In this document: one piece after another, positions 1 to 64,000 of the stretch
How positions within the stretch are numbered: the stretch's first letter is position 1
How the letters are laid out: each line of letters starts with the position of its first letter
Source of the DNA: Candidatus Ecksteinia adelgidicola
GTDB taxonomy: Bacteria > Pseudomonadota > Gammaproteobacteria > Enterobacterales > Enterobacteriaceae
Reading direction: 5' to 3'
Length of the DNA: 64,000 nt
Assembly: GCA_020541345.1 (NCBI GenBank)
Contig: CP045239.1
Coordinates: 558,001 to 622,000 of the forward strand
Program-made: the position numbers and the translations under genes
Notes under the pieces: generated by a model
Told to the model about the DNA's origin: nothing
What the model saw: the letters and a program-made list of their open reading frames with translations, nothing else
Databases searched by the model: none

Positions 1-717
1 TACAATGATAACTATAAACTTAGTTTTTTTATAATTATTATATTAAAAATAAAAATAACATATTTTTTTTAAAAAAAAATATGTTATATGCAGTTAAAAT
101 ATAATTACATTTATCAAAAGTTAATGATAATAATATAATTAATAAAAAATTATAAAAAATATTTTTATAACCATTTATTATTCATTAAAATAAAAATATT
201 TTATATATTGTTACGTTAAATATGTGTTTATTTTCATATTTTTATTAATTTTTAAATAAAATATGTTTATTTTATATTATAAAAATTATTAATATAATAA
301 ATATTAATTAATATTTATTTTTATATAATTTAATTAAATATTTTAAAAATTATTAATATATTATTAATAATATTATTAATATTTTATATTTGAATAATGT
401 GAATGTTAATTCTAAAATAAAATATCTTTAATATTAATTTATATATTTTATAATAATTTTATCTTTAACTATTTTTTATGAAGATATTAATTTTATATTA
501 TTTTGTATGTTTTTAAATTATTATTATATATAGTAATTTTTTATAATAAATTAAAAAAAATTATTTTAATGTTTCGTTAATATTTCATTAAAGTAAGTTA
601 TATTTATTATAATTTATAAATATTGTTTTAAATTATTTCTATATCAATATTTTAGTACTACAATTAATACAGATAAAAAATTTATTTATTTATGAAATAT
701 TATAATATTTTTTATTG

Positions 718-760
718 AAGTTAAAGTTAAGAAATTTTATTTAAGTTAAAGTTAAGAAAT
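718..760. repeat. 25-bp period tandem duplication
   Basis: The unit beginning AAGTTAAAGTTAAGAAAT starts at 718 and again at 743. The first 18 bp of the unit are repeated exactly and separated by 7 bp. It is noncoding and belongs to the family of two-copy local duplications seen across the gaps of this window. Confidence 0.85.
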
Positions 761-797
761 ATTAATGTTTTATTAATAATAAATTAATATAAACTTT

Positions 798-829
798 ATT
801 AAGACATACTAGTATTAAGACATACTAGT
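798..829. repeat. 16-bp perfect tandem duplication
   Basis: ATTAAGACATACTAGT occurs at 798-813 and again, without a mismatch, at 814-829. A further TACTAGTA lies just downstream. The repeat is intergenic. Confidence 0.9.
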
Positions 830-1463
830 AAATAATAATATACTAGTACATAATAGTATAAAAGTATTAAAAGTAATAATTTATTAAATATTATATATTG
901 AGTGTAATTTTTTTATTAATATAGTTATGTAGTGTATTTTTCTTAAAAAAGAAACAATATCTTTTAATAATAATTAACTTTAATACTGTGGATTATATAG
1001 ATGTTTAATAATATATATAATATTATTAATAAAAAAATAACTAAAACGAAACATTTACATAAAAATAATATTTTATAAATATTTTAATATTTAAAAATAG
1101 TATATAATAAATACTATGAAAACATATTGATTCAAAATCAGTAAAATATTAAAAAAGTTTTAACTTTTTATTAAAATAATAAATATTGAAGTGTTAAAAA
1201 TTATTTTATTGTTTATTTTAAAAATATATTGTGTATTTTAAATTTAAAAATATTTATTTTAAGTATATATATAATATATACACTTTTTTTTAATAGAATA
1301 AATTTATATATTATTTAAATTTTTAGTTTTTAAAACCAAATATTGAATACTAAAAAATATTAATATATTTGTTACTGTTATTTTTATATAATCTTATATA
1401 TTTCAACTAATAATAGATACTTAAATACTTATATATAATAATATTAATATGAATAAAATATTG

Positions 1464-2501
1464 TTATTTATTTTTAACATTTTTATTTTTATTATAAATT
1501 GCTTGATATACTTTAAATTTATTATTTTGAGTTAGCACTTCATAACTACCAAATGTATTATTTAAGATCTGTTGATATGGTAAAAAACTATTAGCTACAA
1601 TACGAAAACGTCCACCAATTTTTAGATGTTTTAACGCGTTTTGAATTAGTAATTTTGCTACAGTTAAGTTTTTTTTTAAAGAATTATGAAACGGTGGATT
1701 AGAAATAATCATGTTAAAATTTCCTTTAACGTTTGAATAAACATTACTAGCTATTACTCTTCCTTGAATGTTATTAACTTTTAATGTTTCACAACTAGAA
1801 AATAATGCAGCTGCATGAACATCAGTTAAAGTCAGTTGAATATTTGGAGAAAATTTAGTAATGAACATTGATAATACACCCGAACCACAACCTATGTTAA
1901 GTACTTTCCCTTGAATAGATTTTTCAAAAGTTGATAAAAGTAGAGCACTTCCTTTATCTAAACCATTGTGACTAAAAACTCCAGGTAAAGTTTTAACTAC
2001 AAAATCGTTTATTAAATAACTTTTCCACCACTCAATCAAATTAAAAATTACTTGGGTATTTAATTTTCCATAATATAGAGTACATCGAAAAGAACAATCA
2101 ATTTTTGTTAAAGTAATATATTTTTCTAAAATTTTTTGAGAACTACGTACTCCAGAACGATTTTCTCCAACAATAAAAATCTTTGATCCTTTGGGTAATT
2201 GTGTAAAAATATTACATAATTGAAATTGAGCTTCTTGTTTACTTTTTGGCCAATAATAAATTAAAGTATTAGATTTATGAATAAATTCTAAGTCTATCAT
2301 TAAACTAAATTTTATTTTTTTATCCATTTTTCGTTTTAATAGTTGCCAATAATGATATTTTTGAGTATGAACACGGACTTCTTTTGACAAGAATTGAGAC
2401 GGAAGGAAATCTTGCAAGTCACCAGCAAATAAAATATAGCGTTTAATAAATATATGACTATGTCGCAATATACTTTTACTAGAAGGACTTAATTTAAGCA
2501 T
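1464..2501 (-). CDS. rsmC: 16S rRNA (guanine-1207-N2)-methyltransferase RsmC
   Basis: Methylates G1207 of 16S rRNA in the 30S subunit using S-adenosylmethionine. The 345-residue product matches the E. coli enzyme (343 aa) along its length: an N-terminal degenerate methyltransferase-like domain containing FAGDLQD near residue 25 and VGENRSGVRS near 111, then the catalytic domain with the SAM-binding GCGSG at 204-208 and the catalytic NPPFH at 268-272. The ATG at 2499-2501 gives an N-terminus colinear with E. coli (the shared RHS/FAGDLQ block is at the same distance), though no clear ribosome-binding site precedes it. holD, the divergent neighbour in E. coli, is not visible upstream. The gene stands alone with about 1.2 kb of noncoding DNA before the next gene. 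Identification is secure from motifs and length. Confidence 0.96.
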   Translation of the reverse strand: MLKLSPSSKSILRHSHIFIKRYILFAGDLQDFLPSQFLSKEVRVHTQKYHYWQLLKRKMDKKIKFSLMIDLEFIHKSNTLIYYWPKSKQEAQFQLCNIFTQLPKGSKIFIVGENRSGVRSSQKILEKYITLTKIDCSFRCTLYYGKLNTQVIFNLIEWWKSYLINDFVVKTLPGVFSHNGLDKGSALLLSTFEKSIQGKVLNIGCGSGVLSMFITKFSPNIQLTLTDVHAAALFSSCETLKVNNIQGRVIASNVYSNVKGNFNMIISNPPFHNSLKKNLTVAKLLIQNALKHLKIGGRFRIVANSFLPYQQILNNTFGSYEVLTQNNKFKVYQAIYNKNKNVKNK

Positions 2502-3760
2502 TATTTTTTATTTTTTTTGTTGTAAAATAGAATAATTAATATTAATTATTATTAGAAAATTTTTAATAACAATGACAATAGTTATTTTATTTACTAATAT
2601 TTATTTTATTTACATATACCATATATAATAAAAAATTTTTATATATAATTATATATTTTAATCAGTGTAAAATTTTTGACTTAACTTAAAATTAGTAATA
2701 TGATATTTTAACAGTATTTTTTTTAAAAAAAATGTTAAAATTTTTTTCAATGAATTATGCTTTATTTGACAATATAAAAATTTAATGCATACAATATTTA
2801 TTTTTTAATATATTTAAATAAAACTGAATATTTAAATAAAACTTGAAATATTAAAAAATATGTTTTATAGATCTATAATCAACACAAATAAAAATTTTAT
2901 ATAAATATTTTATATTTTTATTAAATAAAAATTCTTTAATATTTTTATTTTTTAATATATAACATTTTAAAAATAAAACAAAGGTATATAATTTTACAAA
3001 ATAATAATCAGTAATTGTTTGAATTAAAAACGAAATTAAAATTATTTTTCTATTTTAAAAATATTTCAACAAACATTTTATAGATTCATAAAATCTTTAA
3101 CATTTTTATTTTTTTTCATACTAACATTTTTAGAAAGAAATAATTAAATTTTTATTTTAATTGAATATTAATGTTTATTTAAAATTAATAAATTTTAATA
3201 TTAACTGATTTATTATTAATTTTTTTTTGAAATTTTTAATAATTTTATTTATAATTTATATAAGAATTGTTACAAATGATATTTAAGATAATAAATATAA
3301 AAACATTTAAAATCTTAGCTAACTATTACAATTTTAGTTAACTTAGTTAACTTAGTGAATTAAACTATTAACTTAGTTAACTAAACTAATAATTATTGTG
3401 CATATAATTACAAAAATATTAAATAATATAAAAATTTTAGAGATGTATTAATGATTAAAGATATGTATTAATAAAATGATTAAAGATATGTATTAATAAA
3501 TTGAATTTTACACAAACACAGACACACATACTATTAACAAAGTAAATGATAAAAAATACAATATTATATATTAAAATTTTTATGTTATATAAATAATTTA
3601 TTTTTAATTTTAATTTCTTAATATCTAATTCTTGTTTTAAAACAAAACTTAACACACATTAAAAATTAATATATTAATTTAGTAATATTTTTATTAAATT
3701 GTATGTTATTTATATATTTACATTAATAACATAAAGATAATTAATAATTTTTATAAAAGT
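2502..3760. other. AT-rich gap between rsmC and tRNA-fMet
   Basis: No recognisable gene. In E. coli the divergent holD follows here, but I find no trace of it. The stretch holds an 18-bp-period duplication at about 2810-2843, runs of AACTTAGTT-like words near 3320-3385, and a perfect 25-bp tandem duplication at 3451-3500. A 66-codon leftward frame at 3455-3655 is low-complexity, overlaps the repeat, and resembles no protein. Confidence 0.7.
3451..3500. repeat. 25-bp perfect tandem duplication
   Basis: The unit starting ATGATTAAAGATATGTATTA occupies 3451-3475 and is repeated exactly at 3476-3500. A partial earlier copy (AGATGTATTA) lies at 3441-3450. The repeat is intergenic. Confidence 0.9.
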
Positions 3761-3763
3761 GGG

Positions 3764-3837
<74 letters not shown>

Positions 3838-4367
3838 TTATATTAATACTCTTTTTATATCATTTTTGCAAGGACTTTTTATTATTTTTTTAACGTTTTG
3901 AATAAAATGAGTATGTTTTTGATACTTGTTTTTGGTAATTATTTAATTGTTTAAATATTTTTTTATCTTAATAAGAGTCATAATATTATAAAAAAAGTAT
4001 TATATTTATGATTTTTATTTCATATATTATATTTATTTTATTTTATTTATATTACATTATATATTTATGTAATACAATATACATTAAAATTTTTATTTTT
4101 TTAATGAAAACTATTTAAGTTTTATCATAATATAAGACGTATGTCAATATATTATATTTGTAAGTATAATATTTTACTATGATTATAAATTAAAAATATT
4201 AATAAAAATTTTAATTTATTGTGTAATTTTTATTAATTTCTCAACAACTTAAAAAATATAAATATATTTAATTTTATTAAAAATAACACATAAAGAATTT
4301 AATTTTTATATCTTTATTTTTTAATTTTTAAATGCGTAATGTTTAAATTACATAAGTTATAATTTTT
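3838..4367. other. AT-rich gap between tRNA-fMet and ldtB
   Basis: About 530 bp with no recognisable gene or RNA. It would contain the tRNA promoter (to its right, since the tRNA is leftward) and the 3' end region of ldtB, but no boxes stand out from the A/T background. Confidence 0.65.
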
Positions 4368-5288
4368 TTAATTTACTTTAACTGGCATACCAGATCGTGC
4401 CATAATCATTTCATCTATATTTTTTTGTTTAGACTTACTATCTAATAAAATTTTTTTAATTTTATTAGATAAAATTAAAGGAACTGGATCATTAGAATTT
4501 AGTTCTTTTTGATTCTTGGATAATGGATTATGTACTTCTAAATAACATGAACCTTCTGGTTCAATAGTTACTTTTACTGGTTCATTAATAAATTGAACAC
4601 GAATCCCAACCGGTACGTTTTCAAACAGATATTTAATATCATTATTCCGTAACCGAACACAACCATGACTAACTCGAAGACCAATGCCAAAATTAACATT
4701 AGTTCCATGAATAGCATATAAACGACCAACATATAAGGCATATTTTCCCATAGGGTTATTTGGACCAGCTAAAAATGTTGTAGGTAAAATTTTTCCATGA
4801 GCTTTGTATTCTTTTCGAATTTTATTAGTAGGTGTCCATGTAGGGTTAATTGTTTTACGAAATACAGTAGTGATCCAATTCATTGGAGTATTTTTTCCTA
4901 CTTGCCCAATGCCAATAGGAAGAACTACTACAGTATGAGAACCTTTTGGATAAAAGTATAAACGCATTTCAGCACTATTAATAATAATACCTTTTCGAGA
5001 TGCATTCGGTAAAATAAGTTGTTGTGGAATGATAAGTGTGCTACCTGATTTTGGTAAAAATAAATCTATACCTGGATTTGCTTCTAGCATATTACTTATC
5101 CCGACATTATATTTAGCAGCAAAACTTTCTAATGGAAGTTTATTGTTTTCTGGTATGGTTATTATGATATTTTTACCAATTAAAGCACTATTTTTAGGTG
5201 GTAAAGGATATATAGTTGCAAAACTAACTTCATTAGTTACGATCAGTAGTGTAAGAAATATTAAAAATACAGAAAGATTTTTTTTCAT
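4368..5288 (-). CDS. ldtB: L,D-transpeptidase LdtB (ErfK/YbiS family)
   Basis: Periplasmic L,D-transpeptidase of the group that in E. coli attaches Braun lipoprotein to the meso-diaminopimelate residue of peptidoglycan. The 306-aa length equals E. coli YbiS/LdtB, and the two align end to end, including the terminal RSGMPVKVN. Visible parts are a signal peptide (about residues 1-24), a LysM-like segment (about 40-90) ending in PQQLILP, and a YkuD catalytic domain with YAIHGT (His194) and [11 protein letters not shown] (catalytic Cys210). The ATG at 5286-5288 gives a normal signal sequence. The gene stands alone. Its retention implies a meso-DAP sacculus and fits the DAP-type MurE in this window; whether Lpp itself is present cannot be seen here. 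Which Ldt paralogue it is rests on overall similarity to YbiS. Confidence 0.95.
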
Positions 5289-8200
5289 TTTTGAGTCATT
5301 TAAAAGTTTTAATAATTATTTATATTTTATTAAAAATAAAAAATATTTTTATTATTAATCTTGAAAGAACGTAAAATTTTAACAATGTTTTCATAAAGTT
5401 TAACACATTTTATTATTGTATGGTCAAAATAATTTTATTATAATTAAATATATAAAAAAATAGCATATTTTATATATTTTTCATTAAAATGATTACGATT
5501 TTATAATATGATGCATGTTATAAACATTATAATAAAAATTTATCGAAAAAGTATTTCTATATATTATTTTGATATATTACATACAGATATAAAACATATT
5601 TTATAACATTTGTTGATTCATTAGTAGTTCGTAAGAATAATCATATCACTTATTGATTTTATTTAACAAACTAATACCTTCATTAAATTAATAATACTAT
5701 AAAATTATTTATAATTTTATATGATTAAATATGGTTTCTTTAAATATGAATTATCTTAATATGTTATTTTGTTGTAAAATTTTAAAAATGATACTTTAAA
5801 ATTAAATATTTTAATATTATAAAATAACAAAATTTTTATATAATATAATAATAGAATTAATTAAAAATATGTAAAAATAAAATGTTAAATAATTAAATAA
5901 TAAAAATAAATTTTTATTTTTACTTATTATAAAAATTTATTATATATTATATGAATTTTAATAAATATTTTACTATAAAATAGAATAATATATAATAATA
6001 TGAATATAAATGTTATACAAAAATGTATTATAAGTTAACTTTTATAATATGCATTGACATCATTTACTAAAATAGTATTTTTTAATAAAAAGTTTTATTT
6101 GTAGTATAAAAATCATACATTGTATATTCATTTATTAATTATTTGATTGTATAGAATTATTATAATATTTATATATTAAATTAAAAATTTTTCAAAAATT
6201 AACAAACTAAATATAATGATGCTATCATATAAAATTTTTTAACATAAGCATATTTTCTTAATTAAAATAATTGACATTTAAAATAAAATTACTATTTATA
6301 TTAAAATAACACTAATAAAATGTTATTTTTTGATCATTTAATAATTAACAATAATTATGAAAAGAAATTTTTATATTTTAAATATTTCTTATTAAAATCA
6401 TATTTTTTTAAGATTAAAACCTGTTATCTATATTGAATAATAGAACTAAATTTTTAGAATATTTTTTTAAAAATTATTCTTAAATTAAAAATTTATAATA
6501 GAAGTTATTATATGTTTATAACATATTTTATAATAATGAATTAATTTTAAAAATTATAGACTTGTTATATGTATAGTATTTTTTAAATTAATATGTAATA
6601 ATTTTACTATAAAACATATTTTATTGTATTGCATTAAGATAAAAAATAAAATATTAAAAATTTTTATTTTATTTTAATTAAAAAAATATGTCATGTATAT
6701 AATTTTATTAATTTTATATATCGCAATATATGTAATAAACAAATTATCACATTTATAGTTAATTTTATAAAATTAAGATATATGTTATATAAAAAATTTC
6801 TAATAATAAATAAAAACACTATATTTTATTTTTTATAAAAAATGATATAAAAATTTATTAAAATTATTTTTTAAAAATGATATTAATACTATTATATTAA
6901 TTATATTTAATTTTATATTATGTAAAATAAACAAAAATATTATTAAATATATAAAAAATTTTATTTATATATTGTATAATAAAATATTATTTTATATTTT
7001 ATGTTATTATTTTTTCTTATAGAAGATCAATATAAAATAAAAGTTTTTCTTGTCTATGTGTTAACATTAATGAATTTTATAAGTTATTAATTTATGATGA
7101 TTAATAAAATTTTAATAATAATATTTAAATTATCAACTTAATTATTCATATAAAATACTATATTAATAGTATAACGATAAAAAAATAAAAATATTTTAAA
7201 TATTGTTTTTTATATTTTAATAAAAATTAATAGGATTAAGTGTCTAAAGTAATGCAAAAAATTAATATTTTTTATTAAGACAATATAATACTATATTTTA
7301 TGATATATATTTAATAATTAAATTTATATAGTAATATATAAATACTTTTTTTAAAGTTGTTTAAAATTTTAAATAATTTTATTTCGATAAAATTATACTT
7401 ATTTTAAATTAGTATTCATTATTAAAAACAATAATAATTATAATTAAAAAAAATAATAATTATATCAAATTAAAATTTAAAAATAAGTTTTTAAATTAAA
7501 ATCTATATTTAATATTTTTTTAAATTATTTTTTATATATAAATATTATGATATTCATTATATACATTTTTATATTTTAGTTATATTGTAATAAAAATGTA
7601 TAATAAGTGTATTTTATATTAAAAGATTTTAAAAAATATTCATTTTTATTTATTATAAAATAATTTATAATTTGTTATGTTATTTAATTTTTTATATAAA
7701 ATATGATATGTAACTTTAATATAAATTAAATTTATTAATTATTATTTTTTTATATTTAAAATTTTTTAATTTTATTCTACGTTTTTAAAATTAATTTAAA
7801 ATAAAATATTTTTTTTATAAAAAGTAAAATTATTTATAAATAATATTATTTATAAAATTTTATATAATATAATTAGTTATTCATATAAAAATTCAGTTTA
7901 TATTATTATTAATATAAAAACATTCATTGAAATATGCTATGATATTAAAATTTATTACAAAAAATTTTATTAACTAATAACATAATTATATTGTAATTTT
8001 ATCTTAAAACGTAATATAAATAAATTAATGTTAAATTTATTTTTAAAAATAAAAAAATAGTAAAAAATTATAAATTTTTTTATATTAAATATAAATTTTT
8101 AAATTAAAAAAATTAAAATTAATATATAAATAATTTTATATATTTTAAAAATTATTAGTATATACTCATTTTTTACTGATAAAATAATTATAAATAATTA

Positions 8201-8707
8201 TTAGTTAAAATATAAATATAATATAAAATTATAGATAATATTTTAAATATTTTTTTAAAGTTAACAAAAATTTAATAATTGTATTGTCAAAAAAAAATAC
8301 TTTTTATACAAAAATAAAAATGTTAATTTATTTTTGATTTTGTTTAGATTATTTATAACTAAACAGTATACAATAAAACGTCATAATTCGTTTTATTTAA
8401 AAAATATTATAAAAAAATTATTTTTAATTATTGTGATTTTGAAAAATAAATATATAAAATGTTATATGTTTTATTTTAAAGTATGTAATACATTACGAGA
8501 AATATTAAATTTTAAAAGAAAAAAAGATAATACTTATAAGAATTTTAATAAAAATAATAAAATGTGATTTTGTAATAAATAAATACATCTATAATAAATT
8601 ACTAATTTTTTTAAAACAATGAAAATAATTAATTTCATATTAATTTATTAATATAAAATTGCATTCAATACCATAAAGACAAAAACACGTAATAATTTGG
8701 AACGCAT
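5289..8707. other. 3.4-kb AT-rich gap upstream of era
   Basis: No intact gene. In E. coli lepA, lepB and rnc precede era, so this is where they would be expected. All three are absent as intact genes. Only the last 400 bp or so gives faint hints of rnc (see the separate low-confidence entry). The remainder is A/T-only text with stops in all frames, and no RNA genes were seen. Confidence 0.65.
8334..8570 (+). pseudogene. possible remnant of rnc (RNase III C-terminus)
   Basis: A small open frame without a convincing ribosome-binding site ends 140 bp before era, exactly where rnc lies in Enterobacterales. One segment, KQYTIKRHNSF-YL, resembles the E. coli RNase III linker/dsRNA-binding start (QEYLQGRHLPLPTYL), and a following YIKC could match FTIHC. 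Upstream, TDKI near 8175 could be the active-site block ADTVE, but spacing is off by 14 codons. This is mainly a synteny argument with weak similarity, and it could be chance in A/T-rich sequence. Confidence 0.22.
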
Positions 8708-9637
8708 ATGATTGAAAAAAAAAAATACTGTGGATTGATCACAATACTTGGACGTTCTAATGTTGGTAAATCTACATTAATTAATCAATTGTTAGGAAAA
8801 AAAATTTCTATTACATCACATAAAACTCAAACTACGCGTTATCCTATAATAGGCATTAATACTAAAGATATTTATCAGTCTATTTATATTGACACTCCTG
8901 GTTTACAAATTAAAAAAAAACGTACTATTGATCATTTTATGAACCGTATGATAAATAGTTCCATCAAAGATGCTACATTAATAATATTTGTAGTAGAAAG
9001 CCTGAATTGGACTCTTAACGATCAAATAGTATGCAATAAATTAAATGTTCTAACATGTCCGATTCTTTTAGCAATTAATAAAATTGATAATCTTACTGAT
9101 AAATCTAAATTATTACCTTATATTTCATTTCTTAGCAAAAAAATAAATTTTTTAGAAGTAGTGCCTTTTTCTGCTAAAGAAAAAATTAACATTAATATTA
9201 TTAATAATATAGTACAGAAAAATTTACCAGAATCGAGTCATTATTTTTCTAAAAATAATATTATTAATTGCTCTCAAAATTTTATGGTATCAGAAATTAT
9301 TCGTGAAAGTTTAATACGTTTTTTAAATAAAGAATTACCATATTCTTTAATCGTTAATGTTGAAAAAATTATATTAAGCGATCATGGTGACTACAATATA
9401 TATGGTTTAATATTTGTAGAAAACGTAAACCAAAAAAAAATAGTTATTGGATATAAAGGAGAAAAAATAAAAATGATTGGTATAATATCTCGAAAAAATA
9501 TAGAGATTTTTCTTAATGCTAAAGTTTATTTAAATTTATGGGTAAAAGAAAAAAATGACAGCATAAATAATCAAAACATTGTCTATAACTCAAGTTATTT
9601 AAATAGTTTAAACAATTTAATTAATTTTATTTATTAA
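8708..9637 (+). CDS. era: GTPase Era
   Basis: Essential GTPase that binds the 3' end of 16S rRNA and helps mature the 30S subunit. The 309 residues (E. coli 301) show an N-terminal TRAFAC GTPase domain with G1 GRSNVGKS (15-22), the switch-I region with THKTQTTR-like text (37-44), G3 DTPG (62-65), G4 NKID (124-127) and G5 SAK (155-157). A C-terminal KH domain follows with its signature IGYKGEKIKMIG near 247-258 and LNLWVK near 276. The start ATG at 8708 leaves the usual short N-terminus (GLITILGRSN), and the Shine-Dalgarno is weak. Its usual operon mates rnc (upstream) and recO (downstream) are not intact here. The last 20 residues are A/T-driven and diverged. Confidence 0.96.
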   Translation: MIEKKKYCGLITILGRSNVGKSTLINQLLGKKISITSHKTQTTRYPIIGINTKDIYQSIYIDTPGLQIKKKRTIDHFMNRMINSSIKDATLIIFVVESLNWTLNDQIVCNKLNVLTCPILLAINKIDNLTDKSKLLPYISFLSKKINFLEVVPFSAKEKININIINNIVQKNLPESSHYFSKNNIINCSQNFMVSEIIRESLIRFLNKELPYSLIVNVEKIILSDHGDYNIYGLIFVENVNQKKIVIGYKGEKIKMIGIISRKNIEIFLNAKVYLNLWVKEKNDSINNQNIVYNSSYLNSLNNLINFIY

Positions 9638-10846
9638 AAAAAATTTTATTTTATTTCATTACATAAAATTTATTTTAATATTATATTTTTATCAACTAAA
9701 TTTTATTAATTTTTTTATTAATTTATAATCAATAATTTTATATTTTTATAGTATATAATATAGTATGATATATAGTTTTTATAAAAAAAACTATATAATG
9801 ATACAAAAAAAACATACGATCTGTTTTTATTTAAAAATTTTATTTGTTATTTAATTTTTAATAAAACATTTTCTTTATATTTAATTTTTTAATATTTTAT
9901 ATTACTATATATTTTATAGTATCATAGCAAAGTAAAGATAAAAAAACAATTATAATAATAAAAAGTTATGATTATATTATTAATAAGTATATTAATAAAG
10001 TATGTTAATAAAATTTTTATTTTTTTTATAAGAAACTTAATGCTTTTTCTTCTATAAATTCTCGTAATAAAATATAATATAATTTTTATAATAAAATATT
10101 ATATATTATTATTGGTATAAAATAAAATAATTTAAAATAATTACTAATATTAAATATATTTTTAAAATAATAAAAAATCTTACTTTATATAAATAAATGA
10201 TATAAATAAGTATTTGTCTTTACAATAAGTAAAGCAGAAAATAAAATTTTAAAACATGTAGCTTTTAAAAATAAAAAATTATGTAATAATTTTACATTGA
10301 TTAATGTTATAATTTAAAATATAATTTTATTATTAAACTTAATTAATAATTATATAATTAGCACTGAAGAATTGATTTTCATAAATTAATAATATTACCT
10401 TACAATTTTAATTTAAATTTTTACTATTAAATTTTTAATTTTATAATTTTAATATTTATAAAATTTATAAATATAAAAAACAGAATACTGTATTATTTTT
10501 ATTTTTAAAATTAAAAAGATAAACTAACAAAATATTTATATTAATACAAAATAATAAGTATATGATATTAAAAATAAATAATAATCATCAAGCATGCGTG
10601 CATATAATAAAATCTTATTGTAAATTAAAATTTATTCTCTCTAAAATCAATAAAATACAAAAAATTTACATTATTTAACATGATAAAACATATTGTTTAA
10701 CATTATAAATTGTTTTATTCTAGATAAAATTATGCAACAGTAAATCTATATGTATACTTAAAAGTATATGATATTAAAATTTATCAAATAGCATTATTTT
10801 TTTACATCTTGAAAAATATAATCGTTTTTTAAAACGTACTAATATT

Positions 10847-11525
10847 AGTTTTATAGAAATTACTTATTATACGCATATTAAACTTTGAGTATATACGCAA
10901 GATAATGGTAAAATATAATTATTTTATAATAAAACTTGTTTCGAACTAACATATAAGAATTAATTAAACATTCTTTTCAAGAAAGGTTTATAGAAAGTTA
11001 TTGAATAGTAAATTAAATATTTTTCATAAAAATTAAATTCATCTATTAATTTACAAGTAGCATTTTTACTTACGTACATAATAAATTTATTGATATAAAA
11101 TATATAAAAATCATAGTGAATTATGAATTATTTTATTGCATAATTTAAAATATAATATATATAATTTTATAAACAAATTTTTAAATTAACAATTTAAAGA
11201 CATTATATTTAAAATTAATGATATGTTTTAATTTTTATTTTGAAATCTTTTTCATGTTAAAATTTTAAATTTATTAAAAATACATTAATAATTTTCAATA
11301 TAAAAAATACTTTTTAAAAAAACAGATAATGTTTTATGCTTGATTTTCTATGCTAATAAACAACGAAATATTGTAAATTATAAGTATTTAAATCAATAAT
11401 TATAAAGAAATTCATAATATTTTTTTATTTTTTAATAAACTAGTTTACAATAAAATTTCAAAATATATTTTTTTTTCACAAAATATGTTACTACCACTTT
11501 TAAAGTGAAGAATATATTTCATTTG
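10847..11525 (+). pseudogene. recO: decayed recO (recombination mediator RecO)
   Basis: Translation contains several colinear islands of RecO with roughly correct spacing, broken by stops and indels. L*VYTQDNGKI*L (from 10883) matches E. coli LDVFTEESGRVRL (residues 22-34). FYLRT** then SEL*IILLH (11064-11147) matches LYINELL ... SELFFDYLH (90-115), with the two leucines lost by TTA-to-TAA changes. FEI at 11239 matches FEL (134-136). YVTTT-FKVKNIFH (from 11484) matches YLGGKPLKSRELFR (216-229); the interval between the last two islands is within 1 bp of that expected. The position downstream of era is ancestral. I infer that this lineage lost RecO recently enough to leave text. No ORF survives. 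Confidence 0.6.
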
Positions 11526-13484
11526 ACATCATATAACATAAAATTAGTAAAATGTTTCGCAAAGCAAATTAAATCTTAATTAAGTTTATATTTTTAAAAA
11601 ATTATTTAAAATAAACATCAAAATAAATAAAATAAAAAAATAATTGTTCAGTAATTACTTTAACAAAATGTTAATATTATATAAAATTATAAATAATTAT
11701 TATATTTTATAATAAAAATTTATAATATTCCTAATGTTAAATAAAAATATTATTTATTTTTTCATTTTAAAATTAATAAAATTGTTTTTTTTAATCTTAA
11801 GTTTTTTTATAAAAAATTATTTAAACGAAATATAAAAAAATTACTGTAAAATATACATTTTTTAAAGCAATAATTTATACAAAAAATGAATAAAAAATAT
11901 AGTATTTATAATAAATATATAGATAAATAAAAAATTAAAATTTATCGTAATTTAAGAAATAAATAAAAATATTGATGTAAATTTAATTTTTATAAATAAA
12001 AAATATTTAAAACATAATTATTTTTACAATAAAGTAAAATATATAATTAAAAAAATATTTAAAAGTATATAATTTATATTATAAATATATTATTTAAAAT
12101 AAACTTATTTTTAAAAATTTTTAAATGATACACTTTAAATAACAATAATGTTATAAATGTTATCAATTAAATGAATAAAATTATACTTAAAATAAAAATA
12201 ATACATAACATAATATTTTCATAAAATGTTAACAACATCACGTTTTGAATAATTATAACAACAATAAAAGATCATTTTTCATAAATTATTGTATTAAATT
12301 TATTAAAATATAAAACACAAAAAAATCATACTTTTATCTCAAAGATAAAAGACAGACTGAAATAAAACAATAATTTTTATTAAATTTTTATTAAAATTTT
12401 AATGATAGTATATGTAAATTAAAAAGTGACTTTTTAGATAGTTTTTTATTATCATGTTTAATTTTATATCATTTATCAAGATATAATATATATTATACAA
12501 GAATAATCTGAAATATAACTAACAATTAAATGTTTTTATAGAAAAATTCTTATGATAAAATTCATTATTGTTCTTACTATCTTTATATTTTTTAATAATT
12601 TTTTTACCATAAGTGTTTATACATAGAAGAATTAGTAGGCGTTTTCAACGTAGTTTAATTATTGTTTGAATTTAAACAAAATAAAAATATTATATTAGTT
12701 TTTACATTGATTTATAACATAAAACATTAAAAAACTAAAATCAGATTATACGTTGCATTTTATAAATTTTGTAAAAAGTATTTTTGATTCAATAAGTAAA
12801 AGTATTAATTTAATACGAAATAAAAAATGTTTTCTAAAAAAAATATCATAAAAAAAATGTTACTAAGAGTTAAAAATATCATAATAAAATATTAATAATT
12901 TAAAAAAAAATAAAATTATTGTAATTTAAAGTCATACTAAATTAATTAATTGTTTTAAAAAAACATATTAAAGTAAAAGTTTTATATTATTTTTTAATAT
13001 AAATAACGCTTATTATGAAATAAAATGTTAAAAATTCTGATATAATACTATGATAAAATACTATATAAAATATAATACTATATAATAAGTTTAACGTTTT
13101 ATGTTTTTTTAAAATTATTAATACAAGAAAAAATTTAAAGTTTTTAAAAATTCATTAGATTTTAATACAGTATCATTTTTTTTAAAAGCAGTTATAAACA
13201 ATCTATCAAAAAATTTTTTATCAAATATTTTATATTATAATAATCTTTATAATAAAATATGTAAAATAATTTATAAAAAATATCTTTAGAAATAACATAA
13301 AGTTAAAGATTAAGTTAAAATTACGTGTTTTTATGTTTTATTTTTTTTGTTTTTAGTATTTAAAATCAACAATAAAATTACTATAACATTTTAAAAAATA
13401 AAAAAAATAATGCGATAAAGTTAAAAATTGTTTCTTATCATTGTTACACATTATAAATTTAAAATACTGTAGAAATTATTTATT

Positions 13485-13516
13485 TAGTTATTACTATAAT
13501 TAGTTATTACTACAAT
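13485..13516. repeat. 16-bp tandem duplication
   Basis: TAGTTATTACTATAAT at 13485-13500 is repeated with one mismatch at 13501-13516, in noncoding DNA. Confidence 0.85.
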
Positions 13517-13828
13517 GCTAATTTTTTCTTTACAATATTTAAAATAAATAATAAATTTCTTATGAAATGATACTGTTAAAAATTCTTATTATACCTATCT
13601 TTTATGTAAAATGATATTAATCTAACAATTAATTAAAATTAAACAATGATGATTATTTAAGTTATTTTGTTCTAAAAATTAACTATATTACATGGTATTA
13701 ATGATTTATCAGCAGTAATAACAGATAAAATATTAAGTACGATTTTTTAATAATCTTAATATATATTACTGTCTTCTTTGTTAAAAAGTAAACATGTGCT
13801 ATTTCATCAATTTTATCTTTTTTATTTT

Positions 13829-13860
13829 ACTTTTATTAAAATATACTTTTATTAAAATAT
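13829..13860. repeat. 16-bp perfect tandem duplication
   Basis: ACTTTTATTAAAATAT at 13829-13844 is repeated exactly at 13845-13860, in noncoding DNA. Confidence 0.88.
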
Positions 13861-15615
13861 TATTTTTTTAATTAATTTCGGCGTATTATATAAAAAAGAA
13901 TATCAGAAAATTTTTTACATTAATTTTTAATAAAAGTATATTTAAAGAGCAATGTACATAAATGTACATATTATTGTTCTTTTTAGTTATTAAAAGATAA
14001 GTAGCAATATTCCTTCATGACTTATCGCTTAAATTGTAAAATAAAAATCATATTATTTAATAAACTAACTTCTAAGATTACGTTAAATTTTAATCCTTCA
14101 ATATTAAAAAACTTCTTTCGTAATATTTTTATATTTTGTAAAAATTAATATTTTATAGTTAATTTCTATGATTACATTTAAAAATTTTAAAATTAATTAC
14201 TTTTTATATTAGCTAAAAACTAAGTATATAAATTAATGAATTATTTTAAAAATAATTTACGTTATGTATTTTTATTTAATATTTATAAAATAATAATGAG
14301 TCATTTTATTTACAAAGATATATTTAGTTCTAATTTTCTTATTGCTCTATATTTTAATTAAATATTTAATAAAATAATTAACATGATATTTTAACATGTT
14401 ATTAATTTTAATAAAAATATTTTAAATATTTTACAAGAAGTTAAATTATTAATTAATAAATTATATTAGTATTTTAATTTTTATAAAATTCTTTGTATAA
14501 TTATATTATATAATATTTTATTAAATTTTTTTATATATTTTAAATCAAAATTATATTGTTTATTATTGTGTTTTAGCACTAAATGTATTGCATATTAATT
14601 TTATTTATAATAAAAATTTATATTATTTTACTCTTTCATAAAAATTTTTTATATTATCATTATTTTTATTAAAATTCATATAATGTCTGATATTAAAAAC
14701 AAGAGTATTTATATTATAAATATTTTATATTAAAAAATTTCATAATATTGTAAAATACTTTTAGTAATTAATATTTTAATGTTTATATAATAAAATATAA
14801 TAAATATTTATATTATTATTTATTTTACAAAAATAAATAATAAAGTTCTATATGATATTATTTAAAAAAATTAATAATCTATTAAATATCATAAATATTA
14901 TATAAAATATAAAACTAACTAAAATATTTATATAAAATGATATTATAAAAAATTTAATTATTAACAAATAGTTTTATATAAAAATATTTATTATGAATTA
15001 AAACATAGTTTTTAAGTATTCACTAACTTTTTATAAAATATATTTATTCTTATAAAAAAAATAAAAAAAAATAGATTTTAAAAAATTATTATACGATAAA
15101 TCTTTCAATAAAATTAGATATTAAATAAAACATTTCGTTTATAAAATATTATATATACATATACATTTATGTTATTTTTTATTAATTTACATTTCATAAA
15201 TTTTATTTAAAAATAAATTGTTTTAAATTATTAAATTAAAATTAAAAATAAAATTGTTGAGTATTTTCTTACTATAGACATAGTATAATTGTAATTATAA
15301 AAAAATGATAAATAGTAAATAGAATATTAAACATTATGTTTTTAAAAAAAAATAAAATATATAATTTTATAAAGATAAAAGCAATTAATTAAAATAAAGT
15401 AATAAAAATTATTTTTTTATAATCAATAAAAATTTTTAATATATAAATATATTTACATTTATATATAATTAATAATAAAAAATATAAATATAAATTTGTT
15501 GTAAAAGATTTATATAAAATTATTTTTTATATGATAATAAAAACAAATGAGCAATTATTTAATAATATATAAATGATTTGTTATTAGTTTATAGTTTAAA
15601 TACTGAGAAAATATT

Positions 15616-16536
15616 ATGATTCAATTTTTTCAATCTACTATAATTTCTACTCAATTATTAAATTATCACCAGAGAATTGAAGATACGTTATTACATTTTA
15701 TTGTATCTCCTAAATTTGTTAATGAAAATTTAGCATCAGCCATGCATTATAGTGTTTTTTTAGGTGGTAAACGTTTTCGTCCTATTTTAGTTTATATCAT
15801 TGGTCAGATGCTAGGTGTGACAGAAAATAATTTAGATATACCAGCTGCCGCAATTGAATGCATTCATCGTTATTCATTAATTCATGATGATTTACCATCT
15901 ATGGATAATGATAATCTTCGTCGTGGTCTTCCTAGTTGTCATATTAAATTTAATGAAGCAAACGCAATTCTTGCTGGTAATGCTTTACAAGCGCTTGCAT
16001 TTTCTATTTTAACTGACGAAGAAATGCCTGATGTCGTATTGAGTGATCGATTATTAATGATATCTGAATTAGCTCGTGCTACTGGAATTCATGGTATATG
16101 TAGTGGACAGTCAATGGATTTAGAAGCTAAAGGTAAAAAAATGAATTTAAAAAAAATAGAACAAATTTATTTTTATAAAACTGGTTCTTTAATTCGTGCA
16201 GCAATTCATCTAGGCGCTTTAGCTGCTGGTAATAGAGGTCGAACATTATTGCCATTACTTAATTCTTATGCTTTTTTAATTGGACTCGCATTTCAAATTC
16301 AGGATGACATTTTAGATATCGTTGGAAATAGTAAAATTGATAAAAAATCTCCAAGTAGAGAAAAAAAACAAAAAGAAAGTACTTATCCTTATTTATTTGG
16401 ATTAAATAATGCTAAAATTAGAGTACAAACTTTATATCAAGAAACATTAAATATATTAAATTGTTTAGAAAAGAAATCTTTTGATACTACTTTATTAAAA
16501 GCAATATCTAAATTTGTTGTTGAACGCGATACTTAG
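15616..16536 (+). CDS. ispA: (2E,6E)-farnesyl diphosphate synthase
   Basis: Condenses isopentenyl diphosphate with dimethylallyl and geranyl diphosphate to make FPP, the precursor of the undecaprenyl carrier used by MraY/MurG in this window. It has 306 aa (E. coli 299). The fold markers are GGKRFRP (50-56), the first aspartate-rich motif DDLPSMD (91-97) followed by DNLRRG, and the second motif QDDILD (229-234). Part of the basic region after it (KIDKKSPSREKKQKEST) fits the short-chain prenyl transferase pattern. ATG at 15616 gives a slightly long N-terminus; no strong Shine-Dalgarno is present (GAGAAAAT). dxs follows on the same strand, as in E. coli, but 1.2 kb away rather than immediately adjacent. 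Confidence 0.96.
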   Translation: MIQFFQSTIISTQLLNYHQRIEDTLLHFIVSPKFVNENLASAMHYSVFLGGKRFRPILVYIIGQMLGVTENNLDIPAAAIECIHRYSLIHDDLPSMDNDNLRRGLPSCHIKFNEANAILAGNALQALAFSILTDEEMPDVVLSDRLLMISELARATGIHGICSGQSMDLEAKGKKMNLKKIEQIYFYKTGSLIRAAIHLGALAAGNRGRTLLPLLNSYAFLIGLAFQIQDDILDIVGNSKIDKKSPSREKKQKESTYPYLFGLNNAKIRVQTLYQETLNILNCLEKKSFDTTLLKAISKFVVERDT

Positions 16537-17740
16537 CATTTAATTTTTTATGTGAAAACATTTAATATATTAAATCTATAACTATAACGTAATATTATGT
16601 TTTAATTAATAAAATTACAAATATAATATTAATAAATTGTATTAGTTTTTAATAAAAATAGAAGATATATTGACTATATAAATGTTATATAAACAAAAAT
16701 ATGTAATAATACAATATACTATTTTTTATAGAAATGTTTTAATAATGTGTGAAATACTTTATATTTTATAAATATTCATGTAAACTTTTAATACATATTG
16801 TTCATATATATTTTTTTATTTATAAAATAAAATTTTATAAAAAAGACAATCATTTAATTTTAAAAAAATAAAAAATTTTTTTAGCATAAAAAAATGAATA
16901 GAACATAATTGTATGTATTTTTTTGTAAAAATAAAGTTATAAACAATAAACAAAATATAATTTTTTAATATTTTTATAATAAACAAAAAAATTATTCACA
17001 TTTTATAATATTCTAAGAGAATTAAATATGTTATATTAATTCATTATGTATTATTAATAATAATTAATAATTTAATAAAATATTCATATGTTTTATTAAA
17101 ATAATAATATATGAAACGCTAATTTACTGAAATAGTATAAATAATGTTAAGAATATAAATATATTTAATTATATTTGTTAAAAAATATAAAATATCAAAA
17201 AATTAATTTTTATATCTATATATATTAATATAACAAAGATTTATCTTTGATGTCTTTAAATTAAATATATAATAATTTATTACTTATTAATCATGATAAT
17301 ATTTTATGTGAATCATTACATTAATTTTTATGAAATGTAAACGTAATATAATATATAAAAATTATATTATTAAAAATAAAAAATACTTCTCATTTGAAAT
17401 AATTATAAATATTAAATGTAGTTTTATTTCATATCATAAAACTAATTTTATTGTATAATTATATCATATTTATAATATTATGTTTATAATATTCAGTTAA
17501 ATAAAGTGCTTTTATTTTTATAGTTAAAAAATTTTTTATTATCCTTTTTAATTGTTTTTTAGAATAATATTTAATAATACTTTAAGAAATAAACGTTCAC
17601 TATAATAAACTATTAACTTTTTTTAAAAAAAATATAAAGATGTCTCGTGTATAAAACTTTGTTATATTCATTATTTGAAATACAATTAACGTTATTTTAA
17701 CTAAAAAATAAAATATATTCTGTTTAAAGATGAGTATTAA
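16537..17740. other. 1.2-kb noncoding spacer inserted between ispA and dxs
   Basis: ispA and dxs are nearly contiguous in E. coli and relatives, with no gene between them, so there is no ancestral gene whose decay explains this spacer. It shows no ORF, no RNA and no recognisable protein remnant, only A/T-rich text with a small hairpin-like AAAGATTTATCTTT at about 17235-17249. See findings: it looks like gained noncoding DNA. Confidence 0.7.
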
Positions 17741-19603
17741 ATGACTTTTAATAGTACTAAATTTCCAATGTTAAAATTAATAGAAACACCTACTGAACTT
17801 CGTTTATTGCCAAAAGAAAGTTTACAAAAACTATGTGATGAATTACGAAGATATTTATTATATAGCGTTAGTCACTCTAGTGGTCACTTTGCATCAGGAC
17901 TAGGTGTTGTTGAGTTAACAGTAGCATTACATTATATTTATTATACACCATTTGATCGATTAATATGGGATATTGGTCATCAAGCATATCCCCATAAAAT
18001 TTTAACAGGACGACGTTCTCGTATTAATAGTATTCGTCAAAAAAATGGACTACATTCTTTTCCTTGTCGTGATGAAAGCGAATATGATATCTTGTCAGTA
18101 GGTCATTCATCAACTTCAATTAGTGCTGGTCTTGGAATGGCAGTAGCATCAAATCGCGAAGGATTAAATCGCCATATAGTATGCATTATTGGTGATGGAG
18201 CTATTACTTCAGGTATGGCATTTGAAGCAATGAACCATGCAGGAGATCTTGATCTTGATATGCTAATTATATTAAATGATAATAAGATGTCGATTTCAAA
18301 AAATGTTGGAGCATTAAATAATCACTTAGCACGATTACTATCTAGTACATCATATAGTACATTACGTAAAAATAGTAAAAAAATATTGTCTAGATTACCA
18401 CGAATTCAAAGATTAATTAAGCGTACTGAAGAAAATTTAAAAAGCATATTACTTCCTAGTACATTATTTGAAGCATTAGGTTTTAATTATATTGGTCCAA
18501 TTGATGGTCATGATATACAGAATCTAATTATTACATTAAGTAATATGCGTAATTTAAAAGGTCCACAGTTACTGCATATCATTACAAAAAAAGGACAAGG
18601 TTATGCGCCAGCAGAACAAGATCCAATTACTTTTCATGCAGTTCCAAAATTTAATCCAGTGATCGGCTGCTTACCAAAAGTTACTGCTAACCATCCAAGT
18701 TATTCTAAAATATTTGGTGATTGGCTATGTGAAATGGCAGCTAAAGATAGCAAATTAATAGCAATTACTCCTGCAATGTGTGAAGGCTCTGGTATGTTAG
18801 AATTTTCACGTAAATATCCTAAACAATATTTCGACGTAGCAATTGCTGAACAACATGCAATAACATTTGCTGCTGGTTTAGCAATTAGTGGTTATAAACC
18901 AATAGTTGCGATTTATTCTACTTTTTTACAACGTGCATACGATCAGTTAATTCATGATGTGGTAATTCAAAAACTTCCAGTAATGTTTGCTATAGATCGA
19001 GGAGGTATTGTTGGCAATGATGGTCCAACTCATCAAGGTGCTTTTGATCTATCTTTTTTGCGTTGCATTCCAACTATAGTTATTATGACTCCTAGTGATG
19101 AAAATGAATGTCGAAAAATGTTATATACTGGTTACAATTATGATAGTAGTCCAAGTGTAGTACGATATCCTCGTGGTATAGGGACTGGTGTGACACTAGA
19201 GCTTCTTCAAACTTTACCAATTGGTAAAGGTATAATTCGACGAATGGGTAAAAATATTGCAATTCTTAATTTTGGAACTTTACTAAAAGAAGCTAAAAAA
19301 GTTTCAGAATCTCTTAACGCTACTTTAGTAGATATGCGATTTGTTAAACCATTAGATAAGCAATTAGTGATAAGTATTGCTACTAGTCATAAAGCCTTAA
19401 TTACACTGGAAGAAAATACTATTATAGGAGGTGCTGGTAGTGCTGTAAATGAATTATTATTAACTAATCGAATTTTACTTCCTGTTTTAAACATTGGTCT
19501 TCCAGATAGTTTTATTCCACAAGGAACTCAAGAAGAAATACATAATGATTTATTGCTAAATGCTGCTGGTATTCAACATCAAATTAAACAATGGTTAATA
19601 TAA
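17741..19603 (+). CDS. dxs: 1-deoxy-D-xylulose-5-phosphate synthase
   Basis: First enzyme of the MEP isoprenoid pathway: joins pyruvate and glyceraldehyde-3-phosphate using thiamine diphosphate and Mg2+. The 620 residues equal the E. coli length, with near-continuous similarity. Visible motifs are [13 protein letters not shown] (the conserved His near 49), [13 protein letters not shown] (about 80-92), the ThDP-binding GDGAITSGM (151-159) with the downstream NDNKMS, and the transketolase pyrimidine domain with the catalytic Glu370 in [12 protein letters not shown]. The C-terminal domain ends [11 protein letters not shown]. It is convergent with thiL, which supplies thiamine diphosphate, its cofactor. 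Upstream AAAGATGAGT gives a modest ribosome-binding site. No frameshifts were seen. Confidence 0.98.
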
Positions 19604-19976
19604 ATAAAATTATTAATGTTTTTAAGAAAATTATTTTAAAAGATAATCATTGGTATTTTCATAAATTTTTTTATAAATAAAATTTTATATTTTTTTTAAT
19701 ATAAAAATTTTATATTAACAGAAATAATTAATAAAACTTAAAATTTTATCTAATAAAAAACGCATTTTAATTAAAAGATTTTATTCTGTAGTTTTAGTTT
19801 TATATTAAAGATAAACGAATAATTTTAAAAGATTATCATATATCTAAAAAATCAAATATGATTATATAAAACTTATTTACTATTGCTTCTAAATTAATAA
19901 GTATATCACTTATTTTAGAATAAATTTTTTGTAAAAATATTTTTTACAAGATAAGTTTTTTATTTTTAAATAATTT
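19604..19976. other. convergent dxs/thiL intergenic region
   Basis: A 373-bp gap between the 3' ends of dxs and thiL. In E. coli yajO and pgpA occupy this place; neither is detectable. An A/T inverted repeat around 19678-19715 (AAAATTTTATATT ... AATATAAAAATTTT) could act as a bidirectional terminator, but in this composition that is weak evidence. Confidence 0.55.
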
Positions 19977-20984
19977 TTATAATTGTTTATTAATATTATT
20001 TTTATTAGAACAAAAATGTTCAAAACCTTTATAAGAAAACTCTACTTTTTTATTATAGTGATAAAAAACAATACCTTCAGATGTTTTGATAATTTGCCCA
20101 ATGCAAGTATATCTTGTATTATAATTTTTTAAAACAGATATTAATTTATAACGTTTAGTGTCTGGAATTGTAAAACAAAGCTCATAATCTTCTCCACCAG
20201 TTAGTCCCCAATATAATGCTTGTTTAGTGTCTACAGATGATTTTAAAATCTTAGATTGAGGTATGTTATTTAAATTAATAGATGCTCCGCATGTACTAGA
20301 CTTTAAAATATGTTTTAGGTCAACTATTAAACCATCAGAAATATCAATTGCTGAAGTGGCTAAAGAACGTATTGCTTGTCCTTGTAGTATTCTTGGTTTT
20401 GGTCGTAAATGGCGATCAATTAAATATTTACAAGCTTGTTTATTTTTAATTTTCAAACGATTTTCAATAATTGCTAAACCAGCTGCGCTATCGCCTAGCG
20501 TGCCGGTAACATAAATCCAATCTCCTATTTGTGCGCCTCCTCGTGTTAGTTCTTTTCCAATTGGAATTAACCCATGAATAGTGAGTGTTATGCTTAATGG
20601 ACCTCGTGTAATATCACCACCAATTAATTCTATTTTATAAAAATTAAGATTTTTATAAAAACTATCACTAAATCTTTTAAGCCAATTTTTGTTTATTTTA
20701 GGTAAAGTAAGCGATAATAATACCCAAGCTGGATTGGCTCCCATAGCCGCTAAATCACTTATGTTTACTGCTAAAGCCTTATAACTAAGATCCATTGGAT
20801 CAATGTTTGGAAAAAAATGAGTGCCAGAAACTAAAGTATCAGTGCTGATGGCTAATAGTTGTTTTTCTTTTAATGAAAGAAGTGCACAATCATCTCCAAT
20901 ACCTAATATTACGCTTTTATTTAAATTTTTAGAACGTTTAAAATAATGAGTGATTAAATTAAATTCTTTATATGTCATGATCAT
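19977..20984 (-). CDS. thiL: thiamine-monophosphate kinase
   Basis: Phosphorylates thiamine monophosphate to thiamine diphosphate, the last step of the pathway. The 335-aa product (E. coli 325) has the PurM-like fold markers GIGDDCALL (about 28-36), STDTLVSGTHF, the ALAVNISDLAAMGA block, IGGDITRGP, VTGTLGDSAAGLA, the AIDISDGLIVDL motif and GGEDYELCF. These are the ATP- and metal-binding residues of ThiL. The start could be the third codon (second Met) rather than the first. It follows nusB by 56 bp on the same strand, as in E. coli nusB-thiL; pgpA, normally next, is missing. The extra C-terminal 8-10 residues are lysine/asparagine-rich. Its product is the cofactor of the convergent Dxs. Confidence 0.97.
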   Translation of the reverse strand: MIMTYKEFNLITHYFKRSKNLNKSVILGIGDDCALLSLKEKQLLAISTDTLVSGTHFFPNIDPMDLSYKALAVNISDLAAMGANPAWVLLSLTLPKINKNWLKRFSDSFYKNLNFYKIELIGGDITRGPLSITLTIHGLIPIGKELTRGGAQIGDWIYVTGTLGDSAAGLAIIENRLKIKNKQACKYLIDRHLRPKPRILQGQAIRSLATSAIDISDGLIVDLKHILKSSTCGASINLNNIPQSKILKSSVDTKQALYWGLTGGEDYELCFTIPDTKRYKLISVLKNYNTRYTCIGQIIKTSEGIVFYHYNKKVEFSYKGFEHFCSNKNNINKQL

Positions 20985-21040
20985 TAGTCCAGTAACAACA
21001 ATTTAAAACATTAGCTTTAACATTTATTTTCTATTTTTTT

Positions 21041-21463
21041 TTATAATTTTCTATTTTTTATAAATGTTGATACTATTTTATCTAAAACAGCATTGATAAA
21101 TTTATAACTATCTTCAGAGCCAAAAGTTTTTGCTAATTCAACTGCTTCGTTAATAACGACTTTGTAAGGGATTTCTTGATGCATTTTTAATTCAAACAGT
21201 GCAATTTGTAAAATTCCATGCTCTATTTGATCTAGTTTGTTAATGTGACGTGATAAATAAGGAGCCATAATTAAATCTAAGATAGTTGCATTCATTGCAA
21301 CACCTAAAAGTAATTTACAAAAATAAAGAATATCAACATCTTTAATATCATCTTGACTTAAAAATTGATTTTTAATATTAAAAATATCGTTTTTAGAAAA
21401 CTTCCAAGAGTAAAGCGCTTGAACAGTGCGTTCTCTAGCTCGTCGTCGAGCAATAGGTTTCAC
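21041..21463 (-). CDS. nusB: transcription antitermination factor NusB
   Basis: All-alpha RNA-binding protein that, with NusE (S10), nucleates the antitermination complex on boxA of rRNA leaders and assists rRNA maturation. The 140 aa match the E. coli length (139). The N-terminus MKPIARRRARERTVQALYSW and the C-terminal PYKVVINEAVELAKTFGSEDSYKFINAVLD are family signatures. Translation starts at a GTG (21461-21463) preceded on the minus strand by the strong ribosome-binding site AGAGGAAA at good spacing, one of the clearest in the window. It leads a two-gene operon with thiL. ribD and ribH, normally upstream, are not visible. Confidence 0.97.
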   Translation of the reverse strand: MKPIARRRARERTVQALYSWKFSKNDIFNIKNQFLSQDDIKDVDILYFCKLLLGVAMNATILDLIMAPYLSRHINKLDQIEHGILQIALFELKMHQEIPYKVVINEAVELAKTFGSEDSYKFINAVLDKIVSTFIKNRKL

Positions 21464-24324
21464 AAAATTTCCTCTTTATAAAATTTTTAATTTAATACTT
21501 AAAATAACAATTGTTTTAAATTATAATTAAATGCAGAATTAAAATTTTAATAAATTTATATATGATTTATAATTATTTTGAATATTAAAGAATATTAAGA
21601 TATTATTATTTATAGATGTAATATTAATAATAGATAGTAATAAATTATTTAATATATATTTACAAATAAAGAATATCTTTTAATAGAACAATATATAAAC
21701 AACGATAATAATTTTATCATCATTAAAATTTTTATTATTATTAAAATATATAAGAAGTGCATAAATCAAAAGATTTAAAGGTATAAATTATAGTCATTTA
21801 TTTAATAAAAGCAAATATTGTATCGAAAAAACATAATTAATATTGTATAATAAATCATTGTTTATATAATATTATATAGATTTTATCTTAATTTTATTAA
21901 TTTATATTTTCATTATTTAAAAATGACAAAAAAAATATTAACATAATGTTTATTATTTAATAACATACACGAAAGCATATTTCATTTTTAATTTTTTATT
22001 TGTAAACATATAATATATTTAACATTTTATTTTATAAATAACAAAAAATTATAAATTAATTTTATAATAAAAAAAACAAAAATTAAAATCAGTTACATTT
22101 TTAATTATTTTATAACTTTAATTAAAAATATATTAATGGATATATTATTAATATCATGTAAAAAAAGTTACTTTATTATATTTTTATTAAAGTTAAATTT
22201 TGTTCATTTTTTGTTTAATTAACTATACTTCTATTACTAGTATAAAATTGATGTTATTTCAGATTTTAAAAAACATAAAATGCTTTATTCATGATGTATT
22301 ATTATTTTAAGTAAAATTATTAATTTTATATATTTATGTATCTTTGTTATTTTTTAACATATATATATTAACATCATATAATTACACACATTAGTGAAAT
22401 ATATAAAAAATCTTATCACATTTCGTTGCGATTAAATCAGAAATTGTTGACACTATATTATAAAAATATAGTATGTAATTTTATTATTTAAATTAAATAT
22501 AAATATTTTATAATATAAAATTAACATATCTATAATGTAAAAAAATACATTAAAATTTTATTTTATAAGAAATAAGTACTATGTTTAAACTTTAATATTA
22601 TTTTTTTTATTATTATAATTCTTTTGTTTATTTATTTTTAAATTTAATATATAATATATATAAAAATATTTAATAATTGAAAATAACAATAATTTATATA
22701 TTTTAGACATAATTTATATTTAAAATTTTTATGTGATTGATAATTATAATTTTATAAATATAATTTTTATATAATGTTAATAATAAATGTTATATTATAA
22801 ATAAAATTTTTTATATTATAAATATTTTTATTAAAAAAATAATTTATATAAGAACGTAATATTTGAATTGTGTTATTGTAATTTTATTATATAAAAATTA
22901 TATTATTAAAATTAAGTAATTTATTTAACATATTAAAAATATTTTTAAAATTATATCAATTAAATATAAACTATAAAATATTTTTATTATATTTTTTTAA
23001 TAAAACAAATTTATATAAACTATAATCTATTTATAATCTATTAATTCTGATTTATTTTTTTTTAAAATTAATTTAAAGTATTTTTTTATTTATTAAATAT
23101 TAAATATATAATAATATTTTTATTATTTACTATATTTTAAAATATTTTTCTATTGATCTATATAAATAAGTTTTTAAATATTAAAAAAATAATAAATCGC
23201 ATCATTTATTATTAAAATTATTACAAAAAATATTTTTAATATTAATATACATAAAAAAATATAATATAAATTTATAAATAATTACATCTAATTTTAGATA
23301 CTAATAATTTTATAAAAAGATGATTGCATTAAAATTTTTACAGTTATAAAATTAAAATATTAAAAATATGAATTATGTTTTAATTATAAATCATAATAAA
23401 TATGATAATTTAAATTTATTTAATACTTATTTCTTCTAAAATTATATTTATTAAAAAATTTTATAAAAATCAGTATAATAGTATTGATAGTTATATTTGT
23501 ATAAAATTCAGTTAATTTATAAACATATCATAGTTAACATTTTATTCAAATGTATTTAAGAATTTTATTTATTATTAATATAAAATATTTAAACAATTAA
23601 ATAATTTTTCATTTTAATATTTTACAAAAAAATAACATAATATTTTTTTTAAAAAAATATATTTTTTATATTTTAGATTATCATTTTATATACATTATAT
23701 TTTTAAATTATTATAATAAAATAATTATTACTATAAATTATGCATTATTATCTTTTTAATATAATTTTATTATATTTACTAAATTATAAAAATATTGTAT
23801 GCTTAAATAAAAAATTATATTTTTATTCAAAAACTAAATTATTAAACATATACATAATAGATTTTATTACATTTAAATATAATATTTTTTTTAAAAATAA
23901 ATTATAAAATAACACACGTAATATTATATAATTTATTTTTTATTCTTATTTTAAATTAATTAAAATCATTATTTTAATATTAATAAAAATAATTAATAAA
24001 CTATACTAAACAATTATTATATCTTTATTAAATATTGTGATTAATGTTATTTTATTTAAAACATTTTTAGTGCAATATAACGTAAAACTTATTTATAAAA
24101 TTTTTTAATTTTATTGAATTGTTTATTTAAAAAAAATAAAAAATATTTTACAATTAATTATTAAGATAAATGTTTAAGATCATTATCTCTTATTATAAAC
24201 AATTAATACTTCATTAAATAAAAATAAATTTATAAAAAAATGATATAATATTATAAATATTTCTTTTAACGTTATTATAGTATTTTTAAAAAACACATTT
24301 AATTTACGTTATTATAGGATTCAT
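21464..24324. other. 2.9-kb AT-rich gap between nusB and rsmH
   Basis: A divergent intergenic region. It would hold the promoters of nusB-thiL (left) and the dcw cluster (right). The ancestral neighbours ribH/ribD/nrdR (nusB side) and mraZ (rsmH side) are not recognisable. At the right end an imperfect duplication (ACGTTATTATAG at 24269 and 24306) abuts the presumed rsmH start. No RNA genes were seen. Confidence 0.65.
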
Positions 24325-24352
24325 ATTATCAATATTTCTAAACAACACATAC
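24269..24352. repeat. imperfect duplication at the 5' end of rsmH
   Basis: ACGTTATTATAG at 24269-24280 recurs exactly at 24306-24317. The text after each copy is also related (TATTTTTAAAAAACACAT from 24281, ATTTCTAAACAACACAT from 24334), with about 16 extra bases in the second copy. The duplication therefore runs into the N-terminal codons of rsmH and may have formed or reshaped its unusual start. Confidence 0.5.
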
Positions 24353-25275
24353 ATACTAGTGTTTTATTAAATGAAGCAATTGATGCTTTAAATATTCGTA
24401 GTGATGGTATATATATTGATAGCACTTTTGGGTATGGTGGTCATTCTTGTTTAATTTTATCTCGATTAGGTAAAAATGGACGCTTATTAGCAATTGATCG
24501 TGATCCTCAAGCAATTCAATATGCACAATCTATTAATGATTCTCGTTTTAGTATTATACATGGATTGTTTTCTAATTTGTTACATTATACAAAAGAACGA
24601 GGATTAATAGGAAAAATTGATGGAATTCTATTTGATTTAGGTGTTTCTTCGTTTCAATTAGATCAAGCTGAACGTGGATTTTCTTTTATAAAAGATGGCC
24701 CATTAGATATGCGAATGAATCCATCCATGGGTATTCCTGCTTCTACATGGTTAATGAAAATGAAAGTAGATGAAATTTCTAAAATATTAAAATGTTTTGG
24801 AGAAGAACGTTTTTCAAGAAGAATTGCACATGCTATTATAAAACATAATTGTTTAAAACCAATAACTCGTACTAAAGAATTAGCTAATCTTATTATATCT
24901 GTTAATCCACATCGAGATCAAAAAAAACATCCAGCAACACGCAGTTTTCAAGCAATTCGTATTCATACTAATAACGAATTAGAAGAAATAAAGCGCGCAC
25001 TGTGTGCTACATTAAAAATATTAGCTCCTGAAGGACGTTTATCAATTATTACTTTTCAATCATTAGAAAATCGTCTTGTTAAGCATTTTATGCGTTATCA
25101 TAGTTGTAGTGCTCAAGTCCCAGTAAAAATTCCTTTAACTGAAAAACAGCTCCATCGTATGGATATTCATATTTTTAAAGTATTAGATAAAATATTTCCT
25201 TCAAAAATTGAAATTATTAAAAATATACGAGCTCGTAGCGCAATGTTACATATTGCAAAAAAAATATCATTATAA
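24325..25275 (+). CDS. rsmH: 16S rRNA (cytosine-1402-N4)-methyltransferase, non-AUG start
   Basis: Methylates C1402 N4 in the 30S P site; first gene here of the dcw cluster. Homology runs from HTSVLLNEA through the SAM motif [31 protein letters not shown], the GPLDMRM block and [13 protein letters not shown] to a C-terminal [10 protein letters not shown]. From 24325 it codes 316 aa (E. coli 313). The reading frame is open from 24244, but there is no ATG, GTG or TTG before the ATG at 24565, which would delete the SAM-binding region. The best candidate start is ATT at 24325, five bases after AGGA (24316-24319); ATC (24328) or ATT (24334) are alternatives. The protein text is intact, so I call a functional gene with AUU-type initiation, start uncertain. 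The next genes ftsL and ftsI are missing. Confidence 0.9.
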
Positions 25276-26883
25276 ATAATAATTAATAATTGGAAAATAT
25301 ATAATTATTATATTATTTTAAATTAAATTTATTAATAAAAAATTTTAATAATTTTTATTTTTTTTAATAATCATTAAATATAAAACTTTTTATTTTTTTA
25401 TAAAAAATATTATATTTTAAGATTGAAATATAATATATTTAATAATTAAAAAAAATTGTAAAAAAAATAGTTTTTTAAAATAAAAAATGGATAATTAACA
25501 AAAATTTTATTAATAAAATATATTTTTAATATCAATATTAAATATAATTTAAAATATAACATATGTTCTTTATTAATGTAAGTAATTAAATTATGTGTTT
25601 TATTTGTAACGAAGATTTAAAATTTATTTATAAAAATTTCTATTTATTTATTTTAATGATTTAATAAATATTACTTTAAATTATTAATATTAAATATTTA
25701 GTTTATATTATTTTTAATAATATAAAAATATTTTTTATATATTAATTAAAATATTAATTATATATTAAAATGTTTAACATCTATAAATGAATCAAAACAG
25801 ATAATATTTACAGAAAATTACAAACATATATTTTAATTTTAAAAATATATAACTATATGACAAAATGTACAAAATAATTTTTTTAATATGAAAATATCAT
25901 AAAAATTTTACATTTATAACATTAAAGTTCTTTATTAACATTTAATTTAAATATAGAACATGTAACGATTAATTAATTAAAACAATTATTTATATTTAAA
26001 AAGATAAAATGAATGAGAAATTAAATTAAAAAAATAAAACAAAATTTTAACACTTAATTATGTGTTATTTAAAATAAATAATAAATAAAATTATTTTCTA
26101 TTAAAATAAAAAAATTAAAATATTATTTAATTTTTATTTATAAAATAGTTTTAAAACATCTTTATTAATAAAATAAATAATTCATACTAATTAATACTAG
26201 TATAATAAAAATAAAATGATTAAATAAAATAATATTATTTTTATTTTTAAAATAAAAATGTTTTTAAAATAAAAAAAACAAAATAATTAAAAATTTTATT
26301 TTATTAAGATATCACTAAAAAATATGTTTTTAATTTTACTTTAATAATAAAATATTATAAATAACTATATACAACTCTGTTTTTAAAATTTTTTATAAAT
26401 AAAAAAGTAAATGTTATGAATATTATTCACATTATTAATTTATACTAATTTTTAATATTAAATAATAATTTTAAATTTATAGAATAATATATGTATATTA
26501 CACTTTAAAAATATAAAAAACAATTTTTTAAAAAAATGAATAATGTGTATTGCATTTGTTAACATAAGTTTATTAAAAATTTTTAATAATATTAACAATG
26601 ATTATTTTTTTAAAATTAAAATGTAATTTTGTTTTTGATATAAAATGTATTATATTGTAATTATTTATATTTACAATTTTTATAAGTCTATTTATTGAAT
26701 TTTCATAAACTAAATTATATATATATTGTTATCTATTAAAAATTATAAAAAATATTCTATTATATTACATAATATATTTTATTTTTTCTTGATAAATAAA
26801 AATAACATTATGCTATTTAAGTATAAAAATTAACGATATGCAATTTTATTAATAACAAAAATAATTATTTAAAGAGGATATAA
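25276..26883. other. gap where ftsL and ftsI should be
   Basis: In Enterobacterales ftsL and ftsI (PBP3, septal transpeptidase) lie between rsmH and murE, about 2.1 kb in E. coli. Here the 1.6 kb is A/T-rich with stops everywhere, and I could not find the PBP3 SxxK, SSN or KTGT blocks or any membrane-anchor frame. The right end carries the murE ribosome-binding site AGAGGATAT (from 26873). Confidence 0.75.
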
Positions 26884-28371
26884 ATGGAAAATCGTAATTT
26901 ATATGATTTACTTTTTCCATGGGTTCCAACAACCCCTAAATGTATATTGCGAGAAATGACTTTAAACAGTTCTGATGTTAAATGCGGAGATTTATTTATT
27001 GCAGTTCCTGGTCATCGAACAGATGGACGTTATTATATTCGTCAAGCTATTCATAAAGGTGTAGCTGCAATTATAGCTGACGCTAGTAACCATTATACAA
27101 ACGGTGTTATTTCAAAAATAGATAATATACCAATTATTTATTTAAGTCAACTCAACAAACGTTTGTCTGCACTTGCTGGTCGATTTTATCAATCTCCTAC
27201 TAATCGTATAAAACTTATTGGAGTAACTGGTACTAATGGCAAAACCAGTACTACACACTTAATAGCACAATGGAGTCAACTACTTGATAAAACTAGTGCA
27301 GTTATAGGAAGTGTCGGCAATGGTTTTTTAAATCATCTTAAACCTACTAAAAATACTACTAGCTCTGCAATCACATTGCAATATTTATTACATCAATTAG
27401 TTAATAAAGGAGCAACTTGCATAGCCATGGAAGTTTCTTCGCATGCCTTAATACAACATCGTGTAAACTCATTACAATTTTCTGCTGCAGTTTTTACTAA
27501 TTTAACTCATGATCATCTTGATTATCATCATAATATAAATAATTACGAATCAGCAAAATGGATGTTATTTTCTGATCATAATGTAAATCAAATGATTATT
27601 AATATTGACGATAAAACTGGATATCGATGGTTAAATAATTTAACAGATGTAGTAGCAGTTACTATAAGAAATAATCTTCCAAAAAATTATCATGGTCGAT
27701 GGGTAAAAACTACAAATATTTATTATTATAATAGAAAAACTATCATATATTTTAATTCTAATTGGGGTCATGGTAAAATTACAAGTAGATTAATTGGTTC
27801 TTTTAATGTTATTAATTTATTATTAGCGTTAGCAACATTATTAGTTTTAGGATATCCATTAAAAAAATTAATTAATACTGCTAAATATTTAAAATCAATT
27901 TGTGGTCGTATGGAAGTATTTAGTGTTCCTCAAAAACCAACAGTAATTGTAGATTATGCTCATACACCAGACGCATTAAAAAAAGCGTTAACAACACTTC
28001 GCTTGAATTATAAAGGACGATTATGGTGCGTATTTGGTTGTAGTGGAGATCGGGATAAAGAAAAACGGCCATTAATGGCAGCTATTGCTGAAAATTTAGC
28101 TGATCAAATAATTATTACCGATGATAATCCTCGCACTGAAGAATCAAAATTAATTGTTAGTGATATTCTTAGTGGATTGTTAAAATTTAATAAAGTATTA
28201 GTAATTCATAATCGTTTTAAAGCAATTACTCATGCTATTATGAATGCTCAAAAACAAGACGTAGTGTTAATTGCTGGAAAAGGTCATGAACACTACCAAT
28301 TGATTGGTAATCATAGTTTTTATCACTCCGATCGTTTGATTGTTGCTAGATTACTTGGTGTGTCACTATGA
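26884..28371 (+). CDS. murE: UDP-MurNAc-L-Ala-D-Glu:meso-DAP ligase MurE
   Basis: Cytoplasmic Mur ligase adding meso-diaminopimelate as the third stem-peptide residue. Its 495 aa equal the E. coli length. It has an N-terminal uridine-binding domain, a central ATPase domain with P-loop [12 protein letters not shown] (113-124), AMEVSSHAL, and [12 protein letters not shown] with the metal-binding residues. The C-terminal domain carries DNPR (414-417), the signature that selects DAP over lysine. The start ATG at 26884 sits behind AGAGGATATAA, a good Shine-Dalgarno. The stop overlaps the murF start (ATGA), keeping translational coupling. It is preceded by the ftsL/ftsI gap, so it must use a promoter within or before that gap. 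The DAP product matches the presence of LdtB. Confidence 0.98.
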
Positions 28372-29723
28372 TTTCTATTTCTCTTCGTAAATTAGCTAAA
28401 ATATTAAATGCTGAATTAATTGGTGCTGATAAAAAAATTATTGATGTAATAATAGATAGCAGAAAAATAACTCCTAATTGTTTATTTGTAGCTTTAAAAG
28501 GAAAGAATTTTGATTCGCATAATTTCATTACTATTTCCACTAATGCTACAGCATTATTAGTAAGTAAACGTTTGTTAGTAAATACGCCACAGTTATTAGT
28601 AAAAGATACAAAATTATCATTAGGAAAGTTAGCTTCTTGGGTCCGTCAACAAGTACCTACTCAAATAGTAGCTTTAACTGGCTCTTCTGGAAAAACGTCA
28701 GTAAAAGAAATGACTGCTGCTATTCTTAAAACATCTGGTAATGTTTTATACACTGCTAATAACTTTAATAATGATATTGGAGTGCCAATTACTTTACTGC
28801 GTTTAAAAAAACAACATAATTTTGCAGTGCTTGAATTAGGAGCTAATCATATTGGTGAGATTGCTTATAGTGTTTCACTAACAAAGCCTCAAAGTGTATT
28901 AATTAACAATCTTTCACCAGCTCATTTAGAAGGATTTGGTTCTTTAGAAGGTATTTCAAAAGCAAAAAGCGAAATTTTTAATGATTTACCTTCTAATGGA
29001 GTAGTGATTATTAATGCTGATAACAATGATTGGTTTCGATGGAAAAATAATCTAAGTACTCAAACTATTTGGAGATTTTCATTAAAAAATAAAATGAATG
29101 TTGATTTTTTTGCTAGTAAAATACAAATAAATAATAAAAACATATTTTTTCAACTTCATAGTCCATTTGGATGTACTCAAATAGTATTACCATTATTAGG
29201 AAAACATAATGTTAGTAATGCGTTAGCTGCTACTGCATTAGCAATGTCAGTTGGTGCAACTCTTGAAGGAGTATATCAAGGTTTAAAAAATCTACAAGCT
29301 ATGCCAGGACGCTTATTTCCTATTTTGCTGATGAAAAATAAATTGTTATTAGATGATAGTTATAATGCTAATTTTGGCTCGATGGTTGCAGCAATTCAAG
29401 TATTATCAAAGATGCCAGGGTATCAAGTAATGATAGTAGGTGATATAGATGAGCTAGGTGAAGCATCAAAAGAATATCATTATAAAATAGGTAATATCGC
29501 ACGTTTATCTGGAATTAATAAAGTAATTAGTATTGGAAATTTTAGTCGAATTTTAAGTACAGCTTCTGGAAAAGGTGAACATTATCTGGATCAATTAACT
29601 CTTATTACACGTGCAAGAGAGTTATTATCAGAGCATTCGATTATTACTATATTATTAAAAGGATCTCGAAATTCTAAAATAGATCGAATAGTACGTGCAT
29701 TACAGGATAAAATTCAGTGTTAA
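28368..29723 (+). CDS. murF: UDP-MurNAc-tripeptide:D-Ala-D-Ala ligase MurF
   Basis: Adds the D-Ala-D-Ala dipeptide (made by DdlB, also in this window) to complete the UDP-MurNAc pentapeptide. It has 451 aa (E. coli 452). Motifs are ATP-binding [14 protein letters not shown] near 102-115, [49 protein letters not shown], the domain-linking MPGRL and [14 protein letters not shown] at 28368 overlaps the murE stop by 4 bp, as in E. coli. The end overlaps mraY by 7 bp. All catalytic motifs are intact. Confidence 0.98.
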
Positions 29724-30799
29724 TATTACTAATTAAATATTTAATTAAATATTATTTATCATTTCATATATTTTTATCTTTAACTTTTAGAACTCTTTTT
29801 AGTCTGCTTACTTCATTCTTTCTCTCATTATTTATAGGATCTCGATTTATTAAATACTTACAAACAATATCTTTTAAACAAATAATAAGAAAAAATGGCC
29901 CTAAATCACATTTTGTAAAGTGTAATACTCCCACTATGGGTGGTATTATTATACTAACTTCTATTATAGTATCAGTAATATTATGGAGTTGTTTAACAAA
30001 TTTGTACATTTGGTATCCGTTATTCATATTAATAAGTTATGGTATTATTGGTTTTATTGATGACTACAATAAAATTTTAAAAAAAAACACTAAGGGATTA
30101 CGTCCATACTTAAAATATTTTTGGCAATCAGTAGCTGCATTCATAATAAGTTTTTCTATTTTTTTTATAGAAAAAGATACAGTAGCTACTGAATTAGTAG
30201 TACCATTTTTTAAATATGTTATATTTAAAATTGAATTATTCTATGTAATATTTTTTTATTTTGTAATTATTGGAACTAGCAATGCAGTAAATTTAACTGA
30301 TGGTTTAGATGGTTTAGCAATTATGCCAATAGTTTTTGTATCAATTAGTTTAGCATTGGTATCTGCAGCTAGTAGTAATGTAGATATTGCTCATTACTTA
30401 CATATTCCATATTTATATAATGCTAGCGAATTAACAATTATTTGTAGTTCTATTATTGGTGCTAGTCTTGGTTTTTTATGGTTTAACACTTATCCAGCAC
30501 AAATATTTATGGGTGATGTAGGTTCGTTAGCTTTAGGGGGGATATTAGGTGTAATATCAATATTATTATGTCAAGAATTTTTATTATTTATTATAGGTGG
30601 TATATTCGTAATCGAAACTTTATCAGTTATCTTACAAGTAGGATTCTTTAAAATATTAGGACAACGTATTTTTCGTATGGCTCCTATACATCATCATTAT
30701 GAATTAAAAGGATGGCCTGAATCAAGAGTAATTGTACGTACTTGGATTATTTCAATTATGTTATTTTTTATTGGTTTAGCAACATTAAAAGCGAGATAG
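29717..30799 (+). CDS. mraY: phospho-MurNAc-pentapeptide translocase MraY
   Basis: Integral membrane enzyme that transfers phospho-MurNAc-pentapeptide to undecaprenyl phosphate, forming lipid I. 360 aa, exactly the E. coli length, colinear from the first residue if the GTG at 29717 is used; this start lies inside the last codons of murF (7-bp overlap). There are about ten hydrophobic segments. Signatures are [16 protein letters not shown] near 55-70, the catalytic Asp pair FIDDYNK (Asp115/Asp116), [25 protein letters not shown], and the cytoplasmic histidine loop [14 protein letters not shown]. It depends on polyprenyl phosphate derived from IspA's product. murD follows two bases after the stop. 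Confidence 0.98.
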
Positions 30800-30801
30800 T
30801 A

Positions 30802-32139
30802 ATGAGAAATTATCATAACAAAAAGATTGTTATTATAGGATTAGGAATTACTGGATTATCTTGCATTCAATTTTTTATATCTCGCAAAGTAATACCCATT
30901 GTAATGGATACTCGTCTCTTACCTCCAGCATTAGAAGATTTACCTAATAGTGTAAAATCTTATTTAGGTGGTTTAAATCGGGATTGTTTAATGAATGCTG
31001 ATTTAATTGTTGTTAGTCCAGGTGTTTCTCTAACAATGCCAGAATTGCAATCTGCAAAAAAAACTGGTATTGAAATTATTGGAGATATTGAGTTATTTTG
31101 TCGTGAAGCAACAGCGCCTATTGTAGCCATAACTGGTTCTAATGGTAAAAGCACTGTTACTTCTTTAGTTGGCGAAATGGCAAAATCTGCTGGTTGGTTA
31201 GTAGGTATTGGCGGCAATCTTGGTTTTCCTGCGTTAAATTTATTAAATCAAGAGTATCAATTATATATATTAGAACTTTCTAGTTTTCAATTAGAAAGTA
31301 CATATACTCTTAGACCTGCAGCAGCAACTATTTTAAATATTGTTGAAGATCATATGGATCATTATCTATATGATTTTGAACAATATAAAAAAATTAAATT
31401 ACGTATATATGAATATGCAGATATTTGTATAGTAAATATTGATAACAAATTCACTATACCAACATATCATTCTAATTCATCTTGGATTAGTTTAGGTATA
31501 AATGTTGGAGATTATTGTTTAAATAATTATCATGGTGAATATTGGCTTCAAATTTATAATGAGCGTATATTAAAAACTAAAGATCTAAAACTAGTTGGTT
31601 TGCATAACTATGTTAATGTTTTGTCAGCACTGGCATTAGCTGATGCAATTCATATTCCACGTATTTTTTCTTTAAAAACATTAACTAACTTTACAGGTCT
31701 TCCTCATCGTCTTCAAAAAGTATTAGAGCATAATAATGTATGCTGGATTAATGATTCTAAATCTACTAATGTACACAGTACTCAAGCAGCTCTTAAAACT
31801 TTTAAAACAAGAAAAAAAATACATTTATTATTAGGGGGTAATGGAAAATCTGCAGATTTTTCTTCTTTAACAAAATATATAAAACATAGTAACATATATT
31901 TATACTGCTTTGGAAAAGATGCTATAAAATTATCACAGTTAAATCCAGATTCATCTTTTATATCAGAAACTTTAGAACAAGCAATGCGTATTATTATTTG
32001 TCGAGTAACACCTGGTGATATAGTATTATTGTCACCAGCGTGTTCTAGTCTTGATCAGTTTAAAAATTTTGAAGAACGTGGTAATAATTTTACTCAATTA
32101 GCAAAAAATCTTACTCAACAATACTGTATTAAATGTTAA
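30802..32139 (+). CDS. murD: UDP-MurNAc-L-alanine:D-glutamate ligase MurD
   Basis: Adds D-glutamate, the second stem-peptide residue. Taking the ATG at 30802, two bases after the mraY stop, gives 445 aa (E. coli 438) with the N-terminus [18 protein letters not shown] aligned to E. coli MADYQGKNVVIIGLG. A longer in-frame reading from 30742 would lie within mraY and is not supported. Motifs are the P-loop ITGSNGKST (110-118), [43 protein letters not shown] and [19 protein letters not shown]. The spacing to mraY is ancestral. Downstream the ancestral ftsW is replaced by a 1.1-kb gap, so murD ends the left half of the surviving mur operon. Confidence 0.97.
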
Positions 32140-33224
32140 TTAAAAAATAAAAAACAATAAACAAAAATTTGTTAAATTAAAAATAATTTTAATGTTAGTT
32201 ACATATATTCATATTATGATTATTCAAATTAATATTTGTAATAATTTACTGATTAATTTTACAAAAAACCTCATAATACAAACATTAAATTATTTTTATT
32301 AATTAAAAAATTATAATTGCATATTAAAATTATTTATAGAATTAAATAAATATTTATCAATGTTGTATCAAGTTATAATAAAATTTAATAGCACAAATAT
32401 ATGTTGTTATTTTTTTATTAAATTAATTACTTCTAAATAAGCTGATTAATATCATTTATTTTTATTTATTATATTTATTTTTTTTAAAAAATCAGAAATT
32501 GTTTTTTGTCAGATTTAATAAATTATTAAAATTTTTTTACAATAATTGTTATTATAATAATATTAATATTAATTTTTTTAATCTTATCGAGAATCATAAC
32601 TTAATCTTATTAATTATTTTATTAGCATAACATTTATTTTTATTAATAGATAAAATTTACTTATTGAACACCATATTTGTATTTGTTATTAATATAATAA
32701 AACTTATTATTATATTTTTGTTCAGTATAATTTTTATAAAAAACATTTTAAATAAATTTATGAAAAGTAATTTACTAATATCTAAAAACCTGTATTAATA
32801 TAATAAATAAATTATTGTAATAAAATTCATAAAGAACATTAAAAAATTTTATATAAACTTTTAAAGACATATTTAAATATACACTATTTTAATATTCATT
32901 AATGTAAAAAAGAATATGTAAATATAATACTTATTTTTAATGGCACTCTTTTATACTTTTTGTTTAACATTAACGATAGTATTTATCATTTAATAACAAT
33001 TTAGTTATTTTTTTCTATTTTATTTTTCCCGAAGTTTTTTAACACATTTATTTTTAACTATTAGATAATATCTACATTTAAAATGTATTATATTATTTAT
33101 TGAAGATAAGTCATTATTTTTTTATTTCACTTTTATTAATTATTTTATCATTGATTGTAGTATTGTTATATATTTACTAGATAATACATTTTTTAATACA
33201 ATACAGTATTAATATAGAGAAAAA
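32140..33224. other. gap where ftsW should be
   Basis: ftsW (about 1.25 kb in E. coli) normally lies between murD and murG. These 1.09 kb have no open frame. Near the right end (32940-33000) a short translation resembles the FtsW C-terminal loop (separate entry). The region must now supply a promoter for murG-murC-ddlB. AGAGAAAA just before 33225 is the murG ribosome-binding site. Confidence 0.7.
32900..33010 (+). pseudogene. possible ftsW remnant
   Basis: From 32940 the frame reads MALFYTFCLTLTIVF, which lines up without gaps with AGMLPTKGLTLPLIS near the FtsW C-terminus (T and LTL identical, several conservative changes). It sits about 230 bp before murG, close to the expected 130 bp. The preceding text is compatible with the ALVNVGAA helix with L-to-stop changes. 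Only a short island survives, so chance is not excluded. Confidence 0.3.
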
Positions 33225-34289
33225 ATGAATAAAAATTTTAAGCGAATAATAATAATGGCAGGGGGAACTGCTGGTCATGTATTTCCAGGACTTGTAATTG
33301 CAGATCAATTAATCGAACTAGGATGGAAAGTTCGTTGGCTTGGTACTGCAGATCATATAGAATCTTATTTAGTGCCAAAGCATGATATTGAAATTGATTT
33401 TATTTCTATTTCTAGTTTACGAGGTAAAAAATTAAAAAATCAAATATGCGTACTGTTGTATGCTTGTAAGGCAGTAATACAAGCAAAAAAAATTATACAA
33501 CAATTTAAACCAAATATTGTATTAGGTATGGGAGGTTACGTATCTGGACCTGCTGCACTAGGAGCTTGGCTTTGCGGTATCCCAATAGTTTTGCATGAAC
33601 AAAATAGTGTTGCTGGATTAACTAATCGTTGGTTATCACGATTTTCTAATATTATATTGCAAGCTTATCCTGGCACGTTTAAAAACGCTAAAGTAGTAGG
33701 AAATCCATTGCGTCGTAATATCATCAAGATATCCGAACCTAATGAACGTTTAAGACAGAGAAAAGGATGTATTCGTGTATTAGTTATGGGCGGGAGTCAA
33801 GGTGCGCAAATCTTTAATCAAATTTTACCTGAAGTTTTGACACGATTAAAAGATAAAATTACAGTATGGCATCAAGTTGGAAAAGGAGCATTAAGTTCTG
33901 TATTTAAAAATTATAAAAAGTTAGGAAAAATGCCATATAAGATAACTCAATTTATTGATAATATAGCTATAGCTTATGCTTGGGCTGATGTAGTAATATG
34001 TCGATCTGGCGCATTAACAGTAAGCGAGATTTCTGCAGTAGGTCTTCCAGCGATTTTTGTGCCATTTAAGCATAAAGATAATCAACAATACTGGAATGCT
34101 GTTCCGTTAGAAAACATTGGGGCAGCTAAAATTATTCAACAAGAAGAATTTAATGCTAAGATAGTCTCTGATATATTATTAAATTGGAATCGTTCAATAT
34201 TATTTGATATGGCAAATAAAGCTCGTTCAATAGTAATTAATGATGCTACTGAGCGTGTGGTAACAGCATTAATACAAACTTCCAAATAA
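33225..34289 (+). CDS. murG: UDP-GlcNAc:lipid I N-acetylglucosaminyltransferase MurG
   Basis: Peripheral inner-membrane GT-B glycosyltransferase that converts lipid I to lipid II. It has 354 aa (E. coli 355). The N-terminal domain carries the glycine-rich [13 protein letters not shown] (11-23), followed by [15 protein letters not shown] and the catalytic-region [15 protein letters not shown]. The C-terminal UDP-GlcNAc domain has [35 protein letters not shown] and [18 protein letters not shown] at 33225 follows AGAGAAAA. Downstream is an 83-bp spacer then murC, as in the ancestral order. All three glycine-rich loops are intact. Confidence 0.98.
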
Positions 34290-34372
34290 AATATGATAAT
34301 AATATAATACATTATTTATGAATTTTAAAGTTCATTTAAAATTTATAATTTCAATCTAATTCAGAGAAATTC

Positions 34373-35821
34373 ATGAAAAAGAAACCATTAGAAAAACTAT
34401 GGAATCTAGCTCCTAGAATAAACCGTAAACAACATATTCATCTTGTTGGTATTGGTGGTGCTGGGATGAGAGGCATAGCTGAAATATTAGCGAATCAAGG
34501 CTATCAAGTTAGTGGATCTGATTTAATTTATAACTTAGCAATAAAAAAATTAAATAAATTAGGAATCACTGTTTACTTAAACCATTGCGAAGAAAATGTA
34601 CTAAATGCTAGTGTAGTAGTTGCATCTAGCGCTATTTCTATTGATAATTTAGAAATAGTTTCTGCTCACAAACAACGAATCCCAGTTATTTGTCGTACTG
34701 AAATGTTAGCAGAAATAATGCGTTTTAGTTATGGTATTGCTATCGCTGGTACACATGGTAAAACTACTACTACTGCAATGTTATTAAGTATTTATACTAC
34801 GGCTAATTTAGATCCAACATTTATTAGTGGTGGATTTGTAAAATTATTTAAAACTCATGCACGGTTAGGTTCTAGTCGTTATTTTATTGTAGAAGCTGAT
34901 GAAAGTGATGCATCATTGTTATATTTACACCCAATGGTAACAATTATTACTAATATTGAAGCTGAACATATGGATACTTATAAAGGTGATTTTAATAAAT
35001 TAAAGAAGATTTTTATAAATTTTTTACATAATTTACCGTTTTATGGATATGCAGTTATGTGCATTGATGATCCAGTAATACAAAAGTTATTACTACATAT
35101 AAATCGTAAAATAATTACTTATGGATTCAACAAAAAAGCTGATGTATCAATAAAAAGTTATCATCAATTAAACATGAAAGGATATTTTACGTTAAAAAGA
35201 AAAAACAAACCTTTTATAACAGTGTCACTTAATGCCCCAGGCCATCATAATGCACTAAATGCAGCAGCAGCAATAGCGGTAGCAACAGAAGAAGGTATTG
35301 ATGATAAAGATATTTTATATGCATTAAAAACATTTAAAGGTGTAAGTCGCCGTTTTGAATTTTTTGGCGAATTTTCATTATTAAAAGTTAACGGGAAAAA
35401 AGGTACTGTAACATTATTTGATGATTATGGACATCATCCTACTGAAATTAATGCTACAATACAAACAGCTCGTATTAGCTGGCCAAAAAAACGTTTAGTG
35501 ATGATTTTTCAACCTCATCGTTATACACGAACTTACAATTTATATAATGATTTTGTCAATGTATTATCACAAGTAGATGTGCTTTTAATGCTTGACGTTT
35601 ATAGTGTAGGTGAAACACCTATTAATGGTGCTAATAGTTATTCACTATGTAATACCATTCGAAATCTTGGAAGATTAAATCCTATTTTAGTTTTAAATAT
35701 TAACAATTTACCTAAAATTTTAATAAATTTATTACAAGATGAAGATCTTATATTAATACAAGGAGCTGGAAATATAGGTAATATTGCTAAAAATTTAATT
35801 AAATTTTATTTTACGTTATAA
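34373..35821 (+). CDS. murC: UDP-N-acetylmuramate:L-alanine ligase MurC
   Basis: First Mur ligase, attaching L-alanine to UDP-MurNAc. It has 482 aa (E. coli 491; the C-terminal acidic tail is shorter). It has an N-terminal Rossmann domain with [15 protein letters not shown] (about 23-37), P-loop [10 protein letters not shown] (125-134), [21 protein letters not shown] with the metal ligands, [33 protein letters not shown] and FQPHRYTRT. The ATG at 34373 is colinear with the E. coli start and preceded by CAGAGAAA. ddlB begins 19 bp after the stop, and the pair is probably co-transcribed with murG. Confidence 0.98.
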
Positions 35822-35840
35822 GAAAACATTAAGGAATATA

Positions 35841-36758
35841 ATGATTGATAAAGTTGCTGTATTATTAGGTGGGAATTCTTATGAACGAGAAATTTCACTA
35901 GAGTCAGGAAACGCCGTATTATCTTCACTTCTAGCATCTGGTATTAATGCTCATGGTATTGATCCTAATTATGTTTCAATTATTAATTTAAAAAAACAAA
36001 AATTTACTAAAGTATTTATTGCATTACATGGCCAAGGTGGTGAAGATGGAAGCATTCAAGGTTTATTAGAGTTTTTAAAATTACCTTATACTGGTAGTCG
36101 TATTATGGCTTCATCTCTAAGTATGGATAAATGGAGAAGCAAGATGATATGGAAAGCAATAGGATTACCAGTAGCACCTTGTATTATTATCAATCAACAG
36201 AAATATACTCAAGAAAATTTTATAACATTATTAAAAAAAATTTCTTTTCTTGGTTTTCCATTAATCGTTAAACCAAATCGTCAAGGATCTAGCATTGGAA
36301 TAAGTTACGTAAATAAAAAAAATTCGCTTAAAGTTGCGTTAAATAAAGCTTTTTCTTATGATGATCATGTATTGATAGAAAAATTTTTAAGTGGCCAAGA
36401 ATACACTGTCACAATACTAGAAAATAAAATATTTCCATCAATTTATATTAAAACTACAAGAGAATTATATGATTATCCGGCTAAATACCTTTTAAAGAAC
36501 ACTCAATATTTATGTCCAAGTCTTCTTAACAAAAAAGAAGAGAATAAAATTAAAATGTTAGCATTACGTGCTTATCTTGCGTTAGATTGTTGTGGATGTG
36601 GACGAATAGATTTTATACAAAACAATGGTAATTTTTATTTACTTGAAGCAAATACTTCGCCTGGTATGACTAAACATAGTTTAGTACCAATAGCAGCAAA
36701 TCAAATTGGATTAACTTTTTCACAATTAGTAATGAAAATTTTATTATTAGCTAAATAA
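35841..36758 (+). CDS. ddlB: D-alanine-D-alanine ligase B
   Basis: ATP-grasp enzyme making D-Ala-D-Ala, the MurF substrate. It has 305 aa (E. coli DdlB 306). Motifs are VLLGGNSYEREISLESG (8-24), ALHGQGGEDGSIQGLLE, the YTGS segment, the KPNRQGSSIGIS nucleotide-binding loop, and the C-terminal Mg/ATP block GRIDFIQNNG...LLEANTSPGMT. Ribosome-binding site AAGGA lies five bases before ATG 35841. It is the last gene of the surviving right half of the dcw mur block; ftsQ, ftsA and ftsZ, which normally follow it directly, are gone. Confidence 0.98.
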   Translation: MIDKVAVLLGGNSYEREISLESGNAVLSSLLASGINAHGIDPNYVSIINLKKQKFTKVFIALHGQGGEDGSIQGLLEFLKLPYTGSRIMASSLSMDKWRSKMIWKAIGLPVAPCIIINQQKYTQENFITLLKKISFLGFPLIVKPNRQGSSIGISYVNKKNSLKVALNKAFSYDDHVLIEKFLSGQEYTVTILENKIFPSIYIKTTRELYDYPAKYLLKNTQYLCPSLLNKKEENKIKMLALRAYLALDCCGCGRIDFIQNNGNFYLLEANTSPGMTKHSLVPIAANQIGLTFSQLVMKILLLAK

Positions 36759-39249
36759 TTTTATTCATTTGTATTCAATTATTAAGTGATTTATAAAATA
36801 TTTAAAATAACAATATTTTATGAATGATAATCACTTAATATAAATAGTTTAAAATAATACTATATATTCATATAAGAATTATTATTAATATAATCAGTTG
36901 AATTTTCAATTATTTATATATACTAACGATTTAGAAAATCTATAATAATTTATAAATAGTATCTAGTGTTTATTATTATATTTAAAGTTAAATAATACAT
37001 TGTTAAAACACATAAATTATTTTATGCAATATAATATTCTAAATAAACTATAATAATATAAAAAAATAAAAACAATGATATTAATATGTTTTTAATATTA
37101 TATAATATATTTAAATAAACTATATTATGATAAAAATTAATCGCATATAAATTATATTCATAAAATTTAAGAACATTAAAAACGTATATTTTATAAAAAT
37201 TAAGAAATAAAAATTATTGTAAAATATTTTAAACATATAAATAATATCTTTTATTTAAAAATAAAATGCATTATTTCTTAAATAAAAACTTGATATTTAT
37301 ATGTTATTTTCTTAAAACGTACTTTTCAAAAGTAACATAAAAATAAAAAATTTTTATAATAATTTATGATATTAAATATTTTTTAATAAAATATAAAAAT
37401 AAAAATTTTAATTAAATAAATATAAATTATAAATTTTACAATTGTTGAGAATATTGTTTACGAATATTTTATTGTATTGTTTATAAACATATTAATATAA
37501 TATTAACATAAATACTTAAACAAATTTTATTGTAATAATTTTTAAGATATAATTTTTATGTTACAGAGATAAAAAATTAAACATCTATTTTATATATCTT
37601 ACAGTGTATTTTTAAATGAATAGTATAAATATAAGAATATTTTATATCAAGTATTTCATTAAAATATCTATATTATAATGCATTTTCATTTAGAAGTTAA
37701 TAGTATTGCAATAAAGAATTATCGTTTTCAGTGTAGCTAGATAAGAATTTATAATTCTTAAAATTATCTTATCAAAAATATAATATAAAAACTATGAAAT
37801 AAACATAGAAAATTAAAAAATAAATATTTATAATATTGTTTTTATTATACAATATAGAATGAATGTTTATTAAATTTTTTTCGTATGATTTTATATAAAA
37901 GTATAAATGATAATTAATATAAAATATTATGATTGTAAAAAAAATGATATTAATAAAAAATATAATATGATTATTTAAAATATAAAATTTTCACTAATTA
38001 TTATTACTAATGTTAATTTTTTATTATTTTTTGAAATAAACATATCATATAAAAATATTTTATTGAGTAAAAAAGTTTTATAAATATATTATTCTAATCA
38101 TGAATAACAATAATAGTAAATTTATTATTCAAACTTTAAATGAATAAAAATAATTAATATAATAGAAAATGCTATCAAATAAGTTATCTTTTATTGAAAA
38201 TACTATCATAAAATATACTTATATCTATTGTTTTAATTATAAATTAAGAATTCAGTTACAATTTTATAATATTGACAATATGATAAAGTATATTTTTATG
38301 AAGATTTTAAAAATACTAACCTTTAACTATTGTATAGATATTTAGTTATTATCAATAAAAAATAAATTTTAAAATTTATTTTAATTAAAAAAATATATAC
38401 AAACATTTATAAAAATATAAAAAAAATAATATTAATGTAATACATAAATATAATCATACTACTAAATGATAACAATATGTTTTTTATATTTAAAATAAAA
38501 AAATATTTATATAATTACAGATTTATTTTAATAAAATTAAAAAGCAATTATATTTTTTTACTACAATGATAAATATTAAATTGTTTATATTTAAAAAAAT
38601 ATTTTATATAATAGATAATATAATATTATGGCAATTTAAAATATATATTTTATTATTCTTATAAAACAAATTATTAAAAGTATTTAATTATAAATTTTTA
38701 TTTAATATATTTAATATATTGAAATGCAATAAAAGATTACAGTAATAAAAATTATAAAATTAATTATTTTAATATAGTTTATATATGTTAATTTTTTATC
38801 ATTTAAAAACCATATTATATTTGTAATTATTCATTTTATAACAGAGCTAAATATAAATTATAAATTAGATTAAAGGAAAACCATAAAATATATTGATGTT
38901 CTTTATTTGTTTAACATAATCATTATCATCATTATTAAAAATTAATTATAAAAATAAATAAAATATAACATGAAAATTATCATAATAAAAAAATCAATAA
39001 ATTAGTTATAATTTTTTTCTATTTAAATATTACATGATGATGCTATTAATAAATAAAAAATAAAAATTTTATATAGTAATAGTTATATTATTTTATAAAA
39101 ATACAAAACTCTTATAAAATAGTATTTTATTTTATGTACATTAATAAATCGACATAAATAATTAAAAAATTTTTCATGTATCATATAAAATTTTTCTATG
39201 TATTTTTATATACTTAGTTCAAATATATATAGTGTTACGAGATAAAGGA
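36759..39249. other. gap where ftsQ, ftsA and ftsZ should be
   Basis: In E. coli ddlB-ftsQ-ftsA-ftsZ-lpxC are contiguous, the three fts genes taking about 3.3 kb. Here 2.5 kb of A/T-rich text with no open frame separates ddlB and lpxC. I searched for the FtsZ glycine loop (GGGGGN), its GDDL-type core and its C-terminal peptide, and for FtsA nucleotide loops, and found none. A weak FtsA-like island (MHFHLEVNSIAIKN, 37679-37720) and a weak YIDV near 38887 are noted under rejected items. A small inverted repeat AAGAATT-TAT-AATTCTT lies at about 37743-37759. The right end carries the lpxC start. Confidence 0.75.
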
Positions 39250-40146
39250 ATGATTAAACAAAGAACTTTAAAAAAAATGATTCAAACGAAAGGTATTGGA
39301 TTACATTCTGGAAAAAAAGTAACGTTAATTATGTATCCTTCTTCGATGAACACCGGAATTATTTATCGTCGTATTGACTTAAATCCACCAGTTGTTTTTC
39401 CTGTTAATGCAAAAGCAGTAGGTAGCACCATACTTTGCACTTCTCTTATAAGTAAGTGTCATAAACGTATTTCTACTGTCGAACATCTTAATGCAGCATT
39501 GTCTGGACTTGGTATTGATAATATTATTATTGAAGTTAATGCTCCTGAAATTCCTATAATGGATGGAAGTTCTAAACCATTTGTATTTTTGTTATTAAAC
39601 GCGGGTATTAAAGAACTTAATTCTTCGAAAAAATTTTTACGATTAAAACGTATTGTACGTGTTCAAATTGATGATAAATGGGCAGAATTAGCACCATATA
39701 ATGGATTTTGTTTAAACTTTACTATTAAATTTAATCATCCCGTCATTCATCATAGTAAACAATCTTGTTACTTTAATTTTTCTTCTAACTCATTTATATA
39801 TCAAATTAGCTCTGCACGAACTTTTGGTTTTATACGTGATGTTAAATATCTCCAGTCTCATGGATTAGCGTTAGGTGGAAATATCAATTGTGCTATTGTA
39901 CTTGATGACAATCGTATTTTAAATAAAGATGGTTTGCGTTTTAAAGACGAATTTGTACGTCATAAAATTTTAGATGCAATTGGTGATTTATTTATGTGTG
40001 GCTATAATATTATTGGTGCATTTACTGCATATAAATCAGGTCATGAATTAAACAATAAGCTTTTATTAACTGTGTTAAAAAAAAATGCATGGGAATATGT
40101 TACTTTTAAAAACGAAAGAAAGATGCCATTAAATTTTAAAATTTAA
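39250..40146 (+). CDS. lpxC: UDP-3-O-acyl-N-acetylglucosamine deacetylase LpxC
   Basis: Zn-dependent committed step of lipid A synthesis. Starting at ATG 39250 gives 298 aa, with [12 protein letters not shown] aligned to E. coli [12 protein letters not shown], and puts the zinc ligands at the E. coli positions: His79 in [12 protein letters not shown], His238 and Asp242 in [11 protein letters not shown], and the catalytic His265 in SGHELNNK. An in-frame GTG at 39232 adds six residues but lacks homology support; however AAAGGA directly abuts the 39250 ATG, so spacing is poor and a start at 39232 cannot be fully excluded. The C-terminal six or so residues of E. coli are missing. Retention shows that lipid A synthesis continues. 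It is now separated from the mur genes by the lost fts genes. Confidence 0.97.
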
Positions 40147-40351
40147 TCTTAATATTATTTATAATTTTATATAAAAAATTTATTCTTAAAATAAATACTA
40201 CAATTTTACTAATATTTCATTTAAATAATATAACTAACTGATTAAAAATGTTACGTAAATTTTTTAGGCTGTAATTTTATAAATTTTATAGTATTTTTAG
40301 TTTTTTTTCTTAAAAATAAAAGTTAAAACCTTATTCTATGTTAATGTTTTA

Positions 40352-40684
40352 TTATTTCTTTTCGATCAAATTTGGATTAATTCTAATATTAATTGATAAT
40401 AATGATGGTAAAATTTTTTTTTTAAAATTTGAAAGCAATATAAATTCTTTATATCTTAAATTTATCATCCAACTAGCATTTGCTACTTCTAATATTAAAA
40501 TATTATCTCGAACATTTGCAATACGACACCAAGGATGCATCTTTGTAGGTAAAACTTTTTTTAACACAAGATTTAATTTAAGCAACATCTGTATGTGTTT
40601 TTTTATAGTAAATAATGATGATTGATTTAATTCAAAAGCTTCTTCAAATAATACATTTAATAATTTTGGATAACTTTTTCTCAT
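40352..40684 (-). CDS. dciA: DciA/DUF721-family protein (replicative helicase operator)
   Basis: A 110-residue protein read toward lpxC. The central block HPWCRIANVRDNILILEVANASWMINLRY has the DUF721 pattern (a hydrophobic strand pair followed by the conserved W and a basic stretch). DciA proteins load or stimulate the replicative helicase DnaB in bacteria lacking DnaC. I recall a DUF721 gene at this divergent position between lpxC and secM/secA in Yersinia/Serratia-like genomes but not E. coli; that is memory, not a search. The start ATG (40682-40684) has a clear GGAG eight bases upstream on the minus strand, supporting translation. It is a minimal version (family members are often 140-170 aa) and convergent with lpxC. 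The function here is inferred. Confidence 0.75.
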   Translation of the reverse strand: MRKSYPKLLNVLFEEAFELNQSSLFTIKKHIQMLLKLNLVLKKVLPTKMHPWCRIANVRDNILILEVANASWMINLRYKEFILLSNFKKKILPSLLSINIRINPNLIEKK

Positions 40685-41252
40685 AATGATAACTCCAATA
40701 AATTACAAATTTATTATATAGCATTTAAAATGTTGTTTTAAATAAAGAATCTATTTTTTTAAAATTGTATTAGAACTATATTTTAATAGCATATTTATTA
40801 TATTAATGTAATTTGCTAAATTAAATGATTTTTATCATAAAGTATTTTCTTTTAAAAAATTACGAAATAAGCTAATATTTATAATTAATCTATTATCTTT
40901 AAAAATAGTTTTTATATATTTTAATTTTATTTCACATTATTAATATGTCTGACATGATTATATATTAGCTAACAGATATACATAATAACAGTAAAAAACT
41001 AATTAGCGTAAAAATGAAAAAATATTTTAAACATCTTCTTATAAAAAAGTATAGTAATCAACAATTATTACTTATTATTAATGTTATTTAACGTTTTTAC
41101 ACTTGTTTATAAAGTAATAAAATAATTTTATCTTAAATAATTAATATTATAAACATCTTAATATTTTTTATTTAATTCTTTTATTTAATTATACAAATAT
41201 TCAATATATAAAATGAGTTGTGATTTTTACACAATAAGAGATATCAAATACT
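40685..41252. other. dciA-secA divergent region; secM absent
   Basis: secM (about 510 bp in E. coli), whose translational arrest regulates secA, should lie here. No frame of that length and no FxxxxWIxxxxGIRAGP arrest motif is present. A 25-codon frame at 41013-41090 (MKKYFKHLLIKKYSNQ) might be a residue of the secM signal region, but that is guesswork. secA thus seems to have lost SecM-dependent control. Confidence 0.65.
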
Positions 41253-43964
41253 ATGTTTACAAAATTGTTAACTAAAATTTTTAGTAGCCGTAATGATTAT
41301 AAACTATATTGTATACAACAAGTAGTTGATGAAATTAATCAAATGGAACCTTATATAGAAAAATTATCTAATAATGAATTAAAAGAAAAAACTAACGAAT
41401 TTCGCTCATATTTAAAAGAAGGTAAAACATTAGAATATCTAATTCCAGAAGCTTTTTCTGTAGTTCGTGAAGCGAGTAAACGTATATTTAATATGCGTCA
41501 TTTTGATGCTCAACTATTAGGTGGTATTGTACTAAATTCTCGCTGTATTGCTGAAATGCGTACAGGTGAAGGAAAAACTTTAACTGCAACTTTACCAGCT
41601 TATTTAAATGCTCTTAGTGGTCATGGAGTACACATCGTTACTGTTAATGATTATCTGGCAAAACGTGATGCCGAAAATAATCGTCCGTTATTTGAGTTTC
41701 TTGGTTTAAAAGTTGGAATTAATTTACCTGGTATGTCAATAGAAGATAAACGTAAAGCTTATTTGTCAGATATTACTTACGGTACTAATAATGAATATGG
41801 TTTTGATTATTTGCGTGACAACATGATTTTTCATCTAGAAGATAAAGTTCAACGTAAATTACATTATGCCTTAATAGATGAAGTAGATTCTATTTTAATT
41901 GATGAAGCACGTACTCCTTTAATAATTTCTGGTTCTACTGAAGAAAGCTCTGAACTTTATGTTAAAATTAATAGACTTATTCCTAAATTAATACCTCAAG
42001 ATAAAGAAGATTCTGAATCTTTTCAAGGTCAAGGTCATTTTTCAATAGATGAAAAAACACGTCAAGTTCATTTAACTGAACGTGGTTTAGTTTTTGTCGA
42101 AAATATGTTAGTTGAATTTAAAATTATGAAAAAAGAAGAATCGCTATACTCTTCAAATAATATTATATTAATGCATCATGTTACAGCTGCGCTAAAAGCT
42201 CATGTGTTATTTCATTGTAATGTTGACTATCTTGTTAAAGATGGAGAAATATTTATTGTTGATGAACATACTGGTCGAGTTATGAAAGGACGTCGGTGGT
42301 CAGATGGATTACATCAAGCAATAGAAGCTAAAGAAAACGTAACTATTCAAAAAGAAAATCAACCATTAGCTACAATTACTTTTCAAAATTATTTTCGATT
42401 ATATGAAAAGTTAGCAGGTATGACTGGTACTGCTAAAACCGAATCTTTTGAGTTTAGAGCTATCTATAAATTAGATACTGTTGTAGTACCCACAAATCGT
42501 CCAATGATTCGAAAAAATATGCCAGATCTTGTTTATTTGACTGAAAAAGAAAAGATTAATGCGATTATTAAAGATATTCGTAATCGTATTTCTAATGGTC
42601 AGCCGGTATTAGTAGGAACTATTTCAATTGAAAAATCTGAAATAATCTCTCATGCTTTAACTAAAGAAAATATTAAACATACAGTATTAAATGCAAAATT
42701 TCATGCTATGGAAGCTGATATTATAGCGCAAGCTGGGCAATGCGCTTCGGTAACTATTGCAACTAATATGGCAGGTCGAGGCACTGATATTGTTTTAGGT
42801 GGTAACTGGAAAACTGAAGTTAATCAATTACAAAAACCAACTAAAGAACAAATTAAAATTATAAAAAACAATTGGAAAACTCGACACAATGCAGTATTGT
42901 TATCAGGAGGTTTACATATAATTGGCACTGAACGTCATGAGTCACGTCGAATTGATAATCAATTACGTGGTCGAGCTGGACGGCAAGGTGATCCAGGTTC
43001 ATCTTGTTTTTATCTTTCAATGGAAGACTCATTAATGCGTATATTTACATCAAATCGTATTTCTAAAATGATGAGAAAATTAGGAATGAAAGAAGGTGAA
43101 GCGATTACGCATCCATGGGTTACAAAAGCAATTTCTAACGCTCAACGTAAAGTAGAAGCTCGAAATTTTGATATTCGTAAGCAATTACTCGAATATGATG
43201 ATGTTGCTAATGATCAAAGACAGGCGATTTATAATCAACGTAATGAATTGTTATATGCACAAGATATAAGAAAAACTATTTTGAATATTCGTGAAGATGT
43301 AATAAAAAGCATTATTAATAAATATATTATATCGCGATCGATGGAAGAAGGATGGAATATTATAGGATTAGAAGAATGTTTAGAAAAAGATTTTAATTTA
43401 AAAATATCTATTACTAAATGGTTAAAGAAAGAACCTTGTTTTGATGAAGAAAAATTATATATTCGAATTCTGCAGCATCTAAAGAAAAAATATTTAAATA
43501 AAGAATTAGTGGTCAGTGATAAGATAATGCGTAATATTGAGAAAAACATTATGTTACAAACTTTGGATTCCTTATGGAAAGAGCATTTAACAGCAATGGA
43601 TTATTTAAGAGAAGGTATTCATCTTCGTGGTTACGCACAAAAAGATCCTCAACAAGAATATAAGAGAGAATCTTTTAATATGTTTTCTCATATGTTAGAA
43701 GCGATAAAATATGAAGTAATTAGTATTTTGAGCGTAATAAATATTCAAACATTAGATGATATTAAAATATTAAATCAACAAAAATATAAACAATCTCAAC
43801 ATTTAATAAATGAAAAATTTTTAATTAACTATCAAAATAAAAAATTTACTCCTAATCTTATAAATTCATATTTTATAACTAAAAAACAATATAGTCAACA
43901 TGATTTTTGTCCATGTGGTTCTGGTAAAAAATTTATACAATGTCATGGTCGACTTGATTATTAA
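41253..43964 (+). CDS. secA: protein translocase ATPase SecA
   Basis: Motor of the Sec translocon, driving preproteins such as the porin, DacA and LdtB through SecYEG. It has 903 aa (E. coli 901). Features in order: Walker A MRTGEGKT (102-109), DEVD box 209-212, the preprotein cross-linking region, the second nucleotide-binding domain with [14 protein letters not shown] and [11 protein letters not shown], the helical scaffold and wing domains ([29 protein letters not shown]), and a C-terminal zinc finger [13 protein letters not shown] (Cys886, Cys888, Cys897, His898) that binds SecB and phospholipid. Keeping the zinc finger is notable in a reduced genome because it is dispensable for activity. 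The upstream secM is gone. Confidence 0.99.
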
Positions 43965-44700
43965 TAAATTGTGATGTAACTTTTAAGATATAGATTAGTC
44001 TAATTATAATGAATTTTAATAAATAATTAAGTATAATATTCATGTTTAAGCACTCTAAATTTTATAAATTAATTTTAAAGTTTAAAAAAATTTTTTAAAA
44101 TTTTTTATGCGTTCTTTAAACTTCTATAATTCATGTTTAGAATACATAGTAGTATATAAAATAAATAATATGAACATAAAAAATAATATTATGAATGAAT
44201 TATTAAAAATTATTTTTACAAATTATAAATATTCATGTAATATTTTTTTTAAATTTACTATAATAAATATTTATATATTGTTAGTCATTTGTAAAATTTT
44301 TGTATTGATATTTTTTTAATAAAAATTTTATTATTAAAATATAGTTAACAGTAAATAATATAATAATATAAATAAATAATTATTTTAATTTATTAAAAAA
44401 TAATATTTTCAATAAATTTTTTTATAAAAATTAAATGTTAATGAATATTAACATATTACATTAAGTATTTGTGAAAATGATATTTTAGATATTATAAAAG
44501 CATAAAACATTGTAATTAGTTACAAATTATTATAAAAATTTATTTATTAAGATGATAGTTAAACAATGTTCATTAAATTCATAATATTATTTTTTAACTA
44601 AACTACAATATTTAAATTTATTACTATAAACATATTTATTTTTTTAAAAAAATGTGATATAAAAAAATATGTACTAGTAAAACTTAATATATAATTTAGT
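43965..44700. other. AT-rich gap between secA and tRNA-Leu
   Basis: mutT, which follows secA in E. coli, is not recognisable. A 70-codon frame at 44107-44319 has phenylalanine/isoleucine/asparagine-rich random composition and no ribosome-binding site, so I do not call it. No RNA apart from the tRNA at the right edge. Confidence 0.65.
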
Positions 44701-44782
44701 GCCGAAGTGGCGAAATTGGTAGACGCAATTGATTCAAAATCAATCGTAGAAATACGTACCGGTTCGATTCCGGTCTTCGGCA
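44701..44782 (+). tRNA. leuX: tRNA-Leu (CAA)
   Basis: Class II tRNA nearly identical to E. coli leuX: GCCGAAGTGGCGAAATTGG..., acceptor stem GCCGAAG/CTTCGGC, anticodon loop TTCAAAA with anticodon CAA (reads UUG), long variable arm CGTAGAAATACG, and T arm CCGGTTCGATTCCGG. Discriminator A73 is at 44782. The next three bases are AAG, so CCA is not encoded. A leftward frame across it (44598-44783) is a shadow of the tRNA and not a gene. Confidence 0.97.
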
Positions 44783-46587
44783 AAGATATAATAATAAAAA
44801 AATACTTTTACACTACTATATAAAAAATTAATTACTTAAAAAATTTTTATGATAGTTTAATTTAATAACTAATTTTGTTTTACAATCTATATTACTTGTT
44901 TTATCATAAAACATTGTAATAAAAAATTCTATTTTACTTTTTTATTACAAATACTTTAATTAAATCTTTTTAATAAGATTGTTTATTTTTATATTATTTA
45001 ATATAAATAAATTTTTATAACAATTAAAAATAAATTACTTATGTAATTTTAGAAAGAATTAAAATTATAGAAGATAAATAAATTCATAAATTTATAAAAA
45101 TTTTTTAATTTCTAAATTTTAAAATGTAAAAACATTTTTATAAAATATTAAAATATTGTTTTATAAGTTAATTAAATTAATTTTAAATTTTTAAAATATT
45201 AGTTATTTTTTTAAAATACAAAAATATAATATTAATAATATATTCAAAATATAAAATTCTTTAAATGATATAAAATTTATATTTTTAAAGCTTTATATTA
45301 ATTTTATATTATTGTTGAATTTTATTTACATATTCTTTAATACAATTTTCATATCATTTATTATTTCTATTTTAATTTTTTATGATAAAATTTTTTGTTC
45401 TAAATTGTAGAAAAGACAAAGTTTTATTATAAAATGTAATTCATTTATATAAAATTAAATATTATAAACATATTTTATATATTTAACATGATACTGTAAA
45501 ATTATAATAATGTTGTAATTCAGATAATATTTTTTATTTTTTTAAAATAATTATATAAAAATAAAATTTTATTTTTGTATTTTTACTGTTATTATATATT
45601 ATTTATATGATTCTTATTTTAAATATTATTACTATAAATCTTTTATACTATATTAATGATGTTTATATTTATTATCTTACTATATTTAATTTTAAATTCT
45701 ATTTAAAAATTTAAAATGAATACTTTAAATTAAAATTTATTATATCTTTTTTATTGTAAACAAATATATTTATTAATATATTTTAATTTAATAAAAAAAT
45801 AATATTATATTTTTTTATATATTATGCTCTTTTTTATATATTATACTCGTATTAAATATATTATACTCTTGTTAAAATAAGATTATACTTTACTTTAAAA
45901 TTAATTATTTTAGTTTTTATTTTATTCTTGTCATAATATTATATAATTTAATTATTACTTTAATATATATATTTATTAAAGAATATATATTTTATTTAAC
46001 ATTGATAACATTAAATAATTTAATCTTTTTAACAAAAAAAAATAAAAATTAAAAATAAAAAAAATATTATACTAATATTGTTTTTATTATATAATTTTAA
46101 ACATTATAATTAATAAAATCTACAACATTTATTAATTTTATTTAATTATAACATATTATTTAATTATAATATAATTACAAAATAGTTACTATTTATAAAA
46201 TTTATAAAAATATCACTTCTTGTAATATTATAAGAACAAACTTAAATATAATATTTAAAAAAACAAGTTATTTTATTATGATTAAAATTAATATAATAAA
46301 ATATTATTCAAGTATTAAAAATAAAATTTTTATAATACTTATAACATATTTATAATATTTATTATAGTATTTTAATTGTTATATTATAAAATTTATTATT
46401 ATATATTTTATATAATGATTATCCAAAATTTTTTAAAAAAATCAATTATTTTTAATATAAAAAAATATAATTCATTTTAAAATATTTTTATTAAGTTAAT
46501 AACCATTTAATAGATTCATATGAAAAAAATATAGGTGTGATATTAAAAATAAATAGTTAAATAATAAATATTTTTTTAAATTTTAAA
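44783..46587. other. 1.8-kb AT-rich gap between two tRNA genes
   Basis: No gene or RNA seen. Around 45815-45890 the words TATATTATACTC/TATATTATGCTC recur about four times in degenerate form. The remainder is A/T text with stops in all frames. Confidence 0.65.
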
Positions 46588-46660
46588 CTCCCCTGACTGG
46601 ATTCGAACCAGTGACATACGGATTAACAGTCCGCCGTTCTACCAACTGAACTACAGAGGA
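46588..46660 (-). tRNA. tRNA-Asn (GTT)
   Basis: The minus strand reads TCCTCTGTAGTTCAGTTGG..., with anticodon loop CTGTTAA (anticodon GTT), nearly identical to E. coli asnT. Acceptor pairs are TCCTCTG with CAGGGGA, giving one T4-G69 wobble where E. coli has T-A. G73 (46588) is followed by TTT, so CCA is not encoded. With AsnS also in the window, asparagine charging is direct. Confidence 0.97.
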
Positions 46661-46759
46661 AATACATTCATCTAATTATCATATATAATGTTTTAAACTA
46701 TGTCAATACTAAGTTATATTATTTATTTTTATTATTAAAATATTTTAATAACTTAATGT

Positions 46760-46795
46760 ATATTAAAACATTAAGATATATTAAAACGTTAAGAA
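46760..46795. repeat. 18-bp near-perfect tandem duplication
   Basis: ATATTAAAACATTAAGAT at 46760-46777 is repeated as ATATTAAAACGTTAAGAA at 46778-46795, in noncoding DNA. Confidence 0.75.
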
Positions 46796-48328
46796 TTGTA
46801 TCAAAATTAATGTTAGTTTTATATGTATTGATTTATTAATTATCAACATTGTTATTTTCTTACTTAAACTAGATAGATAAATTTATTAAAAACATTTTCA
46901 TGGTAAATTATATTTTTTTTATCATTCTAATAAAACAATATAGTTTTATGATGACTTCTCATAAACATTACTACTAATACTTATTTTAAATAAAATTTTT
47001 ATAATATTATAATTAAAATTATATCTATAAATATAAAAAAATTTGAGATAAAATAAAGTAAAAAACAATATTTTATAAAAAAATTTAAAACTTTAAAACA
47101 TGGTAAACAAATTAAAATAAATATTTATATAATAAATATGAGCTTTTGAATAAAATGTATATTAATATATATTTTAATACTTTAAAATATCATACTATTA
47201 TAAATATTAATTAATATTATGAATATTATTTTTTAAGAATATTTTTATTATTAATAAATTCAATGTAATCACATATTAATTATTTAAATCTTTTAATGTA
47301 TTAATTATTAATATAACATTAATAGAGTATGTATTGTATAAATATTATAATTTTTTCATATTATTTAACTGAACATAAAATTTATTAAAATACTTTATTT
47401 AAAAAAAATATTTTTATTATTATTAAATAAATAATAATTTATATAAGTACAAGATTTTAAATCAATATATTTATTTTTGAAATTTTAAACGTTAATATAG
47501 ATTATATATTTATACAAATTATTTATCTTCATTTTGTTTAATAATATTTATTTTATTTGATTTTTTTTATAAATAAAATTTATTTTGAATTTTTGTTTAA
47601 AGATGATATTTTTTATATTAAAATTTTTATTTTAAAATTATTAAATTTATGTACAATATATCAATATAATTTTTATAAATAAGTAAAGATTATAAATAAC
47701 AATTTTTTTATTGATAAAATTAAAATTTGATTTTATATAAAAAGAATTATTTCGTATTTATTTATATTTTAAATTTCATTGTTATGTTGTAAAAATTAAT
47801 TAATATAAATAAATAAAAAAATTGATGTATTAAATTATTAAATGAATTATATATTATTTCTATATAGTTTTTATTTTTATTAGTTTTTAATAATGATTCA
47901 TATAAATAATATATGAATGTTTAGTATATGATATAATGTCATCACATAATTTATATATAATATGTATTTTATATATTATATAAATAATATATTTAATATT
48001 ATAGCTTGTAGTAATATAAAGTGTATATTATTAAAATAAAAATTTTTTAGTTAATTTTATTATTGTTATAAAATATTCATTAAAAAACATGTTTTATAAA
48101 AAAATTATACAAGTTTCTATATATATACTATACATATAATTGTTACCTTTTATACATATTATTGTATTATTAAATAAATTAAAATAATACTATAAAGTAT
48201 ATAATATTTATACGTCAAATATATTATATTCATATATTAAACAGTGATATTAATACAAAAAATAAAAAATATTATTTTAATATGATAAAATTTATTAAAT
48301 AAATATTTTATTGTAAATAAATGTTGTC

Positions 48329-48360
48329 ATTAAAACGTGTGGTTATTAAAACATGTGGTA
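48329..48360. repeat. 16-bp near-perfect tandem duplication
   Basis: ATTAAAACGTGTGGTT at 48329-48344 is followed by ATTAAAACATGTGGTA at 48345-48360 (two mismatches). It lies about 200 bp beyond the 3' end of lipB, in noncoding DNA. Confidence 0.8.
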
Positions 48361-48553
48361 TGGTATTAATTTTTATTTTTATTTATTTTATACATAATAA
48401 TATTAATAAAAACTTATAAAATACTGATTTATTTAAATTAAAAATATTTTACTATTCTTTTATAGTTACAATATATATTATAATTAATGAATTTTATTAT
48501 AGAATATAATATTGATATTTATTTTTAATTAACATTTCATTATTAAAAAAAAT

Positions 48554-49192
48554 TTATTTATGAACTTTAATACATTGATAATTCATTAAAGAAACAAATT
48601 CTTTTACTAAAACTTTATGTATTTTTTTAATGTTAACATTAGGTATGATCATACTCATTTGTATCATTTTTAAGCCAACGTAACCACAGGGATTAATGTA
48701 TTGAAATGGAGTTAAGTCCATCGCTACATTTAAAGCTAAACCATACGATGAATTACCTTTATAAAAATGTAATCCTAATGAACATATTTTTTTTTGTTTT
48801 ACATATATACCAGGAGAATTTGGACAAGAATAAGAATTAATATTAAAGTAAAGAAGAGTATTTATTACTGTATTTTCTATTACTGTAATTAATTTTCGTA
48901 CATTTATTTTTTTTCGTTTTAAATTAATCATAATGTACATTATTTGCTGTCCTGGTCCATGGTATGTTATTTGTCCCCCACGATCACTTTGAATGACAGG
49001 AATATTTCCTGGTATTAACAGATCTTCTTTTTTACTTTTTTTTCCTTCCGTAAATACTGGATAATGTTGTACTAACCATATTTCATCTAATGTTTGTTCA
49101 GTACGTTGATGAGTAAAAATATGCATGTCTTGAGAAGTTTTTTTGTAATATTGTAATCCCAAATGACGTAAAACAATTCTTTTTGTGTTCAA
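48554..49192 (-). CDS. lipB: lipoyl(octanoyl) transferase LipB
   Basis: Transfers octanoate from acyl carrier protein to the lipoyl domains of 2-oxoacid dehydrogenases and the glycine cleavage H protein. It has 212 aa (E. coli 213). Motifs are HYPVFTEGKK, the RGGQITYHGPGQ block (71-82), the catalytic lysine Lys135 in VKQKKICSLGL, the GLALNVAMDL segment, and the catalytic Cys169 in NPCGYVG; both sit at the E. coli positions. The codon at 49190-49192 is TTG, giving an N-terminus of the same length as E. coli (MNTKRIVLRHLG against MYQDKILVRQLG), with AGAGA about seven bases upstream, so I accept a UUG start. Its usual partners dacA, ybeD and lipA are not adjacent; dacA is 11 kb away. Confidence 0.97.
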   Translation of the reverse strand: MNTKRIVLRHLGLQYYKKTSQDMHIFTHQRTEQTLDEIWLVQHYPVFTEGKKSKKEDLLIPGNIPVIQSDRGGQITYHGPGQQIMYIMINLKRKKINVRKLITVIENTVINTLLYFNINSYSCPNSPGIYVKQKKICSLGLHFYKGNSSYGLALNVAMDLTPFQYINPCGYVGLKMIQMSMIIPNVNIKKIHKVLVKEFVSLMNYQCIKVHK

Positions 49193-49367
49193 TAAAAATC
49201 TCTATTATATGAATGATTTTATCTTTTTTTCTTAATATTATTATACAAAAATAAAATATATTAGGTTAATATTTTTTACTTTTATAAATTAATTTATTTT
49301 ATCATGTTAATAAATTAAGATTTTTCATCTTATTTTTTATAACTTTCATAAAATTTATATCTGTTTT

Positions 49368-49453
49368 ATTTCATGTCTCTATATAAAGATAAAAATCTTA
49401 TGAATACTATATTTCATGTCTCTATATAAAGATAAAAATCTTATGAATACTAT
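49368..49453. repeat. 43-bp perfect tandem duplication
   Basis: The longest exact duplication in the window: a 43-bp unit beginning ATTTCATGTCTCTATATAAA occupies 49368-49410 and is repeated without mismatch at 49411-49453. It lies 176 bp upstream of the lipB start. Perfect identity suggests it is recent, or an assembly effect to be checked. Confidence 0.93.
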
Positions 49454-49454
49454 A

Positions 49455-49502
49455 TTAAGACTTAATTAATAGTTATGATTAATACTTAATTAATAGTTAT
49501 GT
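49455..49502. repeat. 24-bp near-perfect tandem duplication
   Basis: TTAAGACTTAATTAATAGTT... at 49455-49478 recurs with two mismatches at 49479-49502, immediately after the 43-bp duplication. Confidence 0.85.
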
Positions 49503-50372
49503 ATTTTATTAATCTTAAAACAATTACATTAAACAAAAAATGAATATAATGTTATTTTTGAAATAAATGTTAAAAATATCGTGATTTAATAAAGTAATGA
49601 AACAATCATATAAATGAATGATATTATAATTTAATATATTTTTATTTATTATTATTAATAAAAAATATTTAAAATAATACAATTTTTACAAGATCATAAT
49701 AGTATATTTATATTTTTTAAAAGATTAGATAAAAAATTTTTATTTTAGTAATGCTTATAAATAAAATATAATATATGATTAAAAATTTTATATACTGAAT
49801 ATTTTTTGTTAATTTTTAAAGAACTTTGTTTAAATGTATATTTATAATAAAATTATTATATTATAATATATAAAATAATTAACAATTTATTTATATGATA
49901 TAATAAACAAATCATTTAATAAATTTTTTGTTTTTTTATTTTTATATTTTATATAAACATGTAAAATATTTTTAATAAAGAAACTATTAATAATTATTTA
50001 ATTCTTATAAAATAAGCAAGGAATATTTTATAACACTCAAAATATGTATTAGAAATATAATAGTATCATTTTACTATAAAATATACTTTAATATTATTAT
50101 TTTTTAATAAAAATTTTTATAAATATTTATCAATACCATGTAATCATAAATAAAGATTTTATGTTAAAAATAAAAACTATTACTATTTTTTGTGAATTGA
50201 TAATATTATTATCTTAATATTATTATACGTTAAGAAATGAATGAAATTAAGATAGCATTTTATGAAAAATATTCACAATACAATAATATAAAAAATGAAC
50301 TTAATTAAATAAATTATGTTTATATTATAATTATTTTAACAATTTTAACAAAGTAATTATTAATTTTATTTT

Positions 50373-50449
50373 AATAATAATTAATTTAAATAATAATTAA
50401 TTTAATTCATATTAAAATATTAAGATTATATATTATTAAGATTATATAT
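50373..50449. repeat. two adjacent 16-bp perfect tandem duplications
   Basis: AATAATAATTAATTTA is at 50373-50388 and 50389-50404. TATTAAGATTATATAT is at 50418-50433 and 50434-50449. Both pairs are exact and only 13 bp apart. Confidence 0.88.
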
Positions 50450-50762
50450 TACAATTATTTATAAAAAATAATAAAAACAATAATACAGTATTACAAAAAT
50501 TAATTTTTGTTTATTTTAAGTACAATCTATCAAAAATTTTTATAAATTTAATTTTTTAAAGATTTATGTTATGTTAATTATATTAATTAAAATTTTAATA
50601 ATGTTTTATTTATATTTATTTAAAATAAACAATTAATATTTCGTTAATTATTTATTTTATAGTCAAATATGCAGTCATTACTTAAAATTAAAGTTAAAAA
50701 ATTTTATTAAATGATTACAATATTTTATAGCATAAAATTTATAAAAAAATAAATTGTTTTTA

Positions 50763-50794
50763 TTTTATAAGTTAATAATTTTATAAGTTAATAA
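50763..50794. repeat. 16-bp perfect tandem duplication
   Basis: TTTTATAAGTTAATAA occurs at 50763-50778 and again exactly at 50779-50794, in noncoding DNA. Confidence 0.88.
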
Positions 50795-50996
50795 TTATTA
50801 TAAAATTTTATTGTTTTAATGTATCGTTATAAGATTTTACTTATATGTTTATATTACAATATGTTTTTTTTAATTCCTGTTATAACTGTTTTTATGTATA
50901 TATGTAATACAGTTATTATAGCATGACTACAATTATTTAATAATTAATAATTTAAAATAACAATAACCATTTTTGTAAAATCTATATTACAATACA

Positions 50997-51656
50997 TTAA
51001 TTTTCATTAACTTTTTTCTCAGGAATTATTATCGGCCAACCACCTAGTCTTTTCCAACGATTAACTATTTCACAAAATAGTAAAGCAGTCTGCTGAGTAT
51101 CATATAACGCTGAATGAGCTTGAGTACTGTCAAAATTAAAACCAGCAATATTACAAGCTTTAGCTAAAACTGTCTGTCCTAACACTAGTCCACTTAATGC
51201 GGCGGTGTCAAAAGTAGCAAAAGGATGAAATGGTGTATTTTTTATATTAGAACGTTCAGTAGCTGCCATTAGAAAACTATGATCAAAATGAGCATTATGC
51301 GCAACAATAATTGCACGATTACAGCCCCAATATTTAATTCCAGCGCGCACAGTTTCAAAGATGGCCTGCAATGCATCATATTCACTTACTGCATTACGAA
51401 ATGGATTATGAGGATCAATTTTATTAAAAATAAGCGCTTCTGGTTGAAGATTGGCTCCTTGAAAAGGTTTAACATGAAAATGTTGTGTTTCATCTCTTTC
51501 TAACCAACCATTATCATCCATTTGTAATGTAATAGCAGCAATTTCTAATAACGCATCAGTTTTTGCATTAAATCCAGCGCTTTCTACATCTATCACTACA
51601 GGATAAAATCCACGGAAACGACTACTTAAAACATTAAGATTAATTTTTTCAACCAT
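50997..51656 (-). CDS. rnt: ribonuclease T
   Basis: 3'-5' exoribonuclease of the DEDD superfamily that trims tRNA 3' ends and matures 5S and 23S rRNA. It has 219 aa (E. coli 215). DEDDh residues are Asp23 and Glu25 in VVIDVESAG, Asp124 in [10 protein letters not shown], and His180 and Asp185 in QAHSALYDT. The RFRGFYPVV lead and the [14 protein letters not shown] tail are signatures. ATG is at 51654-51656 with GTCTCATGG context and only a weak Shine-Dalgarno. It stands alone. Because all three tRNA genes here lack an encoded CCA, 3'-end trimming by RNase T-like enzymes followed by CCA addition is directly relevant to tRNA supply. Confidence 0.97.
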
Positions 51657-54600
51657 GAGACTTCAATCTTTATCAAATTATAATATAAATTATAAAAATT
51701 TTATTTTTAGTTATAAGTTTTTAATAATTTAAGAATTTTTTTTAATAAAAAATATAATAATGCGATTGTATTATTGACTATAAATATAATAAAAAATATT
51801 TATATCATAATACATATTTGTTTTTGTTTTTTATTTTAGTTAATCTTTAAAAATTATTTAACTAAAAATATATAATACAACATTTAGATGTAATATCTAA
51901 ATTATGTAATAGATTTTTTTAAGTTTTATTATCATTATTAAATATTTTTTAGGAAAATGAATAAATATTAATATATTACGTATTAAATTTACGTATCAAA
52001 TATCGATATTACTTTTAATATTAGAGAATTTTATAAAAAAAATAAAATATTTTTGTATTTTTATTTTTAAAAACATATTTATATGATAGTTTTTAAATTA
52101 AAACAAATATAATAAATATATAATTTTAATAAATTTTAAAAAATATATTTTCTATACATATAAAATTTTTAGTTATTGTTCTAAATGTTGTGTTTCATAT
52201 TTTAATATTTTTAATATTTTTAATATTTTTAATATTTTTAACATTTTGACATAAATCTATATATTTTCTTAAAAAAAATAAATAAAGTTATTTTTATATT
52301 AAGAAAAATATTTTGAAAGTCAAACATATTTTTAATATTAAAGTTTAAGTTGATATAAAATTAACTAATTAATTATATATTAACTAATTAACTATATAAG
52401 TAGTGAATATTATTAATACATTTAATTTAAAAATATGTTATTTTTTTAAAAAACATTATTACTATTATCATATAAATATTAATATTTTTTGTTTTCTTAA
52501 ATTTATTTTTTATAACAGATTGTATTTCATTTATAATAAACACATCGTTTAAAAAAATATATTGATATCGTATATAATGTTATGTTGACACTATAAAAAA
52601 TAATATTATATAGAAGTAATAAAAATAAAAAAATAAAACACTAATATATATATAATAAAAGTATTTTACTGTATCTTTATGTTAAAATTTAAAGGTAAAG
52701 TATGCAAGTAAAATTAAATATGTATGTTTTATTACAAATTTAGAGTTTATACTCAATTTTATAAAAATTGATATTTATTAATTATTTATAAATATATAAA
52801 TAATACTATATTTTTACATAAATATCTTAACTACAGAGATGCATAATTAAGAAATAAATACGACTTAATTTAGTATGAATATTTTTATTAATGTTATATG
52901 TTTAAAGAATATCACATATTTAAAATAATGCTAATATTTAGTAATTAATAATATAAAAACATTATTTTTAATGAAATAAAAATAATAACATTTTTAAATT
53001 TTGATTTTTTTAATAATTTATTTATTTTATTAAAATCAATGATATATAAATAATAAATACTTATTTTAACAATATATAGTAAAATTTTATCAAATTATAA
53101 AAAAATATTTTTTAATAATAAGGATGGTAAGGTAATTGATTATTAAAAAAATAAATAATTTTTTTAATTATTTTAATACATTATTTAATAAAGATAAAAT
53201 TTTTAATAAAAATAATGTATAAAATAATGTAAAGATAAAAATATGTTTTTTATAACAATATAAAATGTTCATTTATTTTAAATAAATTAATTTTATTACA
53301 TATAAAAACATTAATCAAAATTTTTTGGATTAATAACAACAAAATTTCTATAATACATTTATTTTTATAATAAAAACAAAATTTTAATAAAATACATGTT
53401 ATTATCTATTATGATAGTATAATTCGTTTTAAAAACTTATGATATTATTAAAATGTTATTTTAATGTTATTAAAAAATTCTTGTTAAATATGATTGTTTA
53501 AAGAATAAATTGTATGCTTTTAAAAAAAAATAATCAAGTATTGAAAATAATAAAAAAATCTATTTAATATTAAATACATCGATTATTAACTATCTTGATT
53601 TTAAAATATTTATGATTAAAATAAATTTAAACATATAACATTTCGTTTATTTATAATAATTATTATATCACTTAAGACTAAAATTACGATTACAATATTA
53701 AGCAATACTTTTTATTAATTTTTATTATAACCTTATTAATTTATAACTCTATGAATTTTCTAGTTGAGAAGTAAATATGTTTATTTTAATAATTTATAAA
53801 AATTATAATATAAATACATTTAATAAAAGTATGTATTGTAGTTCTTTTTTTTTGTTAATTTTATTATATACATTTAGTAATATTGCATAAATTAAAATTG
53901 TTCTTGAAAGAAGTATTATAAAGTTATAAACTAAATATTGTTTTTTAGTTTAACTATAAGTAATTTTATCAAATTCGATTTAATATGAAATATGTATTAT
54001 TATATAAAAATAAAATTTTAAATTTTATTTAATAATTATATCAAATACAGTTAAATTTAACATCTTAATTTTAATATCTTAACTTCAAGATATGTTTGAT
54101 AAACAATCTATTAATTATTGACTATTCATAAAATAATTATGCATATTTAAAATAATATTGTTTACTTACTTTATAAGTATTCATAAAATGTAAAAAAATA
54201 TAAACTATTTAATTTACATGTTAAAATTAAGTGATTATTTTTTTATTTACTTTTAAATTTATAAATAATATAATGCACAAACATTTAATTTTCATCTTAA
54301 AAAAATTTTTATCTTAACAAAGTATATGTAGTATATGTAAATTTTTATAAAATTTTGTAAAAATTTATTATAAATTTTAATTTTTATAACTGTGACTTAT
54401 AATTAATTTATTCATTAAAAATAGTATTATTTTACATTTATATTTAATGTTTAGTTATTATAAGATTATTAAAATTTAGCTTTTTATCTTAATACTTTTT
54501 ATATTAATATAATTTGATAGATACTTTAGTTTTTAACTAGAATGTAAAAAATTTAAAATTATAAAATTTAAAATTAGTTATAAAAGATATGGTTATTTTA

Positions 54601-55107
54601 TATTTTAACGTTATAAAAATATTTAATATGAATTTTTATTAATTTATACGAAAATTATCTAAAAATATTAATCATATATCATATATTTATATTAAATTAT
54701 ATTCAAAATTAATCTTACAGCATCTTTAAATGTTAAAGAGTATCTCTAAACATTATTACAATATATATTTATTCAACAATATTATAAATATTATAATATA
54801 TTGTAAATTAATAATTTTAAATAATGTGTCAATATAATATAAGTAAAAACATTAAATTGTAATTTTTCATTAACATATTCTATTAAAATATTCAACAATA
54901 TTTAATTTTTATAATGATAATATAAACAATAATATGCATCTGTGATAAACATTATTAAATATATGTATGATCATTTCATATTTTATTTTCATATTTTATT
55001 TAATTTTTTTATTTTATCTTTTTATGTATCATCGTATCATCAAAAATATTTTTTATAATTTTTTAGTTTTATTTTAACATAAGTAAAAATTAAAGAAAGA
55101 GAAAATT
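51657..55107. other. 3.5-kb AT-rich gap between rnt and asnS
   Basis: A divergent gap with no gene recognised on either strand and no RNA. It contains a run of about four 9-bp AATATTTTT units at 52204-52239 and duplicated ATTAACTAATTAA words near 52362-52398. It would contain the asnS promoter at its right end. AAAGAAAGAGAAAA before 55108 is the asnS ribosome-binding site. Confidence 0.65.
52204..52245. repeat. 9-bp microsatellite-like array
   Basis: AATATTTTT is repeated four times in tandem from 52204, followed by the degenerate copy AACATTTTG. It is the only array with more than about three copies that I noticed; noncoding. Confidence 0.8.
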
Positions 55108-56508
55108 ATGAAAACAGTGTCTATAGCGCATATACTTTATAAACGTATTGATATTAATACTGAAGTCATCGTACGAGGTTGGGTGCGTACACGAAGAGAT
55201 TCTAAATTAGGCATTTCGTTTTTAGTGATTTATGATGGCTCTTGTCTTAAAACATTACAAGCTATAGTATCTCATTCTTTGCTAAATTATAAATCTGAAG
55301 TATTACATCTTACTACTGGTTGTTCAGTAGAAGTTAGTGGTATAGTAGTCATGTCATTAGGAAAAAATCAAATTTATGATTTGAAAGTTAATGCTATTAA
55401 TGTAATTGGATGGGTAGATAACCCAGACACATATCCTATGGCGGCTAAACGTCATAATGTAGAACATCTCCGGGAATCTACTCATCTTAGACCACGAACT
55501 AATTTGATTGGCGTTATAGCACGCATTAGGCACACTTTAGCACAAGCTATTCATCAATATTATCATAAAAATGGTTTTTTTTGGGTATCTACTCCAATAA
55601 TTACTACTTCTGATACAGAAGGTGCTGGTAAAATGTTTCGTGTGTCTACATTAGACTTAGAAAATTTACCCCGTACTAATAAAGGTGTTGTTAATTTTAG
55701 TAAGGATTTTTTTGGAAAAGAAACATTTCTTACTGTCTCTGGTCAATTAAATGCTGAAAGTTATGCCTGTGCGTTATCAAAAATTTATACTTTTGGTCCA
55801 ACATTTCGTGCTGAAAATTCTAATACTAGTCGCCATTTATCAGAATTTTGGATGATTGAAACAGAAATTGCTTTTTCTACATTGAATGATATTGTTATTT
55901 TAGCACAAAACATGTTGAAAAACATATGTCAAACTATTTTAACCGAACGAATAGACGACATGAAATTTTTAACTCAATGTATAGACCAGCATGCAATACA
56001 TCGATTAGAGTGTTTTGTTTCTTCTGATTTTATAGAAATAGAATACATCGAAGCAATAAAAATATTAATTGCTGCTAGTAAAAAATTTGAACATCCAGTT
56101 TTTTTTGGAATTGATTTATCTTCTGAACACGAACGCTATTTAACAGATAAATATTTTGAAAATTCTATTGTAATAAAAAATTATCCAAAAAATATTAAAG
56201 CTTTTTATACGAGAATAAACGATGATAATAAAACTGTAGCGGCAATGGATATATTATTACCAGGTATCGGTGAAATTATTGGTGGATCTCAACGTGAAGA
56301 ACGTTTGAATATATTAGATCAACGCTTATTAGAAATGAAACTGAATAAAGAAGATTACACATGGTATCGTGATTTACGTCGCTATGGTACGGTTCCTCAT
56401 GCTGGATTTGGATTAGGTTTTGAACGACTTATTAGTTATATCACAGGAGTTAAAAATATACGAGATGTGATCCCATTTCCTCGAACTCCAAATAATGCTA
56501 ATTTTTAA
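55108..56508 (+). CDS. asnS: asparaginyl-tRNA synthetase
   Basis: Class IIb synthetase charging tRNA-Asn. 466 aa, the same as E. coli. The N-terminal OB-fold anticodon-binding domain has [12 protein letters not shown] and FLVIYDGSC. The catalytic domain has motif 1 around [18 protein letters not shown], the substrate loop [14 protein letters not shown], motif 2 [17 protein letters not shown] (232-248) and motif 3 [10 protein letters not shown] (433-442), ending [10 protein letters not shown]. The strong ribosome-binding site AAAGAAAGAGAA precedes ATG 55108. The asnS then porin order is that of E. coli asnS-ompF, but the spacer has grown to 1.5 kb. Its tRNA-Asn gene is at 46588-46660. Confidence 0.98.
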
Positions 56509-57434
56509 TAATGTATGCATATATTAATAATACTTTTATTAAGTTTTAATAAATTTAACATTAATTTTTTATATAATTAAATAATTTTGTATTAACGAGT
56601 TTAACAAAAAAATAAAATATATGATATTATTTATAGTTTCAAGTTTTATTTTAAATAAACGATTATATTGTTTATTATTAATATTCAAAACACTTTTCAG
56701 TAAATATTTTTTTAAGCTTTAAGCGCATATATCATGATTGAATTAAAAAAAACTATATTTAGAATTATTTGTTTATATTTAACTATTATAGTTTAGAATA
56801 AATATATGGCATGAAAAAAATTATTACTAAGATCAAAATTTAAAATATTGATAAACATATTTTTTAATTTTAAAAATGATAAACTCATATAAGTTATAGT
56901 TTTTATATACTTAATTTAGTTTAGTTTACCATAAACAATACATTGATAAATAATTATTTACACAGTAAAAATTACTAACAATTAGTATAGTATAAAATAT
57001 TTTTATATAAATTTCGTATAATCTATTTTTTTAGTTTTTAATAAAAGTGTCATTTTTATATTTAATTTAATTTTTAATAATGATATTTGACTAAACTAAC
57101 TAAATCATTATTTTATATATTCATATTTTTTTATTGATATTTACTCAATACATTATTTATTAAAAATAAAAGAATATGTTATATATATTTTTGTAAAATA
57201 TTTAATAAACAATTATCAATTATTAGATATATAATATAAAATTTTATGATGAAAATAAAATTTATAATTATTTTAAGATATCAAAATCAATAATTATAAT
57301 TTTTATAAAAATTATAATTTTATTTCTTATATTTCATATCATGTTAAGATTATTATAAATATAATATTCATTTTCATCATTAATAATAATTTTATAAAAC
57401 ATATTTTTTTTAATAGATTTGTAAAAATATACAA

Positions 57435-57462
57435 TGTAAAGTACTAGTTGTAAAGTACTAGT
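57435..57462. repeat. 14-bp perfect tandem duplication
   Basis: TGTAAAGTACTAGT occurs at 57435-57448 and again at 57449-57462, followed by a partial third TATAAAG. It is in the asnS-porin spacer. Confidence 0.88.
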
Positions 57463-57988
57463 TATAAAGAGTAATCTATTAATTTTTTGTTTTAATAAAA
57501 AAATTAATTATTTTTAAATATTGATGCATCATTAAAAGAAACATAATCATTATTGTAAAATAAAAAATATATTGTATAATTATAATATTTTATGGCATAT
57601 TATTTTAATTATTTTTATTATTATGAATATTTTAATAATTTTTTTTAAAAACTTTTATTTTAGAGTTTATAAAAATGTTATATATTTTATAACTTAAAAA
57701 TTAAATTCTTGTTTTTATGCATGATAGTATTACTATAAATTAGTATTGCTATAAATGTTAATATAATTGTATTATACAATAAAGTTTCTTAATATTTTTA
57801 ATATCTAATAAAAATTTTTTATAAAACTTTATTAGGGCATTTATATTATTTTTCTCTAGGTTAATTTATCAGAGAATAAAATACTACATTAAGATCTAAA
57901 ACGACACTAACATTTGCATATTATATAACTATGAATAATTTTTATGTTATATAACAATAACATTAATATTAAATGTCTAAATTTCACC

Positions 57989-58008
57989 AATGAGGGTAAT
58001 GAGTAATA
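57989..58008 (+). promoter_or_regulatory. conserved ompF-type translation leader
   Basis: AATGAGGGTAATGAGTAATA just before the porin ATG matches the E. coli ompF leader (TGAGGGTAATAAATAATG), the segment that contains the Shine-Dalgarno and is paired by MicF RNA. The E. coli first ATG of the ATGATG pair has become ATA, leaving the second as the start. Such conservation amid rapidly changing DNA implies selection on porin translation. Whether a MicF-like RNA remains is unknown. Confidence 0.65.
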
Positions 58009-59130
58009 ATGAAACGTAATATTCTTGCAGTGGTGATTTCAGTAATGTTAGCTGCTAGTTCAGTAAATGCTGTAGAAATTTATAATAAAGACAATAATCA
58101 TCTTCATTTATATGGTACAGTGCATACCATGCATTTTTTTACTAAAGAAAAAAGTGATTACGGAGATCATTCACATCTTCGAGCTGGTTTGCACGGCGAA
58201 TCAAAAATTAACAACAAAATTACTGGTTATGGTGAGTGGGAGTATGATTCTAAAATTAATCATATCGAATCGAAAAGTAGTCAAAGTATAAGGACTCTTC
58301 TTGGATTTGTTGGTGTAAAAGTAAGTAAATATGGTTCGTTAGATTATGGACGTAATTACGGAATACTTTATAATGTAGAAAAATGGACAGACACATTACC
58401 TCAATTCGGTGGTGATACTTATTCCTTTTCTGATAACTTTATGACTACTCGTACTAACAACATTCTTACTTATCGTAATAACAATTTCTTTAATTTAGTT
58501 CATGGTTTAAATTTTTCTTTACAATATCAAGGTAAAAATGAGAAATTTAGAGAAATGAGAGAGCAAAATGGTGAAGGTTGGGGTATATCTGCAAGATATA
58601 ATTTCGTCAACAACATAACTGCTAGTGCTGCATATACATATTCTAATCATACGAAATTACAAAAACAATATTTCAATAATGATAATTTAAGAGCTGAAAC
58701 CGGAGCTATTAGTGTAAAATATGATGCTGATAACGTTTATTTAGCAGGTACATATGCAGAAACTCGTAATATTACACCATTTGGTGGTAACAACTTTAGC
58801 TCTAAGTGTCAATCTAATAATGGTAATTGTGGTGGTTTAGCAGGAAAGACACAAAACGTAGAATTGACTGCACAATATCAATTTGATTGGGGTTTACGCC
58901 CATCAGTATCATACTTACGTTCTAAAGGTATAGGTATAAAGCTTGCGAATACATCTAATCATGAAGATTTAATTAAATATATTTCTATTGGTGGTGTTTA
59001 TAAATTTGATAAAAATGTTTTAACTTATTTTGATTATAAAATTAATCTCTTACATAATAATACGTTTACTCGATCTGTCGGTCTTGCTACAGATAATATT
59101 TTAGCTATAGGTTTAGTATACAACTTTTAA
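58009..59130 (+). CDS. ompF: OmpF/OmpC-family general porin
   Basis: Outer-membrane trimeric beta-barrel porin. It has 373 aa (E. coli OmpF 362). Signal peptide MKRNILAVVISVMLAASSVNA is followed by mature VEIYNKDNN, strands such as LTGYGEWEY- and LDYGRNYG-like segments, L3 constriction loop TDTLPQFGGDTY, and a terminal phenylalanine (YNF) for BAM recognition. Position after asnS makes it the ompF orthologue by synteny, although L3 (GGDTYSFSDNFM) reads more like OmpC. Oddities: the eyelet Glu (PEFGG) is Gln132, the barrel-wall Lys16 equivalent is Thr37, and a predicted external loop carries Cys267 and Cys274, unusual because OmpF/OmpC lack cysteines. It has its own leader and terminator and is therefore monocistronic. 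Confidence 0.95.
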   Translation: MKRNILAVVISVMLAASSVNAVEIYNKDNNHLHLYGTVHTMHFFTKEKSDYGDHSHLRAGLHGESKINNKITGYGEWEYDSKINHIESKSSQSIRTLLGFVGVKVSKYGSLDYGRNYGILYNVEKWTDTLPQFGGDTYSFSDNFMTTRTNNILTYRNNNFFNLVHGLNFSLQYQGKNEKFREMREQNGEGWGISARYNFVNNITASAAYTYSNHTKLQKQYFNNDNLRAETGAISVKYDADNVYLAGTYAETRNITPFGGNNFSSKCQSNNGNCGGLAGKTQNVELTAQYQFDWGLRPSVSYLRSKGIGIKLANTSNHEDLIKYISIGGVYKFDKNVLTYFDYKINLLHNNTFTRSVGLATDNILAIGLVYNF

Positions 59131-60460
59131 TTTGTGAGGATTAACTTTTAGTTAACTTTAAAATTTCAATGAAAGTAATACTGATTTTTTTTTAAAAATT
59201 TATTAAAAACACAGTATTTGTTTAAAAAGGGTTTATGATATTCATAAACCCTTTTTTATATGATTATCTATCATTATATGAAATAAATACTTTGTAATTA
59301 CAATTAAATATGTATTTTTAATAAAAATATTCAAATAAATTTGTTTTAAAATATATATAATATATATATTTAACAAAAATATTTATTTTTAACTATATGT
59401 TGACATTGGTTAAACGTAAAAATCTATAAAAATTTTTATATAATATTTCATATAAAAATATGATATAAATGTTTTTGTTAAATTTTATCAAAGTATATGA
59501 TTTAACTTTTAATTTTTTTTAAAAATTTTTTAATCTTATAAATTAGTTTAATATTAAATCTTGTTATTCAATTTTAAACATTTAATATTTTAAAGTTAAC
59601 GTTTATGTCTAAAATAATTTAATAATTATAGTAATAATTTTATAAAAATTATAAATAAATTAATATATTCTATATTATAAATATATATTTTACATAAAAG
59701 TTAATTTAATTTATAAAGCGATTATTTTTTAATTTTAATATTATTAATATTTAGATTGTTTGTAAAAATATATCTTATAGAAATTATAAAATTTTGAATA
59801 AATGTTTTTATTATAAAACATGGTAAATAAATAATTTTTTAACATTATTTTTTATGAATGAAATTTATACATAAAAACAATTAATTACTAAATATAACAA
59901 TGTCTTTTAAATAAACATATATTTTATATTTGTATTTTTATGAATATAATAATTAAACTTAATAATAATATATTTTATTAAGTAAAAAAAAGAAAATAAA
60001 TACAAAAATATAAATATGTAAGATAAAACAAAATTAATATAATAAAAGATATTTATAATATATATAGCATATAATGTTTTAATTACATATACATCAGTAA
60101 AAATAAAATATGTTATATAATAATTAAAATAACAAGCTAACACTTTTTTTTGAGAATTTTGAATTTTGATTAATCATAATTCTTAAAATAAAAGTTAAAA
60201 GATTAACTTTAATACTATTATTATTTTAAAAATAAAATATGTGAGATAAATAATATTTTTTAATAATTGTATGAAATTATATAAAGTTAATATTGTTAAA
60301 TAAATTTTTATCTTAAAAAATTTTTAAAAAATTAACTCATTATCACACAATAACATATTTTTATGTAATTAAAGTGATATGATATATTTAAGATGTTTTT
60401 ATTCACCAAAATTATCGTATATAAGCATGAGTTTTAACTTAATTAACAAAGATATTTTTA
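59131..60460. other. porin-dacA intergenic region
   Basis: It begins with the porin terminator (separate entry). The rest is A/T-rich with no gene. A 78-codon leftward frame at 59907-60143 is tyrosine/isoleucine/phenylalanine-rich with no ribosome-binding site or similarity, and I do not call it. Confidence 0.65.
59224..59257 (+). terminator. strong rho-independent terminator after the porin
   Basis: A perfect 15-bp inverted repeat: AAAAAGGGTTTATGA (59224-59238), loop TAT, then the complement TCATAAACCCTTTTT (59242-59256), running into T. It lies about 95 bp after the porin stop. It is the only convincing intrinsic terminator I can see in the window and one of the few G/C-containing hairpins in the noncoding DNA. 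Confidence 0.93.
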
Positions 60461-61345
60461 ATGATGAAACACATAACTTTTTTTTTCTTAATTTTTTATA
60501 TATTTTTTCATTTTAGTACTAGTATTGGAGCTACTATCTCAACTTTTTACATTAATAATTTTATTATAAAAAATAACTTTTTAAGTATTCCAAAAATTGA
60601 CGCAATGGCATATATTTTAATTGATTATCATTCTGGTAAAGTTCTAACTGAAATGAATGCGGATAAACGTTATAATCCAGCAAGTTTAACTAAAATGATG
60701 ACAAGCTACATTATTGGTCAAGCATTAAAAAAAAATAACATTACATCAAAAGATGTAGTTAAGATTAGTAATAATGCTTGGGCGACAGGTAATATAATCT
60801 TTAAAGGTTCTTCTTTGATGTTTATAAAACCAGGTGATTATGTATCAGTGAGTATGTTAAATCGCGGAATTAATTTACAGTCAGGTAATGACGCTTGTGT
60901 AGCAATGGCTGAATATATATCTGGAAGTCAGAATGTGTTCGTTAATCTTATGAATGATTATGTTAAAAAATTTCATTTACACAATACTTATTTTAAAACA
61001 GTACATGGTTTAGATCAACCAGGACAATATACTTCAGCACGTGATATGGCTCGTATTGCACAATTATTAATTCATGATGTCCCGAATGAATATTCAATTT
61101 ATAAAGAAAAGGTATTTACTTTTAATAACATTCGACAAATAAATCGAAATAGTTTATTATGGGACAAAAAGTTAAATGTAGATGGCATAAAAACTGGTCA
61201 TACTAACTCTTCGGGATATCATATAGTCACTTCAGCAACTAAAGGTAAAACACGTTTAATTTGTGTTGTATTAGGTAGTCATACCAATAAAGGCCGTGAA
61301 ATAGCCAGTAAAAAATTACTTACGTGGGGTTTCCATGTGTTTTAA
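60461..61345 (+). CDS. dacA: D-alanyl-D-alanine carboxypeptidase DacA (PBP5), truncated
   Basis: Periplasmic class C penicillin-binding protein that trims the terminal D-Ala from stem pentapeptides. It has a signal peptide (about 1-24) and a catalytic domain with Ser75 in SLTK (75-78), SGN (141-143) and KTG (244-246), plus [15 protein letters not shown] and [15 protein letters not shown] almost as in E. coli DacA. At 294 aa it ends at [11 protein letters not shown], exactly where the E. coli catalytic domain ends (about 290 of 403). The beta-sandwich PBP5_C domain and the C-terminal amphipathic membrane anchor are missing, and downstream DNA shows no continuation in other frames. It may act as a soluble periplasmic enzyme. 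DacA versus DacC is decided on the close match to DacA. Confidence 0.93.
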
Positions 61346-64000
61346 AATACAATTGTATTAGAAATTTTATAAAATAGATTTTTTATATTTAATAAAAATT
61401 TATAGTATTCTTTTTTTTAAAAGATTAAATATTAATAAATATATTTATGTAATAATTTTAAATATAGAAAAAATAATATTCATTTAAATTGATAAAGAAT
61501 AAAATATATAGATAATTTACTATATAAATTATAGTAATGAATACTTAAAAATTTAAAATAAATTAAAATCTATCAGTTATTGTTTATTAATATAAATCAG
61601 CATGGTAAAAAAAAACACTTTATTCTCAATATAAGCAATGATATAAAATAGCATGTTATATTTTAAAATATGTTTATAAACAAAATAAAATTTTTATAAA
61701 AAAATAATATTTTTCATTTTTTTTAAAAATACTAATGTTTTTACATTTATATATTAACAATACAATTTTGTAAAATGTAGTTGTATTTGTTAATATATAG
61801 TTTTTTATTATATTTTAAATCATTAATAATTATTTTTGATAAAATTTAAACAATAATATTAAAATCTATAATTTTTAAAAATTAATTAAATATTCGATAA
61901 CAATATAAAACATTGTGAATTTTTTATTAAATGAACAACAAAATTATATAATAATAATATTATAACTATAATTATTTATAATTATAAAATGCAAAAAAAA
62001 TTATTTATTGATAAAATAATTTTAATAATATTAAAAATTTATTTAAAAATATTTTTTAATATTTTATTAAAATTGTTATATTAATTGTTTAATTAACTAG
62101 TATAAAAAATAAATAAAATAATGCTGTAATTAAAATAATATAATATTAAAAATATTAAATTATATTCAATTTTTTAATTATTAAAATTTAATAATAATTA
62201 CTTTTAACTAAATAATTTTGTTCTATGAACATATAAAAATAAGTTAGCAACGTATATATATTTATATTATTTTTTAGTTGTAATCAGAATTAATATTTTA
62301 TAATAATATAATTATTATTTTAATGCTTTAGTTTAATTTTATTTTTAGTATTTAAAGGAAAAATAAATATAATAGATATATTTTCGATAATAGCTATAAA
62401 AAGATTGATTAAAACAGCACGAACTAGAATTATATTTATTAGTATTGTTATAAAACTTTAAATAAATAATTTTTATTTTTTTTTGAATATTTAGTTATTT
62501 GAATGAGAATATAATATATTTTTATGTAATTATCATAATTCATCAATATATTTTTTTAATTAGTAATATAAATCTAGTTATTATTTTAAAAAATTTTTTT
62601 AAATATAAAAATTTTTGTTATAATTTAAAATAAATATGAAAACATAAATAACCAATCAATATTATATAACAACAATTTTACAAATAAAATAATAAATTAT
62701 TTTCAAATATATACTAATATAAGTATATAATAAGTAAAAATAAAAAAATATATAATATTAATCACAGTATAACATTATTATTTATTTAATTACATTAACT
62801 AAAATTAATATAGATTTATTTTTAATTTTTTACTATTTTACTAATAATATAATTTTTTTTATTATTTTATATTTAAAAATATTATATTGTCATAATTATT
62901 AATTATAGCTTTATTTATCTTTAAATTTAAAATATTATTAAAAAAAGATAATATACAAAATACTTTACTATTCAGTAAATACATTTAATAAACACTTTTG
63001 TTTTTAATATAAAAATGTATATCGAAAATATAAATTTTTTATATGTAGTATGTCTATAGATGACAATTATTTTTATAAAATTTTTTATATCTTTTATTAT
63101 TTTAAAATACATATTAAAAATATATTTTTGTATATTACATTTTATATTAATATTTTATATTTTTTATGAAATATTTCGTATAAGTAATTGATTTTTAATA
63201 AAATAATATCTATTATTTATCGTTATGTATTAACGTTTGTTTTTTTGTAATTATAATATTCATTAAATAAAAAATTAGTATTATTAATCACAGACTAAAA
63301 GTAAAATTTTAATACAAAAAAATTTATAAAAATGTGTTTTTATCAATTAAAACTGTAAGTTTAAATAAAAAATTAATTTATTATTTTAATTTTTATAATG
63401 ATTTTAATACATAAAATAAATAAATTACATAAAATAAATAATTATAATATTTATAGCGTAAAAAAGATTAATGTATTTTTAAAAGTAATGATGTTTAAAT
63501 ATAATATAAGCATGAATTATATATTGTTTTAAAAAATTGTTTTTTATTTTTATACAAAGATAAATCATTAAAAAAAAATAAATATTAAAAAAGTTTATAA
63601 AATAATCAAAGACATTATGTAATATAAAAGACTAAAATTATAATAATTTATTGATATTGTATTTTTATTATAGTATATTTATTATTAATTCTTAAATTTT
63701 TTATATAAATATATTTAATAGATAAGCATAATGTTATTTTTCATATATATGTTAAAAATTTTTATTATTAAATATAAATTTAATAAAATTTTTATTTAAT
63801 AATGTATAAATTGTGTTCATATCATTAAGACATTTTTTCAATTTATAATACTTAATTATTAAAAAATATATCACATAATTTTTCTTTATTAAAAAAAATT
63901 TACATAAATAGCATTATTAAGTAAATATTCTGCAGTATGTCATTAAATACATGTTTTATTATTAAAAAATAAAATATATAAAAAAAATATATCATTAAAA
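61346..64000. other. 2.7-kb AT-rich gene-free right end
   Basis: No gene, RNA or recognisable remnant. There is one 18-bp-period duplication (ACATAAAATAAATAA at 63409 and 63427). No PBP5_C-like text follows dacA. Confidence 0.65.

Follow-up and report, generated by a model that had tools for sequence, protein, structure and literature searches.

The window analysed here is a stretch of 64,000 nucleotides from Candidatus Ecksteinia adelgidicola, and it covers positions 558001-622000 of a 980,458-bp genome present as a single contig. Within it, ispA and dxs are separated by a long noncoding spacer (Table 1). The earlier note had put this spacer at about 1.2 kb, and the exact coordinates bear it out: 1204 bp, as compared to 24 bp in E. 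coli K-12. The alignment of IspA reaches the end of the E. coli protein, and a short leader is preserved directly in front of dxs (GATGAGTATTAA-ATG in the window, GATATGAGTATCGA-ATG in Serratia). Since IspA and Dxs are both full length and the dxs leader was kept, the extra DNA has an intact end on either side and did not arise by erosion of a gene.

Table 1. Features of the window referred to in the text. Positions are counted from the first nucleotide of the window.
Feature	Position	Strand	Remark
era (GTPase gene)	8708-9637	+	intact
era-ispA interval	9638-15615		5978 bp, 11.6% GC, gene-free; rearrangement junction
ispA (farnesyl diphosphate synthase)	15616-16536	+	intact, left flank; 51% identity to full-length E. 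coli IspA
ispA-dxs spacer	16537-17740		noncoding, 1204 bp, 11.3% GC; proposed decayed kb-sized insertion
retained dxs 5' leader, AAGATGAGTATTAA	17727-17740	+	matches Serratia leader GATATGAGTATCGA
dxs (1-deoxyxylulose-5-phosphate synthase)	17741-19603	+	intact, right flank; 73% identity, full length, to E. coli Dxs
dxs-thiL gap	19604-19976		E. coli yajO and pgpA (about 1.5 kb of genes) down to 373 bp, beside the grown spacer
ftsL and ftsI lost	25276-26883		control gap, 1608 bp left of about 2130; no detectable remnant
ftsW lost	32140-33224		control gap, about 1.1 kb left of 1240; no detectable remnant
ftsQ, ftsA and ftsZ lost	36759-39231		control gap, about 2.5 kb left of 3403; no detectable remnant
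asnS-ompF spacer	56509-58008		1.5 kb, against about 300 bp in free-living Serratia-type genomes; the window's other grown spacer

The spacer itself was searched for remnants and signals. Its six read-through frames gave no match to Pfam, and no Rfam family was found. The longest open reading frame in it has 59 aa, no excess over shuffled sequences (mean 53.5). Promoter-like sites were not above the level of shuffles, and weak AT-rich tandem arrays lie inside 17020-17493, both scans being uninformative at such an AT content. A terminator and long direct repeats were not found in the spacer. Its inverted repeats are AT-rich and internal; none is present at both ends, and no target-site duplication is recognisable.

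We then compared the locus among Enterobacterales and near relatives. ispA is adjacent to dxs on one strand in 109 of the 110 loci, and neither a gene nor a gene-sized gap was seen between the adjacent genes in any relative examined. In the other 108 adjacent loci, the spacer measures 13-339 bp. It is 34 bp long in Serratia plymuthica and 34-85 bp in free-living Serratia-type genomes, and it reaches 225 bp in S. symbiotica SCc, 196 bp in Gillettellia and 175 bp in the relative G029. The adjacency is ancestral, and the spacer is not the fossil of a gene that decayed in place, which agrees with the earlier statement that decay of an ancestral resident gene cannot explain it. Since no relative has a gene at this site, the DNA that decayed there must be an addition. 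In a 650,317-bp genome of the same genus (G001), whose 16S is nearest to that of S. symbiotica SCc among those compared (93.8%), the two genes have come apart: ispA is found at a distance of 23 kb, flanked by hslV and a macB-like gene, and a divergent thiI directly precedes dxs (loci L143:4157-5077 and L144:4969-6861).

A second gain of 1.2 kb had been proposed between era and a fossil of recO. The two genes do nearly touch in E. coli (11 bp), and their spacing is short in 24 relatives (about 11-35 bp in E. coli and free-living relatives). The proposed gain itself could not be upheld, as recO is undetectable. None of recO, pdxJ, acpS, xseB and thiI was detected in the era-ispA interval; no trace of recO was obtained by tblastn or, over the whole genome, with the RecO_N profile, and a 24-sequence RecO profile read through stops scored -4.4 bits at best, equal to reversed DNA. 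In E. coli, over 2 Mb separate the era and ispA loci, indicating that the interval is a rearrangement junction. An era-recO distance therefore does not exist in this genome.

How much weight an absent remnant can carry was judged from genes known to be lost from the window. At the positions of the lost ftsL, ftsI, ftsW, ftsQ, ftsA, ftsZ, yajO and pgpA, the profile search gave no signal, while intact era, the positive control, scored 324 bits. Known gene graves have a GC content of 8.5-12.4%, and the ispA-dxs spacer is alike in this respect. An inserted gene or insertion sequence (IS) of similar age would be equally invisible in it. That no gene remnant was seen in the spacers, as noted earlier, is therefore no evidence against an insert that has decayed, be it a gene or an IS. 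As was also pointed out before, the fts gaps are shorter than the genes that they replaced (Table 1). Gaps with lost genes in this genome kept 0.66 of their former length (ten gaps). For six such gaps in S. symbiotica SCc, the ratio to E. coli is 1.34, a net lengthening that may reflect more insertions or a poorer reference.

Whether spacer growth is general was assessed at ancestrally adjacent gene pairs. The comparison set 17 E. coli regions with 293 genes against 464 kb of the genome (about 47%, window included). The retained genes include 87 pairs that are neighbours in E. coli, mostly operon pairs under selection and hence not neutral. In 75 of these the spacing differs by at most 50 bp, and the median change over all 87 is 0 bp. 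Growth beyond 300 bp was seen at only four, namely ispA-dxs, tsf-pyrH, asnS-ompF and dnaA-rpmH; in free-living Serratia-type genomes, the last three spacers measure 150-230 bp, about 300 bp and 680-740 bp, respectively. In sampled stretches of related genomes, grown pairs numbered 4 of 57 in Gillettellia, 1 of 67 in S. symbiotica SCc (ribD-ribE, which shows a similar step) and 0 of 42 in G029. When the four genomes were taken together (253 pairs), the increments were bimodal: none fell between 300 and 600 bp, and nine exceeded 600 bp (895, 901, 1092, 1180, 1180, 1212, 1371, 1581 and 1740 bp). These increments are relative to E. coli, an imperfect proxy of the Serratia ancestor, and the cross-check against Serratia-type genomes covers the four pairs of the window's genome. 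Increments of 200-250 bp common to SCc and G029 (bamA-skp, lpxD-fabZ) are probably a difference between Serratia and E. coli and not growth. Spacer growth is rare and stepwise, not general; a unimodal, general excess of spacer length, as gradual neutral growth would give, was not seen. The idea of a net growth of spacers therefore does not hold, all the more since lost-gene gaps shrank in the window's genome.

Grown pairs are mostly not common to different lineages, as expected of independent insertions. The spacer of tsf-pyrH is an exception (loci L218 and L213): it measures about 1.05 kb in the window's genome and 1.36 kb in Gillettellia, and the expansion is absent in SCc, G029 and free-living Serratia-type genomes. 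A shared or repeated insertion is needed at this pair. A motif of an IS3 integrase was suspected by eye in the Gillettellia spacer and then rejected, as it had no Pfam match and no match to PF00665 at E values up to 10. Gillettellia further carries a noncoding stretch of 1232 bp (L245:9962-11193) that divides nuoG from nuoF within the nuo operon; the two genes are 52 bp apart in E. coli and 86 bp apart in the window's genome.

Considering these results, we think it probable, with some reservation, that a single kb-sized insertion, most likely an IS, decayed between ispA and dxs to AT-rich filler. The DNA added there amounts to about 1.0-1.17 kb, within the size range of ISs (0.7-1.5 kb). Seven complete ISs of E. 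coli K-12 (IS5, IS30, IS3, IS2, IS186, IS4 and IS150) measure 1195-1443 bp, a range close to the centre of the increments seen here. Among S. symbiotica strains, those with larger genomes have more than 100 IS copies, while SCc and STs have none (PMC5013485), and the ancestor of SCc was inferred to have had mobile elements that are now unidentifiable (PMC3899985). The sizes of the increments, the IS-rich strains and this inferred ancestral load together make a decayed IS the most likely source. We infer that a segment of about 1 kb would have entered between the ispA stop codon and the dxs leader at a time when mobile elements still abounded in the ancestor, and that it would have been tolerated as both genes stayed intact; transcription of dxs presumably starts inside the spacer. 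Once transposition had ceased, AT-biased point mutation without full deletion may have turned the segment into filler of 11% GC like the other gaps of the window.

Homology to transposases was looked for and not found. The transposase profiles PF00665 and PF00872 had no match in five genomes of the clade, the proteins of IS1, IS2, IS3, IS4, IS5, IS30, IS150 and IS186 gave nothing above chance against the sampled stretches, and a Pfam search of the less decayed nuoG-nuoF insert of Gillettellia was negative. We therefore do not classify the ispA-dxs spacer as a proven IS, although the same test is blind to the lost fts genes at this stage of decay. Two further observations speak against an IS: the increments of 895-901 bp and of 1.5-1.7 kb lie outside the sizes of the seven K-12 elements, and the growth of tsf-pyrH in two lineages calls for a shared or repeated insertion.

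Those sizes that do not fit would be accounted for if the inserted unit was a chromosomal fragment, a group II intron, a phage piece or a horizontally acquired gene that reached the site in the course of the many rearrangements and decayed afterwards. The clade is heavily rearranged (PMC5013485), the era-ispA interval itself joins distant loci, and ispA and dxs have been separated in G001. However, the order and orientation of ispA and dxs are ancestral, no inversion endpoint is needed inside the spacer, and a clean insertion would still be required; we regard such an origin as possible but unlikely.

Gradual growth by many small insertions or by slippage in AT-rich DNA, which the earlier note had proposed, appears improbable. 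The three relatives with spacers of 175-225 bp, modestly above those of free-living Serratia, and the weak tandem arrays would be compatible with it. The zero median over 87 pairs, the empty class between 300 and 600 bp in four genomes, the shrinkage of lost-gene gaps and the lack of long direct repeats in the spacer all argue against it, although selection on operon pairs weakens the argument drawn from conserved pairs. We also considered that an as yet unidentified class of element, or a process of replication or repair, adds units of about 1 kb at certain intergenic sites in long-term symbionts after the loss of ISs. Noncoding DNA would then still be gained in genomes that otherwise evolve by deletion. 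The growth of tsf-pyrH in two lineages can be cited for it; even so, we hold this to be very improbable.

There is hardly any reason to suspect a wrong join that put unrelated sequence between ispA and dxs. The Ecksteinia genome described in PMC8857208, if it is the same, was assembled from 150-base Illumina reads, which leaves some room for such an error. On the other hand, the spacer is single-copy, its best other match in the genome (68% over 450 bp) is at a level that the reversed sequence reaches too, and similar grown spacers occur in Gillettellia, a sample sequenced by PacBio (PMC8857208). Apparent similarity of the spacer to other spacers of the genome (E values down to 1e-21) was discarded as an artefact of AT composition, as the reversed sequence scores as high. 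Finally, the retention of 1.2 kb between two isoprenoid genes still under selection might suggest a functional element that kept the spacer long (a small RNA, a regulatory leader or a gene for a short peptide), but with no Rfam family, promoter-like sites and open reading frames as in shuffled sequences, no terminator and a GC content as low as in gene graves, this is scarcely credible.

Coding sequence makes up about 25.6 of the 64 kb (40%), so the earlier estimate of a coding density near 40% holds for the window. It had been suggested that the growth of spacers helps to explain this low value. The two grown spacers of the window add about 2.4 kb, only about 6% of its noncoding DNA, and therefore do not explain it. 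Most of the window's noncoding DNA must come from elsewhere, mainly from genes decayed in place, which is also the view argued for in PMC8857208 and PMC3213167.

The spacer resembles the long intergenic regions of S. symbiotica SCc, which are AT-rich, IS-free and devoid of homology and reflect the decay of once useful DNA; with 38.7%, the coding density of SCc is also similar (PMC3213167, PMC3899985). Unlike the SCc regions, which were read as old pseudogenes in place, the ispA-dxs spacer occupies a site without a gene in any relative. The steps assumed here, namely insertion, loss of transposition and erosion to filler, follow the model by which ISs decay into junk DNA in recent symbionts (PMC3899985); in contrast to that model, neither a transposase nor terminal repeats are recognisable here, and the proposed identity rests on the size step and the history of the clade. 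Ca. Ecksteinia adelgidicola was placed beside STs, and large spacers, low coding density without ISs and the loss of division genes were described for it and for Gillettellia (PMC8857208). In that study the large spacers were taken as gene fossils, whereas about 5% of the ancestrally adjacent pairs in the window's genome need an insertion.

In symbiont genomes that are half decayed, large spacers are usually scored as gene fossils, and pairs that were always adjacent provide a clean control. In this clade, a kb-sized unit was added to nine of 253 such pairs, with essentially no change in the others. Comparing adjacent pairs can thus tell insertion from gene decay without surviving homology, and rare, stepwise growth corrects the idea that net spacer growth drives low coding density. 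In the shrinking genome of this insect symbiont, the ispA-dxs spacer most likely goes back to one old insertion that decayed in place, which makes it a clear case, though a fairly ordinary one.

The region with the control gaps (25276-39231) is a division and cell wall cluster that lacks all its fts genes (L, I, W, Q, A and Z); murE, murF, murD, murG, murC, mraY and ddlB are intact. Next to it, the reading frame of rsmH (24337-25275) is intact, but its conserved N-terminus has no ATG, GTG or TTG. An ATT after a TAGGA motif is best placed to serve as the start, indicating that the gene either uses a rare start codon or has begun to decay. Between lpxC and secA, an open reading frame of 110 aa on the minus strand (40352-40684) appears by eye to be DUF721/DciA-like; the corresponding interval of E. 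coli K-12 contains secM only.
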